Assembly: GCF_029633865.1 (NCBI RefSeq)
Contig: NC_079219.1
Coordinates: 58,518,350-58,582,349 of the forward strand
DNA: 64,000 nt
Direction: 5' to 3'
From: Lampris incognitus
Lineage: Eukaryota; Chordata; Actinopteri; Lampriformes; Lampridae
Shown here: positions 1 to 64,000 of the stretch, one piece after another
Numbering within the stretch: position 1 is the stretch's first letter
Layout: every line of letters begins with the position of its first letter
Notes under the pieces: generated by a model
What the model saw: only the letters and a program-made list of their open reading frames with translations
The model's database searches: none
What the model was told of the DNA's origin: nothing
Program-made: the position numbers and the translations under genes

Positions 1-115
1 CTCCAAACCGTCCGACCTGAGCTGTCCCTCTAATATACTCGTTCCTAATCCTGTCCTTCTTCACCACTCCCAAGGGAAATCTTATCATCTTCACCTCTGC
101 CACCTCCAGCTTTGG
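1..115 (-). mobile_element. LINE 3'-terminal fragment (RTE-like)
   Basis: This stretch closely matches 14255-14370, where the same sequence read on the minus strand encodes the C-terminal tail of a non-LTR retrotransposon reverse transcriptase. It is a short relic cut by the window edge. The RTE assignment is inferred from the style of the tail (a Trp/His/Arg-rich GHVWRRD-type motif in the other copy). Confidence 0.6.
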
Positions 116-370
116 TTTTTTGTTTTGTTTTGTTTTGTACATTCAGTACATTCAGCTAGATGTGTGTGTTAAATGTCAAGTCAGTCGGACTGACGGTGTG
201 GGTGCCCCGGCCTTTCAGAAAAGAACAAATTGGAATGTGAATTGTAGCGCCACTATCTGGCCGATTGCAGTCAATGATTCATCCGGGTCATGTGATTTAC
301 AATGATTTGTTCATCATCACCATCATGAATTAACAAAGGCAACATAATAACGAGTTTAGCTCACAGTTTC
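116..370. other. Unassigned spacer
   Basis: I see no gene, RNA or repeat family here apart from a short TTTTG-rich run near 116-140. Confidence 0.5.
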
Positions 371-775
371 GGCGTCCGGGTAGCGTAGCGGTCTATTCCA
401 TTGCCAGCCAACACGGGGATCGCCGGTTCGAATCCCCGCGTTAGCCCCGGCTTGGTCGGGCGTCATGGGAAGCCGGATGTGGGTATGTGTCCTGGTCGCC
501 GCACTAGTGCCTCCTCTGATCGCTCAGGGCGCCTGTTCATGGGACTGGGGGGAGTAGCGTGATCCTCCCACGCGCTACGCCCCCCTGGTGAAACTCCTCA
601 CTGTCAGGTGAAAAGCAGCGGCTGGTGACTCTACATGTATGGGAGGAGCCATGTGGTGGTCTGCAGCCCTCCCCGGATCTGCAGGGGGGGGGGCAGAGCA
701 GAGACCGGGACGGAAGTAAGAGTGGGGTAATTGGCCGGATACAACTGGGGAGGGAGGGGGGAAAAAAGATACAAT
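371..775 (+). mobile_element. tRNA-derived SINE, family A
   Basis: The copy starts GGCGTCCGGGTAGCG. It has an A-box-like stretch and a perfect Pol III B box (GGTTCGAATCC, 425-435), followed by a body shared with copies at 9905, 18590, 33520, 44467, 51635, 53395 and 62375. It ends in a G-rich then A-rich stretch. Only the head resembles a tRNA, so it is not a functional tRNA gene. Confidence 0.85.
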
Positions 776-820
776 TTGGCCCACATCGACTTCCCAAGGC
801 TGGTCTTATCAGCGCCGGCG

Positions 821-843
821 TGTGTGTGTGTGTGTGTGTGTGT
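821..843. repeat. (TG)n microsatellite
   Basis: About eleven TG units in a row, just after the end of the SINE copy. Confidence 0.9.
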
Positions 844-1840
844 GATAGAGAGAACAGCTGGGTCTGGTTGGGCTCAAAGCGGCCTTGTGTTTAGTCAGAC
901 TTCCCCTAAGAAGCTGCCCCAGAGTCGTCTAAACATCCACACAGCCATCCCTCTCTTTCTTCATGCTCGCCCCAGAATATCTCACATGAAAGGAAACTGC
1001 ACGTCTGCTCGAGGCCTCTTCATATGTTCTAGAACAGAACCATTTCAGCGCCGAGCAGGCTTATTATAGTAACGTCTTACAACTGTATAGCGCCCCAGCT
1101 CCCACAGGTCGTGTTACACACTCGGAGCGGGGGCCCTTTCATAATCGAGCCCGGGCCGCGTCATCACGCAAATATGTTCAGCATGCGTGAGACGATCCAG
1201 CAAACAATGAGTCACTTCCCTGCACCATTGTGCGAATCCCCAGAGCAGGAGAGGGTCGGCGGCGGCTGGTCTTTCTTACTATGGGAGGAAGCTGACAGGG
1301 GCGGGATCCTGAAAACACAGTTCGTTCCCCTGCTGAAAATGACGACCCGCACTGGGAACTCCTGGGTCCCCTTCTCAAAAGCCTCCGGTTTACAGGGGAC
1401 GGGGAGGGGCCGCGAAGCGGTGCCAGATATTCGTGCCGTGCCTCGTCCCCCGGGGGGTTGGCTTTACCGACGGCGGTCCAGAAAGCAGCGTAATTGCATT
1501 CCGTCTGTGGCCAAACCCCTGGTAATTAGCTCTGTGTGATGTGAGGAATGTGTCCGCTCCTCTGGTATTCGGTTGTGCTTAACCACAGAGAGGGGAAAAA
1601 AACACTTTGAAGGACTCGTCAGCAGCCTATATTCTGTCAAATTATATAGTTCTGCCCGACCCGAGGAACCACTCGCAGCTGTAGGCCCATGGCATACCAA
1701 CACAGGATGTGTTACGTCTCACACGGTGCCAGCCTGCACAACGGGTAACACAACACAACACAACCATGGGAAACACTTGGGCTTTCTGCACACCTGAATA
1801 GGCGGGCAGGTGCATAGGAGAAGACCATGGGTCCGTCACA
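844..1840. other. Unassigned intergenic sequence
   Basis: Open frames here (for example 1111-1539 on +) show no family resemblance, no flanking splice signals and no codon-use support. I see no gene. Confidence 0.5.
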
Positions 1841-1887
1841 TCCATCCATCCATCCATCCATCACATCCATCCGTCACATCCATCCAT

Positions 1888-1922
<35 letters not shown>

Positions 1923-2105
1923 TCACATCCATCACATCCATCCGTCACAGCCATCCACCCATCCATCACATCCACCCATCCATCCAACCATCCATCCATC
2001 ACATCCATCCAACCATCCAACCATTCATCCATCACATCCATCCAGCCATCCATCACATCCATCCGTCACATCCATCCATCACAGCCATCCACCCATCCAT
2101 CACAT
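1841..2105. repeat. (CATC)n microsatellite, interrupted
   Basis: CATC repeats with CACATC and CAGC variants run for about 260 bp into the 3' end of the minus-strand SINE that follows. They are best explained as expansion of that SINE's (GGAT)n tail. Confidence 0.9.
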
Positions 2106-2455
2106 CCAGCCATTATCCGACCCGCTTATCCTGCTCTCAGGGTCGTGGGGATGCTGGAGCCTATCCCAGCAGTCATTGGGCAGCAGGCAGGAAGACACCC
2201 TGGACAGGCCACCACACAGCCCCCCCCCCCACACACACACACATTCACGCCTAGAAGCCGATCCACCTGACCTACATGTCTTTGGACTGTGGGAGGAAAC
2301 CGGAGCCCCCGGAGGAAGCCCACACAGACACGGGGAGAACATGCAAACTCCACACAGAGGACGACCCCCAAGGTTGGACTACCCCGGGGCTCGAACCCAG
2401 GACCTTCTTGCTGTGAGGCGGCCGGGCTAACCACTGCGCCACCGTGCCGCCTGAA
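2106..2455 (-). mobile_element. tRNA-derived SINE, family B
   Basis: Read on the minus strand, this begins with a tRNA-like head (GGCGCAGTGGTTAGC, then a GGGTTCGAgcCC-type B box near 2388-2405). It continues through a conserved body including GGGATAGGCTCCAGC and ends GGATAAGCGG plus (GGAT)n. Sister copies are at 11520, 20187, 35560, 50090 and 61190 (-) and at 49085 (+, partial). Confidence 0.85.
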
Positions 2456-2761
2456 ACTATCCAGTAAGCACAAATCTGGAGACTTGTTTGTATAAAGGCA
2501 TTTAGGTGTCGCTTCCAACCAAACAACATTAAATACTGGCAGTGTTGGGACGGCTGAAACTTGTCCTTTGTCACTAAGTACTTAACGACATGACATGCTG
2601 GATGCAGCACCGACTGCTGTTCAATCAGGCAGGGCAGGCTCAACAACATCACAACTGCCTGTAATGAAATCATACCTCCCCGTCGGAACTGAATTTTATC
2701 TGCCATCTGCAGCCGCTGCCAAGTACGTTTTGTGCCTGTTGGGCTGCACCTATATAAATAT

Positions 2762-2763
<2 letters not shown>

Positions 2764-2849
<86 letters not shown>
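2764..2849. repeat. (CA)n microsatellite
   Basis: About 86 bp of CA repeats with one CAGACA interruption. Threonine/histidine and cysteine/valine open frames across it are artefacts. Confidence 0.95.
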
Positions 2850-2850
<1 letters not shown>

Positions 2851-3322
2851 TCTATAGTCATCACGCACGCGCTGAGCTCAGACTGAGCCTACTCAGAGCT
2901 GACTTGTCGAACCTGCTTTGTGAGACAGGCCCCAGGCAAACACCTTGTTGAGAAAACGATGACGAGATGTTTTCCTGATGAAGACCTGGAGAAATCGAAA
3001 CCTCATTCAACGGCTTTTTTTTTTTTAATGCAAATTAAAGCCAGTTTGTGAGAGCTCTTTTGTTCGACGTTAGTCCTGATGGGGACATTTGTGTGTTGCA
3101 GCAGAAGGTACAACAAGCCACAACATGTACACAGAGCAGTATAGGGTCCGCCGTACGTACCAGGAGGATCGCCGTGACTTGTACATGGGGGAACCAAACC
3201 GATGCCGGCCCAGAGGACGGCGCAACACAGGGGAGCTGACACACCAGGACTCAGGCCAGGACTCCGGTCCACACCGTCTGCAGGCCAGTGGCCACTCCTT
3301 CAGGAGTGTGCACATCCTTGAT

Positions 3323-3695
3323 ACCCAGATAGCAAAACTGCTGTGGCCCGGACCCGTCCCACACCCGATGCTTTCATCCGGCCCACATACCGCGTGGAAT
3401 GATGGCACTTGGGCGGTCCGCTCCTGTTTGCCAGATCTGGGCCAGAACCAAGCCATAGCAATGCCACATATTTGCCAAAGGTGGCCCATATGTGTTTTGT
3501 GGTATTTGAGCCATATTCATCATTTACCACACGGGGCCACTTCAGGGTCACATCCAGATCACATGTTCCCGAGACCACCGCATCTTTGCCAAAAAAGGCC
3601 CACATGTGATTCGGCATATTTGGGCCACTTCCGGCTCACATCCATCAGTGCCATATAATTGCCTGAAGTGGCCCACATCCGGATGCTATCTGGGT
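3323..3695. mobile_element. MITE-like element with 12-bp terminal inverted repeats
   Basis: ACCCAGATAGCA at 3323-3334 is the exact reverse complement of TGCTATCTGGGT at 3684-3695. The 373-bp interior repeats GGCCCA/CACAT-type motifs and has no coding capacity. The superfamily is not clear and no convincing target-site duplication is visible. Confidence 0.65.
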
Positions 3696-3824
3696 AGGAA
3701 GGAACGCTGGTCTGAATGGGCAGTCAAAGATGCCATCGATGTGAAGAGGGAACGATCGTCCCTGAACCGGGGTGGGGGAGGGTGGGGGGTGGAAGAGTAC
3801 ATTTGTCGCCATAATACAATGCAA

Positions 3825-3919
3825 TTGTCCACAACAATCCCACTTATACACACACACACACACACACTGGAAGAATAGATTGGTAATACCCTCTTCTTCT
3901 AGTCCACAACAATCCCACT

Positions 3920-3974
<55 letters not shown>

Positions 3975-4102
3975 GAAGAATAGATGGGTAATACCCTCTT
4001 CTTCTAGTCCACAACAATCCCACTTATACACACACACACACACACACACACTGGAAGAACAGATGGGTAATGCCCTCTTCTTCTAGTCCACAACAATCCC
4101 AC

Positions 4103-4148
<46 letters not shown>

Positions 4149-4198
4149 GAAGAACAGATGGGTAATACCCTCTTCTTCTAGTCCACAACAATCCCACT

Positions 4199-4289
<91 letters not shown>

Positions 4290-4419
4290 TGGAAGAATAG
4301 ATGGGTAATACCCTCTTCTTCTAGTCCACAACAATCCCACTTATACATACACACACACACACACTGGAAGAACAGATGGGTAATACCCTCTTCTTCTAGT
4401 CCACAACAATCCCACTTAT

Positions 4420-4509
<90 letters not shown>

Positions 4510-4562
4510 GAAGAACAGATGGGTAATACCCTCTTCTTCTAGTCCACAACAATCCCACTTAT

Positions 4563-4608
<46 letters not shown>

Positions 4609-4655
4609 GAAGAACAGATGGGTAATGCCCTCTTCTTCTAGTCCACAACAATCCC
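3825..4655. repeat. Compound array: ~58-bp spacer alternating with (CA)n
   Basis: A unit of roughly 58 bp (CTGGAAGAAYAGATGGGTAA ... CCACAACAATCCCACTTATA) recurs eight times, near 3867, 3972, 4052, 4146, 4289, 4364, 4508 and 4606. Each copy is separated by a (CA)n tract of different length, from about 20 to over 90 bp. The spacer is almost invariant while the dinucleotide tract varies. Confidence 0.95.
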
Positions 4656-4959
4656 GTTTATAATCGACATGTAGTTTGGATCTTTCAACACGAGCTGTAC
4701 CGGAAGCTTCCACGTTGACAGACACGTGCTCCCCAGCTCGTTACCGACGCAGCGTCCATCGGCACCAGCCGTCCTCCGCCCGGACACCGAGGACCAGAAC
4801 CCGCCTCCCGCACCAAACTCCCGCCGCCAGGCACGACGCTCGTCGTAAACCCCGCGTATCTGCCTACGTCACTTCCGCGCCTCATGCCCATCCCATAGGA
4901 AAAAAGAAAAGAAGAAGAAGAAAAAAAGAAAAAGAAAAGCAAACCCTCGCAGGCGAGCG

Positions 4960-5088
4960 TCGGCGAGAAAAAGGAGCGAGCGAGGGAGCGAGTGAGGGGG
5001 GAAGCAGGAGCGGGAGTCCCGGAGCCGGAGGAGACTTGTTGGTTGGGAGATCTCGGAGGGAGCCTTGACCCGGACAAAACGCCTCACG
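4960..5088 (+). other. cdc42ep5: cdc42ep5 5' untranslated exon and promoter-proximal region
   Basis: A GC- and purine-rich stretch ends in CACG|GTAAGTTTT, a consensus splice donor at 5089. The matching acceptor (TCTCTCTAG) lies at 6464-6473, two bases before the start codon. The transcription start is not resolved; about 4960 is an estimate. Confidence 0.6.
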
Positions 5089-5336
5089 GTAAGTTTTCCC
5101 CTCCTCGGCATTCCAGAATTCCCGGTAACCGGACCGGCGGGGGGGGGAGAGGGGGAGACTTAACGCTCCCCCCCAACTTCTCCGCAACACGCCCGCCGCC
5201 CCTCCTCGTAGACCCCCTCCCCCCCTCTCTTATAAACACAGCCGGGGTTCGATCAACGCGTCGGAAAACAGATAAACGAGTGACGGCAACTAATTAAGAC
5301 GAACGTGTCGAGGGAGAAAATGGGAGGGGGGGGGTA

Positions 5337-5395
5337 TCTAACGCGCTCGCGCGCGCACACACACCCTCCCACGCGCGTGCGCGCGCACTTTTATA
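5337..5395. repeat. Alternating purine-pyrimidine tract (CG/CA)
   Basis: Runs of CGCGCG and CACACA with few interruptions sit in the first intron of cdc42ep5. Such tracts can adopt Z-DNA, but no function can be claimed from sequence. Confidence 0.6.
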
Positions 5396-5620
5396 TACCT
5401 TCCCGACTTGATGGGGCAATTTATTGCAGCGTTGTCATGAGGACGCTTGGCCTCGCCAGTGGGCAGGGTGTCAGGGGGTTATTGATCCGACACTAATGGG
5501 TAATTAATGAGTAATGAATGAACTACACAAGTAGATTGAAATGTACTTTAGGTTAAAGCGGTGTCATGTTGAAAATGTGGCACTGATTAGGCTCATCTGT
5601 GTGCATCGACAGCACTCCCC

Positions 5621-5659
<39 letters not shown>
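5621..5659. repeat. (CA)n microsatellite
   Basis: About 38 bp of CA units in the intron upstream of the cdc42ep5 coding exon. Confidence 0.95.
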
Positions 5660-6475
5660 CCAGCAGCATTATACTGATCATTGTTTCTGCAGACGGTACC
5701 GAGGGTTGTGAAATGGCCCGTTTGCTGAGGCCGGTATAGAAGTGACCCTGTTGTGAAGTAGACTTGGGAGGATTAAGGGCTGAGAGAGTCGGCGTCTCCT
5801 GTGTTCACACGGCCTCGGGGAAGGGATCCGGGGGGTGGGGTGGGGTGGTGGTGGGGGTGGAGGGAGTATGTGCCTGCGTTGCACACACACACACACGTAT
5901 GTTTGACTTGCAAGTTCCAGCATGGCCCTCACAGCAGCACCGCTGCCAGAAGATCCAGTGGTTTCTCGCCGTCTTGCACAACACGGCGATGTTTTCACGC
6001 CGGCCTGTCACAGCAGGCCTCCGTCAGCAGGCCTCCGTCAGCAGCTGCTCCCGTTCAACAGTGTTTACACGCTTCTGCGGACAGTTGGGACCACCGCTTT
6101 AATCCAGTGCCATGAACAGGGCCTGGACCTGTTGTTGTTGTGTTGTTGTTGTTTTTTTACCTTGTGTGTAAACAACTTTCTGTTGGTTCGACGTCTCTGA
6201 CATTATCTACACGAGACCTGAAATGACCGTCCAACTCTCTTTTTAGTTTTGTTTTAATCTTATAAGGTTGGAACGCCGGTACAGACGCCAACCGTGGGTT
6301 CGGATGTAATCAGGTTTTCCAGCCTATCGTCTGTAATCTCTTTCTCTCGCTAGCTCGCTTCCCATTTCTTTGTATTGTGCGCTCGTGTTTGTTCCACCTC
6401 TTTCCTCCCTCGTTCAGCTGTGTCCGCCGTCTGACCACTCACCATTCATGTGCTCTCTTGTGTCTCTCTCTAGCT

Positions 6476-7447
6476 ATGCCACTCCACAAGTCGTCCCGGG
6501 CCCCTCGCCTGGACCCTACCATGATCTCAGCCCCGCTTGGTGACTTCCGCCACACCATGCACATCGGGAGGGGAGGCGATGCCTTTGGCGACACCTCTTT
6601 CCTGTCGACGCATGGGCCGAGCTCACCCAGCTCTGGGCTTGGCGCTCCAGGGGTCATACCCGCTGATGACTCTCCGATCCCGAACGAGCACAATGATCTC
6701 ACAACAGATGATTTGGGAAGCCCACAGAACAATGGACTTACACACTCTGAGTCAGTATCCTCGTTCACCTTGGACCTGGACCTGGATCTGGGTCCATCTA
6801 TCCTGGGGGATGTTTTAGGGGTGATGGATGGACTGGGGCTCGACCCCGAGTGGTCAGGCACCAATGAGGAGGAGGTGTTTAGTCCCAACAGAAGTGCAGC
6901 TGCACAGGAAACGAAGCTGGGGAAGGGAACGACGGAGCAGGTGTCTTTGAGTTTGCAGAATGAGTTGAATGACAAGACGCTGGCTGACATGGATGGAGAC
7001 CAGATGAGAGATAAAGGAGATGGCAGGCTAACAGATGGGAACGGGATCAAGCCAAAGGGGCTGAGGCCAAAAGTGAGATTCAGCGATAAGCGAGAGGAAA
7101 TCATCCGCCAGGCATCTGAGGAGGAAGACGGTCAGGGGTTCGACTTCCAGGATGACGATGAGCTTGAGTGCCGCAGCCCAACGGCAGGCGAGAATGAGCA
7201 AGGTACCCAACCGGTTGGTGGAGGTGACGCAGAGATCCCCAGTCGGAAAGCAGACATGCCGCCTAGTCCCGCCTCTTCACATAGCTCTGAGTACGAAGGA
7301 ATCAACCCATTGGACAGGAGGAGAGCTGACAACTGTCATTCAGAGACTGATTCTGAGGAGGAGGAGGAGGAGGAGGAGGAGGAAGCGGGTAACGGTGGAC
7401 GGGGCTACACGTTTGAAGACGAGTTCGATGATGAGATTGGTCTATAG
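6476..7447 (+). CDS. cdc42ep5: CDC42 effector protein (Borg family), CDC42EP5-like
   Basis: The product (323 aa) is a Borg-family CDC42 effector, which binds GTP-loaded CDC42 through a CRIB motif and regulates septins and actin. The CRIB motif ISAPLGDFRHTMHIG is at residues 17-31 and runs into GRGGDAFGDTSFLS. A second family block, LDLDLDLGPSILGDVLGVM, is at 99-117, and an acidic tail ends FDDEIGL. The short CRIB-to-LGPSIL spacing and the final IGL favour CDC42EP5 over EP1 or EP4. The mammalian protein is about 148 aa; this one is longer in its second half (residues 120-300), with a Glu run near 294-303. The start follows an acceptor at 6473, so upstream in-frame codons are intronic. The whole coding region is one exon, as is usual in this family. 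The family call is firm; the paralogue is inferred, helped by linkage to leng9 and grwd1. Confidence 0.85.
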   Translation: MPLHKSSRAPRLDPTMISAPLGDFRHTMHIGRGGDAFGDTSFLSTHGPSSPSSGLGAPGVIPADDSPIPNEHNDLTTDDLGSPQNNGLTHSESVSSFTLDLDLDLGPSILGDVLGVMDGLGLDPEWSGTNEEEVFSPNRSAAAQETKLGKGTTEQVSLSLQNELNDKTLADMDGDQMRDKGDGRLTDGNGIKPKGLRPKVRFSDKREEIIRQASEEEDGQGFDFQDDDELECRSPTAGENEQGTQPVGGGDAEIPSRKADMPPSPASSHSSEYEGINPLDRRRADNCHSETDSEEEEEEEEEEAGNGGRGYTFEDEFDDEIGL

Positions 7448-8660
7448 GAGGTAGCCATGCCATGACTTACTCATGAAATCAGTTCTTTGCTGTCAAGTGA
7501 ACCAGTTATAGCACATTATTCCTAATTCACTATTCCGGTGTGGTATTGATGGGAGATTTACGCTGAGGGAACATTTGTGACCGAACGGACTTGTCAAGAC
7601 TTAAGAATCAAAATTATATGATTTAAAATGTTCATCATAAGTTGTAGAGGAAGTTCCTCAACTGGAAAAAAAAAAAAAGTATTCGTCTACGTTTGTGAAA
7701 GAGTCGTAACGGACTTTACAAGGTATGAGCCGAGAAACAAGAAAAGTACTTTGTGTGGTGGAGTTAGTAAAAGGAAAGGTTTGTAGCACTTTGACTCATT
7801 TCATGCACCTGCTAACTTTGCTGTTGGACGGAGGTTCGGGGGGGGGGGGGGATGTTGAATTCAGGCAAACCGCATGATGCTTACGGGGAAATTTTTAGTT
7901 TTGCAATGAGAAAGTTTATCGATGAAAGTGCATACGACAGCTTTAAAGTTTATCACTTTATTATGAAGATTTTTTTTTAATATGATGGTGCCTTAAAGGG
8001 AGCTGTATAAGTTCTATAATTATACTCTTTCGTATATCATTGTCCAAATAGTTTCTTGTCATATTGCATGTTTTCTATTAGTCTTAATGTCGTCACTTGA
8101 TGTACGGTGCGTCCGACTAGCTGTAAAACCATATGCTCCTCATACGGAAAACCGCTGTGCTGAAATAAGAGGTATCCCGGGTGGTTCCGAGGCGCCGTGA
8201 ACCGCTCGCCTTCCCAGTTTCCATATGTGTATTACCTCTGGCTCTGATCCAGTGAAAACGTATTTTATCCGTCTCGTCTGTGTGTATTATTATTAAGTTG
8301 CTGATGACATTATTACCAAAGCTCTTACTCTTGCTTATTTTACCTGGGGGCTGTGGGTGGGCTACTACAAGTGCTGTGATCACTGACCGTCTTGGAATTT
8401 CCAGGTCAGTCAGATTGTGGATCAGGAACGGCATGCCTATTTTTGTACAAGCGTTATGCAATGCCTCTTTTGAAATGATTGTTTAACAATGGAAAGGGGA
8501 AATCTCTTGCGAGAGACCGTTTTGTTCATCTCCGTGTGACCTGTTGGATGTGCTGGTGACTTAAAAACACCTTTCTGTGCTGGAAGCGTGTTTTGCCTCA
8601 GTTTTCCCTTCGTTATCCTGTGGATTTATAAAGATTGAAATAAATAAAAAGACAAAATTG
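7448..8660 (+). other. cdc42ep5: cdc42ep5 3' untranslated region
   Basis: About 1.2 kb of AT-rich, repeat-poor sequence follows the TAG stop at 7445-7447 and reaches overlapping AATAAA signals at 8639-8648. It has no gene-like open frame. Confidence 0.7.
8639..8648 (+). terminator. Polyadenylation signal, cdc42ep5
   Basis: AATAAATAAA gives two overlapping AATAAA hexamers about 1.2 kb after the stop codon. Confidence 0.65.
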
Positions 8661-8774
8661 GGAGTTGATACTGATCATGTATGAATTTATTTATTTTCCC
8701 TAAGACAAATTCTATCCCGGTGTCAGTCTGAGAGGCCGGAATTTCACCCCCGGCCTCCTGCTTGGACAGGGTGT

Positions 8775-8780
8775 TTTATT
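8775..8780 (-). terminator. Candidate polyadenylation signal, grwd1
   Basis: TTTATT on the plus strand reads AATAAA on the minus strand, about 415 bp past the grwd1 stop. Another copy lies near 8684-8693, so the exact 3' end is uncertain. The gene ends converge on cdc42ep5. Confidence 0.45.
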
Positions 8781-8939
8781 AGAAGGATTATAAGAACAGA
8801 TAACTCAACATCTGGTCGACGCTGACCAGAGAATGTAATAAAAGAAGAGTTGCCTATCACGGGGAGTCGAAAACCTATTTACAGACATGCTCGAATATAA
8901 TCAAGTATATATTCGGACATTTTTTCTTTAGATTTTTTT

Positions 8940-9122
8940 TGTTGTTGCCATTTTCTGCCTTTATTTGATAGCGATAGTAGAGAGAGAGAGAGAGACGGGA
9001 AAGACAGAGAGGGGATGACATGCAGCGAAGGGCCCGGGCCGGATTCGAACCCAGGCCACTGCAGTAAAGGACTCAGCCTTATGTGGTACATGCTCCACCG
9101 GGTGAGCCGCCAGGGTGCCCCT
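8940..9122 (-). mobile_element. tRNA-derived SINE, family C
   Basis: Read on the minus strand it starts with a tRNA-like head (GGCTCACCCGGTGGAGCATG) and has a B box (GGTTCGAATCC) near 9040-9052. It then passes into a purine-rich (CTCTCT on -) stretch and a TTGCC-type end. It lies in the 3' UTR of grwd1. Confidence 0.75.
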
Positions 9123-9193
9123 TCGGACACGAGATTTGTCCCACATGCGCATCACGCATGCACCTGCACGCCTCGCTCAGTCACTCACAGCAC

Positions 9194-11651
9194 CTACACC
9201 GATATCGTCCGGAACAAGTTGAATCCTGACAGAGCGGTGGAGATCAACACGCCGGGCATCTGTGGATGCCAGTGGATCTCCTTGACTTCCGTTTGACCCT
9301 GGTGCAGGAAGAGAAGCTGGGGAGGGAGGTCCTTCACCCCCTCTGCCCTCGCACCCACGTCACACGACTCCACCGACAGATCCCACTGACTGACGACGTC
9401 ATCCGCTCCGGAGGCGGCGAACACGCTGGAATCCACAGGGTTCCACTCAACCGAGGTGACCGGAGCGCTGTGCTGCTTGAAGTTGGCCACGGGCCGTCCA
9501 GACTAGAAGGAAAACAAGAGCACAATGGTGTGACTTTCATTCACCGCACACAATGTTAACGGTGCTTCTCTGCCGCATGGGGGCATTTAGTATAAATCCT
9601 AAGAGGAGCAGCTACTAATGGCAGTTAATTTGGGCCACATCTGCCTCCTCTTCACAAGCTGTGGCACCACAGTGCCGGTGTCTCGGAGCGTTTCTCTTGA
9701 TACGGTTTCAAAGCAGATGCATATAAAAAGGGGATCCTGTGTTGGGGATGAATAGCAACTGCCATATTTCCAACGGTGCCTGTGAAGACACCTCATGTGT
9801 AACAAGCAGAAGTATGATGAGCATAGATAAGTCTCATCAGGAGGGCGGCACTGAAGACTTTCACTCAACATTACCCCATGTTTACTTAAAAAAAACCCAA
9901 ACAACTGGGTATCCGGGTAGCGTGGCGGTCTATTCCGTTACCCACCCACACGGGGATCGCCGGTTCGAATCCCCGTGTGGCCTCCGGCTTGGTCGGGCGT
10001 CCCTACAGACACAACTGGCCACGTCTGCAGGTGGGAAGCCAGATGTGGGTGTGTCTCCTGGTCACTGCACTACCGCCTCCTCGGGTCGGTCGGGGCGCCT
10101 GTTCAGGGGGGAGGGGGAACTGGGGGGGAATAGCGTGATCCTCCCACGCGCTACGCCCCCCTGGTGAAACTCCTCACTGTCGGGTGGAAAGAAGCAGCTG
10201 GCGACTCCACATGTATGGGAGGAGACACGTGGTAGTCTGCAGCCCACCCCGGGTCGGTAGAGGGGGCGGAGCAGAGACCGGGACGGCTCGGAAGAGTGGG
10301 GGAATTGGCCTGGTACAATTGGTGAAAAAAAGGGGGGGGGGGGAAGAAAAACATCTAATCTGACAGTGTGGTGTGATGAGAGCTTAAGAGTTTTTCGTGT
10401 AGGACTGACGGTGCAGACAAACCCAACAAGATATGTTTGGTATGCTAGTAACATACCAAACACTCCTTCAGCTTGAACGTGTCGGCCGGCTGAGCAGCTG
10501 TACGCTCCTCTGCCCAACGCTCTTGCATAATCTGAATGGCTACCAATGAACAAGTGGTGATTCTGGCCAAGTCAAGGGAACACATTTACTGGCTTTTACC
10601 TTAAACTGGCGAAGGTCCCATACTTTTAGGAGCCCGTCATCCCCTCCAGACAGGAGGAACGGTTCACTGCTGTTCCAGCTGATGACGTTGACGTCTGACG
10701 AGTGAGCTTCGTTAGCTGAGAGCATCGAGTTGGGCGGGGCGCGGATATCCCATACGCGAATAGACTGATCCACTGAACAGGAGGCAAAAACCTGAGGCAA
10801 GTAATAGTAAAAAGTATGAGGTTTGTACTCTTGGATGACATCTTCAGAAAACAAAACAAAGCTCAACTGGCCTTTACGGCCTTTCAAAACAAGGGACTTC
10901 AACTTGTCACTGGTTGTGGTAGAAATAGCGTTTATCACGGTAGTAACTTCAGTTTGTCCTAAAATTATACTGCGGTTTCACAAACATACTGTAGCTTCTG
11001 TGGGCGACCACTGCAAGTCCTCCACAGACTTGCTGTGCGAGCTGAAAGGCCGCTGGTCGATCTGCCATGACGTCCCGCCTTCCCGTGGCTCCCAGACATG
11101 GATGTTTTTCTTGCAGTCACCACTGACCAGACGGCCTATGAACAGAGTAAACGGACAACAACTCAGCCTCTTCTTCATTAACCATCTAATGGGCGAACTG
11201 ATGAGGAAGACCAGCTCTGTGGTGGGGACGGAACTGGACAGTGTGGAGGCGGTGACAGAGACGAGGGTGAGAGGGTAGCTGAGGACAACCCCGCTCATCC
11301 TCTCTATGCCGAGCTGAGGCAGCTCAGGGGCACGTTCAGCCAGACTCATCCAGCCACGCGCCTCGGAGCACTTAGGGGGGCTCTTTCGTGCCATCAGCCA
11401 TCAGACTCCACAACAGCGCAGCACCCAGGAGCTCCTACCTCCACCGAAAATACTGCACAATATTTCTCACACTGCACAACATTGAACATTACACATGTAT
11501 GTACATACAGACACACAGACCTATTTATTGTACCCATCCATCCATTATCCAAACCGCTTATCCTGCTCTCAGGGTCACGGGAATGTCGGAGCCTATCCCA
11601 GCAGTCACTGGGTGGCAGGCGGGGAGCCACCCTGGGCAGGCCGCCAGGCCA

Positions 11652-11741
<90 letters not shown>

Positions 11742-14700
11742 GGGCAATGTAGTACGGCCGATTCACCTGACCTACATGTCTTCGGACTGTGGGAGGAAAC
11801 CGGAGCACCCGAAGGAAACCCACGCAGACACGGGGAGAACATGCAAACTCCACACAGAGGACGACCCGGGACGACCCCCAAGGTTGGACTACCCCGGGGC
11901 TCGAACCCAGGAGCTACTTGCTGTGAGGCGACCACGCTAACCACTGCGCCACCAGATTAGGTTATCATTATATGAAAGTTGCTTAGAATTAAAAAGGTCG
12001 GATGATCCTCTGTGGCGACCCCTAACGGGAACAGCCGAAAGTAGTAGCAGCAGTAGTAGCTTAGAATTAAAAAGGTGAGACACACTCGTCATGATCCCAC
12101 AAAGTCCATCTCCATTTCATCATTAGTGTTGCTGGGTCCAGGTTTTCACATCAGCATGACAGAGAAAATACTTTTCTATTAGAAGCGAGGTGAATATATG
12201 TGCACCCAATTTTGATGACCCCGGATTTTTTAGAAAAGTTTTTAGTCTCATCCCTGATCTATCGACCACCCACCTAATCACCGGTGGAGATTTTAACACT
12301 ATATTAGACAGTTTCGCCGACAGAAGTTCTACGCGCCCCATTTCCCCGTCTAATTCCACCATAGCCCTTAATCATCTGATGGGGGTCATTGAACCTGGTT
12401 GATATTTGGAGGCAGCAGCACCCGTCTGGTAGAGATTATTCTTTTTTTTCCCCACAGGTGCATAAAATCTTATACAAGAATCGACTACTTTCTAGTAGAC
12501 GCCAAGCTGTCCTCGGACATCATTTCCACCAAGTATCACAACATTTTGATATCAGACCCTCTCTTACTTAATGATGAACAATTCCCGCTACACATTTTCC
12601 ACTCAATCACAGCCTACTTGGCTGAGAACGACACTCCTGATATAAACGACTCCACTTTGTGGGAAGCCCCTAAGGCTGTCGTACGTGGTCATATTATTGC
12701 TTACGAGGCCAAGCTGAAAAAGGACAGAATGAAAGAAATGTCGGAAACTTCTGTTAAGCTTTCAGCACTTGAGAGTGAATATAGATCGTCAGCTTCGCCC
12801 TCCACACTTAATGACGTAATGAAACTAAAATTAAAATGTAACTCTATTCTCTCCGACCAGGTCAGCAAAACGTTACTGAAAATGAAACAAAAACACTTTG
12901 AGATGAGCGACAGGCCGGATAAACTATTAGCGCGCCAACTTAGGGGTGTTCAGGCCAAACGAATGATTAATAAAATTAAAACCAGAACGGGCTCTATATC
13001 CACAGACCCTAAACAGATCAACAAGAGTTCCCGTGAATTCTGTGAGAATCTCTCCACCTGGAGAATCGCTGCTGATACAGCGCCGATTTCAGACCTTCTC
13101 AGCGCTCTACGCCTATCTAAACTGTGTGCCTCGGCGCAAACTGAATTAAATGCAGATATAACTTAAGAGGAAGTGACGGAAGCAATACACTCTTTCCCCA
13201 ACGGGAAGGCTGCCGGACCGGACGGGTATGGCACAGAGTTCTATAAAGCGTACTCGGACAAAGTCTCTCCCATTGTGTTAAGGATGTTTTATCATTCTAT
13301 TGCAACGGCACGTCTCCCTGAATCCCTGTACGTGGCTAGCATATCCCTGTTATTGAAGAAAGATAAGGATGAAACCGACCCAGCATCATACCGTCCTATT
13401 GCCCTCCTCGGCTGTGCCCTAAAGGTGTTCACCAAGATACTGGCAAACAGACTTAATGGAGGTATAGCAACTGTAATCCACCATGGCCAAACTGGATTTA
13501 TCCCAGGAAGATTTTCCTTCTTTAACGTCAGACGATTAATGAATATAATGTACTCTAAATATGATAAAGATGCCAGTATTGCTGTCTTGGAACTCGATGC
13601 CCAGAAAGTCTTTGATCAGGTTGAACGGATATATATTTTGACAGTGTTGAGAGAGTTTGGCCTGGGTGACAATTTCACCTCATGGGTCAAAACGCTATAC
13701 GCCAGCCCAACAGCCTCAGTTATCACCAGCAGTGATAAATCACCCGCCTTTACACTGCACCGCTCCTGCCGTCAAGGCCGCCCTTTAAGCCCGTTACTAT
13801 TCGCACTCGCCATGGAGCCCCTTGCTATTAGTATAAGAAACCATCCCTCTATAGCCCCATTGATGCTAGGCAAGGTGGAGCACCGCATCTCGCTCTACGC
13901 GGATGATGTGGCTCTGCTTCTCTCCCGCCCCGAAGAATCTCTACCACCCTTACTAGAACTAATTACAGAGTTTGGTGAGCCTTCTGGGTACATGATATCT
14001 ACTACTTTCGGCTGCTCCCGTTAGGGGGCGCCACAGCGGATCATCCGTTTCCATCTCTTCCTGTCTTCTGCGTCTTCCTCTGTCACACCAGCCACCTGCA
14101 TGTCTTCCCTCACCACATCCATAAACCTCCTCTTTGGCCTTCCTCTTCTCCTCTTCCCTGGCAGCTCCATATTCAGCATCCTTCTCCCAATATACCCAGC
14201 ATCTCTCCTCCACACATGTCCACACCATCTCCGTCTTGTCTCTCTTGCTTTGTCTCCAAACCGTCCAACCTGAGCGGTCTCTCTAATATAATCATTCCTA
14301 ATCCTGTCCTTCTTCGTTACTCCCAGTGAAAATCTTAGCATCTTCAACTCTGCCACCTCCAGCTCCGCCTCCTGTCTTTTCCTCAGTGTCACTGTCTCCA
14401 AACCATATAACAAGTGGGTACACGATATACTGGGACAAAAGCGAATTCATGCAGCTTAAAGGGAAGCTGAACTCAACATTTGTAAAAAGTGTTCCCTTCC
14501 GTATTACTACAGATGAGATTAAATATTTAGGCGTGGTCATCCCTAGAGATCCCAAACTGATTTATAAACGGAACTTCTTGAGCATGGTAGACAAATCGAA
14601 ATCCAATATTGAAACCTGGAGGCTCTTAACTTTATCCATGATAGGACGAGTCAACGCAGTTAAATGGTGGCTCTCCCCAGGTTTCTATACCTCTTCCAGA

Positions 14701-17700
14701 ATATTTTTGCCCAAGTCTTTCTTGAGGCTACTAAACTCTATTGTCCTTCCCTTTGTCTGGGGATACAAGGCACATCGTATGGCCAAAAAGCACATACTCA
14801 AACCCAAAAGCGCAGGGGGGCCTCAGTCTGCCTAATTTCCAATCCTACTACTGGGCTGCCAACTGCAGAGCGCTGATGTACTGGCAAGGCGTGTACCCCA
14901 ACAGTCTCACCACCTCCACCCCGTCACGGCTTGCAATAGAGCAGGATATCACCAAAAGCTCTCTCCCCGCTCTTCTCTTCGCTAGGAACGTACCTCCAAA
15001 AGCCACTGTGGGTGATAACTTTATGCTCATTAACCCTCTAAAAAGTCTGGTATCAAATTAGGAAAGTGTTTGCTCTACCTGACATCTCTGCCTACACTCC
15101 CGTTTGCAACAACCATGCCTTTTCCCCTTCTCTAACTGATAATGCCTTCACAATTTGGAGAAACAACGCTATCATCACTATCGCAAACCTTTATACAGAT
15201 AATGCATTCGCCACCTTCGCACAGTTGAGGGAAAAGTATGCACTCCCTGCATCCCACTTCTCCCGTTATCTCCAGATTAGAGACTACGTCCGTACCAACC
15301 TGCCTAACTTTGAGGTGTTCCCTGCTGCTGTCAGCTTCTATACCCTTATGAATCAGCCCCCTCGTTCAAGGAGACCTGTTACCAGATTTGTTGATGTTTT
15401 TACAACACACGATTCCGTCTCCACGCAGCACTTAGAAGCAGCTTGGGAGGAGGATCTTGGTATGGCAATCGAAGATGAGAGCTGGGAAACAAGCCTTAAA
15501 GCTATCCACGACTGTTCTATAAACTCCCGACACCAACTTATCCAATTTAAAGTGGTTGATAGGCTGCACTACTCCTGTACCAAGCTACACGCATTTTATC
15601 CCTCTGTGTCCCCAATCTGCCCCAAGTGTAAAGCAGCGGAGGGCACACTGGGCCATCTTTTCTGGTCTTGCCCTAAACTAAATAAGTTCTGGTCAGATAG
15701 TTTTAAATGCTTTTCTGACGTATATAGTTGTGACCTCACACCAGACTCACACACCGCCATCCTGGGGGAAACCAAGCATCATCTAACGCTGTCTCATTTG
15801 GAACAGAAGACAATACAATATGGCATGGTTGTTGCGAAAAGGACTATACTCACAAAGTGGAAGGGTGACGAGGTGCCTGTGTTTAGAACCTGGTTAGCTG
15901 AAATCACCAATCTGCTAAATATGGAGAAGATCCGATACACTGTCTCTCTTACGTCTGCAACCTTTAACACAATGTGGCAACCATTCCTTTCTTATCTGTC
16001 AAAGTCGTCTTGAATTGAAATTTTTTTTGGGGGGTGGTTAATTTATATACACTACCGTTCAAAAGTTTGGGATCACCCAAACAATTTTGTGTTTTCCATG
16101 AAAAGTCACACTTATTCACCACCATATGTTGTGAAATGAATAGAAAATAGAGTCAAGACATTGACAAGGTTAGAAATAATGATTTGTATTTGAAATAAGA
16201 TTTTTTTTACATCAAACTTTGCTTTCGTTAAAGAATCCTCCATTTGCAGCAATTACAGCATTGCAGACCTTTGGCATTCTAGCTGTTAATTTGTTGAGGT
16301 AATCTGGAGAAATTGCACCCCACGCTTCCAGAAGCAGCTCCCACAAGTTGGATTGGTTGGATGGGCACTTCTTTGAGCAGATTGAGTTTCTGGAGCATCA
16401 CATTTGTGGGGTCAATTAAACGCTCAAAATGGCCAGAAAAAGAGAACTTTCATCTGAAACTCGACAGTCTATTCTTGTTCTTAGAAATGAAGGCTATTCC
16501 ATGCGAGAAATTGCTAAGAAATTGAAGATTTCCTACACCGGTGTGTACTACTCCCTTCAGAGGACAGCACAAACAGGCTCTAACCAGAGTAGAAAAAGAA
16601 GTGGGAGGCCGCGTTTGAGAAACAGACGCCTCACAGGTCCCCAACTGGCATCTTCATTAAATAGTACCTGTTAGAGCCTGTTTGTGCTGTCCTCTGAAGG
16701 GAGTAGTACACACCGGTGTAGGAAATCTTCAATTTCTTAGCAATTTCTCGCATGGAATAGCCTTCATTTCTAAGAACAAGAATAGACTGTCGAGTTTCAG
16801 ATGAAAGTTCTCTTTTTCTGGCCATTTTGAGCGTTTAATTGACCCCACAAATGTGATGCTCCAGAAACTCAATCTGCTCAAAGAGGTGCCCATCCAACCA
16901 ATCCAACTTGTGGGAGCTGCTTCTGGAAGCGTGGGGTGCAATTTCTCCAGATTACCTCAACAAATTAACAGCTAGAATGCCAAAGGTCTGCAATGCTGTA
17001 ATTGCTGCAAATGGAGGATTCTTTGACGAAAGCAAAGTTTGATGTAAAAAAAATCTTATTTCAAATACAAATCATTATTTCTAACCTTGTCAATGTCTTG
17101 ACTCTATTTTCTATTCATTTCACAACATATGGTGGTGAATAAGTGTGACTTTTCATGGAAAACACAAAATTGTTTGGGTGATCCCAAACTTTTGAACGGT
17201 AGTGTAGCTGCGTGTACTACATTGTATTAAGTCTTTATACTGTACATTTTTCCTTTTTTTAAACATTTTTTTTACCTTCAGTCTGAGACATCTATTCGCA
17301 TCTATCCCATTTAAAAGATGGTGCTGAACGTCATTTCTTTTTGTATCTTAAGAGCAGTTCTGCTGTTATGGTTGCTTTTGTTATATTGTCCTTGTGTCTG
17401 TTTGATTTGCTTAGGGGGGAGGGGGGAGGATTTACTGTTTTTGTGATCTGTCTTTATCCCTGTTAATTGAAAATGTTATAAATAAAATATTTAAAAAATT
17501 AAAAAATAAAAAAAGAAGTGAGGTGAATTCTGACGACTCTACCTCAGGAGCTTTAGAATTGTGGCGTGAACCAATCTGAAGAAAAAATAAACCAGCGAGG
17601 CGTCTGAAACTACTGCAGATCTCTGTGTATTTGAAAGATTAACACACCGGGTACTTTCGGAGACCAGTCAATCGCAAAGCCTTCGGTCATGTGGCCCGAG

Positions 17701-20700
17701 AAACTGAAGAGGGGAGAGGCTTCCTTCTGCTGCTGGATTAACGCTGCCATGGCATCAGAATTGTGGACTGCCTCCAGCTGAGGCTGCAAGTCAAATATTT
17801 CAACCTGCCCCTTTTCTGACCAGACAGCAGCCAACGACTGCTGCCCGCGTCGAGTCACCTGCAAGCACAGACACACAAAAAGCCCAAATAAGTTACAGTC
17901 TTCTGAAACTATAGCTTTCATGAAGTAGTATGTGCCGTGGAGATCCCTGTGTACGCAGGTCTTCTTTCCCACCACTCAGTCCATGAGCCGATCTTACCGA
18001 TGAACACAATCACCACCAGAGAGGAGGACTAACCAGTGAAGTCAGCTGGTGCAGTGCTGGGTTGGAACGAAAACCTGCATACACACGGACCGCCATGGCA
18101 CACAACTGAACACCTCTGGTTTAAGATATATGACACACTGAGGGCTCCATGAGAGAAGATGTAAAAACCCATCCATCCATCCATCTATCCGTGGGGCTCG
18201 AACCAAGGACCTTCTTGCTGTGAGGCGACCGCGCTAACCACTGCGCCGCCCCAAGATGGAAAATCGTTGCATAGAAATGCTAGGCGACGCACCCTGACTC
18301 TGTTAATTCCTCCATAGTGAGGCATCATTGCCAGCTCCATCTGTGGCTTTTTATCTTCGTCTTCATCGCTCTCTTCATCGCTGCTTTCTTTCTCGTCTTC
18401 CTTCACTTCCCCTGTTCCATGAAGGTTATGCATGCGCATGACAAGGAGTCTAAAGTAAAACAAAACAAAATATTAAAGGACAGAGGGTACCAGAAACCTG
18501 ATGACCTGTCTCCACATTTTCAGACTGCAGTGTTAACTAATGGCATTACATTCAAAAGGTCCGAAAAAGGAAGCAGCATTTTGATCTTTTTTTGGGGGAG
18601 GGGGATCCCCCCCTTTTCTGCACAATTGTATCCGGCCAATTACCCCCACTCTTCCGAGCCATCCTGGTCTCTGCTCCACCCCCTCTGCTGATCCGGGGAG
18701 GCTGCAGACTACCACATGCCCCCTCCCATACATGTGGGGTCGCCAGCCGCTTCTTTTCACCTGACAGTGAGGAGTTTCGCCAGGGGGACGTAGTGTGTGG
18801 GAGGATCACGCTATACCCCCCAGTTCCCCCGAACAGGTGCCCCGAACGACCAGAGGAGGCGCTAGTGAAGCGACCAGGACACATATCCACATCCACTTCC
18901 CACCCACAGACACGGCCAATTGTGTCTGTAGAGACGCCCGACCGAGCCGGGGGTAACACGGGGATTCGATCCGGCGATCCCCGTGTTGGTATGCAACGGA
19001 ATAGACCCCCTACGTTGCCCGGACGCCCAGCAGTTGGATAATTTTTAACGGGACTCAAGAAGAGTCACTGCAGTGCAGCTTATTAATAATTAGTGAGACA
19101 GTTGTACAATCACAGTCTACGAATTTCACCCAAGTTCCTTGTACATGTTGATAACTGAGGCCCATCCAAGCATCAACGCCGTAAAACCAGACCGGTCAAA
19201 ACAGGAAGCACTGAGAAAACCTCTCAACTAGTCCCCGAAAATGGTTTTTTTTTTTTTTTTTTTTGGTTCTTACAATTCTGTTAATCCCAAACGTAGCCTA
19301 TTGTACTTGTCACACTGACTGGCGTACACACGGTGCAAGTAGTTTGAATTATAAACACTTCATTGGGCTACAGTTAGCTCTGTTGTGATCCATCGAGCGT
19401 TGGGGAGTCAGGTCGCCAACTCAATGACCATCTTTTTTTTGGGGGGGGTAGCACATTTTATGCCATCGGCAAGTCACATGGAATTACACATCACTAGTCT
19501 AAGAATAAATGCTGAGCATCATTGTGTGTGTGTGTTGGAGAGCAAGTGAGAGAGGTGGCCACTCGTACTTGTGCAGTCAACTATATCACATAATTAATGA
19601 GCAACCATCTGATTTACTGCCCTAACCAGCAAAACAAACCACTACTGTATTCATCAACAGCAATAACACACTTGTACAGGGATGGGCAACATCATCCAGA
19701 TCCAGAAAGGGCCGGTGTGGGTGCAGGTCTTTGTTCCAACCGAGCAGTTACACACCCGAGTCTACAAATCAAGGCCCTTAGCAAACACTAGTGGTTGACC
19801 AATAGAAGCAGGTGTAATGGCTTGGTTGGAACAAAGACCTGCACCCACACCGGCCCTTTCTGGATCATGTTGCCCACCCCTCATGTCACTGTTGCGGAAA
19901 TGTTCCCCACTGCATGCACAGTGCGTGGCGAGGGAGCAGCACGAATTCGGTATTCTCCCCAGCATTAAACATTCACTCTTAGATTGTCAAACTATTTCCT
20001 GGACTGAACTGGTTTGTTGAACTGGTCAAATCTGGAAATCCCCCGGCCAATCCTTGAGAGTTGGAAACTCTAATGAGGAGGGCTGGGAAGGTTAATTTCA
20101 AGGCATCGTCAGTGACAGGTTATAGATTACTACCTGCTTCTGACTGTGAAGAGTGCCTTAATTATTCTCAGTAACATGATGTTATTCATCCATCCCTCCA
20201 TTATCCAAGCCGCTTATCCAAATTCGGGTCATGGGATGCGGGAGCCTATCCCAGCAGTCGTTGGGCGGCAGGCGGGGAGACACCCTGGACAGGCCGCCAG
20301 TCCATCACAGGGCCGACACATTCACACCTAGGGACAATTCAGTACGGGCAATCCACCTGACCTCCATGTCTTTGGACTGTAGGAGGAAACCCATGCAGAC
20401 ACAGGGAGAACATGCAAACTCCACACAGAGGATGACCCGGGATGACCCCCAAGGTTAGACTACCCCAGGGTTCGAACCCAGGACCTTCTTTGCTGTGAGG
20501 CAACCGTGCTAACCACTGCATCACCGTGCCACATTTTATATATATACTATATATATACTGGAATAGGCTCCAGCATCCCTGTGACCCCGAGAGCAGGATA
20601 AGTGGTTAAGACAACGGACGGATATACGAGATATGATGGTGAAATTAGGCCAGCGAAACATATCAAAAATCATTACGAATGGATAGTAAAAACTTTATTA

Positions 20701-21416
20701 AGTCTGTAATGGCGGTGCCTTAACTCTGCAACGTAGTCCGAGAAATGTCTCTGTCAACTCCCTATGGAGAACTCGGTTCAGGTCATTTTGGATTAACCCG
20801 TCTCTAAACAGACTGCCTTGTGTCTGGCTCCATATTACCTGCAAATTACCACTAGACCACTACACCTACCTGTTGCTGAGTGCAGTGTCGGCTTGCGTGC
20901 CTGCACAGAGCAGCAGTGACAAGGGAAACTGCTCCCTGTTTCCCCCATCTTCATCTCTCACTATGTCGAAGCTCAAGCAAGGAGCACCTATGGGGACCAT
21001 AAGAAAAAAACATGACATAGGTACTCTCATTACCACCTCTCATTATCATCATATTTGTGATATTGGGCTGTACAAGTAACATTGACCTGACTTGATTACT
21101 ATCCAGTGGCAAATGTGGATATCAGCAGCCATCAGCAGACTGGACCCTGCATAAACAGTGCAGCCAGCGCGCCAGCTGGGCCCAAACTTAGTCCGGGCTT
21201 ACCCGTCTGGCACTCGTGGTACATGCGGTAAGCCGACTGGTCCATCTCCAGCTCGACCCCCGGCTGCAGCGGCTCTAAGCCGGGGACGTACACTTTGCTC
21301 TCGACCTCTCCGTCGACCCCCTCATCCTCCATGTCGTTGTCGTCGCTGCCGGCTTCGTCCATCTCCTCCGTCTCCCCGTCCCCGGCGGTACACGCGTCTT
21401 CGCCGGGCGCCGCCAT
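9194..21416 (-). CDS. grwd1: Glutamate-rich WD repeat-containing protein 1
   Basis: Seven exons on the minus strand: 21416-21203, 20987-20870, 18449-18293, 17858-17648, 11135-10990, 10791-10600 and 9502-9194. All junctions are GT/AG, all phases join, and the product is 448 aa (human about 446). GRWD1 is a nuclear/nucleolar histone-binding WD protein linked to ribosome biogenesis and CDT1/MCM loading. The N-terminal histone-binding segment carries the core [17 protein letters not shown]. An acidic run ([19 protein letters not shown]) lies near residues 126-144 in exon 3, followed by [12 protein letters not shown]. Exons 4-7 hold the beta-propeller, including [44 protein letters not shown] and the C-terminal HWHPQ...TISV. 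The chosen start (21416) has a good context (CAACATGG) and fits the family length. Intron 4 is 6.5 kb because of a LINE insertion. Confidence 0.96.
9905..10350 (+). mobile_element. SINE family A copy in grwd1 intron 6
   Basis: GGGTAGCGTGGCGGTCTATTCC head and B box GGTTCGAATCC near 9962-9972, followed by the standard family A body and a G-rich end at 10330-10345. Confidence 0.85.
11520..11960 (-). mobile_element. SINE family B copy in grwd1 intron 4
   Basis: The minus-strand family B copy includes an internal (GT)n tract that has expanded to about 85 bp (11654-11738 as CA on the plus strand). The tRNA-like head lies near 11900-11955. Confidence 0.85.
11997..12060 (-). mobile_element. RTE-like LINE 3'-end relic
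   Basis: GGATGATCCTCTGTGGCGACCCC ... AGCCGAAAGTAGTAG corresponds to the reverse complement of the left end of the fragment at 13999-14415. Only the 3' untranslated tip is present, ending in an (AGT)n-like tail. Confidence 0.55.
13173..13985 (+). pseudogene. LINE reverse transcriptase domain (L1/Tx1-like), degraded
   Basis: Recognisable RT blocks in order are [61 protein letters not shown] (normally Asp-Ala-x-Lys-Ala-Phe-Asp), [18 protein letters not shown] and [10 protein letters not shown], which holds the catalytic YADD. A stop at 13164-13166 separates it from the upstream ORF, and the downstream part is split by the RTE-like insertion. The enzyme would copy its own RNA at a nicked target; this copy cannot make a full product. 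Confidence 0.85.
13999..14415 (-). mobile_element. RTE-like LINE fragment inserted in the L1/Tx1 LINE
   Basis: It is flanked by a 13-bp duplication, GGGTACAYGATAT, at 13986-13998 and 14416-14428. The minus strand carries a 130-codon open frame (14413-14021). Its product resembles the C-terminal tail of a reverse transcriptase, with a [19 protein letters not shown]-type motif and a basic RRGRPKRR stretch. Removing it restores the host LINE reading GEPSGY-to-WDKSEF. Confidence 0.8.
16050..17204. mobile_element. Palindromic (fold-back) Tc1-like element
   Basis: Two 535-bp arms (16050-16584 and 16670-17204) are almost perfect reverse complements around an 85-bp loop, with TA on both sides (16048-16049, 17205-17206). 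Both ends are CACTACCGTTCAAAAGTTTG, a Tc1-type terminus. Each arm encodes the same N-terminal transposase helix-turn-helix segment, [20 protein letters not shown] at its start, on opposite strands. The loop keeps a second short transposase stretch (KRSGRPR ... [13 protein letters not shown]). It has no catalytic domain, so it can only have moved with help. Confidence 0.9.
18176..18262 (-). mobile_element. SINE family B head fragment
   Basis: Only the tRNA-like head and a CATC tail remain, joined directly, as if the body was deleted. It lies in grwd1 intron 3. Confidence 0.65.
18590..19030 (-). mobile_element. SINE family A copy in grwd1 intron 2
   Basis: Reverse-oriented family A copy with a B box near 18960-18975 and a G/A-rich 3' end at the low-coordinate side. 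It has several point differences from the other copies. Confidence 0.85.
19031..19676. other. grwd1 intron 2 spacer
   Basis: Apart from T-runs (19243-19264, 19432-19441) I see nothing recognisable here. Confidence 0.5.
19677..19881. mobile_element. MITE with long inverted ends (hAT-like appearance)
   Basis: About 65 bp at the left (CAGGGATGGGCAACAT ... TTTGTTCCAACC) is repeated in inverse at the right (GGTTGGAACAAAG ... GTTGCCCACCCCT), around a short unrelated core. No coding capacity. The superfamily is inferred only from the CAGGGRTGGGCAAC-type tip. Confidence 0.7.
20187..20535 (-). mobile_element. SINE family B copy in grwd1 intron 2
   Basis: Minus-strand copy with the tRNA-like head near 20465-20530 and the GGATAAGCGGCTT end near 20200. 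A partial copy in the opposite orientation follows at 20557-20612. Confidence 0.8.
20557..20612 (+). mobile_element. SINE family B 3' fragment
   Basis: GGAATAGGCTCCAGCATCCC to GGATAAGTGG matches the 3' part of family B, here on the plus strand next to a (TATA)n stretch. Confidence 0.6.
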
Positions 21417-21560
21417 GTTGAGAACGTCGGGTTCGCTTACTTCCGGTATGCCGGACACGTGGTTTGAACGCCATCCTCCCGACGCCCCTCCCGCCTCGGT
21501 CTCGCGTCCCCCCCCCCCTCCGCACACCCCTCTCTCCCCCATTTCCAGGAACTCAGCTGA
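21417..21560 (-). promoter_or_regulatory. grwd1: grwd1 promoter region
   Basis: Immediately upstream of the start codon (minus strand) the DNA is GC-rich. It includes an ETS-type ACTTCCGG site (about 21437-21445), common in TATA-less housekeeping promoters. The transcription start is not resolved. Confidence 0.45.
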
Positions 21561-21779
21561 CTTTTTGTTCGGCCGCTGGCTCGTCCCTCCGGGCGATGGG
21601 GAATTGCCAGGATCGGTTGATTGGGGGGCTTTTTTCCGTAAATGTGGCGTCTGGGTGAGACCCCGATCTGCGTCCGGTCGTGACGTTACGACCGCGCTGG
21701 TCTCCCGGTGTCAGGCGCTCCGGCTCGTGCACACCGACAACACTAATAATGGACATGATACAATAATCATAACAACTGA

Positions 21780-23290
21780 TATAATAATAATAATTGGCAT
21801 AATATGATAATATTATAAAATATAAATATATGAATAATAATAATACTGTAACGATACAATGTATAACAAATAACAAATACGTATAATAATGAACAATAAC
21901 AAATAAATAAATAAACAATAAACAAATAATATATAAATAATGATATATAATGATATATTATATGGAATATAATAATAATAACTGACATAATATGATAATA
22001 TTATAAAATATAAATATATGAATAATACACATAAATAGTAATAATATTGTAACGATACAATGCATAACAAACAATAAATACATATAATAATGAACAAATA
22101 AATAAATAAATAAACAAATAATATATAAATAATGATATATATAATGATATATTATATAGAATATAATAATAATAACTGACATAATATAATATTATAAAAT
22201 ATAAATATATGAATAATACACATAAATAATAATAATATTGTAACGATACAATGTATAACAAATAATAAATACATATAATAATGAACAAATAAATAAATAA
22301 ATAATATATAAATAATGATATATAATGATATATTATATGGAATATAATAATAATAACTGACATATGATAATATTATAAAATATAAATATATGAATAATAC
22401 ACATAAATAATAATAATATTGTAACGATACAATGCATAACAAATAATAAATACATATAATAATGAACAAATAAATAAATAAACAAATAATATATAAATAA
22501 TGATATATATAATGATATATTATATAGAATATAATAATAATAACTGACATAATATAATATTATAAAATATAAATATATGAATAATACACATAAATAATAA
22601 TAATATTGTAACGATACAATGTATAACAAATAATAAATACATATAATAATGAACAAATAAATAAATAAATATATAAATAATGATATATAATGATATATTA
22701 TATGGAATATAATAATAATAACTGACATAATATGATAATATTATAAAATATAAATATATGAATAATACACATAAATAATAATAATATTGTAACGATACAA
22801 TGTATAACAAATAATAAATACATATAATAATTAACAATAACAAATAAATAAATAAACAATAAACAAATAATATATAAATAATGATATATAATGATATATT
22901 ATATGGAATATAATAATAACAATAACTGACATAATATAATAATATTATAAAACATAAATATATGAATAACATACATAAATAATAATAATATTGTAACGAT
23001 ACAATGTATAACAAATAATAAATACATATAATAATGAACAAATAAATAAATAAATAATATATAATGATATATAATGATATATTATATAGAATATAATAAT
23101 AATAATAACTGACATAATATAATAATATTATAAAATATAAATATATGAATAATACACATAAATAATAATAATATTGTAACGATACAATGTATAACAAATA
23201 ACAAATACATATAATAATGAACAAATAAATAAATAATAAATAATATATAAATAATGATATATTATACAGAATATAATAACTGACGTAATA
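21780..23290. repeat. AT-rich tandem repeat, ~180-195-bp unit, about 8 copies
   Basis: Each unit contains ATAATATTATAAAATATAAA, then TGTAACGATACAATG, then (AATA)n. Successive units start about 194, 181, 187 and 178 bp apart, the length changing through ATAA and TATA slippage. The isoleucine/tyrosine-rich minus-strand open frames across it are a by-product of the base composition. Confidence 0.95.
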
Positions 23291-23299
23291 ATGACAGTA

Positions 23300-24830
23300 G
23301 TCATTACTACATTTGAGAATTTGGTGCATCCATGCAGTGGGTGCTGTGGTGCCTGGAACAGCCACCTCTCTCTTATCTCTTAAATCTGGGATGAGAAAAC
23401 CTTTGTCTATGCATAGAGGAATTCTCCAAGTTAATCTTTTTTTAGTGTACAAAGGAAGAAGGGAAAAAAAACACACAGTGCATGCACTGTGGGAAAGACA
23501 AGCTGGTTCCAATTTGAGAGAAGGGTGAGGAGAAGAGCACTCACCCTGGGGTCAGTAAACCCTGTCTGTATAAAAAAAGACGACTGTTTGTGGTTAGCCT
23601 CACAGCTGGGCATGCATGCCTGGTGGCTAATCCACATATTCTATAAACTGGTGCTGGATAAAATCGGCTAAAAATGGCTGTGGAGGAAAAAAAAAAAGGA
23701 AAATTACTGGAGAAGACATGTGGGTGCTTCAACGTGAAGCGCTTCGGGTGTCTGGAAAAGTGCTATATAAATGTTATTATTATTATGTGCACACATACAC
23801 ATATTTAATGTGCTGCGATCATGGTTGCCGTGCCTACTGTGCAGAGGCATTTAACACAGCATCTTCTTAGTGGTGCGGTGCAGTTTTCTTCATCATCTTT
23901 GATGAGATTGTGTCCTGCGTGGAGAATTTAACGGTGGTGTAACCGCTGATGTTGTGTCGGACATCAACCGCTGCACGTTTAATTGGAACGTTTCGCATTC
24001 GCACTGAAGTTCTGGTCGTGGACCACGACTGATCCGTATTGCTTCCTGTTACTGTGCCTGACTTGCCGAAATCAATCAAACGCAAAGATTTCTCTGCAGT
24101 AAGCAGAAAACACAACAGGCCTCGGGAAAGAGCTCAGAAATACACGCTTGACGCACTTGGTGGACTGAAAACCCACGTATCCTAAGGAGGATAATGGTGT
24201 TTATTGAATGTGTGGGTGTATACATGCACGGGCATGTGTGTGAACACAGAGTTGCGGTTGTTTTCCTGTGGAACACCAGAGCAGGGTGTGTAGGTCTGCA
24301 GCCCGGTCCCATCCGAAGTGCATCCCTCCTTCATCTGCTCGGTGACTTTCACACAGCCGACACATACCAGACTTACGCCGTCGTAATGTGCAGTTTGTGA
24401 ACGGTCTTGTAGTGAATTGTGCACAAATTGCAGTGCACTGTGCAACCGGATCCCTGGCAATCCTTGTCTCAACAATAAGCCTTGTTGCTCCAGTCCACCG
24501 CTGGTTTAAAGAAACTGATATTTTTAATCTCTTATAAAACTGGAAAAAAAAACAACAACGTTCATCTCTGAAAAGAGATTTTACTGAACAAAACCCCCGA
24601 AAGCTAATCCCTAAAACAAGAACCGGATCCGAACAGGCCGTTCCAGTAGACCAACAGCCGATACCCACACACCAGCCCCTGCGGCGACCCTCGGGGGGGG
24701 ACGCTTTCCTCCAGGTAGTCCTCAAAACAATGAAACCAACTTCACGGCAAATATCCACGTTTGTATGCAAATGAATTTAATTTATGAATTTACGATAAGT
24801 ACAAAAGTAAAACTTTCATAAACAAAAATA
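23300..24830. other. Unassigned region between grwd1 and the cytokine gene
   Basis: No recognised gene. Minus-strand 24100-23867 has a good acceptor-like CTGCTTACTGCAG followed by an open frame of about 78 codons ending AAPHH-like, but I recognise no family and its phase does not suit the upstream cytokine exon. A longer minus-strand open frame (24770-24201) also lacks support. Confidence 0.4.
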
Positions 24831-25240
24831 TCTTACAAGTACATTTACAGAACATTCAATGTAAACATTGATGGGCTTCACATCAGATAGACAATGGCTT
24901 ATGTGTAGCGGCTCGCAGAGCGACGGACACGTGTTAGCGGGAAGAGTGTAGCTGGCTGTAGCTCTTTGCTTGCTCTAGACAGTATAGCGTTAGTGTATAA
25001 CCGGGATATCGACTGTTACAGAGCGCTGCTGTGCAGTGAACTCAGCTATTCTAACCGCCTTTGGACAATTTAATGCAACCCGTGCATGTCACGTATATAA
25101 TATTAACAAAGCTTACTGCATTATAACACACAGAAAGCGGGAGAAACAATCATTCAGTGCCAGAAAATCTTGTTTTTTTTCCTCTTTTTTTTTTTTTTTT
25201 GCATTTTGTGTGCGTCATCTAAGAGATCCTTTCCGAGTAG

Positions 25241-27282
25241 CTATGGCAACAACCACCGGCACAGTCCGAGAAGCAGGGGGCTCCAGATAGAAACAGGAAA
25301 CGTTAAGGATAGGCAGCTGCAATTGGAGGGCGGCTGTGTCATGTCAAACACCTCCTCCCGGCGTCCTTCGATGGCGCGGGTGGTTAACAGTCTGGCTCGA
25401 GACGGGCCGTAGTCTTCCCTTACGAGCGAGCCGGGGGCCGGGGTGGGCAGGGCGGGCAGGGGGCACGTCTCAACGGAGGCCAAGCATCCCACCTCTAGCC
25501 ACCGGGAAAAAAGGTCCGACGTGAGCTGGAGGAGCTCCTCCGGCGAGGACGAGACGGCGGGGAGGCCGGAGAGGTCCGTCTCCTCCTGGAATCTCTGTGC
25601 GGGGCGGAAGGAAACACGGAGGAGTTAAAGTAAACAACGAAGCCACTTCGTCACCGCTTAAGCGTTCCTGCAAGAGCGAAAGTGGACCGAGCTCCGGGAG
25701 GTTAACGCGGGGCCTTTCAGGGACCCGGAGCCCGTCACAGATGGACCGGCGAGCACAAACACGGCGCCCTTCGTTAGCGTAGCGAAAAGAGAGGCGGCAA
25801 AGGATCCCGCCGTGACATGAATACAGTATAGAGGGTCGCGTAACAGGACCGGGTGGTGTACAGGCGAGGACGAGGTGGGCAGGTCCCCCCGATAAACATC
25901 TCCTCTACTTAGCCACCATACGCACCTCTGTGTGTATGTTCTTCCGTAAGATTCTGTCCAGTGTCTGTCTCAGCTCGAGGACGAAGGAGTGGTTGAGATG
26001 CTCGTCCCAGAGGTTCCTGATGAGCATGTGCCAGGAATCCAGCAGGACGACGGCCGCGGGGAACACACAGCACTGCGGGGGGGGGACGGAGGGGAGGGAC
26101 AGACATTTGTACGCGAAGAGACAAAAACCTCAACAATGACAGACAAACTGTAGGGGAAACGGTCTGGAATCGGTACAAAAAACAAGTGAATCTTGTGAGT
26201 GGGGGGGCACTGGGAAGGTGAGGTTAACGCCGGCTCCTCGGCGAGGGATAAACATTGACAGGAAGTTGAGAGTGGGGACCAACTATCAGCCAAAAGATGT
26301 GCGAGCCATGTGTCCTGCAGGTGTGTGGGTCCCTGCCTGTCGTTTGTGAGCGACTTCGTCGATGCACAACTCACCGGATCGGTGTCGCAGAGCATGGTGC
26401 TTTTGTAGTGGTGCTCAACATAGTAGTCTTTGGGGAACACCGTCCGCTAGGGGAGAAGAGAGGTTGCAGAGACAAAGGCGTTAAGACAAGCCGACCGATG
26501 AGGCAGGGTCGTAATACCGTGCCACGATCTCGAACAGCACAACCGGCGGACCACGAGGAAGCGGATTAAAGTGCGGCCCGAGGGGCGGCCCCTCCAAATG
26601 CCCCGCCCAACCCGCGTTATCAGCCGGGTTAATGGTTAACGGGCCGGCCGCCCAGCCGCCCGGGCGCCACTTGCGTCGGGCAACAAGGCGCGCCGGCCCT
26701 CCGGTTCGCTCGGCCCACCGGTCAAGCTCAAGCAGGGCTTTACGATGAGACGTCCGCCGTCTCACGCCAACTTTTGCAAAACAGTACCCCCCCCCACCCC
26801 CCAAAAAACAAACAAAAGTCAATTTAGTCAATGCAGGACACTATGAACTTTGACCTCGCCAGACAACATGACAGCGGGCCCGCGGAGAGAGCTGCCTCCG
26901 GTTTATAAACCCTGAGCGTTGCTACCCCCCGGCGGGGGGCATCAAGCGGGCTACTGGGGTGTTCTGGAGGTTGAATATCTGCACACGGGGCGCCACGACA
27001 GGGACACGGACACCCGAGCCGAGACGGGGAAACTTACAAAGCCGGTCGGGTTGGACTCGATGGTGGCCTGTATGTTTCCGACGCTTCTCAAATCAAAATC
27101 ACATCCGCCACATTGGACAGTCAACAACGGTAGCAACAGCAACACTGTTTTTAGAGAGAGAGGGTGGGGGGGGGGGAGAGGGAGAGAGACGGGGGAGGAG
27201 GTGGAGGGGGGGGAGAGAGAGAGAGAGAGAGAGAGAGATACATACAGGTTAATGAGTGGAAACTTTCTGCGGTTTGCAGCAT
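25241..27282 (-). CDS. Four-helix cytokine precursor, candidate FLT3 ligand
   Basis: Exons on the minus strand: 27282-27246, 27144-27038, 26446-26375, 26072-25926 and 25594-25241. Phases join throughout and reading to the stop gives 238 aa (human FLT3LG 235). A signal peptide spans exons 1-2 (hydrophobic LTLLLLLPLLTV, residues 11-22). Predicted helices are near 31-47, 76-94, 99-117 and 139-156. Cysteines lie at 24, 27, 68, 73, 74, 158 and 165, with an N-glycosylation site at N99. FPKDYYV then LC at 52-68 echoes the KITLG/FLT3LG/CSF1 pattern, and FSRWLEVGC at 150-158 resembles the end of the FLT3LG helical domain. The linkage (grwd1, leng9, cdc42ep5) matches human 19q13, where FLT3LG lies. A donor CTC|GTAAGG at 25424-25423 could instead lead to a transmembrane exon I did not find; reading on gives a hydrophobic end, LTFPVSIWSPLLLGLCRWLL. 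The exon structure is fairly sure; the name is inference. Confidence 0.72.
27150..27240. repeat. Purine-rich (GA)n tract
   Basis: GAGAGAGA with GGGGG interruptions. On the minus strand it is CT-rich and forms the polypyrimidine tract in front of the cytokine exon 2 acceptor. Confidence 0.8.
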
Positions 27283-27304
27283 ACGTTCAGGCTCCGTACT
27301 AAAG

Positions 27305-27325
27305 AAGTGTTACGTCACGTGTTGC
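27305..27325 (-). promoter_or_regulatory. Candidate CRE/E-box element upstream of the cytokine start
   Basis: CACGTGACGTAAC (minus strand), about 30 bp upstream of the proposed ATG, joins an E box (CACGTG) with a CRE-like GTGACGTAA. Its role is inferred from position only. Confidence 0.35.
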
Positions 27326-27329
27326 GCCA

Positions 27330-30060
27330 GGTTGACTATCTAAGCAGGAAACCGCGTGAGACGCGCAGCTGGCCGCTGAAGCAACCACGGGGATCGTGAA
27401 ATAAAGGAGAAGATGGCAATACCACAAATGTGAAGTCACGCTGACAAGCCTAATCTAACAGCATTCCACACGACCCCCCACCACATAGCTACCAAAACTC
27501 ATTTTGCCAAATGCCCCCAAAAAAGCCTGCGGGAAGTTTGCAGCACCCACCTGGCAGTGACATCCTTTTATCGTTCGGAGAACGGACGCTTCTCCATGTC
27601 GCTCGTGGCAGGGCCGTCACTGTGCAGATAGGGTCCGGGGTAGGCAGCGTCCTGCTCTGTGTCGCGTCTCCGGGTCTGACACGGGGGAGCCTTCTGCCGA
27701 GCCTTACTTTCTCCCCACCCCCACCACCACCCCCCCCCCAAGTCTGCAGACCGTCTTGATTATTCCTCCTTCTTCTGTGTCCTTTGGTACTTTCCAGATA
27801 TTCCCCCTGTCTTTCTTTATCCTGCCACGCAATCCGCTTCTCCCTCACTTTGGATTTTCCCACTCGAGCCTGACTGGCTGCTGCAGCCTTGTCCCCCTTC
27901 TCTCTCAGTCCCAAGCTTTCTGTTTTCTTCTCGTGACCCTTTCCCTTTCCCTTTCTCTTGACCCAGTATGGCTTTTCTTTTTTTTTTCCTGGCCGGCCTC
28001 ACTTGAATCACACCCCTCTGCCTCCAAAACCAGTTAATGTCTCCAGCGAGAGAGAGACATGCCTGTTCTTCTCTCTCTCCCCCTGTGTGTCTCTCTCCCT
28101 CCCTCTCTCTCTCTCCCTCCCCTCTGGCCACTCGTGTGCACGCTCAGTCAGACACACAGGCTGGGCTCAAAGTGAAAGTGCCTGCTATCAAATATGGATC
28201 GCTCGTCTACTCCCTTTAAGTCTCGGCCCCTCCCACCGCCACACGTTTTACCTCACTATTGACTGGCCCGGCCGCTCCCCCCTCCCCCCGCCGACTCGCC
28301 CCTGACCCCCCCCACCACCCCCTTATCCCAATCCTCCCCCTCCAAAACCAGGCCCCGGCAAGCTTAGTCATGCCGTTGGAGCGTATGTTTTTCATTTTGA
28401 CCCCACCACCACACACACACACGCATACACACGCACGCACGCACGCACACACACGCATGCACACGCACACACACACATTTCTGCGCTGGGCTCCGTGTCT
28501 TCCTCCCCGCGGCCGCTGCCCTCCCGTTTACTCATCACATGATCGGGGACTTGTCAGGAATCACGAATTCCAGCGTTAGTCAGGCAAACAAGGTTGCAAC
28601 ACGACACCGAGGAAAGTTGCAAGTCATTCAGCGAAGAAGAAAGAGAGACAGACACGGAGGAGGGATCATCATCATCAGCCCCGGGGGACCGGCCACAACG
28701 GGGTCTGATGGGAGGGGGGGGAGGCGGGGGGGGGGGGGAGTCAACAGGCCACAACAGCGCTCCGCTCTCTCACATGGGTAGAAACGCGGTCATTACCACC
28801 GCCGGGTTATGTCGTGTCATGTTGTCTGGTCCCCAAACTGGAGGAGGGGGTGAGGGGGTGAGGGGGGGTAGGGGGGGGGACCAGGGTTCTGGGAGCACAC
28901 AATTGACTTCCTTTTGTCACATGCTGCTGCTCTTGAACGTTTTCTTTTTGGGCGCAGGCCAGAAAATTCCGGACGGTTCCCAGGAGACCCCCCCCCCCAT
29001 CCCCATCCCCGGTGACGGGAAAACAGGGAGGGTATCAGAAGGCAGAAGCCCCCCCCCCCCTCACCGGCACGGCATTCCAACTCTCCCCGGGGCATCATGA
29101 ACGGGAAGCCCCTTCACCTACACGCCGGCTCGTTGAGGGGCGGGGGGCCATGCATAGTAGACCGGCACGAAGCGGTCTTCTTCCCGTCTCCCGGATCCTG
29201 CAGAGGGGGGCTTGCAACGTGCCGCCTGCCGGGTCCCCTTTTGGAGCCACTTGCTGCAAGTTATCTTCGTTCCTTGGCGTGTTTTGCTTTGGTCCGTCTT
29301 GCACAACGCATCCACGGGGTTCGAGTAAAACGAAACACACCCCCACCCCCACCCCACCCCCCCGGCTGGAGAAAGGCTCCAAACCCTTTTACTAGGGAAG
29401 ACTGGAGTGATGCAACTGACTCCTGCGTTAAGTTTCGTTTACCTCTCCAGAAAACTGCTGTCGTATTAACCTTCAGTAATTGCACCTTGGGTGCGCTGCA
29501 AAAAGCTATTTTTTTCTCCCCCACCCAAACGCTGCAAGAGTGTGGTTGTGGAAAGCAAAATAAAAAACCCCAGAACCAAAAACCCCTCCAAAAACTAAAA
29601 ACAAAATCAATCTGAACAAACCACATCCACGTACGTGTTGTTGCCGGGAGTCTGCAGACTTCAGCAAAGCGACACGCTCGGATGCCTGTGGGAAGACTGT
29701 GAGCAGAGTGGGGGGGGGGGGGGGAGGCTTGCAGGACCGGGCCGGCCGGCCGGCCGGCGTGCAGCGGCGGCCCCGGCGGAGGCTGGCTCCCTGCTGATGC
29801 CGTCCAGCAGCACCCGGGAGAGGCCCACTCCTGCACCCCTTCTTCACATTTCAGGGCACCAGCGCCCCGAGAGCCTCGTCTTACAGCGCCGGAGGTCTCT
29901 TGGCCGAGGGCCACTCGTTGTAAAACGTTAGCGGGCGAGGGCTCGCAGACAGGAGCCCCAACCCCACCCACCCCAGCCACCCCCCGCCGCTCCACTCTCG
30001 GCTCCCTCTTTGTTCCGAGCGCTCTCCACAAGATGGAGCCAATTACTGAGCACCACGCAC
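27330..30060. other. Low-complexity intergenic region between cytokine gene and flcn
   Basis: C-, G- and CT-rich runs (27715-27740, 28075-28130, 28712-28740, 28850-28880, 29710-29725), a (CA)n/(GCAC)n tract at 28410-28475 and GGCCGGCC repeats at 29740-29758. Long open frames on both strands are GC artefacts: none has family resemblance or good flanking splice signals. I see no gene. Confidence 0.5.
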
Positions 30061-30082
30061 GCTCGGCTGTTCATAAAAACCC

Positions 30083-30088
30083 TTTATT
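30083..30088 (-). terminator. Candidate polyadenylation signal, flcn
   Basis: AATAAA on the minus strand about 800 bp past the flcn stop codon. If used, the 3' UTR would contain the SINE at 30350-30690. Confidence 0.45.
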
Positions 30089-30349
30089 TCACTTTAAAAC
30101 ATCTGGACATGGAGTTAACAAACCGGCCGGCCCTCCGCAATAATTTATATTTCACGTACGAGTACGAGAACGTCGTCTATAAGAATTCCCTGATGGAAAA
30201 AAAAAAAACCCCTTACACCCCCCCCTCCCCCGCCCCCCCCAAAAAAAGTGAAAGCATTAGTTAGGACGGAGTAAAAACTGAGTGCTGTAAACACATGCCC
30301 CGAAAGAGACGCTCATTACTGTGCCAAAGACGTCGTCAACGCCGGTTCA

Positions 30350-30690
30350 GAACTTGGCGTCACGGCGGCGCGGTGCTCAGCGGTCGCCTCGCAGCGAGAA
30401 GGTCCCGGGTTCGAACCCCGGGGTTGTCCGACCTTGGGGGTGTGGTGGTGGGGGGGGGGGGTCCATCCCAGGTCGTCCTCTGTGTGGAGTTTGCGTGTTC
30501 TCCCCGTGTCCCCCGGCGGCGGGTTTTCTCCGGGTGTTCTGGTTTCCCCCGCCATCAAAAAGACACGCATGTTAGGGTTAGCTCTCCTGTCTGGAGCCGG
30601 TCCCCGGGGGCTGCACGGCGGCCCTCGCTAACACGGCCAGGATGGGTTAAACGTAGAGCGTAATTTCCCCACGGGGAGCAACAAAGTATT
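30350..30690 (+). mobile_element. SINE family B-related copy in the flcn 3' flank
   Basis: It has a tRNA-like head GGCGCGGTGCTCAGCGGTCGCCTCGC, a B box GGTTCGAACCCC near 30408-30420 and the shared GTGTGGAGTTTGCGTGTTCTCC body. The 3' part differs from the other copies and ends AGCAACAAAGTA. Confidence 0.75.
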
Positions 30691-30884
30691 TCAAAATGTC
30701 AAAAAAAAAGAACAAAAAAACACGTCTCTGACCCAGTCGAACCCAATTTCTTCCCTTTCTTTCCACCTTAAAACACACACACAGCTCACTATACTATGTG
30801 CTGATAAGTGATGATTAACCCCCCCCCCCCATGTTTGCACTGTCACCTTCCCCAATCTCACTGCCTGCCTGTCTGTCTGTCTCG

Positions 30885-32108
30885 TCACTGGCTGGGGCTC
30901 CTCTCCCCTCCTCTGACAGCCGTCATCAGGTGACTCTTGTAGGTTTTACTGAGCCCCGTTATCCAGAATTTCAGCAGCCTGACGTTGTCCTCCTCCCCCG
31001 GCCCCGTGGCTCCCAGGAGGGCAAGCACCTTCTGCGTGTCCTCCCGCCCTCGCCCGTCCACCTTGGAGAACTTGAACAGCACTTTGACTTTACTGGGGAG
31101 AAGAGGAAGCAAGAGGACGGCGGCGGGGGGGGGGGGGGGGGACAGAACAGAAGTAGAAGAAGGGTGAGCGCTGCACAGTCATGCTGAATAACACGCAACA
31201 CTTTGCACACGTTCGTTAAAAAAAAACAAGACAGCCTTCATAACGTTTTGCACGACATCAGAGCTACTGCCCTTTCCATGACATCTGAACAACCGAGGAG
31301 ATCTGAGCTCAGCCTAAGCAGTCGAATAGGTGTCTGTGTGAGGGCCTGAGGTCAACGTCTCACTCACTTCATCCATTCCTCCTTCAGACACAGCAGACAG
31401 TGGGACACCACATCGACGGACAGGTTCTCGTTCGATAGGGCCACCTCCAGCTTATTCAGTAGCGTCGGACCTGGGGTCAGAAAACAGAGACGGAGTCAGC
31501 AAATCGGTTAAATCTGATCGCATTGGTTTTTTTTCATTCTGTGACCACCTCTGAGAGAGAACTACTTCCTCCGAGTTTGTTTTCCTTCAAGTCATTTGTA
31601 TTTTCTCCAAAGCTGTGCAACTGACTGTTGGTGAATGTCCAAGTGTGTGTCCTCACCCCTGTCTGTGGGCTGTGTGTTGGCACTGCTGATAGCGAACTGG
31701 TAAAATAAGGAGATATCATCTTCACCTACAGCGGCGTACTGAGAGCATTTTTCTGGCGTGACCACATCTACCAGCACTGAGAACTCTGGGAGGGGGAAGA
31801 ACACATAAAAATAACCATTGCTGCATGAATGCCGACATATGCATGTTTAGACCTGCAATTTGAAAAAGCCCAAGTGTTTTGGGGGATTTACACTGGGCTT
31901 TTTGGCAACCACAGGCTGGGTGTCAGAGACCCAACTGTACCTGAAGAGCTGACGTGGGCTGGTATGGGCACATCAGGGCTGAGACCCAGGAAGTTGCACT
32001 TGTAGGCCTCCTCATACTGGGCGCTGCACGGCACAGAGCGCACACAGCCGACCGGCAGCAAGGCCTAGGAGGGCCAAAGAACCAGATGACCGATAACGGC
32101 TGCTCAGC

Positions 32109-32157
<49 letters not shown>

Positions 32158-32201
32158 TATAAACTGTACTTTGAGGCTCCTAAGCATGAAAGCAAATTGT
32201 T

Positions 32202-32244
<43 letters not shown>

Positions 32245-32284
32245 AACTGTACTTTGAGGCTCCTAAGCATGAAAGCAAATTGTT

Positions 32285-32323
<39 letters not shown>

Positions 32324-35300
32324 AACTGTACTTTGAGGCTCCTGAGCATGAAAGCAAATTGTTCAATATATATATATATACGTATAAACTGTACTTTGAG
32401 GCTCCTGAGCATGAAAGCAAATTGTTCAGAAAGTCTAATCTTAACAACACAATCTACGCTAAGCTGATCGGTGCTCAGAGTCAGTGATAAACACGACAAC
32501 CGGTATGACCGCCACGGTTGTTAGGCGGCGGCCGTGGCATTTACACAAGTGCTCCGCCAGCAGATGAGCGTTTCTTGCACAGGGCAGAATTTGTGTATAT
32601 GAAGCAGCAGTGTAGCGCACCTTCAGCACTGTGAACGCCGACTGGATCAGCCCTTGGTCTGCACCTCGCCATATGACCTGATTTCCCATGAGCACGTGCC
32701 ACGCCAGCTGGCGAAACTCTGCAGCTCCGAGGACCTGTAGGCCAATCAGACCGCACTGTGAGACCGTTCAGAGCTCGGAGATTCAAGCATAGCATAGAGA
32801 CACATAGCATAGAGACACATATCATAGAGACACACATCATAGAGACACATAGCATAGAGACACATAGCATAGAGACACATATCATAGAGACACATAGTAT
32901 AGACACATATCATAGAGACACATATCATAGAGATACATATCATAGAGACACATATCATAGAGATACATATCATAGAGACACATAGCATAGAGACACATAG
33001 CATAGAGACACATATCATAGAGACACATAGCATAGAGACACACATCATAGAGACACACATCATAGAGACACACATCATAGAGACACATATCATAGAGACA
33101 CATATCATAGAGACACATAGCATAGAGACACATATCATAGAGACACATAGTATAGAGACACATAGTATAGACACATATCATAGAGACACATAGCATAGAG
33201 ACACATAGCATAGAGACACATATCATAGAGACACATAGTATAGAGATACATATCATAGAGACACATATCATAGAGACACATATCATAGAGACACATAGTA
33301 TAGAGACACATATCATAGAGACACATATCATAGAGACACATAGTATAGAGACACATATCATAGAGACACAGGGGATGGATGAGCTCACGTGTGCAAAGAC
33401 ACATTTCAATTTGATATAATGCAAATGACCCTTTTGTTATACACCAAATTCAATTAAATGTATATTACGTAAAATTAAAAAAAAAAAAAAAAAAGTATTC
33501 TGATTCTGATAATGTTGTCTCCCCCTCCCCTTTTCTCTCCAATTGTATCCGGCCTATTACCCCACTCTCCCGAGCCGTCCCAGTCTCTGCTCCACCCCCT
33601 CTGCCGATCCAGGGAGGGCTGCAGACTACCACATGCCTCCTCCCATACATGTGGAGTCACCAGCCGCTTCTTTTCACCTGACAGTGAGGAGTTTCACCAG
33701 GGGGACGTAGCACGGGGGAGGATCACGCTAGTTCCCCCCCGGTTCCCCCTCCCCCCCGAACAGGCACCCCGACCGACCAGAGGAGGCAATAGTGCAGCGA
33801 CCAAGACATACCCAGATCCAGCTTCCCACCCACAGCCACGGCCAACTGTGTCTGTAGGGACGCCCGACCAAGCTGGAGGCAACACGGGGATTTGAACCGG
33901 TGATCCCCATGTTGGTAGGCAACAGAATAGACCGTCACGCCACCCGGATGCCCTAAAATGATATTGCTGAGTATATTTTTTACATAATACTATGCAACTA
34001 TGTACATCATCTTAGTCGGTAGTTCTTCAAATGTTATTTTTCTCCAAATTTGCAGTGTTTTGCGTCTTTGGTTGTTTTGTCATTCCCGCTTGTTTACATT
34101 CAAGCATATCAGTTAAGCCACAATTTTCAATCAAAGAAAGCTGAATGGGTTCATCTGGACACAGTGTTTACCGAGAGAGGAACATTTCGCCACTCATCCG
34201 AGTGACCTCCTCAACCCACAATCTGCAACATTCCCAGTCGCTGCCATCTAATCTCCGGTCGGTAAACACACTTGTGTACTGTGTTGTGATGTGGTCTGTT
34301 CTCTGACACAGCCGCATTCCATGCAAGCACCGCAGCTCAGCTGTTCTCCATCTTCAGCCCTACTGAGCCTTAGTTAATGTTAAGTCTACTTTAAAAAGGG
34401 GAAACTCTGAAGTAGTAAGACTGAAACCGGGCTCTCGTGTTACCGGCTTGGTTGTCATACGTATTATCCACTTAATTACTTCCATGCTAATTTTGGTAAC
34501 ACTTTAGTATGGGGAACGTAGTCACCATTAATTAGGTGCTTATTAGCATGCAAATTAGCAACATATTGGCTCTTAATTGGTCATTATTACGTACTCATTA
34601 ATGCCTTATTCTGCATGGCCTTATTATACCACCAGTGAGCCATTAACTATGAGTTGTCCCTCTATAACCTCAGAAGTATTGCTTATTAGTAGTACCATCT
34701 CAATATGCTTTGCTTAGTATGGCCTTTATAAGGTGGTAGTACCACAAGAAGAGTTATTCTCCCTTACTAACACTTAATGAATATGCTCTGTTCTTACATA
34801 ACAACACACACAACTACAAGTGTTCATAGTGTTACATTACTCTACATTAAGTTTTTGTTACTTAGAATATGTTCCCCATACTAAAGTGACATCTTGATCA
34901 TTACTAATTCACTAGTAATTAAGTGTTTGTTACTTAGAATATGTTCCCCATACTAAAGTGACATCTTGATCATTACTAATTCACTAGTAATTAAGTTTTT
35001 TTATGTTCCCCATACTAAAGTGCTACCCTAATTTTTTTCTTGCAACTTTCTCTTTCTAGTTAATAACTTCTGTTTCTGCAGTAATGCAGTTTACCCACTG
35101 CGATCATTTGAGTCTCATCTGATTTATTCTAATGTAACCTGAACTGTCTGTCGGTGATGTCCCACCTATTCCACGACCACTCTGGCTTAGAGCTTTTGTT
35201 ATTTTCGTAATGTCCAGCACTCCCTTTCCCTGAAATCAAAGTCCACCCATGATCCAAGCCGCTTATCCTAATTAGGGTGGCGGGATACTGCAGCCTATCC

Positions 35301-38300
35301 CAGCACAGTAATTCATGGAATGATGCTTAACTGACTTAAAGACAACACCAAAAAGCACCAAAATATACCTGTCGCAAATGCCTCAAGGACTTGAACTTCG
35401 GACCAGGAAACCCCTCTAATTTCCCATCGTCACACAGGAAGTCCCTGTCCAGCTCACTCTCTGATTGGTGCTTCTGTTGTCTGGAACCGTCCCCGTCTGC
35501 CCCCTCCCAGCAGCTCATTTCCTCCTCTTGTTCTTTGGGGAAATAAAAGAAAAGTATAAAATCCATCCATCCATCCATCAGCTGAACTGCTTATCCTGCT
35601 CTCAGGGTTAAGGGGATGCTGGAGCCTATCCCAGCAGTCACTGGGCGGCAGGCAGGGAGACACCCTGGGCAGGCTGCCAGGCCATCACACAGGGCCAACA
35701 CACACACACACACCTAGGGACAATCTAGTACGGCTGATTCACCTGACCTACATGTCTTTGGACTGTGGGAGGAAACCGGAGCCCCCGGAGGAAACCCACA
35801 CAGACACGGGGAGAACATGCAAACTCCACACAGAGGACAACCCAGGACGACCCCCAAGGTTGGACTACCCCGGGGCTCAAACCCAGGACCTTCTTGCTGT
35901 GAGGCGACCGCGCTAACCACTGCACCACCGTGATGCCCAAGTGGGAAATCTGAGAGCAAAATTGAGAAAAAGTAGCTTAGGTAATTTTCTCGATCCCAGG
36001 ACCAGGATCAGCGTGAACTCTTGGTGCGTCCCTCTTCAGTGAGATGTTCAGCATATACAGGTAACGTCACGCATCTTCTGAAGGGAGCTGCGCTGACCCT
36101 GATAAATCGTTTCAAAAGCTAGTCGAACGGGGATGCGCATGCCTCCATCACCCCCCTTTACCTGCAAAAGGTGTGAATATTGTGAAATTAAGACGCTTGC
36201 CACGAAACATTTGGCTCAATTTTTTACTATCTCCCCCCGGGAATGTATTATTTAGCTCCTTCTTGTTATTGGACTAACATTAATCATGACTACTAAACAG
36301 ATCCCAAACTACTGTATGGTCAAACACAGTTTAAGTCGACAAGCTCAACTGCAGTCTAAGATGAGCCAAAAATAGTTTCGAAAGGTATCTGGTTTCAGGA
36401 GCATCAGTGTCCTCTCAAGACACAAAATCAGACGTAACCCTGTAATTCTGGATCCAGGTTGACCAGCTGGATTTGGTTGCAATGCCGCTGAAACGCAGCC
36501 TATGTGAGAAAATTGTCAGTGCTTTGCGGCTCGGTAATAAAAGAGAATTATCTGCTTTGGTTTTGGTGATCCGTAATGATGGAAATGTCATGCAGATAGC
36601 CGTGAAACGGGGCACAGGAATAACATGAGCGGACCAGCGGCAAAAGCTGCGGACTGTGTCGAGGGAGCGGGTGTATAAAAACTGAACCACTTTGGCGTAC
36701 TCAGAATGATTTAGGACGTCATGGTTTAAAACCATGTAAACATTTTCCAGAAAGGATATGAGATCATATATTGGGTTTTTTTTTAGCACAATGGTTAAAT
36801 TAATGACTTGGGTTTTCCCCCATAGTCCCTGTGAATCACTCTGTCAAGTTTAACACCTTAGACTCGAGAGACGGTTCTGGTTCAGTGTGCAAAACACATG
36901 ACATCTGATGACCTCATTCTATCTGGAGGGCAATACAGAAGGCAACAGATGTTAAACCTATGACCAAGCTAATCATGCCTTGTATTCTTTCTTTTTTTTT
37001 TAACCAAATAATGAAATTATTGGAAAGAAATCCATGTCTATATTGGGCAAGATAAACCTGCTCAACCAGGTACAGGGTTGAACAGCCAAATCTACAAATT
37101 TGTGATTTTTAACAGTTCATGACAGAGAAAGTCATCGTGTGACCTACGGAGGGACAGGTCTGTCAACTTTGCTGCTTAACTGGGGTCTACCTTCCTCACC
37201 TGTCTGTTTCTCTATCAGCACCAGTGTGTCCTCGGTGGGGGCGCCCTCCAGCAATTTCTCCGTCAGCCGACTACCGCAGGCCTTCAGCAGCCTGGAAAAC
37301 CGGAACGAGCAAACTTTACTACATCCATGAGGGGGATAATATCTGGGACTTATGAGAAGAGATAAGAGACTGTAAGCCGTGAAGTCAAGGGCAACTCACC
37401 AGCTGAAGGAAGAATGTAGGCTGGCCCAGAGGTTAGGGTGCTGTGTGAGGGAGGTTAATGACCTGGCAGCGTTTCCACTCCTCTGATGGGGGAAAACCGC
37501 CGGTGAGAACACACTATTCATCCTCACTGCCCTCTGGGGGCACACTCCCTGTTCACCGTCAAATACCTGTGGGAGAGGATAGATAGGAGCCAGGAGAGGT
37601 CATCTCGACATACACACCTGAAATCAACTATCAACGTGTATGTTTTAAAAACAGACCTTTGTAAGTTTATCTAAAGCTACAGTTCTGAAGACTGAGTCAC
37701 CAGTGCTGCTGTGTCAGCGCCTTCCCTGGCGCAGAATAAACAAAAGAAGTTTGAGTTGTTGATGTTGAAGTACACTGCTCAAAAAAATAAAGGGAACACC
37801 TAAAAACACAATATAGACCTCGATGAATGAAATATTTCAGCTGAAAATCTTTATCTATTAGACAGAGGAATGTGTTTAGAGCAAAATAACCTAAGAATGA
37901 TCAATGGAAATCAAAACCATTAGCCCATTAAGGTCTGGATTCAGAATCATACTCAAAATCAAAGTGGAAAATGAGAACATAGGCTGATCCAACTTCTGTG
38001 GAAATTCTTCAAGACGATTCAAAATGAGGCTCAGTAGTGTGTGTGGCCTCCACGTGCCTGTATGCACTCCCTACAACGTCTGGGCATGCTCCTGATGAGA
38101 CGACGGATGGTCTCCTGAGGGATCTCCTCCCAGACCTTGATCGGGGCATCGGTCAACTCCTGGACAGTCTGTGGTGCGACATCGCGTTGGCGGATGGTAC
38201 GAGACATGATGTCCCAGAGGTGCTCGATTGGATTCAGGTCTGGGGAACGTGCAGGCCGGTCCATAGCATCAATGCCCTCGACATACAGGAACTGCTGACA

Positions 38301-40547
38301 CACTCTGGCCACATGAGGACGAGCATCGTCATGCATGAGCAGGAACCCAGGGCCCACTGCACCAGCATATGGTCTGACAATGGGTCTGAGGATCTCATCC
38401 CGCTACCTAATGGCAGTCATGGTACCTCTGGCTAGCACGTAGAGGTCTGTGCGGCCCTCCAAGGATATGCCTCCCCAGACCATCACTGACCCACCGCCAA
38501 ACCGGTCATGCTGGAGGATGTTGCAGGCAGCAGAACGTTCTCCACAGCGTCTCCAGACTCTCTCACGTCTGTCACATGTGTTCAGTGTGAACCTGCTCTC
38601 ATCTGTGAAGAGCACAGGGCGCCAATGGCCAATCTGCCAACCAAGATGTTCTCTGGCAAAGGTCAATCGGGCTGCACGGTGTTGGGCTGTGAGCACAGGC
38701 CCCAATTGTGGACGTCGGGCCCTCATACCATCCTCATGCATTCTGTTTCTCACTGTTTGAGCAGAAACCTGCACATTAGTGGCCTGTTGAAGGTCGTTTT
38801 GTAGGGCTCCGGCAGTGCTCCTCCTGTTCCTCCTTGCACAAAGGACCAGATAGCGGTCCTGCTGCGGGGTTGTTGTCCTCCTGCGGCCCCCTCCACGTCT
38901 CCTGGTGTACTGGCCTGTCTCCTGGTACCTCCTCCATGCTCTGGACACTGTGCTGGGAGACACATCAAATCTTCTTGCCACAGCACGCACTGATGTGCCA
39001 TCCTGGATGGATGAGCTGCACTACCTGAGCAACTTCTGTAGGTTGCAGATACCGCCTCATGCCACCTCTAGTGGTGAGGGCACTAGCACAATGAAAAACC
39101 AACCAAAGATCGGCCAGAAAAGATGAGGACAGGCAAATGGTCTGTGGCCACCACCTGCAAATCCATTCCTTTTATAGGGGTTGTCTTGCAAATTGTCTAA
39201 TTTCCACCTGGTGGAAATTAGACAATTTACCAAAAGGTGAAATTGATTCACAAATCAGTGTTGCTTCCTAACTGGACAGGTTGATATCTCAAAAGTGTGA
39301 TTGACTTGGAGCTACATTGCATTGCTTATGTGTTCCCTTTATTTTTTTGAGCAGTGTATATGATGGTAAAGGTCTTCTTCAAGCCTACCTGGTGCATTTT
39401 TCCACTTTTGGCTGCTATGCTGAAGAGCTAAAATGCGACGCACTACATCATTTACCCCCGCAAAAGTCCAACTCAAGAACGGCCATTAAAACCGGCAACA
39501 GCAAAAGCGATCATTAATTAAGTTTTGTGGAGAAGCTATTGTCTTAAATACACCGGTGACAGAGTACTGAAAAGGTCATTGGGTTACGTGTAATTCTTCA
39601 GGACTGTAGCCTCTTGGGGAAACGTGACCAAAAGCATGTCAGTGTCTTGTGTGTGTCTCCAACCTTGAGTGCTGTGGACTGCAGGCTCTGTATCGTCAGT
39701 CTAAGGTGACGCAGCAGAAAGGGCCACGAGTTGATGAGGTAGATCCTGTCCATGGCCACCATGACAATGCTGTACCAGCGTTGGAAGCCCCTCGCCAAGC
39801 TGTCCTTGATAAAAAAGGTGTGCGAGAACACAAACCCGTGTTGCTCGTCCCCAAAGAAGATAGGGCCTTCTCGGCCAGGGCACACCTGAAGTGAAAGAGC
39901 AAGGGACAGAGAAATGGGGGGAGCATAGGGAAGACAAAAGGGAGAGGGATGATGGGTAAGTTCATGTAGTGCACGACCAGTTGTGCTGGTCTGGAGGCTG
40001 TGCGACACACACACACAGACGCACGTGGTGGTTTACCTCACAGCTGAGGCTGCGTACGCAGGCCTGGCGCACAACACTGAAGAGCTGGGGCTGTCGAGGA
40101 TGCTGGTGGCTCAGGAAGCGGATGCCCGTCTCGTCATCAACGCTGACAAAGCCCGGGTGAGACGCAGGCAGAGACCGACATCCCTGCGGTCCAAGAAAGG
40201 GACACAGTGCAGGCCAAGGGGACACGTTAGAAGAGATGACCGGATGAAAAAGACAATGAGGGACGGCGGTGCATGATGGGACACGAGGTTAAAGTGAAGC
40301 ATAGAAGGCTTGGCTGTCAACAGTCGTCACCCTTTACCTCACACATGTCTCCTCTTTGCGACGCTGAGCTGTTGGCCCTCATGGTGAGTCCCTCCCCCTC
40401 CCTGTCTCCATCCCGGTCCCGGTCTCCGGGCACCGGGGCGCCCGCCTGGGGTGGAGAAGGGGATGGAGGATGAAGCGCCTCCGTGCAGAACAAGGTTCGT
40501 GGGCCATGGAGTTCGCAGAAGTGACACAGAGCGACCAGGGCGTTCAT
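30885..40547 (-). CDS. flcn: Folliculin
   Basis: Eleven coding exons on the minus strand: 40547-40338, 40183-40037, 39885-39664, 37566-37400, 37291-37200, 35532-35369, 32734-32621, 32064-31941, 31785-31657, 31470-31368 and 31092-30885. All phases join, giving 559 aa (human 579). Folliculin, with FNIP1/2, is the GTPase-activating protein for RagC/D at the lysosome, controlling mTORC1 and TFEB/TFE3; loss causes Birt-Hogg-Dube syndrome. The N-terminal longin domain opens [20 protein letters not shown]. Its catalytic arginine (human Arg164, in [11 protein letters not shown]) is conserved as Arg151. The C-terminal DENN domain ends [16 protein letters not shown] ... [18 protein letters not shown]. 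The loop between residues 25 and 65 differs from mammals and lacks the HSP phosphosite context. The exon 3 donor (AAG|GTTGGA) is weak but its phase and position match. The ATG is the first base triplet of its exon, so the 5' UTR lies in an upstream exon. Confidence 0.97.
32110..32440. repeat. flcn: (TA)n with ~50-bp tandem spacer in flcn intron 7
   Basis: Four copies of a spacer of about 50 bp (TATAAACTGTACTTTGAGGC ... GCAAATTGTTCAA) are separated by (TA)n tracts of 15 to 45 bp. The design is the same as the CA array at 3825-4655: constant spacer, variable dinucleotide. Confidence 0.95.
32786..33372. repeat. flcn: 15-bp minisatellite in flcn intron 6
   Basis: About 39 copies of a 15-bp unit, CATAGAGACACATAG with ATC/ACATC and ATAC variants. 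Because 15 is a multiple of three, all frames stay open and read as [12 protein letters not shown]-like repeats on the minus strand; these are not genes. Confidence 0.95.
33505..33960 (-). mobile_element. SINE family A copy in flcn intron 6
   Basis: Reverse-oriented copy with B box near 33892-33902 and a poly-A tail (AAAAAA run 33477-33494 on the plus strand next to its 3' end). Confidence 0.8.
33961..34486. other. flcn intron 6 spacer
   Basis: I see no repeat family or gene in this stretch. Confidence 0.5.
34495..35027. mobile_element. MITE with 23-bp inverted repeats and 8-bp target duplication
   Basis: The left end GGTAACACTTTAGTATGGGG and the right end pair over 23 bp with one mismatch. 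CTAATTTT flanks both sides (34487-34494 and 35028-35035). The 8-bp duplication points to the hAT superfamily. A stretch of about 68 bp next to the right end is duplicated in tandem (about 34860-34995). No coding capacity. Confidence 0.85.
35560..35935 (-). mobile_element. SINE family B copy in flcn intron 5
   Basis: Full-length minus-strand copy with (CATC)n at its 3' end (35562-35579) and the tRNA-like head near 35875-35930. It begins 28 bp from flcn exon 6. Confidence 0.85.
35936..37135. other. flcn intron 5 spacer
   Basis: No recognisable element. The minus-strand open frame at 36789-36415 has no family resemblance. Confidence 0.5.
37773..39356 (-). mobile_element. Tc1-like DNA transposon, nearly complete
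   Basis: A 1,584-bp element flanked by TA (37771-37772, 39357-39358). Its ends are inverted repeats, CACTGCTCAAAAAAATAAAG and its reverse complement. It lies in flcn intron 3, with its transposase gene on the same strand as flcn. A palindrome of about 32 bp (GTCTAATTTCCACCTGGTGG ...) lies near 39196-39230. Confidence 0.92.
38031..39060 (-). pseudogene. Tc1-like transposase with one frameshift and one nonsense codon
   Basis: The reading frame would give about 342 aa. The N-terminal helix-turn-helix region includes [20 protein letters not shown] and a GRRR basic patch. The DDE catalytic triad is visible: FTDESRF, then MHDDARPH, then [13 protein letters not shown] frameshift near 39005-39012 separates the initiating [12 protein letters not shown] segment from the rest. 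An in-frame TAG at about 38403-38405 lies between the first and second catalytic Asp blocks. With only two lesions the copy is young, but it cannot encode an active enzyme. Confidence 0.9.
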
Positions 40548-40737
40548 CTGCGGGGGGGAGGGGGGGAGAGAGAGAGTGAGAGAGCGACAAGTGACGGCGA
40601 CGCTTCAGGTCAGCGGCGGCTGAGCGCCACCGGGGTTACGCAACGCTCGTCTTGCAAGACGCCGCCGTCGGGACGCTGCGGCGCGGCTCCGAGTTGAGAC
40701 ACGCACGGTAGTCCGGGTTTTAGCGGACACCCCTTAC

Positions 40738-41090
40738 CTCTAAGCACAGCACCCGATTCACCAGACCGCCGACCGCTTCACAGAGGGACCTTCATTGGCC
40801 CACGCGTCCCGACGCCTTGAAGGAAAAGCGGCGGCTGGTCAGAACGCGCACCACCGACAGACTCCGAACTCTTAACGAGCCGCCCTTTCACAACCCCATG
40901 GTCGACTTTTTTTTTGGGGGGGGGGGGGTTTCGAGCCCTCGGACCTGCAGCGTTCCTCTCTGCAGCTCTCGCTGGCTCGGTTTGGCAACAACGCGTCACG
41001 TGACGGGAAGTCACGCGCTGACGCGGCGTCACGGCGCGTCTCGCCTTTTCTCTCGCCGTCCGTCTCTTTATCTTTGTCTCAACCCCGAAC
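40738..41090 (-). other. flcn: flcn 5' untranslated exon (3' boundary defined)
   Basis: A donor TTAGAG|GTAAGGGG at 40738/40737 lies upstream of the coding exon, which itself begins at an acceptor (CCCGCAG) directly before ATG. A first noncoding exon must therefore exist; its 5' end is estimated. Confidence 0.6.
40995..41004. promoter_or_regulatory. flcn: Perfect CLEAR-type palindrome (TFEB/TFE3 site) in the flcn promoter
   Basis: GTCACGTGAC matches the CLEAR consensus bound by TFEB, TFE3 and MITF. It sits in the first noncoding exon or core promoter of flcn, a gene known to regulate and be regulated by these factors, which would form a feedback loop. Binding is inferred. Confidence 0.6.
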
Positions 41091-41297
41091 CCCGAACCAC
41101 AACGTAGGAGTAACCTGACTACAAATTGAAGTAAAAGAAAAATGTTTTTTTGACCGAATCTGATGTACGACGTTTAACAAAGTTTCTATTTTTTTGCGTT
41201 CACCGGAATAAAACTACATTACCCACAAACCCCTGCAAGAGACAGACACCGGTCAAAGTGCGCGGCCGTGTTTGTCCCCCGCGGCGGCTCTGACAGG
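41005..41297. promoter_or_regulatory. Bidirectional promoter, flcn (-) and leng9 (+)
   Basis: The two first exons diverge from this region. An ACTACATTACCCACAA stretch (about 41213-41228) resembles the ZNF143/THAP11 ACTACAnnTCCCA site. TGACAG|GTACGG at 41297/41298 is a plausible donor for a noncoding first exon of leng9; the acceptor TCTGTAGTTACAG at 41682-41694 would receive it. Confidence 0.5.
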
Positions 41298-41494
41298 TAC
41301 GGCTCGTCAAGAATCCCGAACGTTGACCCGGCTGAGGTGTTTATGGGTTTAATCTTTGTCAGCTACATATTGGCTTACCATCTATCGACCACGTTGACTC
41401 GGAGCAGCGTAGTGGCAAAGCTTTTTTACTCGTTTGGCGCCGAGATTTCACGGCAACACGTCCGACACGAAGATCAACTCGGTGGAATGGCACT

Positions 41495-41634
41495 GCGTCC
41501 CTGGGGGAACAACAACACGTTCCCCAGGGACGCCTGGGAAACGACACCTCTGTGGTGTTGTTCCCCAGGGACGCCTGGGGTCGTTCCCCAGGGAACACAG
41601 CGTCCCTGGGGAAGGTGTTGTTCCCCAGGGACGC
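41495..41634. repeat. Cluster of inverted and direct GTTCCCCAGGGACGC motifs
   Basis: Six copies in 140 bp: 41495-41510 (-), 41519-41533 (+), 41560-41574 (+), 41583-41594 (+, partial), 41600-41613 (-) and 41620-41634 (+). The core TCCCCAGGGA is itself near-palindromic. They lie just upstream of the leng9 coding exon acceptor. Confidence 0.85.
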
Positions 41635-41701
41635 AGTGTATCGCAAATAACCTCTTATTCTTATGCTGACCCTGTAATGTGTCTGTAGTTACAGGTTGGG
41701 A

Positions 41702-44700
41702 ATGGCTTCGGGTCAGTCAACAGTGTCTTCAGCGGCGCCTGCTTGTCCGACAGACACAGCCGGTCCGGATTCAGAGGTTGAACCGGGACACGGCGAAGAA
41801 ACCGCGGGCACCACAGAAGGTAAATCACATCCCGTCCTGTGCGGGAATCGCACCCTCGCGTCTGTCCGCGGACGCTTCCGCAAAGAGAAGCCCACATTCC
41901 AGGGAACGCGAGTGAAAGACCGCGTCTCGGCACCTTGACGTCAGGCAGTACAATGGTGGGGGTGTTTCTATTTTCAGCCTCCCAAGTGCAACGCACAATT
42001 TGTGACGAGGGGGTTTTCCCACAGGGGTCCCCTTAACTTGAACCCCATTAGTGTCTGTCAGCCTGTGTCTCAATACTTGAAGTTCTCATCAGCCCCGTCC
42101 CTCCAAAGGAGTCTGCAGTCTGTGACTGTTCCACTACTCATTCCTCTGCGCGTGGGTTCAGAGAGACAGTTTGCCACTAGGCTTAAACTTGGTTTTGTCA
42201 CTTTTGCCCAGCAGGATCGATTCCTGTCTGAGATCCTACATCTCTGTTACCGGCGAAGAGACTGCTAAGGGATCGGTCATCTCAGATCCACTACTCATTC
42301 CTCTGTGCGTGGGTTCAGAGAGACAGTTTGCCACTAGGCTTAAACTTGGTTTTGTCACTTTTGCCCAGCAGGATCGATTCCTGTCTGAGATCCTACATCT
42401 CTGTTACTAGTGAAGAGACTGCTAAGGGATCGGTCATCTCAGATCCACTACTCATTCCTCTGCACGTGGGTTCAGAGAGACAGTTTGCCACTAGGCTTAA
42501 ACTTGGTTTTGTCACTTTTGTCCAGCAGGATCGATTCCTGTTTGAGATCCTACATCTCTGTTACCAGCGAAGAGACTGCTAAGGGATCGGTCATCTCAGA
42601 TCCACTACTCATTCCTCTGCGCGTGGGTTCAGAGAGACAGTTTGCCATTAGGCTTAAACTTGGTTTTGTCACTTTTGCCCAGCAGGATCGATTCCTGTCA
42701 GATCCTACATCTCTGTCACCAGCGAAGAGACTGCTAAGGGATCAGTCATCTCAGATCCACTACTCATTCCTCTGCGCGTGGGTTCAGAGAGACAGTTTGC
42801 CACTAGGCTTAAACTTGGTTTTGTCACTTTTGCCCAGCAGGATCGATTCCTGTCTGAGATCCTACATCTCTGTTACCAGCAAAGAGACTGCTAAGGGATC
42901 GGTCATCTCAGATCCACTATTCATTCCTCTGTGCGTGGGTTCAGAGAGACAGTTTGCCACTAGGCTTAAACTTGGTTTTGTCACTTTTGCCCAGCAGGAT
43001 CGATTCCTGTCTGAGATCCTACATCTCTGTTACCAGCGAAGAGACTGCTAAGGGATCGGTCATCTCAGATCCACTACTCATTCCTCTGTGCGTGGGTTCA
43101 GAGAGACAGTTTGCCACTAGGCTTAAACTTGGTTTTGTCACTTTTGCCCAGCAGGATCGATTCCTGTCTGAGATCCTACATCTCTGTTACCGGCGAAGAG
43201 ACTGCTAAGGGATCGGTCATCTCAGATCCACTACTCATTCCTCTGTGCGTGGGTTCAGAGAGACAGTTTGCCACTAGGCTTAAACTTGGTTTTGTCACTT
43301 TTGCCCAGCAGGATCGATTCCTGTCTGAGATCCTACATCTCTGTTACTAGTGAAGAGACTGCTAAGGGATCAGTCATCTCAGATCCACTACTCATTCCTC
43401 TGCACGTGGGTTCAGAGAGACAGTTTGCCACTAGGCTTAAACTTGGTTTTGTCACTTTTGTCCAGCAGGATCGATTCCTGTTTGAGATCCTACATCTCTG
43501 TTACCAGCGAAGAGACTGCTAAGGGATCGGTCATCTCAGATCCACTACTCATTCCTCTGCGCGTGGGTTCAGAGAGACAGTTTGCCATTAGGCTTAAACT
43601 TGGTTTTGTCACTTTTGCCCAGCAGGATCGATTCCTGTCAGATCCTACATCTCTGTCACCAGCGAAGAGACTGCTAAGGGATCAGTCATCTCAGATCCAC
43701 TACTCATTCCTCTGCGCGTGGGTTCAGAGAGACAGTTTGCCACTAGGCTTAAACTTGGTTTTGTCACTTTTGCCCAGCAGGATCGATTCCTGTCTGAGAT
43801 CCTACATCTCTGTTACCAGCAAAGAGACTGCTAAGGGATCGGTCATCTCAGATCCACTACTCATTCCTCTGTGCGTGGGTTCAGAGAGACAGTTTGCCAC
43901 TAGGCTTAAACTTGGTTTTGTCACTTTTGCCCAGCAGGATCGATTCCTGTCAGATCCTACATCTCTGTCACCAGCGAAGAGACTGCTAAGGGATCGGTCA
44001 TCTCAGATCCACTACTCATTCCTCTGTGCGTTGGTTCAGAGAGACAGTTTGCCACTAGGCTTAAACTTGGTTTTGTCACTTTTGCCCAGCAGGATCGATT
44101 CCTGTCTGAGATCCTACATCTCTGTTACCAGCGAAGAGACTGCTAAGGGATCGGTCATCTCAGATCCTCACGTATCTTTGTGCTGGCTTATACTCTGGGC
44201 TTTTACTACCAGCCGGGGCAATCTTGGTAGGCAGAGAAGCACTGATGACTTCCAATGAAAAGATTATGACTACGAGTCATTTCTAGTTACCGTTTATAAG
44301 ATAGAGTTACAAGACGTGGCGGGATGCAGTTATCCATTCTGGAGCAGCTGTGTCCATGAGATGTCACTGCCAGTTATATGAATAACACATTGTAAATGCA
44401 TTTCAGAGTCGAGTTAGTGAATGAACAGCTCTATTGGTGCCCCTTGGGGAAAGTATATTCATGATTTGGGGCGTGCAGGTGGCGTAGCAGTCTATTCCGT
44501 TGCCTACCAACATGGGGATTGCCAGTTCGAATCCCTGCGTTACCTCCGGCTTGGTCAGGCATCCCTACAGACACAGTTGGCTGTGTCTGTGGGTGGGAAG
44601 CCGGATGTGGGTATGTGTCCTGGTCACTGCACTAGGACCTTGACACGATCACTGGCCAGAGGATCAGAAGCCAACAGGTGACATTTCCCTGTCGGCCTGC

Positions 44701-46407
44701 AGTCAGCCAGTATGAGTGGCACCTGCGTACTGGTTGGCCTGTGATTACGTAGGTGCACCTGTGCTGGGGACTATTTGACTGGGTGCTTTGCAGACATTCC
44801 GGGTCGAGTCTTGGGAAAGGCCTCACGTTAGTCTGCAGAAGCGCTTGGACCCCGAACCCTCATCTGCCTCCTCTGTGTGAGAGAGTGTCTCGTCTGCCTC
44901 CTCTGTGTGAGAGTGTTTGCTTAGTGTAGTGTTTACGTTCATTCAAGATTGCGTTATTGCCTGCCCTGTTTGGCAGTGGTCTTTTATTTGGTTATTTTGT
45001 GTTGTTCTGAAGTCCATTAAAAAAACTTGTTACTTTACAAACTGCCTCTTCTCTGCAATTGGGTCCAAACACACTGCGTTACACACCTCCTCTGGTCGGT
45101 CGGGGTGCCTGTTCAAGGAGGAACAGAGAACTGGGGGGAATAGCGTGATCCTCCCACGCGCTACGTCCCCCTGGTGAAACGCCTCACTGTCAGGTGAAAA
45201 GAAGCGGCTGGTGACTCCACATGTATCGAAGAAGACGTGGTAGTCTGTACCCCTCCCCGGATTGGCAGAGGGGGTGGAGCAGTGACAGGGACGGCTCAGA
45301 AGAGTGGATAATTGGCCAGGTACAATTGGGGCGAAAAAGCGGGGGGAAAAATCCAAAAAGAAAAGTATATTCATGATTTGAATTTCAGCGGTAGCTCTCA
45401 GCACTCAAGTTATCTGCTAAAGGTTGTAGTTAGACATTATCCTTTTTCTATTTTTGGGCCGAGTACATTTTCATATCCCATAGCCTCTCGCTCTTGATGC
45501 GAGGACACACAGTTGGAGAGACAGTCCGTCAACTAGATGATGCAGGTTCAAGCATCACTTGGGCATGTGCCCTCGAGCAGGGCATTAAATTCCTACCAGA
45601 CTCTTGGGGCCTATTCTGTTTGAAGAATTTCCTTACAGGGACCAATAACTTATCTCATAGTAAGAATGCTTAACACTACAACTCATAATACTGATGCCAG
45701 AAATTAACATTCTTCACCCATGTTTAAAAAATTAATGTCACAAAGTGCTCCACAAACAAGAAAGAAAAATCAACTGAAAAAAACAAGTAAAAATAAATTA
45801 TTTTAAAGGTATTGCTCTTAAGACAAGACTGTGGTGTGTTGATGATACGTTACCCATGTCTAGGCAATAGCTTATGGAAAACTATTTTAGATAATCTTAA
45901 ATATGCTATACAGGAGGTTCCCGGATTACAAATGAGTTGTGTTTTTGAGTCTGTTCATAAGTCGAATGTGTATGTAAGTCGGAAACAGTTCATATCTAGC
46001 ATCAATCGGGGCTGTCAATATTGGCCAAAAATGACATTCGATTATTCCTTCTAAAAAAAAACATAGGTTTGAACCCATTTGAATATATTTTTGTGCATTA
46101 TGTACATAAGAGGGCGAACCAATACAACGAGAGACATAACTACTTGTATAGGTATATTTATTTCAACCCAAACATGTCTTTTAGAACATCTACATACCTC
46201 CACCTTACCTCACTAACCTCACCTATCCCGGAACCTCTCGAGAGGTCGTTGGGGCACCGCTGTTGAATCCGCAACCAGTCCTCACCGTCTCTGTCCGTCC
46301 TCAACTGCCCTCTGTAAACTGTCAAAGTCAGTCATCTGCATACCTACACATTACAAAATAAACAAAATAATGTCCTATACCTTAAAACTTAATTTAAAGA
46401 CCATAGA

Positions 46408-46492
<85 letters not shown>

Positions 46493-49400
46493 CATGGTTG
46501 ATGCGAGAGTGAGAAATGAGAACACGCTGTCTCTTAGAGCGAGATGAATGATTTGTAATTGACGAGGATTATTCGATAGCCTAATTTCTATACAGACTAG
46601 GTAATATTTATACTGATTTAAATAAAACATTTGATGGTGTTTTTTCCATCTTTGCTGAGCAAGAGTGAAAGCGACGTTGTGTGACTCCTGTCCGTCATGC
46701 AGCGTATTCAGTGCTGTGGCCAAGGCCCTTGTTGGAATTCGTGAGGCAGACAGCCGCGGTAGTGTCAGTGTTTGTCCTAGTAATATATAGTATATATTTT
46801 ACCTAAACAGGATAAGCGGGTTGGAGAATGGATGGATGGACATCATAAATATAATAATGCAGTAGTCAACCACCGGTTTCTTGCACTAAGCCAAGGCTAA
46901 AAAGAATATTACGCTGATTTTGGTGCTCACTCTATCGATCGCAGAGGTCTGAGAATCACTGTGCAGAGTGAACACACGGAAGGCTGCCCGACCGGATGGC
47001 ATACCATGTCGGGTCCTCCGGGAATGCTCCAACCAGCTGGCTGAGGTCTTCACAACTATATTTAACCTCTCACTGTCCCAAGCCATAGTCCTGGTATGCT
47101 TCAAGACCGCCTCTATCATTCCTGTCGTCAAGAAATCAAAACTCACATGTCTGAATGACTGCTGACCCATAGCATTCACCCTCATTGCCATGAAGTGCTT
47201 TGAGAGACTGGTTCTAGCTCACATCAAAAACATTATCCCCCCCACATTCGACCCACATCAGTTCGCCTACCATCCCAAAAGGTCTATGGAGGATGCCATT
47301 GCCACTGCCACTGCCCTGCACTTTGCTCTGACCCACCTTGAACTTAACAACACATACATCTGGATGCTGTTTATAGATTACAGCTCTGGACTTCCTGACC
47401 AACAGACCTCAGTCTGTTAGGTTAGGTGACCACACCTCCTCCACCCTGACCGTCCGCACAGGTGCCCCTCAAGGCTGTGTTCTGAGCCCCTTCCTTTTCT
47501 CCCTCTTTACCCATGACTGCCTGCCAACTCACCCTTCAAATGCAATTGTTAAATTTGCAGATGACACCACAGTCATTGGCGGTATCACCAACAATGACGA
47601 GACAGCCTACAGGGACGAGATTCAGCACCTCACATCATCGTGCACCACTAACAACCTTGTCCTCAATGTGAAGAAGATGAAGGGGCTGATTGTGGACTTC
47701 AGGAGGTCTAGAAGCTACAGCCACTCCCCTATACACATCAATAGGGTGGAAGTGGAGCGTGTCTCCAGCTTTAAATTCCTTGGAGTCCACACCAGCGAGG
47801 ACCTCTCCTGGACATCAAACACCCAGGCCCTTGTGAAAAGGCCCAACAATGCCAACATTTCCTGAGGAGGCTGAGGAGCGCCCGTCTGTCTCCCAAAATT
47901 CTCACCGACTTCTACCACTGCACCATAGAGAGCATCCTGACCAGCTGCATCTCAGTGTGGTACGGCAACTGTACCTCAGTAGACCAGAAAGCTCTGCAGC
48001 GGGTCGTGAAGGTGGCCCAGCATATCACCAGTACCCAGCTCCCAGCCATAAAAGACATTTATCACAAACGCTGCCTTCGAAGGGGTCTGAGTATCAGCAG
48101 AGATCCCACCCACCCCAACCATGGACTGTTCTCCCCCCTGCCGTGCTCTGGGAGGCGCCACAGGAGTCTCAGAGCCCAAAAACAGCTTCTTTCCCCAAGC
48201 TGTTGCCCACCTGAACCTGGCTACCCACTGAATGTCTGTTCATACTCGTGCTTTTCTTTTCTTTTTCTTTTTTTTTACTTTATCTTTTAGTCTTCATCTG
48301 TTCATATCTTATACTATGTTATGTTTGCTGTGTCTGTCTTGCACCCTTTGGCGAAGCCGCAGCCCTCATTTCATTTTTACACATGTGCCTGCACATGTGT
48401 AAAAATGAAAGCCTTTTAGCAGGGTCCGCGGTGGTGTAGCGGTCTAAGCATCGGCTTTGTGTCGATGCAGTTGCCCACTGGGGACTGGGGTTCGCACCCC
48501 GGTCTCGTCAGTTCCGACTATGGCCGGACTCGATGAAGCAGCAATCATTGGCAACGCTGTCTTGGGGAGGGGGGCGGAGTCGGCTTGTGTTCGTCACGTG
48601 AATGCGTCTCTGGGTGTGTGTGGGGAAAAAGCAGCGGTTCGGCCTGGAGTCGCCTTGTCACGAAAGTGGGGAGGCGGTCTCAAAGGAGACTGCTGGCCGG
48701 AGAGATGCAGTTGGCGAACGCATGCAGTACGAGGGTGGGTGTTTGACTTAAAACAGGGGTCGATTGGCCACTAAATTGGGAGAAAAAAGGGAAAAGTCAA
48801 AAATACATTTTTAAGAAAAATGAAAGCCTTTTGCATACTCCAATACTCTCCCCTTGTCCTTTATAATAGACCGACTGCAGCCTGACGCTTTTCCGATGTT
48901 TGTTGGTGTTTCGCCTCTCTGAACGCTTTATTATATCCGCTTCCCTTTCAGCGGTGGTCGTTTTCCTTTTCTTCGCTGCAGCACCATCACTTGCATCAGA
49001 TTTACACTTTGAAGCCACGATTACGAGGGTAAACCCACAAAAAATTCTGTCTCTAGGTGTGAATGTGTGTGTGTGTGTGTGTGTGGGCCCTGTGGTGGCC
49101 TGGCGGCCTGTCCAGGGTGTCTCCCCTTCTGCCGCCCAATGGCTGCTGGGATAGGCTCCAGCATCCCAGTGACCCTGACAGCAGGATAAGCGGTTCGGAT
49201 GATGGATGGATGGATGGATGGAAAATTCTTTTACTAACTTTTGATCATGTCGCTGCCCGATCCGAGACTCCACATGTATGGGAGGAGGCATGTGATAGTC
49301 TGCAGCCCTCCCCGGATCGGCAGAGGAGGTGGAGCAGTGACCGGGATGACTCGGAAGAGTGGGGGTAATTGGACGGTCCAGTTGGGGAGAAAAAGAGGGG

Positions 49401-49770
49401 GGGGAAATACAAAAAAATCATTTTACTGGTCAGATAATGGATGGATGGATGGTTCCAGGGAAAATGTGCTCCTTCCAGCCAGCCTCCCCTGACGGGCAAC
49501 ACATTCCCCTTGATCCATTTTACCAAAGTCATTGTAAATATTGTTCAGCAGTCTTGTTTACGTGAAGTGTGGCGTGGTTTGTGGGGGTTGGTGGGCCGGT
49601 CTGAGTCAAAAAGTCCGGGGTCGTGTTTCATTCCCAGCTCACAGCTGGATGCGAGTCACAACCTTTTTTGACAGTTTTGAGTCACTGCAACCACGAGAGG
49701 TTCTTCATCATACGGTCATAACTGCACAGAAACATTCCGGGTAGATAGATCTGGAAGTTTGCGGGATTAG

Positions 49771-49826
<56 letters not shown>

Positions 49827-50209
49827 ACACGCACAAACAAACGTATAATCCCCTATCCGCCTGGCAGAGATAAATAGATGAGGAGGGGAAATAAAGGATA
49901 GGTCTGTGAGGACAATACAGGAAGTCCCCGGGTTACAAACGCCTGACTTATGAACACCCATACGTACGAACCGACCTCCGTAAAGCCATCCATCATCCAT
50001 CATCCTCCATCCATCCATCCACCCATCCATCATCCATCCATCCATCATCCATCCATCCATCATCCGTCCACCCATCCATCCATCCAACCAACATCCGAAC
50101 CGCTTATCCTGCTCTCAGGGTCGCGGGGATGCTGGAGCCTATCCCAGCAGTCATTGGGCGGCAGGCGGGGAGACACCCTGGACAGGCCACCAGTCCATCA
50201 CACAGGGCC

Positions 50210-50284
<75 letters not shown>

Positions 50285-53200
50285 CGAGCGACAATTTAGT
50301 ACGTCCACTTCACCTGACCTGCATGTCTTCGGACTGTGGGTGGAAACCCACGCAGAGGACTTACAAATGTCACACAAAGGATGACCCGAGACGACCCCCA
50401 AGGTTGGGCTACCCCGAGGCTCGAACCCGGGATAATCCAAAAAAAATGCAAAAGTTATAAAGGAACGACTTCCTCTAGGTTGCACTCAAAACAGGATGTG
50501 TTGCGCATTCTTGCCACTGCCTGATGTGAGTCAGCCGTGGATGCGAGTCGCGCGTGCGGGACCGTAAGCGGTTTACCCAGCTTTATTATGACATTATGAA
50601 AATAAAGACCAGAGTCAGGGTTAGACCAAAATGGTGGCACGCCAAGTCTTTTCTTTTTTGGAAAGTGCAGGTTCATGTTAGGCTCGGCCGCACCGTAGTT
50701 CTGGCTTACAAAGGATTTGACTTCCAAGTAAAAAGGCTGCTCTTGAACCTGCTGCTAAAGAAGTTGTGACGTTTCTCGCATTACCTTTTGTTCTGCCTTT
50801 CGTGATCTGCCACTCTGTCTTTCGTGGTCTGCCGCTCTGCCTTTCGTGATCTGCCACTCTGCCTTTCGTGATCTGTCACTCTGCCTTTCGTGATCTGCCA
50901 CTCTACCTTTCGTGATCTGCCACTCGGCCTTTCGTGATCTGCCACTCTGCCTTTCGTGATCTGTCACTCTGCCTTTCGTGATCTGCCACTCTGCCTTTCG
51001 TGATCTGCCACTCTGCCTTTCGTGATCTGTCACTCTGCCTTTCGTGATCTGCCACTCTGCCTTTCGTGATCTGTCACTCTGACTTTCGTGGTCTGTCACT
51101 CTCCCTTTCGTGATCTGCCACTCTCCCTTACGTGATCTGCCACTCTGTCTTTCGTGGTCTGTCACTCTCCCTTTCGTGATCTGCCGCTCTGTCTTTCGTG
51201 ATCTGTCACTCTCCCTTTCGTGATCTGTCACTCTGACTTTCGTGATCTGCCACTCTGTCTTTCGTGATCTGTCACTCTCCCTTTCGTGATCTGTCACTCT
51301 GTCTTTCGTGATCTGTCACTCTCCCTTTCGTGATCTGTCACTCTGCCTTTCGTGATCTGCCACTCGGCCTTTCGTGATCTGCCACTCTGCCTTTCGTGAT
51401 CTGTCACTCTCCCTTTCGTGATCTGCCGCTCTGCCTTTCGTGATCTGCCACTCTGCCTTTCGTGATCTGTCACTCTGACTTTCGTGATCTGCCACTCTGC
51501 CGTTCCCTTCGACTCCTGGTTTTGAAGGGAAACAGAAGTGTTGATGGGGCAAAATTCATTGTTTGAGTTTTTATTTCCTATCCAGAGTCTGTCTCCTGCT
51601 CATCTACCTTGCTTTCGCTGGTACTCAGCCCCCCCCTCCCCCCCCCCAATTGTATCCGGCCAGTTACCCCACTCTTCCGAGCCGTCCCGGTCTCTGCTCC
51701 ACCCCCTCTGCTGATCCAGGAGGGCTGCAGACTACCACATGCCTCCTCCCATACATGTGGAGTCACCAGCCACTTCTTTTCACCTGACAGTGAGGAGTTT
51801 CACCAGGGGGGACGTAGCGCGTGGGAGGATCACGCTACTCCCCCCAGTTCCCCCTCCCCCCTGAACAGGCCCCCCCACCAACCGACCAGAGGAGGCGCTA
51901 GTGCAGCGACCAGGACACATACGTACCCATATCCCGCTTCCCACCCGCAGACACGGCCAACTGTGCCTGTAGGGACGCCCGACCAAGCTGCAGTTAACAC
52001 GGGGATTCGAACCGGCGACCCCCGTGTTGGTAGGCAATGGAATAGACCGCTAGGCTACCCGGACACCCTGGTACTCAAGTTTTATCTCTGCCACCGCCGA
52101 GACTACTGAATAATCCTGCCAGCCCTCCGTGTTGTCGTAAACGTAGGGGTTTTGTCCAAGTCGTTCAGGATCTTTTTAATCCTTCTCTCCAGTCTGGTTA
52201 ACCTTCCTCGTAGCGCCACGAGAAGGTCGTAAAATGGACTTGTCATTTACAGGGTTGAATGTCGAAATACCGTCACTAGCCTTCTCCTCTCGAGGAACCC
52301 TTGTGTGGAACCGGATCATTTTGCGTGAGGTTGAGCTCCACCCGCTGGCTGGCCGCCTTATTTCTTCACTTCCTTTGGTTTGGAATGGCTCAATGCCAGT
52401 CAGCCCCATGGGATCTGGATCTCCTCTTTCTGCTACACCTTAGCTTAGTCAAGCTGAGTCAGACTGCAAGCTTTCGGTTGTATCATCGTGTCTTGTTGTT
52501 GCAATTTGGAGGAGATTCAAGAATTTGGGTTATTTTCCCCGAAACGGACATCCACTCTGTCTGCATGTGGTTCCATGACAGCTGGATGGTACGCTGGGCC
52601 AAGTTTCAAGATGTAGTCACTCGAAAATGATGATGTCCTCAGAACAGCCGGGTTCAGCTCTGTCACTCAGAACTTTCCTCGGGCCAAGTTGACAAGACCC
52701 AGCGGGGCTTGGTCAACTGAGGATTTTTGCTTCCTGCGTGGGCCAGGTGAACCTTGGCGGGCCGAGGGATGTGATGATACATGGGTCATATTAGGGCGCT
52801 CACTGTCACAGAGGACCACTTTTGTCTAAACCTGTAGTTCTACATTAAATTCAAACCGTGGTTGTGTTGCGTTGTTGCGGAGGATGTGTAGGTGTTGAAT
52901 CCCCATTGGGAGGCCGCTGATTTCCATTCTGCTCCCTCCCCTCCATGTGCCTTCCTTGCTTCTTGTCCTGTGTCAGCGATGGAGACCGCTGGGCCAGAAG
53001 AGGAGGGAGGAGGAGGCGTGTGCTCGTTTTTCCTGATGGGAAAGTGCCGCTTTGGCAGCAGATGTCGTCTGTCTCACAGGTGTGTATCCGTCACCGACCA
53101 GGGTGACAAGTGAACCACATTCTACACGTCAACAATCCCCTTCTGTTCTCATCCGCAAAGACAAACTACACTGAACTCCCGCGACGCCACCTCCACCCCC

Positions 53201-56200
53201 TGACGAGGTTCTGCCCGGTTACAGAGCCGTTTTAAATCGTGGACTGGTGTCCGTAGCTTTAACCGCTTGTCTCGATCACACAGCAAAGTGGAGAGTGTTT
53301 TAGCTGGGCCTCTTCTCTCTGCTGCACGGGAGGAGATATCAGACACGGTGTGTGGAGGTGCGGTCGAATTATAAAGAGTTCTTCCTCATTCATGTCCCCT
53401 CCCCCTTTTCTCCTCAATTGTATTCAGCCAATTAGCCAACTCTTTTGAGCCGTCCCGGTCTCTGCTCCACCCCCTCTGCCGATCCAGGGAGGGCCGCAGA
53501 CTACCACATGTCTCCTCCCATACATGTGGAGTCGCCAGCCGCTTCTTTTCACCTGACAGTGAGGAGTTTCGCCGGGGGGGGGGCGTAGCCCATGGGAGGA
53601 TCATACTATTTCCCCCAGTCCCCCAGAGGCGCTAGTGCAGCGACCAGGACACATACCCACATCCGGCTTCCCACCCACAGACACGGCCAATTGTGTCTGT
53701 AGGGACGCCATACCAAGCCGGAGGCAACACGGGGGATTCTAACTGGCGATCCCCGTGTTGGTAGGCAACGGAATAAGCCGCCACGCCACCCGGACGCCCT
53801 CATTCATGTTTTGTGTCATGTGCCCAGCGTATCATTTAACACCTCTCAGAAATACCTGTCTCGCTTTGGATTTCCTTCCTGGCGTCTCCCTCTGTGTGTA
53901 TTCCTCCTCTGTGTCTCTGTTCTCATCCCTCCCTCCTCTCTCAGCGTCCCTTCATCAGAGGACCCAGGGGCCGTGTTGCCTGGTGAAGACAGCGGAAAGG
54001 ATGAAGAAGAGGAGAGAAAACACAAGAAGAAGAAAGGCAAAGTGAAGACAAAAGCAAAACTAAAAGACACCGAGGAAAAAGGTAAGACAGGGCCTCAGGT
54101 GTGTTTCCTGTATCAACAGACGGTAAGACACGGCCTCGGGTGTGTTTCCTGTATCGACAGACGGTAAGACATGACCTCAGGTGTGTGTCCTGTATGGACA
54201 GACAGTAAGACATGACCTCGGGTGTGTGTCCTGTATCAACAGACAGTAAGACACGGCCTCGGGTGTGTGTCCTGTATCGACAGACGGTAAGACATGACCT
54301 CAGGTGTGTGTCCTGTATCAACAGACAGTAAGACACGGCCTCGGGTGTGTGTCCTGTATCAACAGACGGTAAGACATGACCTCAGGTGTGTGTCCTGTAT
54401 GGACAGACAGTAAGACATGACCTCAGGTGTGTGTCCTGTATCGACAGACGGTAAGACATGACCTCGGGTGTGTGTCCTGTATGGCCAGACAGTAAGACAC
54501 GGCCTCAGGTGTGTGTCCTGTATCAACAGACGGTAAGACACGACCTCGGGTGTGTGTCCTGTATCAACAGACGGTAAGACACGGCCTCAGGTGTGTGTCG
54601 TGTATCAACAGACGGTAAGACATAGCCTCAGGTGTGTGTCTTGTATCAACAGACGGTAAGACACGACCTCAGGTGTGTGTCCTGTATCAACAGACGGTAA
54701 GACACGGCCTCAGGTGTGTGTCCTGTATCAACAGACGGTAAGACACGACCTCGGGTGTGTGTCCTGTATGGACAGACGGTAAGACACGACCTCGGGTGTG
54801 TGTGTCCTGTATGGACAGACAGTAAGACACAACCTCGGGTGTGTGTGTCCTGTATTGACAGACAGTAAGACATGACCTCGGGTGTGTGTGTCCTGTATGG
54901 ACAGACAGTAAGACACGACCTCGGGTGTGTGTGTCCTGTATGGACAGACAGTAAGACACGACCTCGGGTGTGTGTCCTGTATCAACAGACGGTAAGACAT
55001 GACCTCAGGTGTGTTTCCTGTATCAACAGACGGTAAGACATGACCTCAGGTGTGTGTCCTGTATCGACAGACGGTAAGACATGACCTCAGGTGTGTGTCC
55101 TGTATGGACAGACAGTAAGACATGACCTCGGGTGTGTGTCCTGTATCAACAGACAGTAAGACACGGCCTCGGGTGTGTGTCCTGTATCGACAGACGGTAA
55201 GACATGACCTCAGGTGTGTGTCCTGTATCAACAGACAGTAAGACACGGCCTCGGGTGTGTGTCCTGTATCAACAGACGGTAAGACATGACCTCAGGTGTG
55301 TGTCCTGTATCAACAGACGGTAAGACATGACCTCAGGTGTGTGTCCTGTATCGACAGACGGTAAGACATGACCTCAGGTGTGTGTCCTGTATCAACAGAC
55401 AGTAAGACACGGCCTCGGGTGTGTGTCCTGTATCAACAGACGGTAAGACATGACCTCGGGTGTGTGTCCTGTATCAACAGACGGTAAGACATGACCTCAG
55501 GTGTGTGTCCTGTATGGACAGACAGTAAGACATGACCTCAGGTGTGTGTCCTGTATCGACAGACGGTAAGACATGACCTCGGGTGTGTGTCCTGTATGGC
55601 CAGACAGTAAGACACGGCCTCAGGTGTGTGTCCTGTATCAACAGACGGTAAGACACGACCTCGGGTGTGTGTCCTGTATGGCCAGACAGTAAGACATGAC
55701 CTCGGGTGTGTGTCCTGTATGGACAGACAGTAAGACACGGCCTCAGGTGTGTGTCCTGTATCAACAGACGGTAAGACACGGCCTCAGGTGTGTGTCTTGT
55801 ATCAACAGACGGTAAGACACGGCCTCAGGTGTGTGTCCTGTATCAACAGACGGTAAGACACGGCCTCAGGTGTGTGTCCTGTATCAACAGACGGTAAGAC
55901 ACGACCTCGGGTGTGTGTCCTGTATGGCCAGACAGTAAGACACGGCCTCAGGTGTGTGTCCTGTATCAACAGACGGTAAGACACGGCCTCAGGTGTGTGT
56001 CTTGTATCAACAGACGGTAAGACACGGCCTCAGGTGTGTGTCCTGTATCAACAGACGGTAAGACACGGCCTCAGGTGTGTGTCCTGTATCAACAGACGGT
56101 AAGACACGACCTCGGGTGTGTGTCCTGTATCAACAGACGGTAAGACACGACCTCAGGTGTGTGTCCTGTATCAACAGACGGTAAGACACGACCTCGGGTG

Positions 56201-59200
56201 TGTGTCTTGTATCAACAGACGGTAAGACACGACCTCAGGTGTGTGTCCTGTATCAACAGACGGTAAGACATGACCTCGGGTGTGTGTCCTGTATGGCCAG
56301 ACAGTAAGACACGGCCTCAGGTGTGTGTCCTGTATCAACAGACGGTAAGACACGACCTCGGGTGTGTGTCCTGTATGGCCAGACAGTAAGACACGGCCTC
56401 AGGTGTGTGTCCTGTATCAACAGACGGTAAGACACGGCCTCAGGTGTGTGTCTTGTATCAACAGACGGTAAGACACGGCCTCAGGTGTGTGTCCTGTATC
56501 AACAGACGGTAAGACACGACCTCGGGTGTGTGTCCTGTATCAACAGACGGTAAGACACGACCTCAGGTGTGTGTCCTGTATCAACAGACGGTAAGACACG
56601 ACCTCGGGTGTGTGTCTTGTATCAACAGACGGTAAGACACGACCTCAGGTGTGTGTCCTGTATCAACAGACAGTAAGACACGACCTCGGGTGTGTGTCCT
56701 GTATCAACAGACGGTAAGACACGGCCTCAGGTGTGTGTCTTGTATCAACAGACGGTAAGACACGGCCTCAGGTGTGTGTCCTGTATCAACAGACGGTAAG
56801 ACACGACCTCGGGTGTGTGTCCTGTATGGACAGACGGTAAGACACGACCTCGGGTGTGTGTGTCCTGTATGGACAGACAGTAAGACACGACCTCGGGTGT
56901 GTGTGTCCTGTATTGACAGACAGTAAGACACAACCTCGGGTGTGTGTGTCCTGTATTGACAGACAGTAAGACATGACCTCGGGTGTGTGTGTCCTGTATG
57001 GACAGACAGTAAGACACGACCTCGGGTGTGTGTGTCCTGTATGGACAGACAGTAAGACACGACCTCGGGTGTGTGTCCTGTATCAACAGACGGTAAGACA
57101 TGACCTCAGGTGTGTTTCCTGTATCAACAGACGGTAAGACATGACCTCAGGTGTGTGTCCTGTATCGACAGACGGTAAGACATGACCTCAGGTGTGTGTC
57201 CTGTATGGACAGACAGTAAGACATGACCTCGGGTGTGTGTCCTGTATCAACAGACAGTAAGACACGGCCTCGGGTGTGTGTCCTGTATCGACAGACGGTA
57301 AGACATGACCTCAGGTGTGTGTCCTGTATCAACAGACAGTAAGACACGGCCTCGGGTGTGTGTCCTGTATCAACAGACGGTAAGACATGACCTCAGGTGT
57401 GTGTCCTGTATCAACAGACGGTAAGACATGACCTCAGGTGTGTGTCCTGTATCGACAGACGGTAAGACATGACCTCAGGTGTGTGTCCTGTATCAACAGA
57501 CAGTAAGACACGGCCTCGGGTGTGTGTCCTGTATCAACAGACGGTAAGACATGACCTCGGGTGTGTGTCCTGTATCAACAGACGGTAAGACATGACCTCA
57601 GGTGTGTGTCCTGTATGGACAGACAGTAAGACATGACCTCAGGTGTGTGTCCTGTATCGACAGACGGTAAGACATGACCTCGGGTGTGTGTCCTGTATGG
57701 CCAGACGGTAAGACACGGCCTCAGGTGTGTGTCCTGTATCAACAGACGGTAAGACACGGCCTCAGGTGTGTGTCCTGTATCAACAGACGGTAAGACACGA
57801 CCTCGGGTGTGTGTCCTGTATCAACAGACGGTAAGACACGACCTCAGGTGTGTGTCCTGTATCAACAGACGGTAAGACACGACCTCGGGTGTGTGTCTTG
57901 TATCAACAGACGGTAAGACACGGCCTCAGGTGTGTGTCCTGTATCAACAGACGGTAAGACACGACCTCGGGTGTGTGTCCTGTATGGCCAGACAGTAAGA
58001 CACGGCCTCAGGTGTGTGTCCTGTATCAACAGACGGTAAGACACGGCCTCAGGTGTGTGTCTTGTATCAACAGACGGTAAGACACGGCCTCAGGTGTGTG
58101 TCCTGTATCAACAGACGGTAAGACACGACCTCGGGTGTGTGTCCTGTATCAACAGACGGTAAGACACGACCTCAGGTGTGTGTCCTGTATCAACAGACGG
58201 TAAGACACGACCTCGGGTGTGTGTCTTGTATCAACAGACGGTAAGACACGACCTCAGGTGTGTGTCCTGTATCAACAGACGGTAAGACACGGCCTCAGGT
58301 GTGTGTCTTGTATCAACAGACGGTAAGACACGGCCTCAGGTGTGTGTCCTGTATCAACAGACGGTAAGACACGACCTCGGGTGTGTGTCCTGTATGGACA
58401 GACGGTAAGACACGACCTCGGGTGTGTGTGTCCTGTATGGACAGACAGTAAGACACGACCTCGGGTGTGTGTGTCCTGTATGGCCAGACAGTAAGACATG
58501 ACCTCGGGTGTGTGTCCTGTATGGCCAGACAGTAAGACATGACCTCAGGTGTGTGTCCTGTATCAACAGACAGTAAGACATGACCTCGGGTGTGTGTCCT
58601 GTATGGACAGACAGTAAGACACGACCTCGGGTGTGTGTGTCCTGTATGGCCAGACAGTAAGACATGACCTCGGGTGTGTGTCCTGTATGGCCAGACAGTA
58701 AGACATGACCTCAGGTGTGTGTCCTGTATCAACAGACAGTAAGACATGACCTCGGGTGTGTGTCCTGTATGGACAGACAGTAAGACACGACCTCGGGTGT
58801 GTGTGTCCTGTATGGCCAGACAGTAAGACATGACCTCGGGTGTGTGTGTCCTGTATCAACAGACAGTAAGACATGACCTCGGGTGTGTGTCCTGTATGGA
58901 CAGACAGTAAGACACGACCTCGGGTGTGTGTCCTGTATGGACAGACAGTAAGACATGACCTCGGGTGTGTGTCCTGTATGGACAGACAACAGCATGAACG
59001 TGTCAGATCTGGTTCCTCTTCGTCTCAGCTGATTTGTGTCCCCCCTCCTCCCTCCCCCCCCCCCCCCCCCAGAGTCAAAGAAAAAGCCCCGCATGCGGAC
59101 GGCGGACGACGTCATCTCGCGGGTGCTGTGGGATCCGTGGCTGGAGGCCTCGGGGTTTGTGGTGGGCTACGTGGACCGCTTCCTGGGGGTGCTGGAGCGG

Positions 59201-59431
59201 CCCTTCGCCGAGTTCAACTGGGACGCCGGTCCCTGCGACTGCGACTACTCTGCCGAGCTGGCCCTGCCCCGGCACAGGATCCAGTACTTCACCTACAGAG
59301 GGCACCGCGTGTGGGACCGCAACAGCAGGACCGACAGGGTGTTCGGCTCCACCGGTCAATCTCTGGCTCCCCCCTTTGGTGGGGAGGAGGAAGAAGGCAA
59401 AGACCGTCGACGTCTCTTTTCCTACCCCTGT

Positions 59432-59467
<36 letters not shown>

Positions 59468-60695
59468 ACACACAGACACACACACAGACACACACACACA
59501 CACACACACACAGACACACACACAGACACACACACAGACACACACACAGACACACAAACATCCCTAAATTCAAGTTCACAACGAAGGCCGCATGTCTCAC
59601 AGAGGGTTGTGATGTGGTGTATTCACAGGGGTGCGCACACAAGACCGGGAGCCGCAAGACCCGCCGAACCCGGGTCAGCTCGGCGCCACGCAGGACGGGC
59701 CGCTTCCTGTCCCACGGCGCGCGGGACAGGAAGGACAGGAGTGGGACTGCAGCGGGGACCCGGATGTGGAAGGGAGGCTGCAGGAGATGAGTATTCACGC
59801 TTCCGACTCGGCGCCACCAGCTCCGGGTAGCTCGGCGAGTTTCCCCGCTCGGCCGCGGCAGGAAGAGTTTCCCCGCCCGGCTGCAGAGGAAGAGTTTCCC
59901 GGCCCGGCTGCAGAGGAAGAGTTTCCCGGCCCGGCTGCAGAGGAAGAGTTTCCCCGCTCGGCCGCAGAGGAAGAGTTTCCCCGCCCGGCCGCAGAGGAAG
60001 AGTTTCCCCGCTCGGCCGCAGAGGAAGAGTTTCCCCGCCCGGCTGCAAAGGAAGAGTTTCCCCGCTCGGCTGCAGAGGAAGAGTTTCCCCGCCCGGCTGC
60101 AGAGGAAGAGTTTCCCCGCCCGGCCGCAGAGGAAGAGTTTCCCCGCCCGGCCGCAGAGGAAGAGTTTCCCCGCCCGGCCGCAGAGGAAGAGTTTCCCCGC
60201 CCGGCCGCAGAGGAAGAGTTTCCCCGCTCGGCCGCAGAGGAAGAGTTTCCCCGCCCGGCCGCAGAGGAAGAGTTTCCCCGCCCGGCCGCAGAGGAAGAGT
60301 TTCCCCGCCCGGCCGCAGAGGAAGAGTTTCCCGGCCCGGCCGCAGAGGAAGAGTTTCCCCGCCCGGCCGCAGAGGAAGAGTTTCCCCGCTCGGCCGCAGA
60401 GGAAGAGTTTCCCCGCTCGGCCGCAGAGGAAGAGTTTCCCCGCCCGGCCGCAGAGGAAGAGTTTCCCCGCTCGGCCGCAGAGGAAGAGTTTCCCCGCCCG
60501 GCCGCAAAGGAAGAGTTTCCCCGCTCGGCTGCAGAGGAAGAGTTTCCCCGCCCGGCTGCAGAGGAAGAGTTTCCCCGCCCGGCTGCAGAGGAAGAGTTTC
60601 CCCGCCCGGCCGCAGAGGAAGAGTTTCCCCGCTCGGCTGCAGAGGACGCCGGAAACAGGTCCCGACCTCACTCAGCACCCCTAACACCTGGCTAG
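41702..60695 (+). CDS. leng9: LENG9-like CCCH zinc-finger / MJ1316-domain protein, 3' end missing
   Basis: Coding exons: 41702-41819, 52977-53079, 53945-54081, 59073 to about 59378 (or 59354) and 59629-60695; phases agree at every junction. Exon 2 carries one CCCH finger, [19 protein letters not shown], probably RNA-binding. Exon 3 is basic ([18 protein letters not shown]). Exon 4 encodes an MJ1316/DUF504 domain: [54 protein letters not shown] and [11 protein letters not shown]. This domain is associated with RNA cyclic-end recognition. CCCH plus MJ1316 is the LENG9 architecture; the C-terminal AKAP7-like 2H domain is not in the window. Exon 5 holds about 29 copies of a 9-residue acidic repeat, then stops at 60693-60695. 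The gene may use a donor before that stop (AACAG|GTCCCG near 60659 is weak). Linkage to cdc42ep5 matches human 19q13.42. Exon 4's 3' end is uncertain. Confidence 0.82.
42105..44168. repeat. leng9: 157-bp satellite, ~13 copies, with ~940-bp higher-order repeat
   Basis: The unit runs from GAGATCCTACATCTCTGTTA through CACTTTTGCCCAGCAGGATC. Most copies are 157 bp; some lack 3 bp (TGTCAGATCC instead of TGTCTGAGATCC). Variants at 42171-42955 recur in the same order at 43111-43894, 940 bp later, showing that a six-unit block was duplicated. The array lies in leng9 intron 1. Plus-strand open frames of up to 302 codons span it but are an effect of the unit. Confidence 0.95.
44467..45350 (+). mobile_element. 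SINE family A copy split by a later insertion
   Basis: The head (GGTGGCGTAGCAGTCTATTCC) and body reach CACTGCACTAG near 44635. The family sequence resumes at CCTCCTCTGGTCGG near 45086. The intervening sequence of about 443 bp is described separately. Confidence 0.85.
44641..45083 (+). mobile_element. Candidate solo LTR inside the SINE
   Basis: The insert starts TGACACG and ends GTTACA, so it has the TG...CA form of an LTR. Flanks GACCT (44636-44640) and CACCT (45084-45088) could be a 5-bp duplication with one change. ATTAAAAAAACTTG near 45015 could serve as the polyadenylation signal. No internal retroelement sequence is present. Confidence 0.45.
45360..46405. other. leng9: leng9 intron 1 spacer
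   Basis: Mostly unassigned. GTTCCCGGATTACAAATGAG ... near 45917-45985 resembles GTCCCCGGGTTACAAACGCC at 49924-49985, so both are probably copies of one dispersed repeat. Confidence 0.4.
46410..46488. repeat. (CT)n microsatellite
   Basis: About 39 uninterrupted CT units. Confidence 0.97.
46955..48230 (+). mobile_element. Degraded non-LTR retrotransposon (Rex1/CR1-like) reverse transcriptase
   Basis: RT blocks appear across several frames: [75 protein letters not shown] and [14 protein letters not shown], which holds the catalytic FADD. Next comes [20 protein letters not shown] and a C-terminal [20 protein letters not shown]-type tail. The FDYSSAF-type block is damaged (47380-47430), and several stops and frameshifts break the frame. 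The 5' end is truncated. Family placement is inferred from the motif style. Confidence 0.8.
48424..48795 (+). mobile_element. tRNA-derived SINE, family D
   Basis: Its head CGGTGGTGTAGCGGTCTAAGCATC and B box GGGTTCGCACCCC (about 48488-48500) differ from families A-C. It ends GATTGGCCACTAAATTGGGAG plus an A-rich tail. Confidence 0.7.
49040..49235 (+). mobile_element. SINE family B 3' half
   Basis: From GGTGTGAATGTGTGTG through GGGATAGGCTCCAGCATCCC to GGATAAGCGGTTCGG and (GGAT)n. The tRNA head is missing. It lies in leng9 intron 1. Confidence 0.8.
49256..49415 (+). mobile_element. SINE family A 3' half
   Basis: GAGACTCCACATGTATGGGA to AATTGGACGGTCCAGTTGGG plus an A/G-rich tail. The 5' half is absent. 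Confidence 0.75.
49771..49832. repeat. (CA)n microsatellite
   Basis: About 60 bp of CA units. Confidence 0.95.
49985..50440 (-). mobile_element. SINE family B copy with expanded internal (GT)n and (GGAT)n tail
   Basis: Minus-strand copy: the (CATC)n tail at 49985-50090 on the plus strand, then the standard 3' half, then a 70-bp (CA)n at 50212-50280, then the tRNA-like head with CTCGAACCC near 50420. Confidence 0.85.
50785..51505. repeat. leng9: 22-bp minisatellite, ~33 copies, leng9 intron 1
   Basis: Unit CTTTCGTGATCTGYCACTCTG plus one variable base. Changes are confined to a few positions (GTC/GCC, CTCTCC/CTCTGC/CTCGGC). Minus-strand frames read as [15 protein letters not shown]-like repeats and are not genes. 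Confidence 0.95.
51635..52070 (-). mobile_element. SINE family A copy, leng9 intron 1
   Basis: Reverse-oriented, near full length, B box near 52003-52014. Confidence 0.85.
52071..52976. other. leng9: leng9 intron 1, distal part
   Basis: No element recognised. Plus-strand open frames at 52234-52630 lack any family resemblance. It ends with the pyrimidine tract and TGTGTCAG acceptor of leng9 exon 2. Confidence 0.5.
53395..53800 (-). mobile_element. SINE family A copy, leng9 intron 2
   Basis: Reverse-oriented copy with a shortened middle (the segment between the GAACAG and AGAGGCGC blocks is lost near 53620). Confidence 0.8.
54082..58990. repeat. leng9: 41-bp minisatellite (~119 copies) starting at a splice donor, leng9 intron 3
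   Basis: The unit is GTAAGACAYGRCCTCRGGTG plus TGTGTCCTGTATSRACAGACR, 41 bp, with a 43-bp variant carrying an extra TG. The first unit begins exactly at the donor of leng9 exon 3 (AAAAAG|GTAAGACAG). Every unit therefore repeats a donor-like GTAAGA and a CAACAG/GACAG acceptor-like end. A block near 55011 recurs near 57112, about 2,101 bp later, showing higher-order duplication. The array fills almost the whole intron. Confidence 0.97.
59430..59557. repeat. (CA)n with regular CAGACA interruptions
   Basis: CA units broken every 12 to 14 bp by a G, in leng9 intron 4, directly downstream of the MJ1316-domain exon. Confidence 0.95.
59862..60647 (+). repeat. leng9: Coding 27-bp minisatellite in leng9 exon 5 (~29 copies)
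   Basis: Unit GAAGAGTTTCCCCGCCCGGC plus CGCAGAG, encoding EEFPRPAAE with R/G and P/S swaps. The unit is a multiple of three and stop-free in several frames. The minus strand also reads long repeats ([18 protein letters not shown]). Its position inside a phase-matched exon favours the plus-strand frame. Confidence 0.9.
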
Positions 60696-60699
60696 AACA

Positions 60700-61180
60700 T
60701 GATCACCACCCCTGTCAATCATGCAGACTTGTGCGGCTAGTGCAGTTATCTTCATCCGAATCCCCCCAAAAGCCGCCGCCGCTTGGTTTGACCGATTTTA
60801 ACTTGCGGAAGAAGTGGAGGCATCTAGAACGTTCAGGAAAAAAACAAGTGTTTCGGTTTTGTAGCGGTTCGGTTCGGTTTAACGAGACGAGGGCGAAACC
60901 TCACACGCGGCTGGTCAGTGTTGGAAATCGTGGCCGGTTTGTGGCAGGCGTAGTGAGGGTGGTGTCTGTATGTGGAGTCCTGGGTATCAAATGTTCTTGT
61001 GTTAGTGGTCCCAGGAGTGTTGGTGGTTAAAGTGCACTGGAAGTAGCAGAGCAGGTGACACGGTTAAGCCACGTGCCAGTAGAAAAATACAAAAACAAGG
61101 GTAGAAGTGCAGTTGCAAGAACAATACTTTCCTCTCATATCTTGGGAAGTTTGATTTGAAGGAGAACTTCATTTAAATTA
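60700..61180. other. Spacer after leng9 exon 5
   Basis: No repeat or gene recognised. The next leng9 exon, if any, is not evident up to 64000. Confidence 0.45.
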
Positions 61181-61184
61181 TAAT

Positions 61185-61337
61185 CATCCATCCATCCATC
61201 CATCCATCCATCCCTCCATCTATTATCCAAACTGCTTATCCTGCTCTCAGGGTTGCGGGGATTCTGGAGCCTATCCCAGCAGTCACTGGGCGGCAGGTGG
61301 GGACACACCCTGGACAGGTCGCCAGGCCATCACAGGG

Positions 61338-61411
<74 letters not shown>

Positions 61412-61420
61412 GACAGTTTA
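61185..61420 (-). mobile_element. SINE family B, 3' half with (CA)n
   Basis: (CATC)n at 61188-61212, the standard 3' half, then (CA)n at 61340-61408. The tRNA-like head is missing. Confidence 0.8.
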
Positions 61421-61544
61421 GCAGTAAGTTGTCCCTCGGGTTGCAGTACAGAAATGCTCAATAGTCCAGGTGAGAACATCAAAGAGAGTTGAATGGGTTC
61501 ATCCTGACACGTTTACTGACAGAAACACCTCATCACCCATCCAG

Positions 61545-61630
61545 GTGACCCCCACCCCCCCAGTCCAAACCGACCGCAGGCCCCCCCCCACCCCCCCCAG
61601 TCCAAACCGACCGCAGCCCCCCCCCCCCCC
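61545..61630. repeat. C-rich short tandem duplication
   Basis: Poly-C followed by AGTCCAAACCGACCGCAG appears twice, about 47 bp apart. Confidence 0.8.
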
Positions 61631-61639
61631 ACACACAGA

Positions 61640-62370
61640 CAACACAGTGGAACAACGACCGAAACCAGTTATTCTGATTGCCCGTTACCTGCCCCTCTTT
61701 AATTAGTCTCTGACTCACAACACAAGACTGACTTTGTGTTGGCGGGCGAGTTCACAGAGAACGGAGGCCGGCCGCTGATAGCGCCATGAATTGCACATCA
61801 AGTACCATTGGGGGAGAAAAGGAGGGGGGGGGGGACACGGTAGGCAGCTTCAATGTCATCCTTGACGTCATCAAGTGTAGCGACCCGTGTCTCCGAATGA
61901 GTTCGGTGTCGGTTCAACCAGAAGGGGATATTCTCCTTCCAAATATCCGCTCACGGGTGCAGCCCGGCACGGCGATGCCGCCGCCCGGCTACAGCCGCTG
62001 CTGCCGTGACGACGCCCGGAAAGTCCGGGCGCCGCTTACCAGCAGCTCTCTGAAGACGCTGGTCGTTTTCACTCTCACTGCGGAAGGCTGTTTGTGAACT
62101 GGGCCTTTTTTCCTTTTTTTTTTTTTTTTTGTTGCAGTGAAGCTCATTTGCATAGAAAGAGGCCAATTTTGCACAAATGTATGCATATAACCTAGATTAA
62201 ATACATGCAAACAGCAGCCGAGCACCGGGGTGCTGTTTCCTTGGTAGCACACTTTAGGGGTGCAGTTCACCTTTTGCGGGTGCTTCTGAGAATTACACGG
62301 GATTTTTTTTTTTTTGTCTTATTTGTGCAGGTTTACCAGCCGCAAAAGCCACACAAGTCTTTTTTTTTGT
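61640..62370. other. Unassigned sequence
   Basis: T-runs at 62109-62130 and 62303-62315; otherwise nothing recognised. The plus-strand open frame at 61786-62097 has no family resemblance. Confidence 0.45.
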
Positions 62371-62374
62371 GACT

Positions 62375-62805
62375 TTTTCCCAGTTTATTCTCCAAATTGT
62401 ACCCAGCCAATTACCCCACTCTTCTGAGCCGTCCCGGTCTCTGCTCCACCCCCTCTGCCGATCCGGGGAGGGCTGCAGACTACCGCATGCCTCCTCCCAT
62501 ACATGTGGGGTCACCAGCCGCTTCTTTTCACCTGACAGTGAGGAGTTTCACCAGGGGGACGAAGCACGTGGGAGGATCCCGCTATTCCCCCCAGTTCCCC
62601 CTCCCCTACCCTGAACAGGCACCCCGACCAACCAGAGGAGGCGCTAGTGCGACCAGGACACATACCCACATCCGGCTTCCCATCCACAGACACGGCCAAT
62701 TGTGTCTGTAGGGACGCCCGACCAAGCCGGAGGTAACACGGGATTCGAACTGGCGATCCCCGTGTCGGTAGGCAACAGAATAGACCGCTATCCTACCCAG
62801 AAAGC
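62375..62805 (-). mobile_element. SINE family A copy
   Basis: Reverse-oriented, near full length, B box near 62742-62752. Confidence 0.85.
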
Positions 62806-62954
62806 CACGCGATCCTTTTGTGAACTCGCCAGTGAGTGTTTTGTCAGGGGGATTGTTGTTAGGGGTGCTTTAACTGTGCTCTCTCCCTCATGCTGCTCGG
62901 CGGTCAGCCAACCACTCGTGCAACTTCAGTGACGTTGCTGGTCACCTGATCCAG

Positions 62955-64000
62955 TGGCCCAGTCATGTAAAACATGGCCGCCTAGTCAGTCTAAACAGGA
63001 CCACGCTAACATGGCCGCTCAGTCAGTCTAAACAGGACCACGCTAACATGGCCGCTCAGTCAGTCTAAACAGCACCACGCTAACATGGCCTCTCAGTCAG
63101 TCTAAACAGGACCACGCTAACATGGCCGCTCAGTCAGTCTAAACATGACCACGCTAACATGGCCTCTCAGTCAGACTAAACATGACCACGCTAACATGGC
63201 CGCTCAGTCAGTCTAAACAGGACCACGCTAACATGGCCGCTCAGTCAGTCTAAACATGACCACGCTAACATGGCCTCTCAGTCAGACTAAACAGGACCAC
63301 GCTAACATGGCCGCTCAGTTAGGCTAAACATGACCACGCTAACATGGCCTCTCAGTCAGTCTAAACATGACCACGCTAACATGGCCGCTCAGTCAGTCTA
63401 AACATGACCACGCTAACATGGCCTCTCAGTCAGACTAAACATGACCACGCTAACATGGCCGCTCAGTCAGTCTAAACAGGACCACGCTAACATGGCCGCT
63501 CAGTCAGTCTAAACAGGACCATGCTAACATGGCCGCTCAGTCAGTCTAAACAGGACCACGCTAACATGGCCGCTCAGTTAGGCTAAACATGACCACGCTA
63601 ACATGGCCGCTCAGTCAGTCTAAACAGGACCACGCTAACATGGCCGCTCAGTTAGGCTAAACATGACCACGCTAACATGGCCGCTCAGTCAGTTTAAACA
63701 GGACCACGCTAACATGGCCGCTCAGTCAGTCTAAACAGGACCACGCTAACATGGCCGCTCAGTCAGACTAAACAGGACCACGCTAACATGGCCGCTCAGT
63801 CCATCTAAACAGGACCACGCTAACATGGCCGCTCAGTCAGACTAAACATGACCACGCTAACATGGCCGCTCAGTCAGACTAAACATGACCACGCTAACAT
63901 GGCCGCTCAGTCAGTCTAAACAGGACCACGCTAACATGGCGCTCAGTCAGTCTAAACATGACCACGCTAACATGGCCTCTCAGTCAGACTAAACAGGACC
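62955..64000. repeat. 37-bp minisatellite, ~28 copies, running off the window
   Basis: Unit ATGGCCGCTCAGTCAGTCTA plus AACAGGACCACGCTAAC, 37 bp. Variants are GCC/CCT after ATGG, AGTCTA/AGACTA/AGGCTA and CAGG/CATG. One copy near 63938 lacks a base. The array continues beyond the window. Confidence 0.97.

Follow-up and report, generated by a model that had tools for sequence, protein, structure and literature searches.

In mammals, the FLT3 ligand (FLT3LG), a growth factor for blood cells, drives the development of dendritic cells and progenitors. Its three disulphides join C4 to C85, C44 to C127, and C93 to C132. The place of this ligand in fish is less settled. FLT3L is described as not identified in any fish (PMC6424866), and flt3l is listed as potentially missing in zebrafish, with divergence named as an explanation (PMC6306437, section 9). 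The latter source also cites Latimeria and elephant shark as having flt3l; flt3 goes unmentioned in the main text of the elephant-shark EST paper cited for it (PMC3466250). Among the papers listed by searches of the open-licence PMC literature, none reports a teleost FLT3 ligand gene, and an automatic database annotation is possible.

The locus described here lies at 27282–25241 on the minus strand of the window, the 64,000-nucleotide stretch of Lampris incognitus DNA that was analysed (contig C12, positions 58,518,350–58,582,349, in a genome of 1.48 Gb and 537 contigs). Judged from its sequence, its product is probably a ligand of the KITLG/FLT3LG/CSF1 family. With a specific locus to examine, the question of a fish FLT3 ligand becomes testable. 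If the candidate is FLT3LG, fish would have an intact FLT3 axis, serving dendritic and stem cells, with a fast-changing ligand; if it is another member of the family, a ligand beyond the two known kitlg genes would be added. The candidate could also serve fish immunologists as a growth factor in dendritic cell culture.

Gene Model and Predicted Protein

Five minus-strand exons join into a single stop-free frame of 717 coding bases including the stop codon, which encodes 238 residues. The parts of the gene are as follows:

Exon 1, 27246..27282, minus strand: ATG and start of the predicted signal peptide (MLQTAESFHSLT); ends in phase 1 at an ordinary donor
Exon 2, 27038..27144, minus strand: remaining signal peptide, N-terminal cysteines C24 and C27, and the predicted helix-A stretch; ends in phase 0
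Exon 3, 26375..26446, minus strand: RTVFPKDYYVEHHYKSTMLCDTDP; begins four residues before PKDY, like both kitlg genes of this genome
Exon 4, 25926..26072, minus strand: predicted helices B and C in 49 codons; flanked on either side by a phase-0 intron
Exon 5, 25241..25594, minus strand: predicted helix D (SPEELLQLTSDLFSRWLEVGC), stalk, C-terminal hydrophobic stretch, and stop codon
AATAAA, candidate poly(A) signal, 24200..24205, minus strand: about 1 kb below the stop, marking a putative 3′ end

All four introns run from GT to AG, with lengths of 101, 591, 302, and 331 bases and phases of 1, 0, 0, and 0. By a simple donor score, 9%, 4%, 0.1%, and 0.6% of the minus-strand GTs of the window score as well as donors 1–4, respectively; donors 1 and 2 are ordinary, and donors 3 and 4 are strong. 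GC content is 0.54, 0.45, and 0.75 at the first, second, and third codon positions. Codon use was scored against neighbouring ORFs (811 codons in frames chosen by the analyst, with stops penalised), and the gene frame reaches +4.5, compared with −128.7 and −88.7 for the other forward frames and −47.0, −8.3, and −78.7 for the antisense frames. Exon by exon, the gene frame is the best of the three forward frames in all five exons, with scores below zero in exons 2 and 5. The context of the ATG, by reading, is poor. The five phase-matched minus-strand exons proposed in the initial annotation are confirmed as sequence by the GT–AG introns, the one open frame, and a codon signal that is best in frame, and the junction numbers given there are the edge bases of these exons. 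The locus is very likely gene-like. A search of the 1.48 Gb genome with the mature protein returned four matches, all of them to the gene's own exons 2–5, and no second copy.

The predicted order of parts is a signal peptide, CGGC, the A stretch, the PKDYYVEHHY segment, the B, C, and D stretches, a stalk, and a hydrophobic end. The signal peptide claimed earlier is borne out by a hydrophobic stretch in the spliced frame. Four amphipathic helices had also been claimed; three have clear window peaks, at residues 81–94 (0.50, helix B), 102–115 (0.70, helix C), and 141–154 (0.53, helix D), whereas helix A is scarcely distinct, with a moment of 0.36 at residues 30–43 that is barely above its surroundings. 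Cysteines C73 and C74 stand side by side, and exon 4 opens with two cysteines.

Fold predictions cover exons 4 and 5 singly. AlphaFold2 gives exon 4 by itself one helix at residues 5–48 with a mean pLDDT of 80, as one might expect of helices B and C cut from a bundle. For exon 5 by itself, the mean confidence is low (54.7), and a helix at 18–41 corresponds to helix D (residues 21–30 average 77), with the stalk at about 45–50 and a short helix at 105–115 in the hydrophobic end. In a scan for separate downstream transmembrane exons, the end of exon 5 has a mean hydrophobicity of 1.67 and is in the helix-D frame; other hydrophobic stretches reach up to 1.95. The C-terminal hydrophobic end may be a membrane span or a GPI signal, both being possible, and the C-terminus has nearly no cytoplasmic part.

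Comparison with KITLG, FLT3LG, and CSF1

Two kitlg genes lie elsewhere in the genome, at C9:32.607–32.611 Mb and C3:15.209–15.211 Mb. In both, with splice sites placed by reading, four residues of exon 3 precede P(K/I)DY. Helices B and C are encoded by the following exon, of 51 and 53 codons, whose start lies two or three residues ahead of the helix-B cysteine. The exon for helix D comes after it, and the introns between these exons are in phase 0. The candidate has this layout in the start of exon 3, the 49-codon exon 4 for helices B and C, and exon 5 in phase 0. It thus has the gene structure of a class III receptor tyrosine kinase ligand, with a short strand exon, a single B and C exon, and phase-0 introns. 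Because its three internal phase-0 introns match both kitlg genes, the candidate is most likely a KITLG/FLT3LG/CSF1-type ligand, and this shared layout is the strongest evidence for such a reading.

Besides intron positions and phases around exons 3–5, the candidate shares with KITLG the PKDY motif and a PEE before helix D. As in the fish kitlg pair, there is no cysteine within the B and C exon past the helix-B cysteine. The fish pair has a cysteine near the start of the exon that follows (ECHY, QCHY), which the candidate lacks, and after helix D the candidate differs again in keeping the stalk and tail in the helix-D exon. It also differs in being missed by the Pfam SCF model, in its weak similarity to the fish kitlg pair, and in its chromosome and neighbours. 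As an observation on the kitlg genes themselves (C9:32.610 Mb and C3:15.210 Mb), helix C of either gene ends without a cysteine, the following exon has one near its start, and no cysteine is visible at the mature N-terminus of the C9 gene.

With FLT3LG, the candidate shares a signal peptide, a DY-containing segment, a helix D with FSRxLExxC at its end, and a stalk followed by a hydrophobic tail. It differs in that a single exon encodes helix D, stalk, and tail, in having hardly any cytoplasmic part, in its adjacent cysteines C73 and C74, and in lacking a profile match. Paired cysteines had been said to recall FLT3LG, KITLG, and CSF1. By reading, equivalents of FLT3LG cysteines C4, C44, and C132 can be placed, while those of C85, C93, and C127 are missing (three of six), and the candidate lacks the three-disulphide pattern of FLT3LG. 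The resemblance to CSF1 includes the same receptor class and weak similarity (87 of 10,000 shuffles); the candidate has no CSF1 profile match and lacks the giant stalk exon of the CSF1 gene.

Database searches return little. No Pfam model matches the whole protein at E ≤ 10, the mature part gives a chance match to DUF5924 (0.21), and no IL34 model is named in the Pfam scan of the candidate. The PDB search with the spliced protein gave no match, NCBIfam gave nothing useful, a scan of viral contigs found no relative, and Rfam has no family at the gathering threshold within the window. The Flt3_lig profile (PF02947) does not match the candidate and scores 238.3 bits on human FLT3LG as a control; over the whole genome it gives five matches from six scored candidates, the candidate locus not among them. 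These matches, one of which is on C13 at 19.9 Mb, were rejected as FLT3LG, four of the five having been translated and none being cytokine-like. The SCF profile (PF02404) likewise has no match to the candidate, with 54.7 bits for the joined C9 kitlg as a control. The CSF-1 profile (PF05337) has no match either, and it found no csf1 in the genome, so it is insensitive here; one weak genome match to it was rejected as csf1 on the grounds that its correct-strand translation is not csf1-like.

Pairwise alignments were compared with 1000 shuffled candidates per setting. The shuffles that reach the real score, as local/global at gap 11 and then at gap 8, number 6/1 and 1/0 for human FLT3LG, 6/0 and 4/3 for human KITLG, 126/2 and 28/3 for a second KITLG, 16/297 and 35/292 for the C9 kitlg, and 17/5 and 23/8 for human CSF1. 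As a yardstick, none of seven cross-family pairs of accepted members falls below 48 of 500 shuffles, so accepted members find each other no better. Exon against exon, with assumed human exon limits and 2000 shuffles, FLT3LG is the best of three references (0, compared with 1 for human KITLG and 14 for the C9 kitlg).

Among HMMs tried with 10,000 shuffles, four KITLG sequences give 7, the mammalian KITLG pair 15, the fish kitlg pair 453, CSF1 87, one FLT3LG sequence 119, and two FLT3LG sequences 673; with 20,000 shuffles, three FLT3LG sequences give 1278 and three KITLG sequences 7. Human FLT3LG itself gives 451 of 10,000 against the four-sequence KITLG HMM. The best hhalign match to FLT3LG is FSRWLEVGC, over 14 columns (E 0.0042, probability 8%), and the match to KITLG covers 68 columns from PKDY to helix C (E 0.012, probability 4%); FLT3LG against KITLG gives E 0.27.

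A home-made spliced alignment of 152 kb on both strands is weak evidence. At loose settings, the FLT3LG query ranks the locus second, with 75.5, and the reversed query attains 80.6. Strict settings, picked after the loose result, put the locus first for human FLT3LG in four of four among the best three per segment and strand, through exons 4 and 5 in three and through exon 4 alone, tied, in one; reversed FLT3LG scores 53, 53, 53, and 61, above FLT3LG at 48, 44, 42, and 51. For KITLG, the locus is 18th in one strict setting and absent from these best matches in three, and for CSF1 it is absent; it also appears low among those for reversed KITLG and reversed CSF1. Taken together, several of the many tests tried support membership of the family near the 1-in-1000 level, and in these comparisons the pairwise tests lean to FLT3LG and the profile tests to KITLG.

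Neighbourhood of the Locus

The genes identified around the candidate in the window are:

CDC42EP-type gene, 6380..7444, plus strand: Pfam BORG_CEP and PBD
grwd1 (assumed), 10540..21542, minus strand: same strand as the candidate, downstream; WD40-type matches in two of four ORFs, none in the other two
flcn, one ORF, 39601..40014, minus strand: Pfam Folliculin, E 5.2e-27
LENG9-type gene, 59036..59455, plus strand: Pfam MJ1316, E 8e-26

The name grwd1 for the ORFs at 10540..21542 is our assumption, given by reading. Together with the two kitlg genes elsewhere, the folliculin, MJ1316-domain, and CDC42EP-type ORFs are consistent with a fish, in agreement with the initial annotation. At the locus, grwd1, leng8-type, leng9-type, and cdc42ep-type genes lie within about 55 kb. 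We take the human places of these genes to be 19q13.3–13.4, the region of FLT3LG; flcn is presumably at human 17p11 and thus a stranger to the 19q13 set. The neighbours of the candidate differ from those of KITLG, presumably at human 12q21, and of CSF1, presumably at 1p13.

Further neighbours of FLT3LG are, on our assumption, rpl13a, which adjoins it in mammals, and nosip and snrnp70, which are also close in human. A search with rpl13a itself places that gene at 24.3 Mb of C21, and C13 carries nosip and snrnp70, so none of the three tested is on the chromosome of the candidate. The 19q13 linkage put forward in the initial annotation is thus held by the nearest neighbours, the grwd1, leng8/leng9-type, and cdc42ep-type genes with their presumed human places, and fails for these three. 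Scattering of the block after the teleost genome duplication could explain the dispersed neighbours. In the 10 kb upstream (lower coordinate) of rpl13a, no FLT3LG-like gene was found by spliced scan or reading.

Matches to Ribosomal_L13 on C12 at 17.9 Mb (17.89 Mb) were rejected as rpl13a; they are read as mitochondrial mrpl13, and FLT3LG thereby lost one supporting argument. Synteny comparisons can be misled here, since this Pfam model detects mrpl13 at C12:17.89 Mb and overlooks cytosolic rpl13a, which is on C21. In the PDB, a chain labelled L13a starts with FLT3LG.

The window also contains repetitive sequence, described here by reading. Open frames like a broken LINE reverse transcriptase occupy 12399–16013 on the plus strand, between ORFs assigned to grwd1, and an ORF like a Tc1/mariner transposase fragment is at 38403–38990 on the minus strand, with similar readings at three other loci. 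Long minisatellite-like tandem repeats, open in several frames, are at 42410–44258, 50755–51297, 53941–54336, 58313–59115, and 59289–60695.

Identity of the Candidate Ligand and Its Putative Receptor

Several accounts of the locus have to be weighed. A locus with no working gene, made of chance open frames or a decayed gene, would fit the poor start context, the ordinary donors 1 and 2, and the codon scores below zero in exons 2 and 5, but is very improbable given five stop-free exons, a frame that is the best of six, and high third-position GC. The product might instead be some other secreted or membrane-bound helical protein whose family resemblance is convergent. No database match is significant, and single similarity tests, of which many were tried, span chance to about 1 in 1000; yet three phase-0 introns match in place relative to PKDY and the helix B and C exon, and this, with the order of helices, stalk, and tail, makes convergence improbable.

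A class III receptor tyrosine kinase ligand that is not the FLT3LG orthologue, either an old KITLG-like paralogue or a diverged csf1 binding Kit, Csf1r, or Flt3, is a serious possibility, though a doubtful one. It gains from the KITLG profiles (7 of 10,000 with four sequences, 15 of 10,000 with the mammalian pair, and 7 of 20,000 with three), the 68-column hhalign match to KITLG (E 0.012, probability 4%), the CSF1 result (87 of 10,000), and the PKDY segment with a kitlg-like start of exon 3. None of the three further FLT3LG neighbours shares the chromosome, and the Pfam model did not locate csf1 in the genome. Against this, two kitlg genes are already present on C9 and C3, the similarity to this fish pair is weaker (453 of 10,000), Pfam SCF detects the C9 kitlg and misses the candidate, and the neighbours are unlike those presumed for KITLG (12q21) or CSF1 (1p13).

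The best single reading, on which our judgement is evenly balanced, is that the candidate is a strongly diverged fish FLT3LG orthologue. The name is given because of elimination, the FSRWLEVGC end, the flt3 receptor exons in the genome, and the neighbours that we presume to be those of 19q13. Since the two kitlg genes are on other chromosomes, the candidate is a further gene; csf1 and il34 are unlocated in the genome, so the elimination is incomplete. Of the original FLT3LG assignment, the kind of family stands, through gene structure, helix placement, and weak repeated similarity, while the name itself is the best remaining choice.

As a strongly diverged FLT3LG orthologue, the locus would encode a secreted or membrane-held short-chain four-helix cytokine, with helices A–D, a strand segment separating A from B, and a flexible stalk leading to the C-terminal hydrophobic segment, which would be either a membrane span or a GPI signal. 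If it works like human FLT3LG, the protein would form a dimer that joins two Flt3 receptors and turns on their kinase, and it would support haematopoietic progenitors and dendritic cells. We infer the transcription, whole fold, dimerisation, receptor, and function of the candidate. A fuller account, in which our confidence stops somewhat short of even, is that teleosts may have kept the FLT3 ligand, unrecognised upstream of grwd1, with changed disulphides and with its stalk and tail merged into the exon for helix D, and that in this species it would meet a receptor region of three tandem stretches at 96–99% identity, the catalytic-loop exon being broken in two of them.

The flt3-type receptor exons are on C25, close to what reads as a flt1-type gene. 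The juxtamembrane segment of the receptor is FLT3-like, with 67% identity over 30 residues to a human fragment entered by hand. The receptor region, at C25:6.815–6.889 Mb, consists of three tandem stretches, which either were triplicated recently or result from the assembly. Over 9 kb, copies 2 and 3 share 98.9% identity; copy 1 matches them at 96–99% in three pieces. The exon that encodes the catalytic loop (HRDLAARN) is interrupted by a frame break in copies 2 and 3 and reads through in copy 1.
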